Origin: a virus
DNA: 34,172 bases
IMG/VR virus record: IMGVR_UViG_3300024262_000132
Location: 1-34,172 of that record
Direction: 5' to 3' (one strand)
Under the pieces are notes generated by a model, which worked only from the letters and a program-made list of their open reading frames with translations, ran no database searches and had not been told where the DNA came from. A program made the position numbers and the translations under genes. Shown in pieces: positions 1-34,172 of the stretch (the stretch's first letter is position 1; each line of letters starts with the position of its first letter).

Positions 1-20
1 ATTAATTAAAATCAAATAAA

Positions 21-647
21 ATGAGCGTAGAAAAAAGTTATTTTGAAAAGCTGGTTGCGATAAACGTAAAAAGCAAAGTAGAAAAAAAAGGTAATCTCGA
101 TTACCTATCATGGGCTAATGCATGGGCATACCTAAAATTACAGCATTCAGATGCACAAAGAAATGTTTACGAATCTCCAGAGACTGGACTAAACTGGTAC
201 ACTGATGGTGTAACTGGTTATGTAAAGGTTGGTGTAGTGGTAAACAATATTGAGCATATTGATTATTTACCTATTAAAGATTTCAGACAGAAATCAATCA
301 CTGTAGATAAAATTACATCTATGGATGTGAACACAGCTATTCAAAGAGCAACTGCAAAAGCTATTGCTATGCATGGACTTGGATTAAGTTTGTATGCTGG
401 AGAGGATTTAATAGAAACCACTGGTCAAGATATTGTTGCTCCAAAGCCAGTGAAAAATCCTACTGGGACAAAAACAATTACCACCTATGAGTTAAATATT
501 GGGGATGCAAATTGGTCAAAAGTTTTAACTTACATTGCTAAAAACAAAGCAGATGGATTAGAGAAAATTGTAAATACTTTAAAGACTAAGTATAAATTTA
601 CAACTAAGGTTAAAACTGAATTAGAAAAATCTATAAAGGATGACTAA
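21..647 (+). CDS. DUF1071 (Sak3-like) single-strand annealing protein
   Basis: This 208-aa protein probably anneals complementary single DNA strands during phage recombination and replication. Residues 1-135 fit the DUF1071 family of phage annealing proteins: the N-terminal motif NLDYLSWANAWAYLK followed by a predicted beta-sheet core, then a conserved helix with VNTAIQRATAKAIAMHGLGL and YAGEDL. The C-terminal third is lysine-rich and variable, as is usual for annealing proteins. The next gene is a PD-(D/E)XK exonuclease overlapping by 8 nt, which is the classic exonuclease/annealing-protein pair of phage recombination modules. The start is an ATG after an A-rich leader (AAATAAAATG) without a Shine-Dalgarno sequence. 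The family assignment comes from remembered motifs, not from a search. Confidence 0.85.
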   Translation: MSVEKSYFEKLVAINVKSKVEKKGNLDYLSWANAWAYLKLQHSDAQRNVYESPETGLNWYTDGVTGYVKVGVVVNNIEHIDYLPIKDFRQKSITVDKITSMDVNTAIQRATAKAIAMHGLGLSLYAGEDLIETTGQDIVAPKPVKNPTGTKTITTYELNIGDANWSKVLTYIAKNKADGLEKIVNTLKTKYKFTTKVKTELEKSIKDD

Positions 648-1380
648 GTCTGATATATTAAAGGCTCTTGAAGATGACAGTAAATACTATGGAGAGTTTG
701 GTAAGCAATACTTATCAAACTCTGACATAGGAAAGCTACTTAAGAACCCAACACAATTTCGTGTCAGCAATGAGTTTACAAAGCCCATGTTAGAGGGTAG
801 ATATTTTCACACTAAAATATTAGAGCCACAGAAGTTAAATGACTTTAAAGTAATAGACGTAGCATCACGTAACACTATACGCTATAAAGAAGCTGAAGGT
901 CTTGAAGGAGAAATGCTGTTACTTAAAAAGGAGCAAGAGCATCTTGATTTTTTATGTAGCAAAATGACTTCTAATATGGAGATGTGTGATTTAATTTACG
1001 AAGAAGGAAACCAGTTTGAATTACCTGAGATTCAAAAAATCATGAATTTAGATTGGAAAGGTAAAGCTGATATCATAAACAATAATAGCAATCTAATCAT
1101 TGATATTAAAACCAGTGGAGATATCGATAAATTTATGTACAGTGCTAAAACTTATAATTACGATAGCCAAGCGTACATTTACCAGCGATTATTTAATAAA
1201 CCACTTGTATTCTTTGTAATAGACAAACGCACTGCAAGACTGGGTGTGTTTGATTGTTCAGCTACTTTTTTAAAAGCTGGTCAAGACAAGGTAGAACAAG
1301 CAGTTGAAGTTTATCAAAAATATTTTAGCGATGAAGCAACCGAAGACATACATTCGTATATACATAGACAAACTTTATAA
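640..1380 (+). CDS. PD-(D/E)XK recombination exonuclease (YqaJ/DUF3799-like)
   Basis: A 246-aa nuclease likely to resect double-stranded DNA ends and provide single strands for the annealing protein encoded just upstream. An early SNSDIGKLLKNPTQFR segment resembles the N-terminus of RecB/YqaJ-type phage exonucleases. The catalytic core is visible: Asp144 in GKADII, then Asp155-Ile-Lys157 in IIDIKTSG (the D...(D/E)xK triad), and the QAYIY helix at residues 177-181 that supplies the conserved Gln and Tyr. Length suits the DUF3799/YqaJ group. It overlaps the annealing-protein gene by 8 nt, so translation is probably coupled. I am confident of the nuclease fold and less so of the exact subfamily. 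Confidence 0.85.
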   Translation: MTKSDILKALEDDSKYYGEFGKQYLSNSDIGKLLKNPTQFRVSNEFTKPMLEGRYFHTKILEPQKLNDFKVIDVASRNTIRYKEAEGLEGEMLLLKKEQEHLDFLCSKMTSNMEMCDLIYEEGNQFELPEIQKIMNLDWKGKADIINNNSNLIIDIKTSGDIDKFMYSAKTYNYDSQAYIYQRLFNKPLVFFVIDKRTARLGVFDCSATFLKAGQDKVEQAVEVYQKYFSDEATEDIHSYIHRQTL

Positions 1381-1513
1381 TTTGTTTAAGTTAACACCTG
1401 AAAAAACTGTTATGTGGATAGAAGTTCCAATGTCCTGTAACAGCGTAGAACATAAAAATGAAATTATGATATCTACATTAAACCACATGGAGCAGATAAT
1501 TAAAATTAAATAA
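1331..1513 (+). CDS. Small conserved-type hypothetical protein (60 aa)
   Basis: A 60-aa ORF that begins inside the end of the exonuclease gene and stops one base before the next start. I chose ATG 1331 over the upstream in-frame candidate at 1304 because it shortens the overlap from 77 to 50 nt and gives a typical short phage gene. The protein is basic and amphipathic, starting MKQPKTYIRIYIDKLY, with no domain I recognise and no membrane segment. The lack of a gap between its stop and the next gene supports it being real. Function unknown. Confidence 0.5.
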   Translation: MKQPKTYIRIYIDKLYNLFKLTPEKTVMWIEVPMSCNSVEHKNEIMISTLNHMEQIIKIK

Positions 1514-1514
1514 A

Positions 1515-1766
1515 ATGAGTGAAGTAAAAGACAAAATTTACGTAGGAAGTGGAAAATCAAAGTTCGATGGAGACCAAGTGGCTGTGTCGGTATGTTTAAC
1601 TGATCTTCCAAAAGAATGGATTTTTGAGTACAATAACAAAAAATACGTTAAGTTATTAGTACAGAAAAAAAGAGAAGTAGACCAGTATGGTAAGACACAT
1701 TATGTGGCCATTGATACTTTTAAACCTGAAGCAAAAGTTGAAACTGAAGACGATGGTCTTTTCTAA
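1515..1766 (+). CDS. Small protein with SSB-like acidic C-terminal tail (83 aa)
   Basis: An 83-aa protein of unknown family. Residues 1-70 look like a compact beta-rich fold with many lysines (KWIFEYNNKKYVKLLVQKKREVD is not contiguous with known motifs but is strongly basic). The last 12 residues form an acidic tail ending TEDDGLF. Tails of this kind, acidic with a terminal Phe, are used by single-stranded DNA-binding proteins such as bacterial SSB (DDDIPF) and T7 gp2.5 to bind partner proteins. It sits directly after the recombination pair and before a terminator, so a role in ssDNA handling is reasonable but inferred. Its start follows AAATAAAATG, the same leader as the first gene. Confidence 0.7.
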   Translation: MSEVKDKIYVGSGKSKFDGDQVAVSVCLTDLPKEWIFEYNNKKYVKLLVQKKREVDQYGKTHYVAIDTFKPEAKVETEDDGLF

Positions 1767-1787
1767 ACCAACGAAGAACTTAGAGAT

Positions 1788-1810
1788 AGGGGCTTTTGCC
1801 CCTTTTCTTT
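1788..1810 (+). terminator. Rho-independent terminator after recombination operon
   Basis: A perfect 6-bp stem, AGGGGC (1788-1793) and GCCCCT (1798-1803), closes a TTTT loop and is followed by TTTCTTT. It lies 22 bp after the stop of the 83-aa gene and would end the transcript of the annealing protein/exonuclease operon. Confidence 0.85.
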
Positions 1811-1820
1811 GCTTAAAACT

Positions 1821-1834
1821 GTGACAAATGTCAC
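1821..1834. promoter_or_regulatory. Perfect palindrome, CRP-like operator
   Basis: GTGACAAATGTCAC reads the same on both strands. With its flanks it is TGTGA-N6-TCACT, which differs by one base from the CRP/FNR-superfamily consensus TGTGA-N6-TCACA. It is likely a binding site for a dimeric regulator. No regulator gene of that family is seen in the window, so a host protein is the simplest candidate. Confidence 0.45.
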
Positions 1835-1994
1835 TTTTTACGGAGTTTTAATGAACTCTATAATAAAAAAATATTAATCAACTATAATTATCTATACTTC
1901 TTTATATATTATTAACATTATTAACATAAAATAATATAAGTAATTAAACTACAGCAATTTGGATAATTTAAAATCGACATAAAACTGACATAAA

Positions 1995-4406
1995 ATGGAC
2001 ATTACGATATTTAAAGACATAAAACAAACAGCAAGACCTTTTTACAGAAACATAAATTTAATCCTTACAAGAATACAAGAAGGAGCATCAAAAGACATTG
2101 TTAAAAAGATACGTGCTGAAAAAGACAAAGAGAACAGAAACATATTAAAACAAAAACTTCCAGCAATTTGTTTCAGTGGGCAGTTTACAAAAAGAGCAGA
2201 CAATGCAATAAAAGAACACAGTGGATATATTTGCTTGGATTTTGATGGTTACAAATCAAATAGGGATTTATTACAAGAAAAAGAGAGGTTATCAAAAGAT
2301 AAATTTGTTTATTCTGTGTTTATATCTCCAAGTGGAAATGGATTAAAAGTTTTAGTTAAAATTCCACCAATAGTAGATGACCATAAAAGCTACTTTCTAA
2401 GCCTTCAAAAATATTACGACAGCGAATACTTTGATAAGACATGTAAAAACATCTCACGTGTCTGCTATGAGTCTTATGACCCATTAATTCATGTGAATGC
2501 TCACTCAAGTTTATGGGATAAAATTGAAGAGCAAGAATATGTTGAGGTAAGTAAGCATAATGACATCCCTACAATACCAGTAACTGATGAAAACAAAATT
2601 ATAGATATTCTTATAAAGTGGTGGACTAAAAAATACCCAATGAACGAGGGAGAGAGAAACAATAACGCATATGTTTTAGCTGCGGCCTTTAATGACTTCG
2701 GTGTTTACCAGTCGTTGGCTGAGTCTAATTTAATGAACTACGAAACTAAAAGTTTTACAAGAGCAGAAATTAAAAGAACAATTGAAAGTGCTTATGCACA
2801 AAAACATAACTTTGGTACAAAATACTACGAGGATGAGGATAAGGTTAACAACCTTAGAATGAAATTAAAAAGAGGTGTATCAAAAAAAGATATCAGAGTT
2901 GAGCTTGAGAACTCTGATGTAGAGCCTACGACAATAGAGAATGTAATATCAAGACTTGACCAAGAAAACGCTAACAACCAATTTTGGACCAAGAATGACA
3001 AAGGAGTTATTAAAATAGTACACATCCTTTTCAAGCAGTTTTTAGAAGAAAACGGATTCTTTAAGTTTAATCCTGAAAGAAGTAAAAATTATGTTTTTGT
3101 AAAAGTAACAAACAATTTAATTGACCATACATCTGAAAAGGAAATAAAAGATTTTATACTTAACTATTTACTGGAGGTAGATGATTTATCAGTTTATAAT
3201 TATTTCGCAGAGCATACAAGATATTTTAGAGAAGAATTCTTAACTCTTTTATCATCCATAGATGTATATTTTATTGAAGACAATAAAGATACAGCGTACT
3301 TGTATTATAAAAACGGAGCAGTCAAGGTAAAGCATAACTCCATTACAAAAATTGATTACTTAGATTTAGGTGGGTATGTATGGAAAGACCACGTTATAGA
3401 TAGAACTTTTAATGAATGCGATGGAAATATCTGTGATTACCAGCAATTTATAAGTAATATCTGCGGTAAAGATGATGAAAGAGTAAACTCCATGAGATCT
3501 ACAATTGGGTACCTACTTCATGCCTGGAAGAACCTATCGTATTCTCCAGCAGTAATATTAAATGATGAGGTTATATCAGATTCTCCCGAAGGAGGCACGG
3601 GCAAGGGATTGTTTATGAACGCTTTAAGTCATATGAAAAAATTAGTTTTTATAGATGGTAAGTCGTTTAATTTTGAAAAAAGTTTTGCCTATCAAACTGT
3701 GAGTGTTGATACTCAAATACTTTGTTTTGATGATGTAAAGAAACATTTTGACTTTGAAAGATTATTCTCTGTAGTTACAGAGGGATTAACCTTGGAGAAA
3801 AAAAACAAGGATGCCATCAAAATTCCTTTTAGTAAATCTCCTAAAGTAGCAATTACTACTAATTATGCTATAAAAGGAAAGGGATCTTCTTTTGTAAGAA
3901 GAAAATGGGATTTAGAGTTATCGCAACATTATACCAAAGATTTTACTCCTCTTATGGAATTTAATAAATTAATGTTTGGAGAATGGGATGATGATGAATG
4001 GTGTAGTTTTGATAATTATATGATTGAATGCCTACAAATTTATATGAAGCATGGGTTAATAAAAGCTGAGTTTGTAAACTTAAAAACAAGACAACTAATT
4101 GAAGAAACAGGTCATGAATTTATAGAGTGGTGTGGTGAAATAGGTGGAGGTAAACAACATGAAAAACTAAAACAAGGCGGAAGAATTTATAAAAATGATT
4201 TGTATTTAGACTTTGTAGAAGACAATCCTGATTTTGCTCCTAAATCTAAATTTACAGTATCAAGAACTAATTTTTACAAATGGCTAACTGCTTATTCAAT
4301 TTACAAATATAACTGTAAACCCGAGTCAGATAGAGATTCTTCAGGAAGATGGTTAAGATTTAGAAGTAAACACGAGTTAGAAAGTAACGGAAACTTTGAG
4401 TTTTAA
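1995..4406 (+). CDS. Primase-helicase: BT4734/VirE-N AEP-like domain plus SF3 helicase
   Basis: An 803-aa replication protein combining primer synthesis and DNA unwinding. Residues about 1-175 match the BT4734/VirE N-terminal family, which belongs to the archaeo-eukaryotic primase group: FSGQF, the paired aspartates of CLDFDG (Asp82, Asp84) and SPSGNG (111-116), which correspond to metal- and nucleotide-binding motifs. Residues about 200-275 look like a PriCT-type helical domain (NNNAYVLAAAFNDFG). A D5-type superfamily 3 helicase follows, with Walker A PEGGTGKG (Lys537), Walker B LCFDD (Asp579-Asp580), a motif C region KVAITTNY and an arginine-rich segment FVRRKWDLEL. The start follows a GACATAAAA repeat. 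The next helicase gene starts one base after its stop. Domain calls are motif-based and secure; primase activity itself is inferred. Confidence 0.88.
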   Translation: MDITIFKDIKQTARPFYRNINLILTRIQEGASKDIVKKIRAEKDKENRNILKQKLPAICFSGQFTKRADNAIKEHSGYICLDFDGYKSNRDLLQEKERLSKDKFVYSVFISPSGNGLKVLVKIPPIVDDHKSYFLSLQKYYDSEYFDKTCKNISRVCYESYDPLIHVNAHSSLWDKIEEQEYVEVSKHNDIPTIPVTDENKIIDILIKWWTKKYPMNEGERNNNAYVLAAAFNDFGVYQSLAESNLMNYETKSFTRAEIKRTIESAYAQKHNFGTKYYEDEDKVNNLRMKLKRGVSKKDIRVELENSDVEPTTIENVISRLDQENANNQFWTKNDKGVIKIVHILFKQFLEENGFFKFNPERSKNYVFVKVTNNLIDHTSEKEIKDFILNYLLEVDDLSVYNYFAEHTRYFREEFLTLLSSIDVYFIEDNKDTAYLYYKNGAVKVKHNSITKIDYLDLGGYVWKDHVIDRTFNECDGNICDYQQFISNICGKDDERVNSMRSTIGYLLHAWKNLSYSPAVILNDEVISDSPEGGTGKGLFMNALSHMKKLVFIDGKSFNFEKSFAYQTVSVDTQILCFDDVKKHFDFERLFSVVTEGLTLEKKNKDAIKIPFSKSPKVAITTNYAIKGKGSSFVRRKWDLELSQHYTKDFTPLMEFNKLMFGEWDDDEWCSFDNYMIECLQIYMKHGLIKAEFVNLKTRQLIEETGHEFIEWCGEIGGGKQHEKLKQGGRIYKNDLYLDFVEDNPDFAPKSKFTVSRTNFYKWLTAYSIYKYNCKPESDRDSSGRWLRFRSKHELESNGNFEF

Positions 4407-4407
4407 T

Positions 4408-5646
4408 ATGGAGTTTAGAGAATATCAAACAGAAATAATAAATAAGGCCAAGCCTTTATTGCAAAAAGATAAATTTGTTTATCTTGCAATGGAGGTAAGG
4501 ACTGGTAAAACTCTCACGAGCTTGGGTGTAAGTGCGCTTTTGCCAGTATCGAACCTTTTATTTATAACAAAGAAAAAAGCTATAAGTAGTATACAAGATG
4601 ACTATAAACTCCTTAACCCTTCTTATAGTATTACTGTTATTAATTACGAGTCATTACATAAAATAGACCAATTAGGTTGGGATATGGTGGTGTGTGATGA
4701 AGCTCATGGAATGGGTGCGTTTCCTAAAAGAAACAAACGATCCACGCAAGTTCGTTCTTTGATTTTAGAAAATGATCCTTTTGTAATATTTCTATCAGGA
4801 ACACCAACACCCGAATCTTTCAGTCAAATGTACCATCAAGTATCTGTAGTTCGTAAACACCCGTTCAATAGTTATGTAAACTTTTATAAGTTTTCTAAAC
4901 ACTACGTAAATGTTAAGCAAAGAAAAATCAATTCTTTTATCATAAACGATTACTCTGATGGTTTACAAATCATTATTGATGAAATGAAACCTCACACAAT
5001 CGCTTACACTCAAAAAGAAGCTGGGTTTAAAATAAAGACCAGGGAGCATATATTGGAAGTTGAAATGAGTCCAATAACATATCAGTTAACTAATAAGTTA
5101 AAAAAACATTTAGTTGTTGAAGGTGCTGATGATGTGATATTGGCAGATACACCAGTAAAATTAATGATGAAGTTGCACCAAATGTATTCTGGAACTGTGA
5201 AGTTTGAGTCTGGAAACTCTATGATTCTGGACTTAAGTAAAGCGCAGTTTATACACGATAATTTTGCTGATGCAAAAATAGGAATATTTTATAAGTTTAA
5301 GGAAGAGCTTAATGCATTGAAAGAAATTTATGGAGATCAGTTATGTACTGATTTAAGTACGTTTAATGAAACTAATAAAACCATAGCTTTACAAATTGTA
5401 AGTGGTAGAGAAGGAATTAGTTTACGTAAAGCGGATGCTCTTGTTTATTATAATATAGATTTTTCAGCCACCAGTTACTGGCAGTCCAGGGATCGTATGA
5501 CAACTAAAGAAAGATTAGAGAGCGATGTGTACTGGATATTTTCTCGTGGAGGAATTGAATCTGACATATACAAGGCCGTTATAAAGAAAAAAGATTATAC
5601 CTTGAGGCACTTTAAAAGAGATTTATTAACTTTAAATCAAATATAA
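4408..5646 (+). CDS. SF2 DEAH-box helicase
   Basis: A 412-aa superfamily 2 ATP-dependent helicase/translocase. From ATG 4408 the motifs are: Q-like motif FREYQ at the N-terminus, Walker A EVRTGKT (29-35, Lys34), Walker B DEAH (97-100), motif III SGTPTP (130-135), a motif V region VSGREGISLRKAD and motif VI QSRDRM (359-364). The short length with both RecA-like domains is typical of compact phage SF2 helicases related to the SNF2/UvsW side of the family. I preferred ATG 4408 over an in-frame TTG at 4396, because it begins one base after the primase-helicase stop and needs no overlap. It probably remodels forks or recombination intermediates; the substrate cannot be told from sequence. Confidence 0.88.
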   Translation: MEFREYQTEIINKAKPLLQKDKFVYLAMEVRTGKTLTSLGVSALLPVSNLLFITKKKAISSIQDDYKLLNPSYSITVINYESLHKIDQLGWDMVVCDEAHGMGAFPKRNKRSTQVRSLILENDPFVIFLSGTPTPESFSQMYHQVSVVRKHPFNSYVNFYKFSKHYVNVKQRKINSFIINDYSDGLQIIIDEMKPHTIAYTQKEAGFKIKTREHILEVEMSPITYQLTNKLKKHLVVEGADDVILADTPVKLMMKLHQMYSGTVKFESGNSMILDLSKAQFIHDNFADAKIGIFYKFKEELNALKEIYGDQLCTDLSTFNETNKTIALQIVSGREGISLRKADALVYYNIDFSATSYWQSRDRMTTKERLESDVYWIFSRGGIESDIYKAVIKKKDYTLRHFKRDLLTLNQI

Positions 5647-6107
5647 TGAAAGAAGTAAATTGCGACATTACATTTATAGCATCCATAGAGGATATTTTAG
5701 GAAATTGTGATAATAAAATTGACTATGTTAATCTTAAAAAAACAGTAATTTCCTATGTAAAAAAATGGTTAGTTTTGTTTAATAAAACTTATGGATACGA
5801 TTTACAATTTGTAAAATATCTTGGTACTAATGTAGTAACTGTTTCTATAAATAAACAAGACGTTAAATCTTTATTTAAAGTAATTCATACCGAGGAGTAT
5901 AAGGAAGCAAACAAATTGCTTTTTAGAATATGGAAAAATACTGAAGACGATCCAATAATATACCCTAAAGATAGAAGGTATAAGAGGCATAAATGGCATT
6001 TTAAATTAGCAATAGCTATGTTAAGTGACTCTAAAAAAATGATAAAGAAGTCTAAAGAAATTAAAATTAATGTGTCTAATAGTTTATCGGTGCAAATTAT
6101 TAATTAA
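5646..6107 (+). CDS. Hypothetical protein (153 aa)
   Basis: I do not recognise this 153-aa protein. Its ATG overlaps the stop of the SF2 helicase gene by one base (TAATG), which suggests translational coupling and a shared transcript. The sequence is lysine-rich, with alternating helix and strand predicted by eye. A basic patch near residues 105-118 (PKDRRYKRHKWHFK) would suit nucleic-acid contact. There is no membrane segment or signal peptide. A DNA-replication accessory role is a guess from position only. Confidence 0.7.
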   Translation: MKEVNCDITFIASIEDILGNCDNKIDYVNLKKTVISYVKKWLVLFNKTYGYDLQFVKYLGTNVVTVSINKQDVKSLFKVIHTEEYKEANKLLFRIWKNTEDDPIIYPKDRRYKRHKWHFKLAIAMLSDSKKMIKKSKEIKINVSNSLSVQIIN

Positions 6108-6293
6108 ATGAAGTTTGTGAAATTTTTTTTAATTTGGTACAGTCAACAAATGGCTATACCTTTTTGGGTAGTGGGGCATATATACCTATCGATTCACTCC
6201 TTTCATGATCTTATAGAAATAGGATCATCATTAGGAATGAATGTGATTGTAGGGATAGGATTTTATTTAGATTATAAAAATAATAAAATATGA
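6108..6293 (+). CDS. Small membrane protein (61 aa)
   Basis: A 61-aa protein that starts immediately after the preceding stop. It has two hydrophobic stretches, about residues 5-28 (containing MAIPFWVVGHIYLSI) and 36-54 (SSLGMNVIVGIGFYL), joined by a short acidic turn and ending in a charged tail KNNKI. That is a two-helix inner-membrane topology. Two-helix phage proteins of this size can be holins, but there is no endolysin beside it and it lies in the replication operon, so an accessory membrane role is equally likely. Its stop overlaps the next start (ATGA). Confidence 0.6.
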   Translation: MKFVKFFLIWYSQQMAIPFWVVGHIYLSIHSFHDLIEIGSSLGMNVIVGIGFYLDYKNNKI

Positions 6294-6475
6294 TAAATTG
6301 GAATAATTACCCTTTTAAAAAAGGCAGTTATGAATACTATTTTGACATTTATTTTGATATTCCTGAAGGTATACCTGATAATAAATATACTGATTTGGAA
6401 GCTGATAAATATGCGTTAAAAATGATACAAAATGACAGAACAACAGATACAAAACAAAAGAATAAAAGAGCTTGA
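6290..6475 (+). CDS. Hypothetical protein (61 aa)
   Basis: A 61-aa ORF with a coupled ATGA start on the stop of the membrane-protein gene. It is rich in Tyr and Asp (a YEYYFDIYFDIPEG stretch) with a basic end. Its last 14 codons overlap the start of the VRR-NUC gene in another frame. No family recognised. The precise ATGA junction is the main evidence that it is translated. Confidence 0.5.
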   Translation: MINWNNYPFKKGSYEYYFDIYFDIPEGIPDNKYTDLEADKYALKMIQNDRTTDTKQKNKRA

Positions 6476-6671
6476 AGCAGAGGGTTATTATGTTATAAAA
6501 TTAAAGCTTACAAATAAGAATGGTATACCAGACTTACTTGCTTTACCTCATGGATGCGATGTTTTGTTCTCAGAAATAAAAAAACCAAAAGGAGTGTTAT
6601 CAGAATTACAAAAGTATAGATTAAAAGAATTAGAAAAATATGGGTTTAAAACCGAAGTATATAAAGGTTAA
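6432..6671 (+). CDS. VRR-NUC domain nuclease (79 aa)
   Basis: A minimal VRR-NUC protein, a branch of the PD-(D/E)XK nuclease fold found as short stand-alone proteins in many phages and thought to cut branched or structured DNA. The core is complete: Glu17 in the first helix, Asp34 in GIPDLLA, Glu48-Ile-Lys50 in FSEIKKPKG and Gln60 in the following helix, then a final strand TEVYKG. At 79 aa it is at the lower end of the family. It could resolve recombination intermediates made by the annealing protein and exonuclease upstream, or serve packaging; that is inference. Confidence 0.85.
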   Translation: MTEQQIQNKRIKELEAEGYYVIKLKLTNKNGIPDLLALPHGCDVLFSEIKKPKGVLSELQKYRLKELEKYGFKTEVYKG

Positions 6672-6957
6672 TGGTTATGATGTTGAAGATGACTTTATAG
6701 ATTATTTATCTGAATTAGAAGACATAACGCTTAAAATAAAAATATCAGACTACATAGATAAAAATATAAAAGATTATCCAATTAATAGATTAACAACATA
6801 CGTGGTCGGTGCTTATGTTATTCATAGAGGAAAACCAGTGTATTTTGCAATAGAGATAATGAGATCACCAAGAATAATTATAACATTAACAGACTTTCAG
6901 ATTATAGAATTGAATGAATACTTAGACTTAATTAATTTAAAATCTTACGTAAAATGA
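6640..6957 (+). CDS. Hypothetical protein (105 aa)
   Basis: A 105-aa ORF with no recognised domain. Its only in-frame ATG lies 32 bases inside the VRR-NUC gene, so the true start may be here or at an unusual codon slightly downstream. The protein is acidic at the N-terminus (VEDDFIDYLSELED) and then has alternating strands (TYVVGAYVIHRGKPVYFAIEI, given as parts TYVVGAYV and VYFAIEI). Its stop is shared with the next start (ATGA), which places it firmly in the coupled string. Confidence 0.6.
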   Translation: MGLKPKYIKVNGYDVEDDFIDYLSELEDITLKIKISDYIDKNIKDYPINRLTTYVVGAYVIHRGKPVYFAIEIMRSPRIIITLTDFQIIELNEYLDLINLKSYVK

Positions 6958-7478
6958 CATTATCTCGCAGACAAAAAACAATAGAAACTATCATACTAAA
7001 TGTAAATGAGGAGTTAAATATTGATTTAAGAGATAAATCCAGGGTCAGAATGTATGTGTTTGCAAGAGCTGTTGTATATGAAATTTTAAAAAAACATTTA
7101 AGAATGAGCCTGGTTGATATTTCAAAAGTTTTTAACAATAATCATGCTACTGTTTTACATAGCCTAAACCAGTTGCCATACACTATAAAATACGACCCTG
7201 AACTACAACATTCATACAATAATATTATTAATAAATGGCTTAAAAATGTTGAAAACTTTATACCGTTATCAGAAATAGACTTAAAAAACCAAATAAAAGT
7301 ACTAATAAATGAAAATAAAGACTTAAATTTGGAAGTAACCGAACTTAAAAAGAGTTTATCTTTATATACAGGAAAGTATAAAAAATATTATGAATTAGTT
7401 GATAATATTTCACATAGAGTTGGGAGTAATTTTTCAGATTTTGAACGAAAAATAAACACATTACTTAATGGAATATAA
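6954..7478 (+). CDS. DnaA domain IV-like DNA-binding protein with coiled coil
   Basis: A 174-aa protein whose first half resembles the C-terminal DNA-binding domain of the bacterial replication initiator DnaA. Residues 37-45 read ARAVVYEIL (family: R-x-A-x-Y-L-x-R) and residues 55-74 give DISKVFNNNHATVLHSLNQL, close to the DnaA signature RDHTTVLHA with the key His64, Thr66 and Val67. There is no AAA+ ATPase domain. Residues about 105-174 are Lys/Glu/Leu-rich and look like a coiled coil. It may recognise DnaA-box-like sites on phage or host DNA and so direct, or compete with, initiation. A weak DnaA-box match lies in the control region at 1958-1966. The ATGA start couples it to the upstream gene. 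The domain call is strong; the role is inference. Confidence 0.85.
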   Translation: MTLSRRQKTIETIILNVNEELNIDLRDKSRVRMYVFARAVVYEILKKHLRMSLVDISKVFNNNHATVLHSLNQLPYTIKYDPELQHSYNNIINKWLKNVENFIPLSEIDLKNQIKVLINENKDLNLEVTELKKSLSLYTGKYKKYYELVDNISHRVGSNFSDFERKINTLLNGI

Positions 7479-7698
7479 TATAGAAGACATAGATAAAATT
7501 TTAAATTTTAAAACTTGGTCTAATAAGAAAAAAATTGACACCCTTCTATTTATTGATTGCACCCTTTACGCCAACATGGGTAAAGAATCTACACAAACTG
7601 AAAGACAATCCACAAAATCCAAGTCAAAAAGATTATACAAAGCTATTGGTAAAATAGATGCATCAATTGGCAAACAAATACTTAATTCTTTAGACTAA
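7468..7698 (+). CDS. Hypothetical protein (76 aa)
   Basis: A 76-aa ORF overlapping the DnaA-like gene by 11 nt and sharing TAATG with the next gene. The first half is hydrophobic-helical with FIDCTLYANMGKES, followed by a Ser/Thr/Lys-rich low-complexity stretch (TERQSTKSKSKRL) and a final helix. I recognise no domain. It is probably a small soluble early protein. Confidence 0.6.
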   Translation: MEYNIEDIDKILNFKTWSNKKKIDTLLFIDCTLYANMGKESTQTERQSTKSKSKRLYKAIGKIDASIGKQILNSLD

Positions 7699-7892
7699 TG
7701 ACCAAACCTGTTTCCGCTGATGATGTTCAAGCTATTAACCATATAAATTATGTGACTAATAACTTACATTCATTGACTGACAATCTTTATGAAGATTTAA
7801 TGGACAGAGATCATGAAGATGTAAAAAAAAAAGCTAAAAACATTATACATATAATGAATGAATTAATAAAATCTTTATCTGATGAAATCTAA
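7698..7892 (+). CDS. Hypothetical helical protein (64 aa)
   Basis: A 64-aa, acidic, apparently all-helical protein (INHINYVTNNLHSL then LYEDLMDRDHEDVKKKAKN). Its start overlaps the previous stop by one base (TAATG). Two helices with heptad-like leucine/isoleucine spacing suggest a dimer or a binding partner. No family recognised. Confidence 0.55.
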   Translation: MTKPVSADDVQAINHINYVTNNLHSLTDNLYEDLMDRDHEDVKKKAKNIIHIMNELIKSLSDEI

Positions 7893-7998
7893 AGAAAATA
7901 ATCGCGCAGCGTTAATACTTGAGATACTAAAGCTTAAAAAATTACCTCAGTCTTCTAAAATTTTATTAAAAATACAAAAACTACAACAAAGATTATGA
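7882..7998 (+). CDS. Very small coupled ORF (38 aa)
   Basis: A 38-codon ORF that fills the apparent 102-nt gap between two genes. It opens at ATG 7882, overlapping the previous gene by 11 nt, and ends in TGA 7996-7998 overlapping the next ATG at 7995 (ATGA). The product is a short basic amphipathic helix: it starts MKSKENNRAALILEILKLKK and ends with two Leu/Lys/Gln-rich turns. Exact coupling at both ends, as in its neighbours, is the evidence for translation. Function unknown; it could also serve mainly to hand ribosomes to the next gene. Confidence 0.5.
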   Translation: MKSKENNRAALILEILKLKKLPQSSKILLKIQKLQQRL

Positions 7999-8315
7999 AT
8001 AAAGGAATCGCAACAGAATTACAAGACTTCTGTAGTACAATCGCTGAAAGGTATTCTGATATTAAAAGAGTGGGAAATATAGGTAACGAAGTTTTTTTGG
8101 TAGAAGAAATTATACCAACCTCAGACCATAGTGCTGTTGTTAATTTTGCAAAATCAGGTGGTAAAATTGCTGTTGCTTTTTTTTATTATATTAATAGAGG
8201 AAGGTCAAAAGGTTGGAAGTATTTTTTTCCAACAGACTCGCATGTTAATGGTTTTCAAGCTTTCTTATATTACAAATTAGAAGCAGAACGTAGGAATTAT
8301 TCTAAAAATTTTTAG
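7995..8315 (+). CDS. Hypothetical protein (106 aa), last gene of the rightward operon
   Basis: A 106-aa protein with no domain I can name. It has a helix, then strands around EVFLVEEIIP and KIAVAFFYYI, and an aromatic-rich segment (GWKYFFP). Its start is coupled to the 38-aa ORF by ATGA. Its stop lies in a 14-bp palindrome shared with the convergent gene on the other strand, and both proteins end in Lys-Asn-Phe. No GC-rich terminator follows, so transcripts from the two arms may overlap here. Confidence 0.7.
   Translation: MNKGIATELQDFCSTIAERYSDIKRVGNIGNEVFLVEEIIPTSDHSAVVNFAKSGGKIAVAFFYYINRGRSKGWKYFFPTDSHVNGFQAFLYYKLEAERRNYSKNF
8302..8315. repeat. Perfect palindrome at the convergent gene junction
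   Basis: CTAAAAATTTTTAG is identical on both strands and carries both stop codons of the two converging genes. It equals exactly their overlap. It could form a weak A/T hairpin in either transcript, though it lacks the GC stem of a normal terminator. Confidence 0.8.
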
Positions 8316-8541
8316 CCTTACACTTAGCCCAATGTATTTCGGCACACTTTTCATAATCTTCTCTGGCTTCAAAATAATACCTTACTAAATCGTAAGCATC
8401 ATAATCCATGACAATAACTTTACGTGTAGGGTCAAACACTAATTCCACTTGTTCAAACTCCTCCAACAGCGTGTTGAAAGAGTCTTTCCCAGTTAAAATT
8501 CTATAGCTTTGCAACATGCAAAGGTGTTCATCGAATGCCAT
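8302..8541 (-). CDS. Hypothetical protein (79 aa), last gene of late operon
   Basis: A 79-aa acidic protein transcribed after the giant virion protein gene, 5 bp behind its stop codon. It has strands around VELVFDP and KVIVMDYDAYD and an acidic helix with aromatic residues (LVRYYFEAREDYEK), plus three cysteines. I recognise no family. Position suggests late expression; it might be a small virion or chaperone-like protein for the giant protein, but nothing in the sequence shows this. Confidence 0.65.
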   Translation of the reverse strand: MAFDEHLCMLQSYRILTGKDSFNTLLEEFEQVELVFDPTRKVIVMDYDAYDLVRYYFEAREDYEKCAEIHWAKCKAKNF

Positions 8542-8546
8542 ACATT

Positions 8547-11500
8547 TTAGTTATACATTTCGTCTAAGTATTTTTTTCTTAAATCTCTTTGCTCTTTTTT
8601 CATTTGTTTTTCTAATTGTAATAATTCATTTATATCATCATCTTCTACATCTGGATACATTTCTGGAAAATATCTTTTAAGTTCCGCTTTAGTTAATTTA
8701 TTCCTATTACGTCCTCCTTTTTTACCTTGAGCGTATTCAGAAAAATTAAATACTTTTAAAATAAATTCCCCTAAATTTTTTGAGTCTCCAATCGTGCTAA
8801 AGTTCTTCATCATTTTACGAAGCTGTCCAGCTGGTATACCTGTCAATGAAATTGCTTCAGCCATAAATTTATTAACCTTTTCTTCTCTTTTAATTGGATC
8901 TTTAATTTTACCGATATCAGTATATAACTTAGCTAATAAAGCAGTTTGCCCTAAGACTGGTATTGTAGATGGTGTGCCTACCCATGGTTTACCAGCCGCA
9001 GCTTCAAGCGCTGATTCTATAACTTTACCAATAATAAATAAAGCATTTAAGTTCCCCATAGCAGCTGCTCTTGCAAGTTCTGCCTTGTCTTCATCATCAG
9101 AACCTCTTAAAAGTCCTGGAAGACCTTGAGACACCCACTGAAATAAAACAGGCATAACTACGTGGTACAATGCTAAACTTCTTCCAGCCTTTACTAAACT
9201 TTTCACGTAATCTAATTCCCCATTATCTTTTAAAACACCTTTACCTTGTTTACCACCGCTTTTTATAATACGATACATGTTTCTCGCTGCAATAATTTCT
9301 CTACGAAAATACTGTTTTGGAGTTGTTAGGAACATATTAAAGGCTCTAACAAAAGCTCCTTTAGTTTGTAAATAATCTTTGTCCTGTAAATCATATGACT
9401 GCTGAGTTCTTAACGTGTCAGCTTCAAATTTTATAATAGCATGATCGATTGCTTCTTGTTCTGTAGCGTTAGGATTTTTCTTTTTAAATTTATTTTTATA
9501 ATATAAATAATTAGGAACACCTCCAACTAAAATAGCTCCTTTATCACCAGCCATTGTAGTCCACATTAGTATTTTACTGATTTGGTCTTGCTTGGTATTA
9601 GTTAAACCAAATTTTTCAAGTAAGCCACCATTCATTCTTTCAAACTTATCATCGGTATAACTTTCTACAGCTCTACTAATACTTTTACCGTATCTGTCTT
9701 GTAGAACTACTGAATTATTTAAAACTTCTTTAACTAAAGTACTTGCTTTAACAGTACTCATAGCCGCGTTTTTGACCCAATTTAAATAACCAATGTCATT
9801 ACCATATGTAACAAATGAAGTCATCTGTTTTAAAATAAGTGTTGGATTTAAACCTAATCGAGATAATAAAAAAGTATTATTAAACGTATTTATTATTTTA
9901 GTTTCGTTTTGAGTTTGTATTCCTTTATTGGCAATTTTTGTAATAGAGTCATTAATATACTTCCATATTTGTGGTCCAAACTTATCCTTAATAGTTTCTT
10001 TAATTAATGGTGACTGAAATATTTTATTAATATTTCTAATTGGAATTGCATATGCAGCAAAATACTCCATGTCTTTGGTGTAATTCAATAATGCATCTAT
10101 ACCATCTGATTTATTTATTGGATTAGTGTTTGCTACCCTTGCTTTAGTACTGGCAGCACCAACATTTGTTATCCATGACTGACTATCTGCTAATAAATCT
10201 AACCCTTCAGCTTCATTTTCGTTTTGTCTATAAACTCTACCAGCATAGAATTGATTCCATGGCATATCAGTTCTATACACTTCTTTGTAAGTGTTATTAT
10301 AATGATCGTATGATTCTGGATAATATTCTCCTATCATCCATTCTGACAATTGAATTAATTTGTCATCTAATTTATCAGCAATCTCTTGTTTTATACGACT
10401 ATTAAATTCATTCTCAAAAGTCTCATTTCCTAATCGTGTAGCATCAAAAGTATTAATCATACTTTTATTTAACGAAGGATCTTGCATTTGAGAATAATAA
10501 TAAAGTAATTGGTTCTGACTAATACTCATAGTGTTCTCTCCTATTTTCTTTTCTATCTCTTTTACTTTAGCAGCTACTTCTGATTTATTTTTTTTAGTAA
10601 TAGTTTTTTTAATCTCATTTAACTGGTCTTGTAACATTTCTGCTTTTACTACACTACGAACAATAGTTTCACTTTCTTGTGCATTTTTTCTATTTTTTGC
10701 TGTCCATCTTTTACCGAACAACTCAGTCATTTTTTCAGAAAAAATTAATTGTTGGTTAAGCATTCTTCCTTTAAACATTCTTGAAGCTTTACGTATTTCT
10801 TTCTGAGTTATTTCTTGAGTCGCTCCTTCAAATATTTCTCCTGGTTGTGTTGAAATTCTATCAATTAATCCAGTCATATCTTCTGCCGTACCAAACACAC
10901 CCTGCTCAATAGACGAGAGTACACTGTTTATAGAACCTCTAAATCTTTTTATAACACCCTTTACTTTTAAACCTCCACCTTCTTTAGCATCAAGAGCAAT
11001 ATCTTTACTCATTTCACGAAATTCTTTATTAATCATGTATTCCGTTATTTCATTTTCAGGAATTCCTTGATCAATGAGAGATTGTTTAGCATCTAAATCA
11101 ACACCTGTCATGTCTTTATATACAGCTCTGTCATTTTCTCTGTATTTAATTGCATCCTGTAATAATTGGTATTCAAGATTTGCTTTTCCAGTAGTTTCAA
11201 TTTGATTAAGACTACTTACTACTGAGTTTAAATGAGTGGTTTTATTAGGGTCATTCATTTCTTGAGTAAATGAAGTATTTATCTGCATAGCTAAAGTAAT
11301 CTCAGCCATTGCTTCTAAGTCATTCTCAGAAAAATCTTTCTTATTAATTGTAACAACATCTCCACCTTTTTCACCTTCAACCTCTTCTTTTGCAATTTTA
11401 TTAAATTTATCTAATAATTTACTATTTGCTTTTGTTATTTCTTTTTCAGTTGCATCTGGATTTATTACACTTATAATTTTTCCGTTTTTATCCTCAATTT

Positions 11501-14500
11501 TTTTACTTATTATTAATTTATTTATACGGTTTAGTTTTTTACGTGTTTTGTTATCTATTTTAACACCTTTAAACCTACCACTTTGAACTACAGTGTAATC
11601 TTTTTTAAGTATTTCAAAAAGAATATTCTGAAGACGAGTATTAGTCTTTATTGTTACTATTTTAAAAACCTCATCCTTAACTGAATCAAAATTAGTAGCA
11701 TCAACTCTGTTTATTTTATCTATTAAATCAGTGATTTCTTTTTTAGTGTACAAGTCTCTTGGAAGAACCATACGAATATAATTTCGTAATGCTCTTTGAA
11801 CTCCTTTAATATTTTTCTCGTCAAATTTTATGTTTTTAATTCTTTTATTTATAGCAGCAATACGCTGAGGATTAGCTTTTAAAGGGTCTGGAAGAAGTAT
11901 TTCTAACATATCACGTTCCATTGCGAGTTGCTGAGATGTTTGTCTTTTACCTTTAACACCTGCGCTTTTATAACCAGCCTGGTTCATGAAAAAATCTAAA
12001 ACTTTTAAATTAAGTTGCTCGTCTGATAAAGGAATTTGTTTTGTTTTTTTATTTTTCTTTATCCTGTCTTTTATTAAATTGTTGTCTTCAACTAATTTTT
12101 TATAGTAGTTGTCAACCTGTTTCATTAATTTAAGACCAGCTAAGAAACCACCTTTTATGTCGTTAAAACTTTTAGGATACTCTCTAAACATGTAAGAGTC
12201 AAAAGCTTCACTTTCTAAAACTTTAAACGCACCCTTTATTTCTTTTGCAGTGTAGGCTGGTTTAGTTTTGCCATCAACTTTTCTTTTTCTTCGTTTTAAA
12301 TAATCTAATATTGCAGCATCTGTAAATCCACCTTCTTGTTTACCAGCTACAATGACTCTTAATAAATCATTTTCATTATCCATTACTTGCTGACGGCCTG
12401 TTCGAGTAGGGTTTTTAACTCTCCCTTTAGGACCAATCACAAAGACACCGCCACCGCCACCATAAGCTCCTAACTTAGCTCTGTAAGCTGTGTATCCTGG
12501 ACCAACTCTATTCCACTGACGCTGTATATCAGACACCATAGCTTGAGCGCTGTAAAAGCCGCTTCCTGGCATTCCAGTTTGATCTTTTATTTGTTGCTCA
12601 GTAGACTGCTCTCTACCTTCTCTTATTTCTGATTTTACAGTAGCTACTTTAGGGCCTGAACCAGCACTACTCGCTACGTTTGAACTTTTAAACTTACTTT
12701 TCTTAAAATCTTCAAATGTACCAGAGAATGGAGCTTTACCTGATGCTATTACTTTTTTACCTTGTTTGTTTTTTCTGTATTTTCTGGTGTCCTTAAGAGC
12801 TATTTTATATAACTTTTCTAATGAATTTCCTTTTGAATCTTTAACATCAGTTTTTGTAGAAACAACTACCTCATCTTTATTAAACTTAGTATAGGAATCA
12901 GTAGCTTCAGTACTTTGATAAAACGTTGTAGGTTGAACAATTGCTTTTATTTTTGCTCTTACTGTCCATGCAAAAGAAGGATGATAATCAGCATCTCCTT
13001 TTTTTGGTCTTGAAGGTGCTTCAAAAGTAGTATTATCAAACTCTATAACACCAATTAAATCAAAAGCTTTACTACCTACATTCATAGGATCTTCTAATTT
13101 TTCAGCAAATTGAATTTTATTTTTAACACCTAAAGCGTTCTTGACTTTATCATTAGCAGCTATTTTATCGTTTAATATTTTTCTTAAATCTGGTGAATAA
13201 TTATTATCAATATCTAACAGTTCAACTAATTTTTTAGGATTTTCTATAAAATCATTTAAGTTGTTTGTGTTTTTTAATTTAGGAAGGTTACTTCCTTTTT
13301 TTGATTGTGCTTTTGAATATGCTTCAGTAAATGTCTTTAAAGCAGATTTGCCATCCTTACTGGTTAAACCACTATTAAAACTTTCAATTAATTCTTTATT
13401 GGTTATAATATTGTTATCTAATAATTTTTCAGTTAATTGAGCAAAAATATTTTGTTGAAACTGCCACGAACCTTCTTTAGTTCCTACGTGTGGAGCAAAT
13501 AAATTCGCATCACCATCAATAGAATTTTTTATAAATCCTTCAGCATTTTCTTTACTATTAAAAGCAGCAAGATTAGAAACTTCTCCTAATTTAGCTCCTA
13601 TTTTTTCCATCATGTCAGCAACATAATTTTTACCTCCATATAAGTCTAATACAATACCAGCACCTATATCAGTTGGTCCAGCATTTGTAAAGTCATACAT
13701 GTTAGTCACAAAGTTTTGTCCTTTATAATCTTGAATATCTTTCTGAATAATATTTTTTGCATAAGGTCTGGTGTCAGTGTTTATGTCTGGAGCTTTTGAT
13801 TCTCTACCTTCAAAAGTAAAAGTACCAACTTGCCCAGACTCACCCTGTTCTTGCTCTATATCTAATTCTTTGTCAATTTTATTTAAAACATCGACATCAG
13901 CTTCTGTAATTTCAGTACCAGTTCTAACTTTTTGAGAAAATGTATTAAGAAAATCAATAACAGACTCATCTGTTTTACCAAATCCACCAGGTATTTCAAC
14001 ACCTACCTTCGCAGCCATTGATCTTATAAATTCAATTATTTTGTTTTTTGCTGGTTTCTTTAATGTTTTATATTCATTAGACATTAACGAGAATAATTCA
14101 GCTAAATATTCTTCATCTTTAAAATTCTCATCATAATTTTGAGCAAACTTATCTATTCGTTTAGCTAACATAGAGTCAGCTGGTAAGGTTTTTCTTACAG
14201 CTGTTATTAATTTTTTAGCAGCTAATTGAGCTTGAACGTCTCCACCTGATATTTTTTCTAAAAATACCGCATGAAAAACTTCGTGTGCTACTGTATTACC
14301 TTTGGCTTTAGTTAAATTAATATGTATAACCTTACTATTAGGATTGTAGTAACCCCTGCTATTTTTTGTCCCATATTTCTCATACTCAGCTTGAGTATCA
14401 TGTAATACAATTTTTACATTAGGAGCGAGTTTTTTAATTGCACGTGCTGCTTTTTTAGCTTTGTTAACAACAGCAGCTGCCAGAGATGTGTTTTCAATTT

Positions 14501-17500
14501 CAGTGCTTCCTTCTTTTTGTTTACGGTTTATAGATAAATTATCTGAAGTTGTTTCTACTTCATCTAAAACTGTATCTCCAAAAAAGTCATCAATATCATT
14601 TTGATCGTCTTTACTTACTTTCGTTTTGGACTTCGTTTTGTCTTTGGTTTTATTGCTGGTGTCACCCTCGTTGGAAGATTGCTCGTTGGATATGTTTTGT
14701 CCCACCTCTTCGCTATTTGTGGTAGATTCTTGTGCATCCAGGCTCTCTGTGCTTTGCTTTTGTAAGGCATCTTGTTCGGTTTTTATTTGTTCAACTGTAG
14801 GGTTTTGCACCCCCTTATCTTGTAAAGATTTTGTGGCATCTTCTTCTGTAATTAAAACAGATTTTTTAATTCCTTCAGTTTCATTTTTTAAATTAGTATT
14901 AGCTTGAGCTTGATCAGTACCTAACTGACCAATTGATTCTTTTATTTCTTTTACTCTTGCCTCTTTTGTCTTATAAGAATTTAAATTCTTATCAATCTTA
15001 GACATTTCAGCTTCTAATTTTTGTTGTTCGTATATTAATAATAATCCTTTTTTTCTTGAATTTGTATCTAAATCACTTGGTAATGTATTTGATGCTCCGC
15101 TTAAAGTTTCAAAATCTAATAAATTTTGATCGGCTTTTTTTTGTGTTATATTTCCAGCTGCTACTTCTAAGTCTAATTTAGTTTTATAAGAAGCTTTTGT
15201 TATTTCATCGTTTCTAATCATATCAAAAAGCTCGACCATATCATCAGATATAAGCTCTTCACTTCCTCTCTTGGCTGCGTTAATTACAGCTCCAGGCACA
15301 CCCATAACAAAACCACCAACAGCTTCTGCCGCTGCCGCATGTCCAACAGTTTTCCAAAACTCTCCACTCCACATTTCAGGTTGGTCAAACATTTCCTTAT
15401 TGTTCATGTTATTCCACACATCTTTATAACCCATTTCAGCAATTTGCTGTAGACCACCAGTTTCAGCTTCTGCCATTGTTGCTCTTGCAACTCGATTAGT
15501 AAACGTCATCGTAGCTTTAACTGCTTTATTAGACAAAAGACCTTTAGCAATTCTGTTTTGCACAACCTTGTTCATAGTATTTCTAAACATAACTGCGGTT
15601 GCTCCTTTAGGTAACATATTAGTTACCGTATTCATTAGACCAGTTACTATAGTCTTGTTTCCTATTAAGTGTCTAAAACCTAAACGCTCTAATATACCTA
15701 CTGTAATAGCTGTAGGTATAACAATATTTTTTCTTTCTGACTCTGTAACATACTTAAAGTCAGGATCGTTGTTCATCTCTTCATTCATGGCTTCAGCCTG
15801 TAATAATGAAAACGAAACAGTTTGAGCTATCCCTCCTTTAGTAGTTAAACCTAAACCTCTTGCAATTAAATTTCTTTTAGCAGCTCCAATACCTACAGCT
15901 GGAGCAATTTTACCTCTTGATAAATATGAAACCAATACAGACGGAAGTGATTTAGCAAGACCTGTAAGCCCTTCAGTTACAGGAATGCCTAAGAAATCAG
16001 CAACACCATCTCTATTTTGTTTTTGAAATTTTTCGTCTGAAATATCATCTTGAGATAAAATCTCATTTAAGTATTTTTTAACAAAATCTTTTTGTGGTTT
16101 TTTATTTTCTTTAACCTCTTGGTCTAATACTAATCTTTTTAATCTTTCACCTCTTGTTTTGTCATATGCATAATCAGGAAGTTCAATGTAATCACCATCT
16201 AAAAATTTATTTAATCCAGATTGATTTTTATTAAAGAACTTACCGTTTAGTGTTGGTTTACTTAAATCATAACCATCAGCTTCAAGTCGTTTTAAAGTTT
16301 CTTCAGAAAACAAACCTTCAGAAATATTTCTTAATCTATCTTCATCTTTTACTTTTTCTTCACCATCAAGGCTTTGATCCTTCATACCTTCTAACCATTT
16401 TGTGTAAACAGCTTCATCCTCTATATTTTCAGGGACTGGGTACTTAAGATCTCTTGCTATATCAATGTAACGATCTTTTTTTTCTTGAGGAGTCATTCCA
16501 AAATCTTCGTTTACAGACTGTACTAATTTGTAAAACCCATCAACACCACCACCCCAAAGAGCCGCAAGGTTATCGCTAATACCAGGGCCAAGAAAGGTGT
16601 TAAGCAACCCTCCAGCGTATGTGCTATCATCAGCTTCTTTCATGTCGATATAATTTCCGACAGATGAGTCAACTAATGTTTTAAGTTTTTTGTATTCCTT
16701 AAAATTATCTCCTAATACGTTTCGTGTTTGCTGTAATCTCTTTCCAGCAGCTAAAGCAAGTTGATATTTTACTTGCCATTCAGGGGTTGCTTTTATTTCT
16801 TGGCTCTGCCCCATCAAAACATCCATTTCAGATTCTTGTGTAGTCTGAGCGTCTAAGTAAACTTTATATTTTGTGTTAAGGGCTTTAGCTGTATTTTCAA
16901 CATCTGCTATATCCTCTTTTGTTCCTTCACGACTAAAATATTTTTTTCTATTTCTATCGTATCCAGTTGTTAGTTCTGCCATTTTACTGTCAGTTCTTCT
17001 GTTGGCTTTTAAAAATTCTTTAAGTTCTTGTGCAGGTCCTGACTCACCACCAAATATATCTCCAAAAACAGGATCAAGATTAACATTAATACTTTTAGTT
17101 GGGTCATCTTTAGATGTAACAGTCATGCCATCAAGTCCATCAAACATACTACCACCTTGCTCAAAATTAAATCCATAATCTTCAAAATGATATTTCATTC
17201 TGTTAACTACCTCAGACGCTTCTCTGTCAATTAAATCTTTAGTTACAAAAGCCAAAGATTTATCAAACTGTGAGTCTGTTGAATCGTAAGTAATTGGATT
17301 AGCATTAATCTCTTTCCCTTGCTCACGAGGATCGTAAGCAGGGTACTCGGTAACCATGGTGTCTTCTTGCTCTACATCTACTACAGTATTGTCACCTAAA
17401 GGTGTTTCAACTATGGTAGAATCCACAGAAGTATCTACGACCTCTGGAGTTTCGGTAGTAGAATCCGTAATAACCTCCTCCACATTTGACTGAGAAGTTT

Positions 17501-17708
17501 CGTTTGGATTTTTTTTTTCTACACCAGGGAAATATTCAACATTAAAATTCTCCGAATCTAAGTCTGTTAACTTTTCATCTTTTAGATAAGAATATAGCTC
17601 TGTATTTTTAGCAGTTCCAGCCGCATATTGAACTTTAAATTCTTCAGAAGATAAATCTGTTAAACCTTCTTCTTTCAAATAATTGTATAACTCTGTAAAC
17701 TTATCCAT
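8547..17708 (-). CDS. Giant polyvalent internal virion / DNA-ejection protein with metallopeptidase motif (3053 aa)
   Basis: At 3053 aa it fills over a quarter of the window and sits in the T7 gp16 position, last of three probable ejection proteins. Visible parts: two 31-aa repeats at 5-62; a Thr/Val/Asp-rich linker to about 110; helical regions; hydrophobic Gly/Ala stretches near 580-640 and 786-812 that could enter membranes; a low-complexity Lys/Asp linker near 1040; a zincin-type HEVFH (His1142, Glu1143, His1146) with a later ELF Glu1204 as candidate third ligand; long Lys/Ile-rich helical stretches; and a C-terminal region (about 2600-2960) with FVRAFNMFLTTPKQYF and hydrophobic helices near 2842-2868, resembling the LPD38 domain of large polyvalent phage proteins. 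It is probably ejected with the DNA to build a conduit and process host targets. No N4-type RNA polymerase motifs or lysozyme motif were seen. Its start overlaps the upstream stop (TAATG). Confidence 0.82.
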   Translation of the reverse strand: MDKFTELYNYLKEEGLTDLSSEEFKVQYAAGTAKNTELYSYLKDEKLTDLDSENFNVEYFPGVEKKNPNETSQSNVEEVITDSTTETPEVVDTSVDSTIVETPLGDNTVVDVEQEDTMVTEYPAYDPREQGKEINANPITYDSTDSQFDKSLAFVTKDLIDREASEVVNRMKYHFEDYGFNFEQGGSMFDGLDGMTVTSKDDPTKSINVNLDPVFGDIFGGESGPAQELKEFLKANRRTDSKMAELTTGYDRNRKKYFSREGTKEDIADVENTAKALNTKYKVYLDAQTTQESEMDVLMGQSQEIKATPEWQVKYQLALAAGKRLQQTRNVLGDNFKEYKKLKTLVDSSVGNYIDMKEADDSTYAGGLLNTFLGPGISDNLAALWGGGVDGFYKLVQSVNEDFGMTPQEKKDRYIDIARDLKYPVPENIEDEAVYTKWLEGMKDQSLDGEEKVKDEDRLRNISEGLFSEETLKRLEADGYDLSKPTLNGKFFNKNQSGLNKFLDGDYIELPDYAYDKTRGERLKRLVLDQEVKENKKPQKDFVKKYLNEILSQDDISDEKFQKQNRDGVADFLGIPVTEGLTGLAKSLPSVLVSYLSRGKIAPAVGIGAAKRNLIARGLGLTTKGGIAQTVSFSLLQAEAMNEEMNNDPDFKYVTESERKNIVIPTAITVGILERLGFRHLIGNKTIVTGLMNTVTNMLPKGATAVMFRNTMNKVVQNRIAKGLLSNKAVKATMTFTNRVARATMAEAETGGLQQIAEMGYKDVWNNMNNKEMFDQPEMWSGEFWKTVGHAAAAEAVGGFVMGVPGAVINAAKRGSEELISDDMVELFDMIRNDEITKASYKTKLDLEVAAGNITQKKADQNLLDFETLSGASNTLPSDLDTNSRKKGLLLIYEQQKLEAEMSKIDKNLNSYKTKEARVKEIKESIGQLGTDQAQANTNLKNETEGIKKSVLITEEDATKSLQDKGVQNPTVEQIKTEQDALQKQSTESLDAQESTTNSEEVGQNISNEQSSNEGDTSNKTKDKTKSKTKVSKDDQNDIDDFFGDTVLDEVETTSDNLSINRKQKEGSTEIENTSLAAAVVNKAKKAARAIKKLAPNVKIVLHDTQAEYEKYGTKNSRGYYNPNSKVIHINLTKAKGNTVAHEVFHAVFLEKISGGDVQAQLAAKKLITAVRKTLPADSMLAKRIDKFAQNYDENFKDEEYLAELFSLMSNEYKTLKKPAKNKIIEFIRSMAAKVGVEIPGGFGKTDESVIDFLNTFSQKVRTGTEITEADVDVLNKIDKELDIEQEQGESGQVGTFTFEGRESKAPDINTDTRPYAKNIIQKDIQDYKGQNFVTNMYDFTNAGPTDIGAGIVLDLYGGKNYVADMMEKIGAKLGEVSNLAAFNSKENAEGFIKNSIDGDANLFAPHVGTKEGSWQFQQNIFAQLTEKLLDNNIITNKELIESFNSGLTSKDGKSALKTFTEAYSKAQSKKGSNLPKLKNTNNLNDFIENPKKLVELLDIDNNYSPDLRKILNDKIAANDKVKNALGVKNKIQFAEKLEDPMNVGSKAFDLIGVIEFDNTTFEAPSRPKKGDADYHPSFAWTVRAKIKAIVQPTTFYQSTEATDSYTKFNKDEVVVSTKTDVKDSKGNSLEKLYKIALKDTRKYRKNKQGKKVIASGKAPFSGTFEDFKKSKFKSSNVASSAGSGPKVATVKSEIREGREQSTEQQIKDQTGMPGSGFYSAQAMVSDIQRQWNRVGPGYTAYRAKLGAYGGGGGVFVIGPKGRVKNPTRTGRQQVMDNENDLLRVIVAGKQEGGFTDAAILDYLKRRKRKVDGKTKPAYTAKEIKGAFKVLESEAFDSYMFREYPKSFNDIKGGFLAGLKLMKQVDNYYKKLVEDNNLIKDRIKKNKKTKQIPLSDEQLNLKVLDFFMNQAGYKSAGVKGKRQTSQQLAMERDMLEILLPDPLKANPQRIAAINKRIKNIKFDEKNIKGVQRALRNYIRMVLPRDLYTKKEITDLIDKINRVDATNFDSVKDEVFKIVTIKTNTRLQNILFEILKKDYTVVQSGRFKGVKIDNKTRKKLNRINKLIISKKIEDKNGKIISVINPDATEKEITKANSKLLDKFNKIAKEEVEGEKGGDVVTINKKDFSENDLEAMAEITLAMQINTSFTQEMNDPNKTTHLNSVVSSLNQIETTGKANLEYQLLQDAIKYRENDRAVYKDMTGVDLDAKQSLIDQGIPENEITEYMINKEFREMSKDIALDAKEGGGLKVKGVIKRFRGSINSVLSSIEQGVFGTAEDMTGLIDRISTQPGEIFEGATQEITQKEIRKASRMFKGRMLNQQLIFSEKMTELFGKRWTAKNRKNAQESETIVRSVVKAEMLQDQLNEIKKTITKKNKSEVAAKVKEIEKKIGENTMSISQNQLLYYYSQMQDPSLNKSMINTFDATRLGNETFENEFNSRIKQEIADKLDDKLIQLSEWMIGEYYPESYDHYNNTYKEVYRTDMPWNQFYAGRVYRQNENEAEGLDLLADSQSWITNVGAASTKARVANTNPINKSDGIDALLNYTKDMEYFAAYAIPIRNINKIFQSPLIKETIKDKFGPQIWKYINDSITKIANKGIQTQNETKIINTFNNTFLLSRLGLNPTLILKQMTSFVTYGNDIGYLNWVKNAAMSTVKASTLVKEVLNNSVVLQDRYGKSISRAVESYTDDKFERMNGGLLEKFGLTNTKQDQISKILMWTTMAGDKGAILVGGVPNYLYYKNKFKKKNPNATEQEAIDHAIIKFEADTLRTQQSYDLQDKDYLQTKGAFVRAFNMFLTTPKQYFRREIIAARNMYRIIKSGGKQGKGVLKDNGELDYVKSLVKAGRSLALYHVVMPVLFQWVSQGLPGLLRGSDDEDKAELARAAAMGNLNALFIIGKVIESALEAAAGKPWVGTPSTIPVLGQTALLAKLYTDIGKIKDPIKREEKVNKFMAEAISLTGIPAGQLRKMMKNFSTIGDSKNLGEFILKVFNFSEYAQGKKGGRNRNKLTKAELKRYFPEMYPDVEDDDINELLQLEKQMKKEQRDLRKKYLDEMYN
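17523..17696 (-). repeat. N-terminal tandem 31-residue repeat in the giant protein
   Basis: Residues 5-31 (TELYNYLKEEGLTDLSSEEF...) and 36-62 (TELYSYLKDEKLTDLDSENF...) align without gaps with about two thirds identity, sharing ELYxYLKxExLTDLxSExFxVxY. The 93-nt period is diverged at the DNA level, so it is an old duplication under protein-level selection. Confidence 0.85.
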
Positions 17709-20035
17709 TAATTAAATTTTCTTTGATTTTTACCTGTGCCTCTTTGATTTCTATTTACTAATCTTTCGCTTTCTTCTGTTCCAATTTTTTCTGCGGCTTC
17801 ATGTATCATTGTATTTAATTCTGATGGTGTTGCGCCACCAGTACCTACTAAACTTCCAACAGCTGGGTACTGTATAGGCATTGTTCTTTGTGTTCCTGAT
17901 CTATCAAAATATGATACTGCTAAAGACCATTTACCTTTATTCGGATTATCAATTTCTAAAGTTTCATCATTTGGATCTTTTATTTTTTCTCTTTCATCTT
18001 TACTAAATTCAACTTTAGCACCACCTTCTAATTCTTTTGGTAAATACCCATTCATAACATCACTAAGTGCTTTGTTTACTTCTGCGGCATCATCACCACC
18101 TGCACTAAAATCATTTAACCCATCTAATCGGCCACCAATAGCATTATCAATTACTTCGGTCCCAGTTATATTTATATAACCACCAGCTGCTGCATTAGGA
18201 TTCGGTACAGTTACAATTCCTTTTGTTGGCTGTACAATTCTTGGTAAAGGAGGTAAAGCTTGATACTTCTCCCCTGTTATATTTTTAAGTATTCTCTTTT
18301 TTACCAAATCTTTTTCATCTTGAGTTACACCTTTTGCTTGCTCAATAATTTCTTTTTTAAGCTCTTTCTCGTAATTTGGATTAGTAATTTGTTTTTTAGG
18401 ATTTTTCGGATCTTCTATTGTTGGTGTTATTTTTTTGTTTTTTAATGCAGCAATCGCTTTTTCTTCTGCAACATAAACAATTTTTTCAGCATCATTTAAT
18501 AATCTATCAGCTTCTCTAAATCCTCCTCCTATTTCTTTTTCGTATAATAATGCAGCTTCTTTATATGATTCTTTTTCGCTTGTAGGCGCTACAAGTCTAT
18601 ACATGTCTTTTACTACATCTCTAATCTCTCTTGGTGTACCATCTTCATTAAGTCTTTCGATAGGCACTTTAGCGCCATTAGCTAACTCGAATACAATTTG
18701 CTTATTATTTCTCTTAATACTATCTATTTTTTCTTCTGGATTAGTTATATTTCCATTTAATGCTGTAATACGATCATTAGCTGTAGCCTCAAAAGTTGAT
18801 TCATCGTCAGATGCAAGAGCATTTGTGTCATCCATATACCCAATTAATTGAGTATTTCTTGTATTAGATAAATTTGTAGCATTTGTAGGCTGTTGTTTTT
18901 CTTTAGCGCCTTTTCCTTCAGTCATTTTAACAATGTGACTAACTTGAGCTTCAATAGCAACATCTGCAAGCTTACGTGCTTGTTTCATTTGAGCTGGATT
19001 CATTGTTGGAACTGGTTGACCACTTGACATATCAACTTCAATCCATTTTGATTCATCTTTATTTGGAAACTCTTCTTTAAATTGACTTAATGTCTGAGCA
19101 AACTCATACCCAGTATTTGTTAACATCTCTGCTGCATTAAAATTTGATGTATCTGTAATATCACCAACCATAGCATCAATATTATCAGTCTTCCACATGT
19201 CGTAAGTAATTTTATTACCGTCCTCATCATTACCAAATTCCCCTAATTGTCTAAAATCTTCCTCAGAAGTAACACCACCACCACCACCAAGAGCAGTTAG
19301 TTTTTCACGTGTAGCAGTTACAATTTGAGCTATATTAGCTGTTTGTTTTTTTGCTAACTCATTTACATCGACACCAGCATTTTGAAACTTCATGAAATTA
19401 AGCATGGTATTTGGATTTTGGTAATCTTGTTTTCGAGTTTCGTAATCTGGCATTACATCATATAACTTAGTTGTTTTATTATAACCCATTGTTACTAACT
19501 GCATCTTACCGTTAGTAGGGTTAGTCCATAATTTTTTATTTTTTAAATTCCCTAATGCTTCTGTTTGTAAATTAGTAAAAGTTTCTAAATTACCTGATGA
19601 TATATTTGGATCTGAAAGTCTTGTACGAGCTTCAACAGCCCAAGCTTCCCAGCCTTTTACAGCTGCACTTAAACTTTTATACCCATTTTTTTGTTGTTGC
19701 ATAAACAACATATTGTCTTTTGGGCTAATTAGACCACGCTTCATTAAATTATTTTGTTCTTGTACTGATTTTATAGACATGGCTGATCCATTTATTACTA
19801 AAGATGCACCATCTTGAGTTCCTGTTTCTGGAACTTGACTTAATTGTTCTATTGCGTCTTGAGTAGATTTTTCAATAGCATCTTTTCTGCTTTGTCTTTC
19901 ATCACGAATAGTCTTTAATCCTTTTACTAATTGTCCTGATATTTCATTCCAATTAATTTGAGTACTGTCTACACTTCTTTGTGCGTAAACTGAATATTTA
20001 TTTGCTCCTCCTGGAGTAGTTTTATCTTCTGCCAT
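17708..20035 (-). CDS. Probable internal virion protein, T7 gp15 position (775 aa)
   Basis: A 775-aa soluble, mainly helical protein rich in Gln, Asn and Lys, with no signal peptide or membrane segment. It lies between a gp14-like membrane-active protein and the giant gp16-like protein, the place of T7 gp15, which forms the periplasmic tube during DNA ejection. The function is assigned by that order and not by a domain match. It has a GGGGG stretch near residue 252, a long charged helical middle and a short segment DPKNPKKQITNPNY (near residue 545) with a close counterpart in the 304-aa neighbour. Its start is 8 bp after the 304-aa gene's stop. Confidence 0.65.
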   Translation of the reverse strand: MAEDKTTPGGANKYSVYAQRSVDSTQINWNEISGQLVKGLKTIRDERQSRKDAIEKSTQDAIEQLSQVPETGTQDGASLVINGSAMSIKSVQEQNNLMKRGLISPKDNMLFMQQQKNGYKSLSAAVKGWEAWAVEARTRLSDPNISSGNLETFTNLQTEALGNLKNKKLWTNPTNGKMQLVTMGYNKTTKLYDVMPDYETRKQDYQNPNTMLNFMKFQNAGVDVNELAKKQTANIAQIVTATREKLTALGGGGGVTSEEDFRQLGEFGNDEDGNKITYDMWKTDNIDAMVGDITDTSNFNAAEMLTNTGYEFAQTLSQFKEEFPNKDESKWIEVDMSSGQPVPTMNPAQMKQARKLADVAIEAQVSHIVKMTEGKGAKEKQQPTNATNLSNTRNTQLIGYMDDTNALASDDESTFEATANDRITALNGNITNPEEKIDSIKRNNKQIVFELANGAKVPIERLNEDGTPREIRDVVKDMYRLVAPTSEKESYKEAALLYEKEIGGGFREADRLLNDAEKIVYVAEEKAIAALKNKKITPTIEDPKNPKKQITNPNYEKELKKEIIEQAKGVTQDEKDLVKKRILKNITGEKYQALPPLPRIVQPTKGIVTVPNPNAAAGGYINITGTEVIDNAIGGRLDGLNDFSAGGDDAAEVNKALSDVMNGYLPKELEGGAKVEFSKDEREKIKDPNDETLEIDNPNKGKWSLAVSYFDRSGTQRTMPIQYPAVGSLVGTGGATPSELNTMIHEAAEKIGTEESERLVNRNQRGTGKNQRKFN

Positions 20036-20043
20036 GTTGTTTA

Positions 20044-20958
20044 TTAAGGTGTGTAAAACTGGTCATAAAATGCTTGATCATAACTATTACCTTCCGCCAT
20101 TTCTTGAAGTTCTTTTTTAGAATAATTTTGTGTAAGTCTATTCCTCATAAAAGTACTGCTAATTGGGGTAGAGGTAGTTAACGCAAATAATTTTGCTTTT
20201 TCTGGGTCATATTCAGGATTTACTATTGTTTTAGTAGGATCTTTTGGATCTGGAATAGTTTTGGCATTAAGCTTTGCAAAAGTTGTTTTTCCTTCTGGCG
20301 TTATACCAGCTGGATTAGCAATTGTGTTTTGTGTTAATTTTGAATCTAATTGATTTAAAACTTTTGTAGCTGCTTTGTCTACTCCTGATGTTGTAAACAA
20401 CGGTACAGCTGAAGCAGCTGAACCAATAGCTGAACCAACAGAGGCAACCCCTTGCGCCATAGCTGCCGCTTGAGCTTCTTGAGAATCTCTTGCAATCATT
20501 GATTGATCCGCAGCAGCACCAACCTTCATATCTTTAAGGTCTTGATTAATATCAGACTGTTCTTGAACTTGCAATTTTTGTAAATCATATAATTCTTTAC
20601 CCATTGAAATACGAGTACTTTCATTAGCTGCAACTGCACCTGCGCCTACTCTTCCAACTCCAGCGGCTAAATTACGAGAATCACCTTCTTGTAAAGCTTG
20701 TATACCTTGTTGTTGGGCTTGTAAGTTTTGTTCATATTCTCTACCGTAAGCATCTAAAGGGACATTAAGTTGTCCAAAAAACTCAATCTCAGCTTTTCTT
20801 TCAGCCTCTTTCATTAATTTTTTACTTGCTGCTGTTGCCGCTTCAGCTGTTTTTTTTGCTTTTGCGGCTTGAGCAAAACTCATTCCAGCCGAAGTACCAG
20901 CTACCGCTGTACCTACTCCTGCAATTATTAACGCTGTTGTGCCTGTTACTGCTCCCAT
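20044..20958 (-). CDS. Probable internal virion protein, T7 gp14-like (304 aa)
   Basis: A 304-aa protein with a hydrophobic Gly/Ala N-terminal helix (TTALIIAGVGTAVAGTSAG, about residues 7-25), followed by Ala/Lys/Glu coiled-coil helices and a second Ala/Gly/Ser-rich stretch (residues about 170-190). That pattern is shared by gp14-type ejection proteins of podoviruses, which insert in the host outer membrane. It precedes the gp15- and gp16-position proteins, which supports the call. Near residues 235-250 it contains IPDPKDPTKTIVNPEYD, echoed in the 775-aa protein. Starts at ATG one base after the GNAT-like gene's stop. Confidence 0.7.
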   Translation of the reverse strand: MGAVTGTTALIIAGVGTAVAGTSAGMSFAQAAKAKKTAEAATAASKKLMKEAERKAEIEFFGQLNVPLDAYGREYEQNLQAQQQGIQALQEGDSRNLAAGVGRVGAGAVAANESTRISMGKELYDLQKLQVQEQSDINQDLKDMKVGAAADQSMIARDSQEAQAAAMAQGVASVGSAIGSAASAVPLFTTSGVDKAATKVLNQLDSKLTQNTIANPAGITPEGKTTFAKLNAKTIPDPKDPTKTIVNPEYDPEKAKLFALTTSTPISSTFMRNRLTQNYSKKELQEMAEGNSYDQAFYDQFYTP

Positions 20959-20959
20959 A

Positions 20960-21367
20960 TTATACTGTTTTTATTATTTCGTAGGATGCTTTTGTATCTA
21001 CGTTATATTCTAATTTTTTAAAAGTATCCATTAAATGTTTATTTCTCCCAATGTTAAATATATATTTTTTTCCATTAGCTTTTACATATTCTTCACATGT
21101 TAAAATTAAAAATTCAATAGCATCCTGTCTGTCATCATCTCTATAAGATGGATCAGAAACAATCCATTCTAAAAGAGCCATTTTAGAATTTGTAAAATAT
21201 ATAAAACCTGCTACAATAGGAACATTATCTTTTTCTACTATAAATCCACCTGTGCCATTCTCTGGGAATCCATCTTTAGGGGGGGTTGTCCATTCTGGCC
21301 ATTTATCCCACCAAGATGATAATGTGTCCCAATCGCTGTCTTTAAGTTTTCGTATATTAAATTTCAT
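20960..21367 (-). CDS. GNAT-fold acetyltransferase-like protein in the virion operon
   Basis: A 135-aa protein with the outline of a GNAT domain: N-terminal MKFNIRKLKDSDWDTLSSWW, strands GGFIVEKDN and VAGFIYFT, the core strand LLEWIVSDPSYRD (65-77), a long helix and a final KKLEYNV segment typical of GNAT strand 6. The acetyl-CoA loop, normally (Q/R)xxGx(G/A), reads DDDRQDAIEF (77-86) and lacks the glycines, so catalysis is doubtful. Similar small GNAT-like proteins occupy the T7 gene 13 position in other podoviruses, just ahead of the core proteins, so it may be a structural or assembly protein. A TAnnTTTG promoter-like site is 18 nt upstream. Confidence 0.7.
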   Translation of the reverse strand: MKFNIRKLKDSDWDTLSSWWDKWPEWTTPPKDGFPENGTGGFIVEKDNVPIVAGFIYFTNSKMALLEWIVSDPSYRDDDRQDAIEFLILTCEEYVKANGKKYIFNIGRNKHLMDTFKKLEYNVDTKASYEIIKTV

Positions 21368-21382
21368 TAGATATAATTTAAT

Positions 21383-21396
21383 AACAAAGATAACAA
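21383..21396 (-). promoter_or_regulatory. Putative late promoter (Bacteroidetes -7 type), site 1
   Basis: On the minus strand this reads TTGTTATCTTTGTT and contains TATCTTTG, a full match to the Bacteroidetes -7 element TAnnTTTG. It is in the 33-bp gap before the GNAT-like gene and would drive it and the ejection-protein genes. It matches the two other sites in 12 of 14 bases. A -33 TTG at the usual distance is not seen. Confidence 0.6.
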
Positions 21397-21400
21397 TTTT

Positions 21401-22228
21401 CTATGGATAACTTTTTATCACACTACTTCCTACAGAAAATAATTCAACTGGAGATGTAGAGTTGTTTTCTAACTTAAATTCTAAGTAATACCCTCTTGCT
21501 CCATGTGACTCTGCAACTGCGTTTTTAATGTACATTATAAATTGTCCAATTGTTGGAACTGTACTTCCTCCTGGAGAAGCATTTACAGTAATACTTGTGC
21601 TTGATTTTGCAGTAATTTCTCCTATTAAAATAGGTGCTGTAGTTGCGACTCCAGCCGTTAAAGTAGCTGCGTATGCTATATCTCCAATATTTAGAATTGA
21701 GCCAACAGACGTTGCAAAAACAATTATAGTTGCAGTATTTGGTCCACTTACTCCTGTACATACACCTACGCCATTAGCAGAACGTTGTTTCCAATTTACT
21801 GTACCAGCATTTGTTCTAAGATAACTAAACCACTCTCCTTCTTTTTCTTCAAAATAAGTTTCCAACATTGATCCTGGACTTCCATCTGTTAAATCAGTAA
21901 GTAGTCGTGTACATTGCCATCTTGCTTCATTGCTATCAACTACCGTTGTCGTTGCTTCGTATGATAATGTTTTAAATAATTTAATACTTAAAGTAGGCTC
22001 TGGATTAAACACACTTGTGATTGTAGACGGTGCTTGTGTTCCTGGAACTCCATAATATTCATTTCTATTTGCGTTTGTATTATGCCTCCATATATTACCA
22101 CCCTTAAAACTATAAAAGAAACTATTCATTCCTATCATAAAATCAGGTATAAATGAGTAAAATGAAGGCCATCCTTTAGATGATTCGCTATATGATAATG
22201 TATATTCTGAATTACATTTTGTTGCCAT
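21401..22228 (-). CDS. Tail hub/tip structural protein (275 aa)
   Basis: A 275-aa virion protein. Residues about 10-60 contain YSESSKGWPSFYSFIPDFM then FYSFKGGNIWRHN, a motif set I associate with tail hub or baseplate-like proteins of crAss-like and marine Bacteroidetes phages. The middle (about 152-233) is Thr/Ala/Val-rich with GVCTG...NIGDIAY...GQFIMYIK, resembling an inserted small beta domain also suspected in two other virion proteins here. The end is a beta-rich LEFKLENNSTSPVELFSVGSS. The gene lies between a probable adhesin and the GNAT-like gene. The structural role is well supported; the exact position in the tail is inferred. Confidence 0.7.
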   Translation of the reverse strand: MATKCNSEYTLSYSESSKGWPSFYSFIPDFMIGMNSFFYSFKGGNIWRHNTNANRNEYYGVPGTQAPSTITSVFNPEPTLSIKLFKTLSYEATTTVVDSNEARWQCTRLLTDLTDGSPGSMLETYFEEKEGEWFSYLRTNAGTVNWKQRSANGVGVCTGVSGPNTATIIVFATSVGSILNIGDIAYAATLTAGVATTAPILIGEITAKSSTSITVNASPGGSTVPTIGQFIMYIKNAVAESHGARGYYLEFKLENNSTSPVELFSVGSSVIKSYP

Positions 22229-22256
22229 GGATATATTTTATATAATTATTTATTTT

Positions 22257-23558
22257 TTACGGACACGAAAATATAGTTTGAACAACCCCTGATCCGTTTA
22301 CTGTCGCTGTGTCTACCACACCATTTCCTACGTCAGCTGGACCCATTCCTCTATAGTCACTCCACGTAACCGTTATTGTTCCAATACTTGATGAATAAAT
22401 TGTATCTCCAACTTGAGGTAAAGTTCCAGATCCGTTATGATATAATAGTGTACCTGTTGCATTACCACACGTGCCGTCATTTAAAGTAGTAGTTCCTGAT
22501 GTGGCAAAAAACGAAGTGTAAGAAATGCCTGAACAATTTCCTCTTGACACTACAACTCCATTTCTTACACCAAGTGCAGTAGTTCCACCTATTATGTAAT
22601 ATTTTATAGTAGACGTATCATTTAAATACGTTGAGCCATTTGCGTCTGAAAAAACCCAATTACCTATATTTGGAGTTGTGTTTGTGTCTATACTAAAAGG
22701 AGTTGCTGTTCCTGTAGCATTCCGAGCAAAATAATATGTTGTTGTAGCTGCTGCACAAGCTGTCGTACTTTGAATTGCTGAAGCAGTAAAGTTTGGTAAA
22801 ACTATTGGACAATCTACTTCCCATCTAAAAAGTGTTCCACACAAAGGTGCGCTAATTAAAACAGTAACAACAGTTGGGCTACTTGTTGTTTTAGGTACAA
22901 CCAAAGTAAAAACTTGACTACCAGTTGGATTACAGCCTACCTGCGCAGATACTGCGGTAACAGTTTGATATGTACCTTGAGCCACATATGTTGCTGGATT
23001 TCCAGTTAAAGTGTAGTCTTGTGGTTTATCGCTATTAGAACAACCACCACTTGGAATGTTATTAAAAGGTGACTGAGCAAGTAATTGAGGAACTTGAGTG
23101 TCACTTCCCACATATGTTACATTTCCAGTCCCTTGATTTCCAATTCCAGCATAATCTACTGTAGTACCAGAACCATCTACAATAGAAGTAGTGTTGTGGT
23201 TTCCTCCACATGTTAATCGATTATATTGTGTCCCATTATATGTTATACCTACACCATCTGGGATTGAATTTCCCATATAAAAATATAAAATTGAAGCTCC
23301 TATAGTGTTACCTAAATCTACTGTAGCTGTAAATAAACCATTAGCAGAAAAAGATCCTTCTACACCTGATCCACAAGGAACTAAACATTCTGAACATGGT
23401 TGAGCATTTAATAAAACACCATTTAATTGTTGTCTTATAATACCACCTTGAGAATACCAACCATCTGGGGCAAGAGTAGTTAAGCCTGAGTCTGTAAACA
23501 AAGACGTAGCTTGCGAAAAATTTAATCCATCAAAACAATATGTTCCTAATGCTGCCAT
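22257..23558 (-). CDS. Probable receptor-binding/adhesin tail protein (433 aa)
   Basis: A 433-aa, Gly/Thr/Ser-rich, almost all-beta protein with scattered cysteines (e.g. PCSECLVPC near residues 55-63). The N-terminal module (ATSLFTDSGLTTLAPDGWYS) and the C-terminal module (LLYHNGSGTLPQVGDTIYSS, from residue 371, ending FSCP) look like related small beta domains. The C-terminal module recurs at the end of the adjacent 1596-aa tail protein. Composition, location after the tail nozzle gene and this mosaic of cell-surface-like modules suggest a host-recognition fibre or tip. There are no catalytic motifs. A depolymerase is not excluded, but I see no sign of a long beta-helix. Confidence 0.6.
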   Translation of the reverse strand: MAALGTYCFDGLNFSQATSLFTDSGLTTLAPDGWYSQGGIIRQQLNGVLLNAQPCSECLVPCGSGVEGSFSANGLFTATVDLGNTIGASILYFYMGNSIPDGVGITYNGTQYNRLTCGGNHNTTSIVDGSGTTVDYAGIGNQGTGNVTYVGSDTQVPQLLAQSPFNNIPSGGCSNSDKPQDYTLTGNPATYVAQGTYQTVTAVSAQVGCNPTGSQVFTLVVPKTTSSPTVVTVLISAPLCGTLFRWEVDCPIVLPNFTASAIQSTTACAAATTTYYFARNATGTATPFSIDTNTTPNIGNWVFSDANGSTYLNDTSTIKYYIIGGTTALGVRNGVVVSRGNCSGISYTSFFATSGTTTLNDGTCGNATGTLLYHNGSGTLPQVGDTIYSSSIGTITVTWSDYRGMGPADVGNGVVDTATVNGSGVVQTIFSCP

Positions 23559-23570
23559 TTATTTATTTAT

Positions 23571-26500
23571 TTATGGGCATGTAGTTACTGCTGTAACTAA
23601 GCCAAATTGATTTACTGTTATATAATCTGTTGAACTTATTTTGTAAAGTCCTGTTGATAAATTACTTCCAACAGCTCCGTCTGAAGAAGAATATACAAAA
23701 TCTTGATATACTGGCAACGTATTACTTCCAGAATGATAGTAAGTAATATTTAAAGGCTGGTTACAAACATTTGCTTCTGTACTAAAAACCGTACTACTTA
23801 AATATGATGTGTATGTAAAAGCACAATCACAACAAGCCGAAGCCGCAGAACTTGCATCAAAACAAAACTCTTGACAACTTGTTAATCTATAATCATATAT
23901 TAAATATAAATATTGATTTGCAAGTGGTAAAGATAAATTATTTAATGTTGTTTGATACAATCCAGACGATGGGTTAGTTACAGATCCATTTGATACTGTA
24001 GTAGCTGCTGCCAATAATGAAGTTATGTCAGATTGATTGTTTTCATACAATGTATTACTGGATAAATATTTAAAATTATCATTAGGATATCCCCAATCAT
24101 AAGTATCAAAATTTATTTTATTAGAACGAATTGTTAAATCTACACCATCATAAGGAAAAACCCCTAAAGATCTTACTCCTGTTTGAGCGTCATAGCTTGA
24201 AGCTACTAAACTGTTTGAGCCAAATTCTGCTAAATCTGAATCGACTGGACTAATATTAGCACTATCTTCCCAATTATATTCTACATGAATAAATTCTCCA
24301 TTTTGATCACCAGAATTCATAACTACCTTTACAACAGTTATATTTATTGGTGTTACACATTCAGCTGTTACAGTAAAAGATGCAGTTGTTATTGCTGTAA
24401 ATGTTACAGTAGCATTAGAAGGACTGTTAAGAGTTTTTTCAAAACTAAATGTTCCAGACCCTGTTAAAGTAGTGCTTGTTGTTGTAACACCATTCCATAA
24501 CACTGAAATTGTTATTGATCCAGAATTTATGTTGTAATTAAAATTAGCTGTTCCAATTAAAGCACCATAATTTATAACACTAACAATAGCATTTGCACCC
24601 CCTGTTGATAATCCATTTCTTTGTAATCTATAGCCACATTGAGCAATATCTGGTGGTAAAGGAATTTGATCGCAATTCATTCCTAACACATATTCATCCA
24701 TGTAAGGATCATAACCGCCTAATTTCTGTGTTTGAATAGATTCATAAAACTCATCCCTAAACCAAGAACGCATTCCTTGTTGAGATATTACTTCTAAAGA
24801 ATCATTATCTCTGGTTGTACCTCTTAATTTTAATACAGCACCTCTTTTTACATCAGTAAAAAACATGTCATACCCATGAGCTACAAAGCTTTCAGGATTA
24901 TAACTAATACCAAACTCTTCAATACGAGCTATTTGAGTTCCTAAAATTTGAGGAACTGATGCAATAACACCACCACCAGTACTGTCACTAATTAAGTTTT
25001 TACTTGCTAATACATAACTAATTCTATCTTCTTGTAAAACTAAAATATCTGTTTCTCTTGGATGCATTTTTTGTATTGGACCAAAAGAAGTTTCTAAATC
25101 TTTAAAATTTATTAATCCTAAATTAAACTCATTAAGATTATTAACACCACTATTACTACTAAAAACACCACTATAAGTTATACCTTCAAATCTATCAGCC
25201 TCTTTAAAATCTTGATTAGAAACTGCTAAAGTTCTTTGACCTAATTGAAATGGTCTCCCAGCCAATTGATCTTTTATTTTATAACTTTCAACACCGTTTC
25301 CAAATGAAAAACAATCTCTAAAATTTAAATTAACTATAGCATCTTGAGCAGCAGTTTGATTTTGATCGTTGAATTCTGTGTTAGATCCAGATAAATGAAA
25401 CCCATCTGGTTGTGAAATAGAAAAAGATTCCGATGCATCATAATATAATTCTGCATTTGCATCAGCTGGTTCTGTTTCAAAAACAATTAATGTATTTGCT
25501 CTAAAAACTATTAATTCAACTTCTAAATCTGAATATCTATCACGTTGAGGAGGAACTCTTCCACATCCAGGTACTCCTGAAGAAACTCCTAAATATAAAG
25601 GATCAGTTGGTAATGCAGTTGAAGCTTGTATCCATTGAAATGTAAGATCAAAAAATGTGCAATTTATGTTGTCTGCTACTCCAATCACACCAACCGCAAC
25701 TAAAGTAGTATCATTTATTGTAGTAGTTTCCTCGTCAATATTTCCAGGTTGTGCAAGAGATGGGTTTATATTGTCTCCAACCCACCATCTTCTCATGTCT
25801 GAATAATCTCTTGTTGCTACATAATCTTGTTCCCATTCCCATAATCTTTGCTCACAGCTATTTCCATTAAATGTGTCGTTACGAAACATTCTCATTTTTA
25901 CTCTTATAACAGAGCCTCCTGGAACATCATAATTATTTGTTGTTGTTATTGGAGCAGCTGGATCAGAATTATCTACTAATGTTGTAAAACAAGGATAACC
26001 AATTTTTCTGAGATTTGTACAACCTCTCGCTTTTGATGAGGCTTTTATATTTCCAAGTTCTACTATAGAATCATCAGGGATAACAATATTAAAATTTTGA
26101 TTTTTAATAAGCATGTATAACCCTTTTAATTGAAAACTTTCGGCTCCAAGTTCATTGATAGTAGCTAAAAAATTTGTGGCTTCTGGAGATATTTCTAAAA
26201 TTTCACAAGTTTCAACTCTTGGTAATGCACCACTAACATCAGCCTTTACAATAAGTGTTTGTCCTTTTTGGACTTTGTTTGCGTTATCTCCCTCAAGTCT
26301 AAAGAAAATCATGTTATCACTTGGTCTAACATAATAAAAATTACAAAATATAGTTTCATAACCTGCTTTACTTGGTTTGACTACAAACTTATATCGTTCT
26401 GCCCAATATGGCGCTCTGGATGATATAGCAACTTGTATACTATTTGCGGTAGTACTATTACCAGGTTCCACGTAAACAGTATTATACTCAGATACTAAAA

Positions 26501-28361
26501 CTGTAGAAGATCTACCATATTCATCACTGTATACAATACCTGTTTCAAAATCACGATCACTATGTAAACTACCAGTATCTAAATCTGTTGTAAAACCACC
26601 TTCTACAGATGTAAATCTAAAATATTCAAATAAATTAGTTATAATTGGAGCAGCTGGATCAGTAGTATCGGTTGCTCGAAAGTTCATAGCAATTAACTGA
26701 ATCTCACAAGTATTTAATCCTGGTGTTGCATTAATTGAAAACCCTTGTTGTAATGTAGCATCTGTAATACCACTATTAAATTTAACAAAAGGAAAACTAC
26801 CTTCAACTGGAGGAACTAATTCATTATTAAAAAAATCAGTCAAAGAATTACCTTGATCAGCTGTAGCAATAGGCTCAAAATTAGTATTAAGAATAGTTCC
26901 AATACGCTCTGCAAACAAAGAACTATTAAAAAAATCATACGGACTTGAATAATCTTGATCTAATGTTATATTTAAATCTATTTCAAAATCAAGATTTTTA
27001 AAATTTATATTAGCAGTGGCTTCATTAGAATTTGTTGGAACAAATACTCTTTTTTCGCTTGTAAAACTAAATGTAAGTCCTATTAAAGAATTGGTTTTTA
27101 ATTTATCTGCAATTAATGTAAAATCTATTCTAACTTTTGAATTTTCTATATCTTCAATTCCATTAAGTGTATAACTAACTCCAGTAGATAAATTTCCTGA
27201 TGGCAATTCCGCAAAACCTAAAATAGTATTAATTAAACTTGTGTTGTAATCAACAGCAATTGAGCTTCCGTTTGCGTCTGGTCTTGAAATATTATAACCA
27301 TCTACGTAGTTGCCGTACATTAAACGATTACCTTGTATAGTTTGAGCTTTTGCTAATCTTGGAACATTATCATATTGCCTAAGTAATTCGTCATTACCTA
27401 ATACTGTATAAGTTTTATTATTAGTAAACGTATAAGTTTTATTAGTGTTATTAGCCCAACCAAAATCTTCTTTTTTAAACCTTTCAATTACATTTAATGT
27501 ATTTGAATTTGTGTCTTTAAATAATAAATCAACTTCTTTTACTCTTGAGCTACCTGTAGAAAATTCAACTACAACACCATTGTAAAGATTTAACATACCC
27601 TCGTTACAATAGTTTTTTGTATCAAATTGAAATGGACGAGGAACAAATGCTGGTATAGTAAATAAAGAAGTTGCGCTATATTGCCCATCTTCATATCTGT
27701 ATCTATAAGCAAAACATAAAAATCTATTTTCAATATAATTTTCATTTCCTGCAATATTTAAAAAACTTATTTTTGGAGCTGGTAATGGAATGTGTGAATT
27801 TACAATATTTTCAAAACCAGGAGGCTTTACTATTACAGATATATCTTCTTCTATAATTTGATCTACATTTGAAATTGGCTCTGCATAACTTTTATTTATA
27901 TTTATTGTTCGAGGTGGATTTATATCATCTGTCCAAAACAAAAGATTTTCAACTAAATCAATTCCTGTTATTAAATACAAAGGATCAAAATTTAAAAGTG
28001 CTGTTGTAATTATATGATAATTAACTATTTGATTAGTTGTATTATATGATACCACTAAATCTACAACACCTCCAGGAGCTTGAGTATTTGAACCGTCATG
28101 AATAAACCAATAAATAGTTTCTTTAACACCATCTTCATATGCTCCTATACATACAGCAGCAGCACTTAAGGCCGCTCCATTGTATTCAATAACAGTAAGT
28201 TGTTCATTTCCTCTTGAGTTTTCTACAGCTCCTATTTCAGTAGCTTCAGTAGAACCTAAACGAACATTCATTGCATCAATATATTCACCTGGCGGAAGAA
28301 GTCTTTCGTCCACAGATTTATTCATTCTACCTGCAATAAAATTTGTTGTAACTATTGGCAT
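23571..28361 (-). CDS. Tail nozzle / stabilization protein (T7 gp12- or P22 gp10-like), 1596 aa
   Basis: A very large beta-rich tail protein. The first 45 residues contain TTNFIAGRMNKSVDERLLPP and GEYIDAMNVRLGS, the hallmark start of phage stabilization or tail-nozzle proteins (family of P22 gp10, role like T7 gp12): it would form the tail tube end below the adaptor rings. The middle contains repeated WD/propeller-like strands and an FTDVKRGAVLKLRG segment. From about residue 1290 there is an Ig-like stretch (SITISVLWNG, FSFEKTL, ATVTFTAI), then a cysteine-rich segment (CQEFCFDASS, CCDC, near 1495-1515) and a terminal module (YYHSGSNTLPVYQDFVYSSS, ending TTCP) shared with the 433-aa protein. 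The extra C-terminal domains, beyond the usual nozzle length, may bind the receptor. Confidence 0.8.
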   Translation of the reverse strand: MPIVTTNFIAGRMNKSVDERLLPPGEYIDAMNVRLGSTEATEIGAVENSRGNEQLTVIEYNGAALSAAAVCIGAYEDGVKETIYWFIHDGSNTQAPGGVVDLVVSYNTTNQIVNYHIITTALLNFDPLYLITGIDLVENLLFWTDDINPPRTININKSYAEPISNVDQIIEEDISVIVKPPGFENIVNSHIPLPAPKISFLNIAGNENYIENRFLCFAYRYRYEDGQYSATSLFTIPAFVPRPFQFDTKNYCNEGMLNLYNGVVVEFSTGSSRVKEVDLLFKDTNSNTLNVIERFKKEDFGWANNTNKTYTFTNNKTYTVLGNDELLRQYDNVPRLAKAQTIQGNRLMYGNYVDGYNISRPDANGSSIAVDYNTSLINTILGFAELPSGNLSTGVSYTLNGIEDIENSKVRIDFTLIADKLKTNSLIGLTFSFTSEKRVFVPTNSNEATANINFKNLDFEIDLNITLDQDYSSPYDFFNSSLFAERIGTILNTNFEPIATADQGNSLTDFFNNELVPPVEGSFPFVKFNSGITDATLQQGFSINATPGLNTCEIQLIAMNFRATDTTDPAAPIITNLFEYFRFTSVEGGFTTDLDTGSLHSDRDFETGIVYSDEYGRSSTVLVSEYNTVYVEPGNSTTANSIQVAISSRAPYWAERYKFVVKPSKAGYETIFCNFYYVRPSDNMIFFRLEGDNANKVQKGQTLIVKADVSGALPRVETCEILEISPEATNFLATINELGAESFQLKGLYMLIKNQNFNIVIPDDSIVELGNIKASSKARGCTNLRKIGYPCFTTLVDNSDPAAPITTTNNYDVPGGSVIRVKMRMFRNDTFNGNSCEQRLWEWEQDYVATRDYSDMRRWWVGDNINPSLAQPGNIDEETTTINDTTLVAVGVIGVADNINCTFFDLTFQWIQASTALPTDPLYLGVSSGVPGCGRVPPQRDRYSDLEVELIVFRANTLIVFETEPADANAELYYDASESFSISQPDGFHLSGSNTEFNDQNQTAAQDAIVNLNFRDCFSFGNGVESYKIKDQLAGRPFQLGQRTLAVSNQDFKEADRFEGITYSGVFSSNSGVNNLNEFNLGLINFKDLETSFGPIQKMHPRETDILVLQEDRISYVLASKNLISDSTGGGVIASVPQILGTQIARIEEFGISYNPESFVAHGYDMFFTDVKRGAVLKLRGTTRDNDSLEVISQQGMRSWFRDEFYESIQTQKLGGYDPYMDEYVLGMNCDQIPLPPDIAQCGYRLQRNGLSTGGANAIVSVINYGALIGTANFNYNINSGSITISVLWNGVTTTSTTLTGSGTFSFEKTLNSPSNATVTFTAITTASFTVTAECVTPINITVVKVVMNSGDQNGEFIHVEYNWEDSANISPVDSDLAEFGSNSLVASSYDAQTGVRSLGVFPYDGVDLTIRSNKINFDTYDWGYPNDNFKYLSSNTLYENNQSDITSLLAAATTVSNGSVTNPSSGLYQTTLNNLSLPLANQYLYLIYDYRLTSCQEFCFDASSAASACCDCAFTYTSYLSSTVFSTEANVCNQPLNITYYHSGSNTLPVYQDFVYSSSDGAVGSNLSTGLYKISSTDYITVNQFGLVTAVTTCP

Positions 28362-28362
28362 A

Positions 28363-29286
28363 TTATTTTATAATTTTATTCTGACCTCTTAAATTCATTA
28401 AAAGTCTTCCAGGATGTATATTACTTAGTCTTATTTTTGCATTTCGTAGTAAAGAAGATTTGTCTTTTCTTGCTCTGTTTACAATGTATTCTTGTATACC
28501 TAATCTTCCGTTTAAAATAGAATACCTAATATAAGCATAAATATATTCTTCAAATAATTTATTTACTTGTACTTCAGTATCAACTCCATTTTCCATGCCA
28601 TCAGATACATACTCTAAAACAATAGAAGCAGCACCTGATATGTTGCTAAAATTAATTACTCCAGATTGTTTATCTATAGTAAATGTAGGGTTTGAGTTTG
28701 CAGTTTCAGTATTTAAACCAAAACGCGAACCTATAGCATAATCAAAATACCAATTACCATCACAACAATAACCTTCTGCTCCGTTATACGGACTTCCTTG
28801 ATTTAAATATATACTTCTGTTACTTCCTAAAATTCTTGCTAAATCTACTTCTGAATCTTGTGGTCTTAAAACATTTCCATTTTGATCAAATAAAATATTA
28901 GAATTATTGTCTTGTAAATAAGCAGAAGACCAATTTGTTTGAATGTTTTCTGACAAAGGATGTAAACCACCATTTCTAAATTGAGAAATTCTAACCCAAT
29001 TAACATAATCTTGAGGCAATACAAATCTTAATTGTTGAGTAATATCTAATTGAAGGATTTTTATTTCCTTCATTGCATCATAATTTAATTCTTGAACACC
29101 TCTTTTTGCGTGAAATAATATTTGATATCTTTCAATGTTGTTTATCAATTCGTGGTTTCCTTGATACATTAACATAAAATTGTTAACTATATCTGCCAAT
29201 GAAACATACTGATACGAACCCCAATTAGCGTCCGTTGGAGCTGTTCCTGAATTTGCGTAATATGCGTAGTCGTTTATATATGCCAT
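28363..29286 (-). CDS. Neck/tail adaptor (ring) structural protein (307 aa)
   Basis: A 307-aa structural protein between another adaptor-like protein and the tail nozzle gene. The helical N-terminal half (SLADIVNNFMLMYQG, RYQILFHAKRGVQELNYDA) followed by FVLPQDYVNWVRISQ and a beta-rich segment is the pattern of podovirus head-tail adaptor or ring proteins, which connect portal to tail (role like T7 gp11). The C-terminal helix with YAYIRYSILNGRLGI is also typical. It starts one base before the preceding stop ends (CAT 29284-29286 beside the upstream gene's end), so the two adaptor genes are contiguous. Exact ring number is not decidable here. Confidence 0.7.
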   Translation of the reverse strand: MAYINDYAYYANSGTAPTDANWGSYQYVSLADIVNNFMLMYQGNHELINNIERYQILFHAKRGVQELNYDAMKEIKILQLDITQQLRFVLPQDYVNWVRISQFRNGGLHPLSENIQTNWSSAYLQDNNSNILFDQNGNVLRPQDSEVDLARILGSNRSIYLNQGSPYNGAEGYCCDGNWYFDYAIGSRFGLNTETANSNPTFTIDKQSGVINFSNISGAASIVLEYVSDGMENGVDTEVQVNKLFEEYIYAYIRYSILNGRLGIQEYIVNRARKDKSSLLRNAKIRLSNIHPGRLLMNLRGQNKIIK

Positions 29287-30264
29287 CTATCCTTGTGTTT
29301 GTTGTTCTTGTTGTAACTCTTGAGTACCAAAATTATAAACATCAGCCTCTCTTATTTCAATACCTACATACTGACATATTTTTGCTATCAAAGTAGGCTC
29401 ATCAGATAATGGTAATTCAAAGTCTTGATAATCCGCATTTGTAGGGTCAAATAAAGGCTCTCCAGCTAATAAGGAGGCGTAAGTCCAGTTTGGCGTTAAA
29501 GGGTATCTAACGTACTGTGTGGTGACCTGCCCTATTGTATTAATAGTAATTGGAAAAGCTTCTGCTACAAGAGCGTTTTGAGTGTATGCAGGATAACTAA
29601 TATTTGGTTTTGTTAAAATAGAATTATTTAACATAGTAATTTTACTTTGCGCAACTCTTTCTGCTTCAACAATATCATTTGCTGAATATATGTTATATGT
29701 TTTTCCTATAGCATCCCATACTGTTGCTCCTGTTGTTGGAAACATTAAAAGATTTGTTGCGCTTACAACTGAAGAAACTACTGTATTATAAACTATGGTA
29801 TTTGTAACAGTTGAAACTATATCTCCAACCTGCACTCCTGCTGCAATAAAATCTGCCGTAGTGTCGTTTACCGCTATAGCACCTCCATTTATAGAAGTTG
29901 TAATTCCTGCGGCTAATTCCTTAGTATATACCATCATTTTATTAATTAAATAATAATCAGATGGTAGTGTATATAAGTTAGTTTGTATATCTCCTAATTG
30001 AGTTAAAGCAGTATTTTTTAATGGAATATTTACATAAAAAGTATCTATTACTTCTAATAAACCTTTTGAAATATCAGCGTATCCTGTCCCTGAAAGTCTT
30101 TTATTTTCTTTTACTAATTGATTATTGTATGAGTAAAAATAATTCTCAAACATATCCATTTGAGCTTGCGCACAATAAAGATTAAAATCTTGTGGAGAAA
30201 TATATCCGTAGTTGTTTTTATTCGCTATTGCTAATACCGTATTTCGTACTTCGTTTATTGGCAT
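29287..30264 (-). CDS. Neck/tail adaptor (ring) structural protein (325 aa)
   Basis: A 325-aa protein beginning MPINEVRNTVLAIANKNNYG then YISPQDFNLYCAQAQMDMFE and YTLPSDYYLINKMMVYT. This helical start plus a LPSDYY strand is shared in outline with the following 307-aa protein and with ring/adaptor proteins of Bacteroidetes podoviruses. Between about residues 120 and 195 sits a Thr/Val-rich beta insertion (QVGDIVSTVTNT, SSVVSATNLLMF, KTYNIYSAND). The ending is Gln-rich (ELQQEQQTQG). It has its own promoter-like site 16 nt upstream, preceded by a terminator. Confidence 0.68.
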   Translation of the reverse strand: MPINEVRNTVLAIANKNNYGYISPQDFNLYCAQAQMDMFENYFYSYNNQLVKENKRLSGTGYADISKGLLEVIDTFYVNIPLKNTALTQLGDIQTNLYTLPSDYYLINKMMVYTKELAAGITTSINGGAIAVNDTTADFIAAGVQVGDIVSTVTNTIVYNTVVSSVVSATNLLMFPTTGATVWDAIGKTYNIYSANDIVEAERVAQSKITMLNNSILTKPNISYPAYTQNALVAEAFPITINTIGQVTTQYVRYPLTPNWTYASLLAGEPLFDPTNADYQDFELPLSDEPTLIAKICQYVGIEIREADVYNFGTQELQQEQQTQG

Positions 30265-30277
30265 AATTAATTCTTTT

Positions 30278-30291
30278 TACAAAGATAGCAA
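30278..30291 (-). promoter_or_regulatory. Putative late promoter, site 2
   Basis: Minus-strand TTGCTATCTTTGTA with the -7-type core TATCTTTG, ending 14 nt before the ATG of the 325-aa adaptor gene. It is fused directly to the T-tract of the terminator at 30290-30324. Together with nine flanking T residues it is identical over 22 nt to site 3. Confidence 0.65.
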
Positions 30292-30324
30292 AAAAAAAGA
30301 GGCCCTATTTTTTTTAGAACCTCT
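30290..30324 (-). terminator. Rho-independent terminator after the 92-aa gene
   Basis: On the minus strand AGAGGTTCT and AGGGCCTCT pair over 9 bp (two G-T wobbles) around a 9-nt A-rich loop, followed by nine T residues. The hairpin is 30298-30324, about 24 nt past the stop codon of the 92-aa gene. Confidence 0.8.
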
Positions 30325-30347
30325 CTTTAATTGTTTAATTAATGCTG

Positions 30348-30626
30348 TTATGCATTAACGATACTTGTTACAGCTTTTGGAAGACTTACCTCGAAAAAAG
30401 GATTCTGCCAAGATGTAGCTAATGCTATTTCCATATTGTCTAATATAGAATTATAAACATCGTGAGCTACTTGAGCCGCTGTTGTAACTGTTGTAGTAGT
30501 TCCATCAACATAATCAATTGTAACTGTTACTGCCGCAGCTGTTGCCGTAGCGACTGCTTTGACTCCGTCAAGACTAATTAATTGACCAGTAATAGGAGCG
30601 TTTGTAATTTTAAGAAATTTTGCCAT
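30348..30626 (-). CDS. Small virion-type protein with own promoter and terminator (92 aa)
   Basis: A 92-aa protein starting MAKFLKITNAPITGQLISLD and rich in Ala, Val and Thr, predicted mostly beta with a helix near VAHDVYNSILDNME. I chose ATG 30626; a 19-residue longer form from 30683 would run through the promoter and terminator and begins with a spurious hydrophobic stretch. It stands alone between a terminator-promoter pair upstream and another downstream, so it is a single-gene unit and may be made at a level different from its neighbours. Size and place, soon after the capsid gene, suit a head decoration or minor capsid protein, but no family is recognised. Confidence 0.7.
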   Translation of the reverse strand: MAKFLKITNAPITGQLISLDGVKAVATATAAAVTVTIDYVDGTTTTVTTAAQVAHDVYNSILDNMEIALATSWQNPFFEVSLPKAVTSIVNA

Positions 30627-30657
30627 TTTATAAAAAGTTTTTAATGGGTTAATAAAG

Positions 30658-30671
30658 TACAAAGATAGCAA
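30658..30671 (-). promoter_or_regulatory. Putative late promoter, site 3
   Basis: Minus-strand TTGCTATCTTTGTA, the same 14-mer as site 2, with the core TATCTTTG 34 nt before the ATG of the 92-aa gene. It joins directly onto the T-tract of the terminator at 30670-30698. Confidence 0.65.
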
Positions 30672-30698
30672 AAAAAAAGCCACCCTTTTAAGGTAGCT
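30670..30698 (-). terminator. Rho-independent terminator after the 251-aa gene
   Basis: Minus strand AGCTACCT pairs with GGGTGGCT (two G-T wobbles) around a 5-nt A/T loop and is followed by nine T residues. The hairpin occupies 30678-30698, starting 23 nt past the stop of the 251-aa gene. Confidence 0.78.
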
Positions 30699-30721
30699 AA
30701 TTTTCCAGTTAGTTATTAGTT

Positions 30722-31477
30722 TTACTTTATTTTATTCTTAAGAAGTTTATAAACCTCTAAACCATCATCGCTTTTCATAAATGAAGCAACTATAAAATTA
30801 GGGTCTTCTCCAAAAGGAATAGTAAGCATTTTCTTTTTGTTATTTGGAAGATTGTAATAAACATCTTTTCCATTGTTTCTTGCAGATAAAAGTGATAAGT
30901 TAAAAAACTGATACACATCATCCATAAGTTCTAACATTGGATCATTAAGAGTGTCTAAGAAATCGTCTGGATTGTTTTTAGCATAAACTAATATATCTCT
31001 TTTTAATTCTGCTGTTGTCATGTTTTCTACAGCATTACCCATTAACACTCTACATATTTGTGTTAATTTAGAAGTGTTTTTAGTAAGTTGTTTAGCTTCT
31101 ATTTGAGCCTCTAACTCAAATTCAACTTGTTTTAATTCAGCCGCAGCATCACGCTCTCTGTTTATTTCTTCAAATACAAATCCGTTACTTGGATGTAAAC
31201 TTAAAAATTTTTGTAATACTTGATTTTCTTTACCAACTGATAACATTCCATCTTCAAAAACAATAGGTTCTAAAATAGCATTTCCATCTTGCTCGTTTTC
31301 AAAAGGTGACTTTTGATTACGTGCATAACGTAATGGTTCATTAACTCCTGTTTCTTCGTTAAAATGTAATAAAGGTGATCTCGATGAATGTCGAGATGAT
31401 AACATGTATGATAAAGGAGCTTTATCTCCTTTTAATCGATAAGCTTTTGCTTTGTATTCTACTTTTTTTGTTGTCAT
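30722..31477 (-). CDS. Conserved-type head-module protein of unknown function (251 aa)
   Basis: A 251-aa protein encoded right after the major capsid protein. The N-terminus is basic and unusual: KAKAYRLKGDKAPLSYMLSS then RHSSRSPLLHF and PLRYARNQKSPFENEQDG. I recall similar strings in other marine Bacteroidetes phages but no assigned function. Residues about 105-135 form a Glu/Leu coiled coil and the C-terminal half is helical (NPDDFLDTLNDPMLELMDD). Location suggests a head or head-completion protein. A terminator lies between the capsid gene and this one, so part of its transcription depends on read-through or an unseen promoter. Confidence 0.7.
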   Translation of the reverse strand: MTTKKVEYKAKAYRLKGDKAPLSYMLSSRHSSRSPLLHFNEETGVNEPLRYARNQKSPFENEQDGNAILEPIVFEDGMLSVGKENQVLQKFLSLHPSNGFVFEEINRERDAAAELKQVEFELEAQIEAKQLTKNTSKLTQICRVLMGNAVENMTTAELKRDILVYAKNNPDDFLDTLNDPMLELMDDVYQFFNLSLLSARNNGKDVYYNLPNNKKKMLTIPFGEDPNFIVASFMKSDDGLEVYKLLKNKIK

Positions 31478-31502
31478 TATGATATAATTTAATTTGATTT
31501 AT

Positions 31503-31538
31503 AAAAAATAATTACCCCCGTCATTATAACGAGGGTAA
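31503..31538 (-). terminator. Rho-independent terminator after the major capsid gene
   Basis: Minus strand TTACCCTCGT pairs with ACGGGGGTAA over 10 bp (one G-T wobble) around a 7-nt loop TATAATG, followed by a T-rich tract (TTATTTTTTAT). The hairpin is 31512-31538, 17 nt after the capsid stop. It would raise the ratio of capsid transcript to downstream genes. Confidence 0.85.
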
Positions 31539-31554
31539 ATATTACTACTATTTA

Positions 31555-33015
31555 CTATGCATCTTGGAATAAGAAGAAGTTGTTTGCACCTAAAGTACAT
31601 ACAGCTCTTTCACTCAAGAAGTTTACTTCCATTGCATCTAAGTCACTTGTTCTTGCACCACCAGCAGAACCAGTAATCCAAGACTTGTAACGTCTGTCTT
31701 CAGTTTCTGAAGCTCTGTAACGAACATGTAAGAATGGTCTCTTAGCGTTCTTACCTAAGACTTGATCATATACAGTTGTAGAACCAGCTGGAACTAAAAG
31801 TCCATTGACTTTACCTGCATTAAGACCACCTCTCATAGTAGGATCGTTTAAGTATTTCCAGTCAGACTTGTAGAAGTCATAACCTCTACGGAATCCTGTG
31901 AAACCTAAATTAAGAGCCATATCTTTATCATTATCAAATAAACCATAAGAAGTACCACCTGCTCCATAAGAGTTTTGTGATGCTAACATATCGTCAATAT
32001 CAAATGAAAATTGTCTGTCTACAAAAATAACATTTTCTTCAATAGATCCTTGCTTGTCAAGTCTTTGAATAATGTTATCAAATTGAGCTAAAGTCTGTGG
32101 GTTTCCACCACCAAATACATTACCTCTATTTCCTACTACGTAGAAAATACCTTCAGATCCAGACTCATTAACTACAGAAGCTCCTGCTGCTGTACCTTGT
32201 AAGTAATCTCCTGCTCCAGAACCTGCTGCTGCTGGTACTGCTTCAATCATTGCTATTTCTAAGTAATCTTCAAAACGTAATCTTGTATCATGTTCAGATT
32301 TTAAATACCATAAGTATCCAGAAGCACCATTTTCAGATGTAACTTCGATCCATCCAATTTGAGCCATGTCAGAACCAGAAACAGAATATTTGTCTTTGAT
32401 AATGATTGGTTTGTTTTGGAAAATAAAATCATCAGCTTCTAAAGAACCTTGCATTCCATTTACACCTTTTGCAAATTCAGAACCGTATACAAAAATATCA
32501 CATGAAGTTGCTGCTGCCATTGCTTGACCGCCACCTTCATAGTATGCAATTGTTACTACGTTTGGCGCACCTGCTGTTGGAGCTACCGATATAATACCCT
32601 TGTTCTGTAAAGTTGAACCAGCTGTATTATCAGATACCATTACAGTTTGACCAGCTCTAAGAGCAGCTTGACTTGATGTACCACCTAAAGCTGGGTTGAA
32701 GTTTGAGATGTTATTTGGAATAGTCCAAACAGCAGCGTCAACTCCAGCAGCAGCTGCTGATGTACATGCTTGATATTTAGTGTGTAATCTTCCTTGTTCT
32801 GCCCATTTGATAAGGTCAGACGTTGAAGGCATTTCAGCACCTACCATTCTTAAGAATGATGCTACTGATCTGTTTCCATAACGCTCAAATTCCTTTTCAT
32901 AAGTATCTGGAAGATACTGATTTAAGAAATCAAAGTTAGTTATGTAGTTTGTTGATAAAGGAGTTTGCTGCGCACTTGGCTGCAAGTCAAATCCTGGGGC
33001 TACATTTACTGCCAT
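31555..33015 (-). CDS. Major capsid protein (HK97-fold type)
   Basis: A 486-aa protein that is the best candidate for the major capsid protein. It follows a scaffold-like gene, is followed by a strong terminator, has the usual length for Bacteroidetes podovirus and crAss-like capsid proteins, and has balanced composition. The N-terminal FDFLNQYLPDTYEKEFERYG helix and the C-terminal RRYKSWITGSAGG then SERAVCTLGANNFFLFQDA resemble those capsid proteins. A Thr/Ala-rich beta insertion spans about residues 108-181 (AGQTVMVSDNTAG, ISVAPTAGAPNVVTI, SCDIFVYGSE). The fold is inferred, not shown. No leader peptide cleavage site is obvious. Confidence 0.82.
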   Translation of the reverse strand: MAVNVAPGFDLQPSAQQTPLSTNYITNFDFLNQYLPDTYEKEFERYGNRSVASFLRMVGAEMPSTSDLIKWAEQGRLHTKYQACTSAAAAGVDAAVWTIPNNISNFNPALGGTSSQAALRAGQTVMVSDNTAGSTLQNKGIISVAPTAGAPNVVTIAYYEGGGQAMAAATSCDIFVYGSEFAKGVNGMQGSLEADDFIFQNKPIIIKDKYSVSGSDMAQIGWIEVTSENGASGYLWYLKSEHDTRLRFEDYLEIAMIEAVPAAAGSGAGDYLQGTAAGASVVNESGSEGIFYVVGNRGNVFGGGNPQTLAQFDNIIQRLDKQGSIEENVIFVDRQFSFDIDDMLASQNSYGAGGTSYGLFDNDKDMALNLGFTGFRRGYDFYKSDWKYLNDPTMRGGLNAGKVNGLLVPAGSTTVYDQVLGKNAKRPFLHVRYRASETEDRRYKSWITGSAGGARTSDLDAMEVNFLSERAVCTLGANNFFLFQDA

Positions 33016-33036
33016 AATTTGTTGTTTTTTTTAAAA

Positions 33037-34172
33037 TTAATTATTTTTTCTACTTCTAATTTTGAGTCCTCTTCCACTATCGTTACTTGAATCCATGGGT
33101 CTTATCGTAATTCCGTTTTTTGAAACCGATTGTGATTGTTGTCTAACATCCATATTAATGTTTTTAGATTTTCTTGAAACATTATCTACGGTTTCAGCAA
33201 CCCCTTGGTCATAAAAATGTTTGGCAAACTTGTCAGGATTCATAGCAACCGAAAAGGCTTTATGGTATCCTACAGGATCAGCAATTAAACCATCTTTATC
33301 CATAAATTTGTTAATAAAATTATTAACGTCAGATTGAACATTTTTAAGTTCTTGTGCATCTCCTGGTTTAAAAGAAATATTTTTTTCACCAACTGAAAAT
33401 TCAAAACCTTTGAATTCGCTGTTAAAAACCGACTCGGTTTTATCTAAGAAATAATCATACTTTTTTTTGTTTCCCTCTGTAACAGTTTTAGATTCCTCTA
33501 CATACTTTTTATAAGCATCAATTTCTTCTTGCTGATCTTCTGATAATCCACCCCCGCTTGACTCAAGAGGAGCTTTATATTTATCTTTCTGTTCATTAAG
33601 AAATTTCTTTGCCTTAGAAAGTTCTCTTTTTTTCGCTAATTTTATTTTTCTAATATCCTTTTCATCGTCTAAGTCTTCGTCATATGAAAACTTATCTTCA
33701 ATAATATCTTGGATATCATCTGAGTCTAAACCTTCTTCAGTCGACTCATAATAATTAGCAAGTATAGCATTGTCCTCCATGCTATCAATGTCTTTTTGTA
33801 AATTATAAAAGTCATTAATACCACGACCAGTTTCCTGCTTATACTTTAAATACGCAGATACATCTTCTGGTAAATCAGAGTTTGCCTCTTTTTCCGCAAA
33901 CAATTCATCAACTGAATTAATATCTTTATTGTATCTTTTTTTAATATATGAAATAACATCATCATCAGTAAATTCTGGTAAAGATGTTTCTTCATTCTTG
34001 GTTTCATCAACCGATATTTCTTCGGTAGTTGAATTTTCTTTATTACTAAAATCTATTTTATCAATAGATTCGTCTTTTGTTTCTTTTTTTTCAAATTGTT
34101 CTTTGTGTTCTTTTAACAAAGTTTCTTCAACTTGCGCTCTTGATTTCTCTTCGACATTTCCGTCTACTGCTT
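33037..34172 (-). CDS. Capsid scaffold-like protein, 5' end cut by window edge
   Basis: An acidic, Lys/Glu/Asp-rich, mostly helical protein upstream of the capsid gene, the classic place and composition of a scaffold protein. The open frame reaches the window edge without a stop: codons before the TTG at 34119 read on as coding (AVDGNVEEKSRAQVEETL), so the true start is outside. At least 378 residues are present. Conserved-looking pieces are DPVGYHKAFSVAMNPDKFAK near the C-terminus and a Ser/Arg/Lys-rich end (KIRSRKNN) that may contact capsid protein. No protease motif is seen. The gene ends 21 bp before the capsid start. Confidence 0.72.
   Translation of the reverse strand, partial: AVDGNVEEKSRAQVEETLLKEHKEQFEKKETKDESIDKIDFSNKENSTTEEISVDETKNEETSLPEFTDDDVISYIKKRYNKDINSVDELFAEKEANSDLPEDVSAYLKYKQETGRGINDFYNLQKDIDSMEDNAILANYYESTEEGLDSDDIQDIIEDKFSYDEDLDDEKDIRKIKLAKKRELSKAKKFLNEQKDKYKAPLESSGGGLSEDQQEEIDAYKKYVEESKTVTEGNKKKYDYFLDKTESVFNSEFKGFEFSVGEKNISFKPGDAQELKNVQSDVNNFINKFMDKDGLIADPVGYHKAFSVAMNPDKFAKHFYDQGVAETVDNVSRKSKNINMDVRQQSQSVSKNGITIRPMDSSNDSGRGLKIRSRKNN

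Follow-up and report, generated by a model that had tools for sequence, protein, structure and literature searches.

The window, by which we mean the whole 34,172-nucleotide stretch analyzed here (a 34-kb virus record), carries two adjacent tail genes on its minus strand, encoding proteins of 1596 and 433 residues. The larger of them is a muzzle of the crAss type in split form: its MUZ_C part is encoded separately, by a 275-aa gene, with the 433-aa gene lying in the break. Beyond two similar tail proteins, the locus holds an exchangeable module family where the muzzle is split. The features and the evidence for each are collected in Table 1.

Table 1. Genes and protein parts of the muzzle region, with coordinates in the window
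Feature	Position	Strand	Basis
1596-aa protein: muzzle homologue, main part (phrog_14478)	23571..28361	-	PHROG match; alignment to MW202828 structural protein
EXT: muzzle extension, residues 1236-1510	23832..24656	-	co-occurrence with the split; AlphaFold2 model m3d95369027a0; VIA-align
M4: C-terminal module of muzzle, residues 1514-1596	23574..23822	-	alignment, profiles, hhalign, AlphaFold2
433-aa protein: proposed tail-tip adhesin, gene inside muzzle-gene break	22257..23558	-	38 IMG/VR relatives; AlphaFold2
M1: N-terminal 58-aa module of 433-aa protein, proposed anchor	23385..23558	-	most conserved part
D: central beta-sandwich of 433-aa protein, residues 60-252, jelly-roll-like	22803..23381	-	VIA-align; profile
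M2: penultimate module of 433-aa protein, residues 255-342	22533..22796	-	hhalign, iterated profile, tree
M3: C-terminal module of 433-aa protein, residues 348-433, exchanged part	22260..22517	-	alignment, hhalign, DNA mosaics
275-aa protein: C-terminal muzzle part, split off	21401..22228	-	crAss_MUZ_C PF25729, E 1.3e-9
135-aa protein, after muzzle cassette in most relatives	20960..21367	-	phrog_17252, E 1.3e-33

The 1596-aa protein matches the muzzle-type family phrog_14478 over its length (E 4.8e-223, residues 7-1571) and aligns over 93%, at 39% identity, with a structural protein of MW202828. No Pfam family matched it at E <= 1, crAss_MUZ (PF25731) included; crAss_MUZ_C was found, above its cut-off, on the separate 275-aa protein and likewise on 34 of 34 aligned relatives of that protein. 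The locus is like the crAss-type muzzle (gp44 of crAss001; PF25729, PF25731; phrog_14478) in its phrog_14478 match, in the presence of crAss_MUZ_C and in its position within the tail cluster, whereas the crAss-type muzzle is one polypeptide and here there are two, the break also being marked by an extension, a C-terminal module and a further gene. The crAss001 muzzle is described in PMC10172136 as a hexamer with a seven-bladed propeller and a gate loop, and is proposed to touch the surface of the cell and to open a gate.

Both arrangements of the muzzle occur among the relatives. MUZ_C lies inside the muzzle in phi38:1 (gp97), the elemo phages (gp25) and an Aquimarina locus (L144), and forms its own gene in the window, phi18:3 and MW202828. 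In the fused muzzles a stretch of the type YD....EYVL is followed almost directly by one of the type YS....GW.SFYSF.PE, and it is where these continue that the split muzzles depart into the extension, EXT. Across 74 distinct loci MUZ_C is a separate gene in 68 and sits on the muzzle ORF in six, three of the latter being broken elsewhere; all 68 split loci have EXT, and none of the 6 others does. Three loci with one of the two parts absent (L138, L140, L147) were left out of this tally. Loci found via the muzzle or MUZ_C comprised nine that are split and carry EXT (L040, L041, L137, L139, L141, L142, L143, L145, L146) and six that lack EXT and are unsplit at this point (L042, L043, L144, L148, L149, L150, the last three broken at another place). 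The shared module ends 51 of the 68 split muzzles, and of the 65 split muzzles with EXT, 14 have no module at their end. Under a strict rule an M1 gene occupies the break in 60 of the 68 split loci, a figure that is biased because loci were found largely via the 433-aa gene or M1, and to which L137 does not contribute, its M1 gene being present but overlooked by the overlap rule of the tally.

The gene order is nearly constant across loci: a muzzle ending in EXT and the module, then a gene for M1, D and modules, then MUZ_C. There is no separate 433-type gene in phi18:3, where the end of the muzzle (gp114) carries D (E 9e-16), and on the strength of this fusion we place D on the muzzle; the phi18:3 record reports detection of both muzzle pieces, gp114 and gp115, by MS/MS. 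In three further loci (L055-L057) EXT and modules form a separate protein.

That the two window proteins end in a common module, as the initial annotation had proposed, is borne out by several lines of evidence, both ORFs being as described and both stopping at Cys-Pro. The last 95 residues of each align with a Smith-Waterman score of 101 (88 aligned positions, 31-32% identity), 12 standard deviations above the 31.4 +/- 5.7 of 2000 shuffles, none of which scored as high. When the C-terminal 95-mers of 17 window proteins are compared in all 136 pairs, this pair ranks first, the next scoring 42, and a profile built from the muzzle ends of 22 relatives finds the end of the 433-aa protein in the six-frame translated window (E 5e-9) with no other significant match. 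The length had been put at about 60 residues; the module measures about 82-89 aa and starts before the invariant first cysteine. Similarly, the Cys-Pro stop holds for both window proteins, but the terminal proline is not general, several relatives ending at the cysteine or continuing for a few residues. Two cysteines and one glycine are present in 108 of 108 collected module rows, in which one protein is represented twice and for which profile-based collection favors these residues.

The module also recurs internally. The 433-aa protein contains an additional copy, M2, and a shorter N-terminal relative, M1; neither these copies nor the splitting of the muzzle around this gene had been noticed initially. 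Profile comparison by hhalign related the 433-aa end, the muzzle end, the penultimate module and further inner modules of relatives to one another (M3-M4 95%, M2-M6 99%, M2-M9 97%, M4-M9 92% probability), and M5, an inner stretch found in some relatives, showed no relation to the module by the same method. An iterated module profile gave 306 hits, 149 of them distinct, among the collected loci, and a module profile matched 251 of 3919 real ORFs as opposed to 0 of 3919 reversed ones. Direct profile matches of M1 to M2, M3 and M4 are weak (hhalign at most 5%); M1 is considered a relative of the module because stretches of bacterial proteins are matched by both M1 and module profiles (M1 E-values of 2.7e-5 in L163, 2.2e-5 in L170 and 2e-4 in L164) and on account of its strand order.

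The modules are covered by no Pfam or NCBIfam family, the match of the muzzle end to bacterial Ig-like group 2 (PF02368) scoring 16.9 bits, below the Pfam cut-off of 22.8. Searches with tblastn using single module sequences gave no match in phage records, other phages being reached by profiles only, and the PDB likewise returned no sequence match for the 275-aa protein, the 1596-aa protein or profiles A5, A6 and A7. No known sugar-binding or catalytic motif was found.

AlphaFold2 models built on alignments of relatives had a mean pLDDT of 88.7 (433-aa protein) and 85.6 (the 372 C-terminal residues of the muzzle). Both ends were predicted to share a strand order, in agreement with the beta module suggested beforehand; unrelated folds, the outcome that would have refuted the initial annotation, were not obtained as far as strand order can show. 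In the 433-aa protein the predicted strands span residues 348-352, 370-374, 386-388, 399-406, 416-420 and 425-431 (short helical turn, 359-361), and at the muzzle end (model residues) 294-298, 315-319, 331-333, 347-350, 355-359 and 364-370, with a helical turn at 305-308. Five of the six strands occupy shared columns of the sequence alignment between the two ends, and the sixth adjoins an insertion. The two invariant cysteines could close the module by a disulfide.

Structural comparison gave matches for the neighbors of the module. D (residues 58-250) matches the collagen-binding domain 1nqj (VIA-align Z 9.6, 93 aligned residues, rmsd 2.4) in a list that also contains GOLD and SIDT hits. In EXT the first half is a jelly-roll-like sandwich, followed by a Cys-rich end, and it too matches 1nqj (Z 10.2, model residues 13-111). 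Both may be similar in fold to PPC-type jelly-roll domains; the Pfam PPC match is absent here, and the C-terminal module falls outside the range aligned to 1nqj. As D and the first half of EXT are related by hhalign with a probability of only 15%, we claim a like fold for them and not sequence homology. Foldseek searches of the PDB with both whole models returned nothing at E <= 0.001, the top hits being judged unspecific and their aligned ranges excluding the module.

The 433-aa gene has relatives in 38 IMG/VR loci, with the same neighbors wherever the sequence covers them. The C-termini of the encoded proteins are mosaic, complete single-gene versions ranging from 340 to 513 aa. In the 17 relatives that share 80-85% identity with the window in the muzzle core, identity is 76-91% for M1 and 73-85% for M4, as against 53-79% for D, 60-84% for M2 and 42-82% for the last module where present; M1, at up to 91%, exceeds the muzzle core in most relatives. 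Judged from sequence, this pattern of variability would be that of a receptor-binding protein.

Comparisons between close relatives at the DNA level support the earlier suggestion that the module is exchangeable, showing C-terminal modules of 433-type genes swapped between phages. L002 and L016 are 90-100% identical immediately ahead of the modules and 97-99% beyond them, whereas inside the C-terminal modules identity is 72-83% and there is also an insert of about 220 nt; one stretch of the muzzle is likewise lowered to 72-74%. The reverse is seen between L002 and L009, with D at 63-67% and the C-terminal modules at 94-97%, and in L023 and L029 a stretch of 45-50% identity is flanked by others of about 90% and 80-97%. 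Muzzles 93-94% identical can stand beside 433-type genes of differing make-up (L002/L016, L023/L038), a comparison for which L106/L107/L108 and L102/L104 were not used as they differ by overlapping profile hits only.

A profile search had been proposed as a check on the module, and it located the module at the C-terminal ends of other phages' tail proteins and of secreted host proteins. A profile restricted to the lineage matched the C-terminal half of gp62 in phi17:1 (E 3.9e-9) and phi18:1 (1.1e-7) and, weakly, of gp86 in phi38:1 (0.007). These proteins of 145-150 aa carry a different kind of N-terminus, 57 aa long, and their genes begin on the final base of a tail-type gene. Those of phi17:1 and phi38:1 belong to phrog_21885, which was matched by three separate module queries, the two window ends (E 1e-3 and 9e-4) and a host module (2e-4). 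Members of phrog_21885 have the same module as their C-terminal half, and differ in their N-terminal part and in being separate small proteins directly behind a tail-type gene. Their 57-aa N-terminus is absent from the 433-aa protein, which begins with M1 and in which the best stretch for phrog_21885 is 332-395. In MW202828, M1 is joined to another body.

Maribacter phages have the same 57-aa N-terminus with a BACON domain in the place of the module. BACON (PF13004, PF19190) is an exchangeable beta domain on tail proteins of Bacteroidota phages and may work in a similar way; the modules do not match either BACON family, whereas the control Molly_1 gp62 does at 3e-10, and the BACON stretch of Molly_1, unlike the module, is without the Cys pair.

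Among bacterial genomes the lineage profile found the module in one of 397 from the family of Flavobacterium caseinilyticum, and a broader profile, which includes one bacterial hit of that search, in 2/397 at the level of the family, 2/395 of the phylum and 5/299 of the genus. By reading of the sequences, the module is part of secreted or surface-like proteins in five of the nine positive genomes (L164, L166, L169, L170, L171) and of phage-tail-like proteins in the other four (L163, L165, L167, L168). In L164, a Bacteroidota genome, secreted LRR proteins carry tandem C-terminal modules. A query for M1 in 84,980 bacterial and archaeal genomes gave 57 pattern matches, none of which was confirmed, and in viral contigs the same query gave 205 confirmed matches, 80 of which were kept.

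Taken together, these observations lead us to propose, with a probability of roughly 60%, that the module is a small all-beta domain of about 85 aa, belonging to an unnamed family, that serves as an exchangeable adhesion unit at the tail tip of Bacteroidota phages. We infer adhesion because the 433-type proteins combine a conserved N-terminus with a variable C-terminus, lie beside the muzzle and may be fused to it, and because the module is exchanged between relatives, replaced by BACON and used in host surface proteins. The window belongs to a phage of Bacteroidota-type bacteria, and the module probably helps its tail tip to grip the host cell; the receptor binding raised as a possibility in the initial annotation is plausible.

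In this phage the muzzle, which is the tail-tip gate protein, ends in one copy of the module, M4, and others form the outer part of the 433-aa protein, built from M1, the jelly-roll-like D, M2 and M3. The 433-aa protein is presumably present in the virion, where M1 may anchor it by docking to the extended muzzle. Contact with the cell would then fall to D, M2 and M3, possibly by binding carbohydrate or another surface component, with the variable M3 as the proposed point of contact and the muzzle's own module as a constant partner or first contact. By reference to the crAss001 muzzle, contact would be made where the gate protein is broken.

A further-reaching proposal, which we offer tentatively and expect may need revision, is that the tail gate is a naturally split, two-chain propeller and that adhesion cassettes dock and recombine at its break point. 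The extension, the module and the anchored 433-type protein would report receptor contact straight to the gate, the outer modules being exchanged while M1, the extension and the muzzle halves stay fixed. The split muzzle offers a case for testing how contact with a receptor might be coupled to gate opening in crAss-type tails.

The modules might alternatively be structural, those of the muzzle and of the 433-aa protein packing together or on tail partners to hold the split tip as a clamp, with no part in the choice of receptor. M4 diverges in step with the muzzle, and M1 is the best conserved part of the 433-aa protein. On a tree of 83 columns, in which many forks stay open, the muzzle modules form nearly one group and need four label changes, compared with a mean of 22.8 after shuffling; the muzzle module therefore appears to be mostly inherited with the muzzle, unlike the exchanged C-terminal modules of the 433-type proteins. 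M4 being inherited in this way and about as conserved as the muzzle, a structural part fits it as well as an adhesin does. However, ten loci (L123, L040, L143, L141, L139, L135, L133, L046, L132, L051) have an M1 gene and no module at the muzzle end, so that M1 can do without M4; M3 has been replaced among phages that are otherwise closely alike; and modules occur in secreted host proteins without any muzzle. A purely structural role is for these reasons unlikely, though it deserves serious consideration.

It is conceivable, but improbable, that the phages took the module from secreted surface proteins of their hosts, or gave it to them, and that it does the same job in both, binding matrix or surface glycans. 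The module does occur in signal-peptide-bearing LRR and PKD proteins of Bacteroidota genomes, and host modules cluster within the phage diversity on the tree. Nonetheless, it is rare in hosts, as the fractions above indicate, four of the nine positive genomes have it in phage-tail-like genes, and 83 columns are too few to give a direction of transfer.

The initial annotation had also read the likeness of the two ends as a copy made from one gene into the other, which, as a recent event in this phage lineage, now seems highly improbable. The genes are adjacent, the modules share a C-terminal position and both contain a similar YHxGSxTLP stretch, but the window modules are just 31-32% identical and each is closer to modules in the same position in other phages, the same-position muzzle modules of relatives reaching 59-85%. 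The two fall into separate groups of the tree, that of the window muzzle in one made up of 13 muzzle rows (support 96/89) and the M3-type modules in another (99/92), and the few label changes likewise speak against a recent copy. A chance or compositional likeness between ends in which serine, threonine and glycine are abundant is refuted by the shuffles, the pair control and the reversed database alike.

We found no description of a split muzzle or of this module in the literature consulted, which included passages of PMC10172136, PMC10136315 and PMC8776804; this does not prove its absence from print. The combination of a short, recognizable, exchangeable module with a conserved anchor provides a sequence handle for receptor-binding proteins in short-tailed and other flavophages, and the module links phage tails with host surface proteins. 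For most phages of environmental Bacteroidota we know of no identified receptor-binding protein. Behind the muzzle cassette, in the window as in most relatives, lies the gene for the 135-aa protein, which we take to be acetyltransferase-like, the annotation of MW202828 being the single basis for this name.

In several flavophage groups a phrog_21885 protein (a small tail-end family) lies directly behind a tail-type gene, with a one-base overlap, and combines a constant N-terminus with an outer part that is either the beta module or the BACON domain. The module also occurs in tandem in one bacterium (L164, genome G737), where two adjoining secreted leucine-rich-repeat proteins carry at least two C-terminal copies.

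The muzzle gene is broken in three other loci (L148, L149 and L150) at a different, more N-terminal site, the first part being encoded on a long ORF and the remainder, together with MUZ_C, on a second ORF. Behind the muzzle cassette, most relatives encode the 135-aa protein, presumably acetyltransferase-like, a name taken from the annotation of one record, MW202828. Such a small enzyme is unexpected in a tail operon.

The 3053-aa protein, probably a large virion protein, gave no Pfam match and contains the stretch AHEVFHAVF, which resembles a zinc-peptidase HExxH motif. The early region encodes Sak-type single-strand annealing, PDDEXK, BT4734-like and SNF2/ResIII-type proteins.

Positions of the features discussed
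Feature	Location	Strand
Early region	window 21-5646	+
3053-aa protein	window 8547-17708	-
135-aa acetyltransferase-like protein	window 20960-21367	-
145-151-aa protein (phrog_21885) and tail-type gene, flavophage loci	L173:1071-4453; L172:35610-37207; L174:1080-4456
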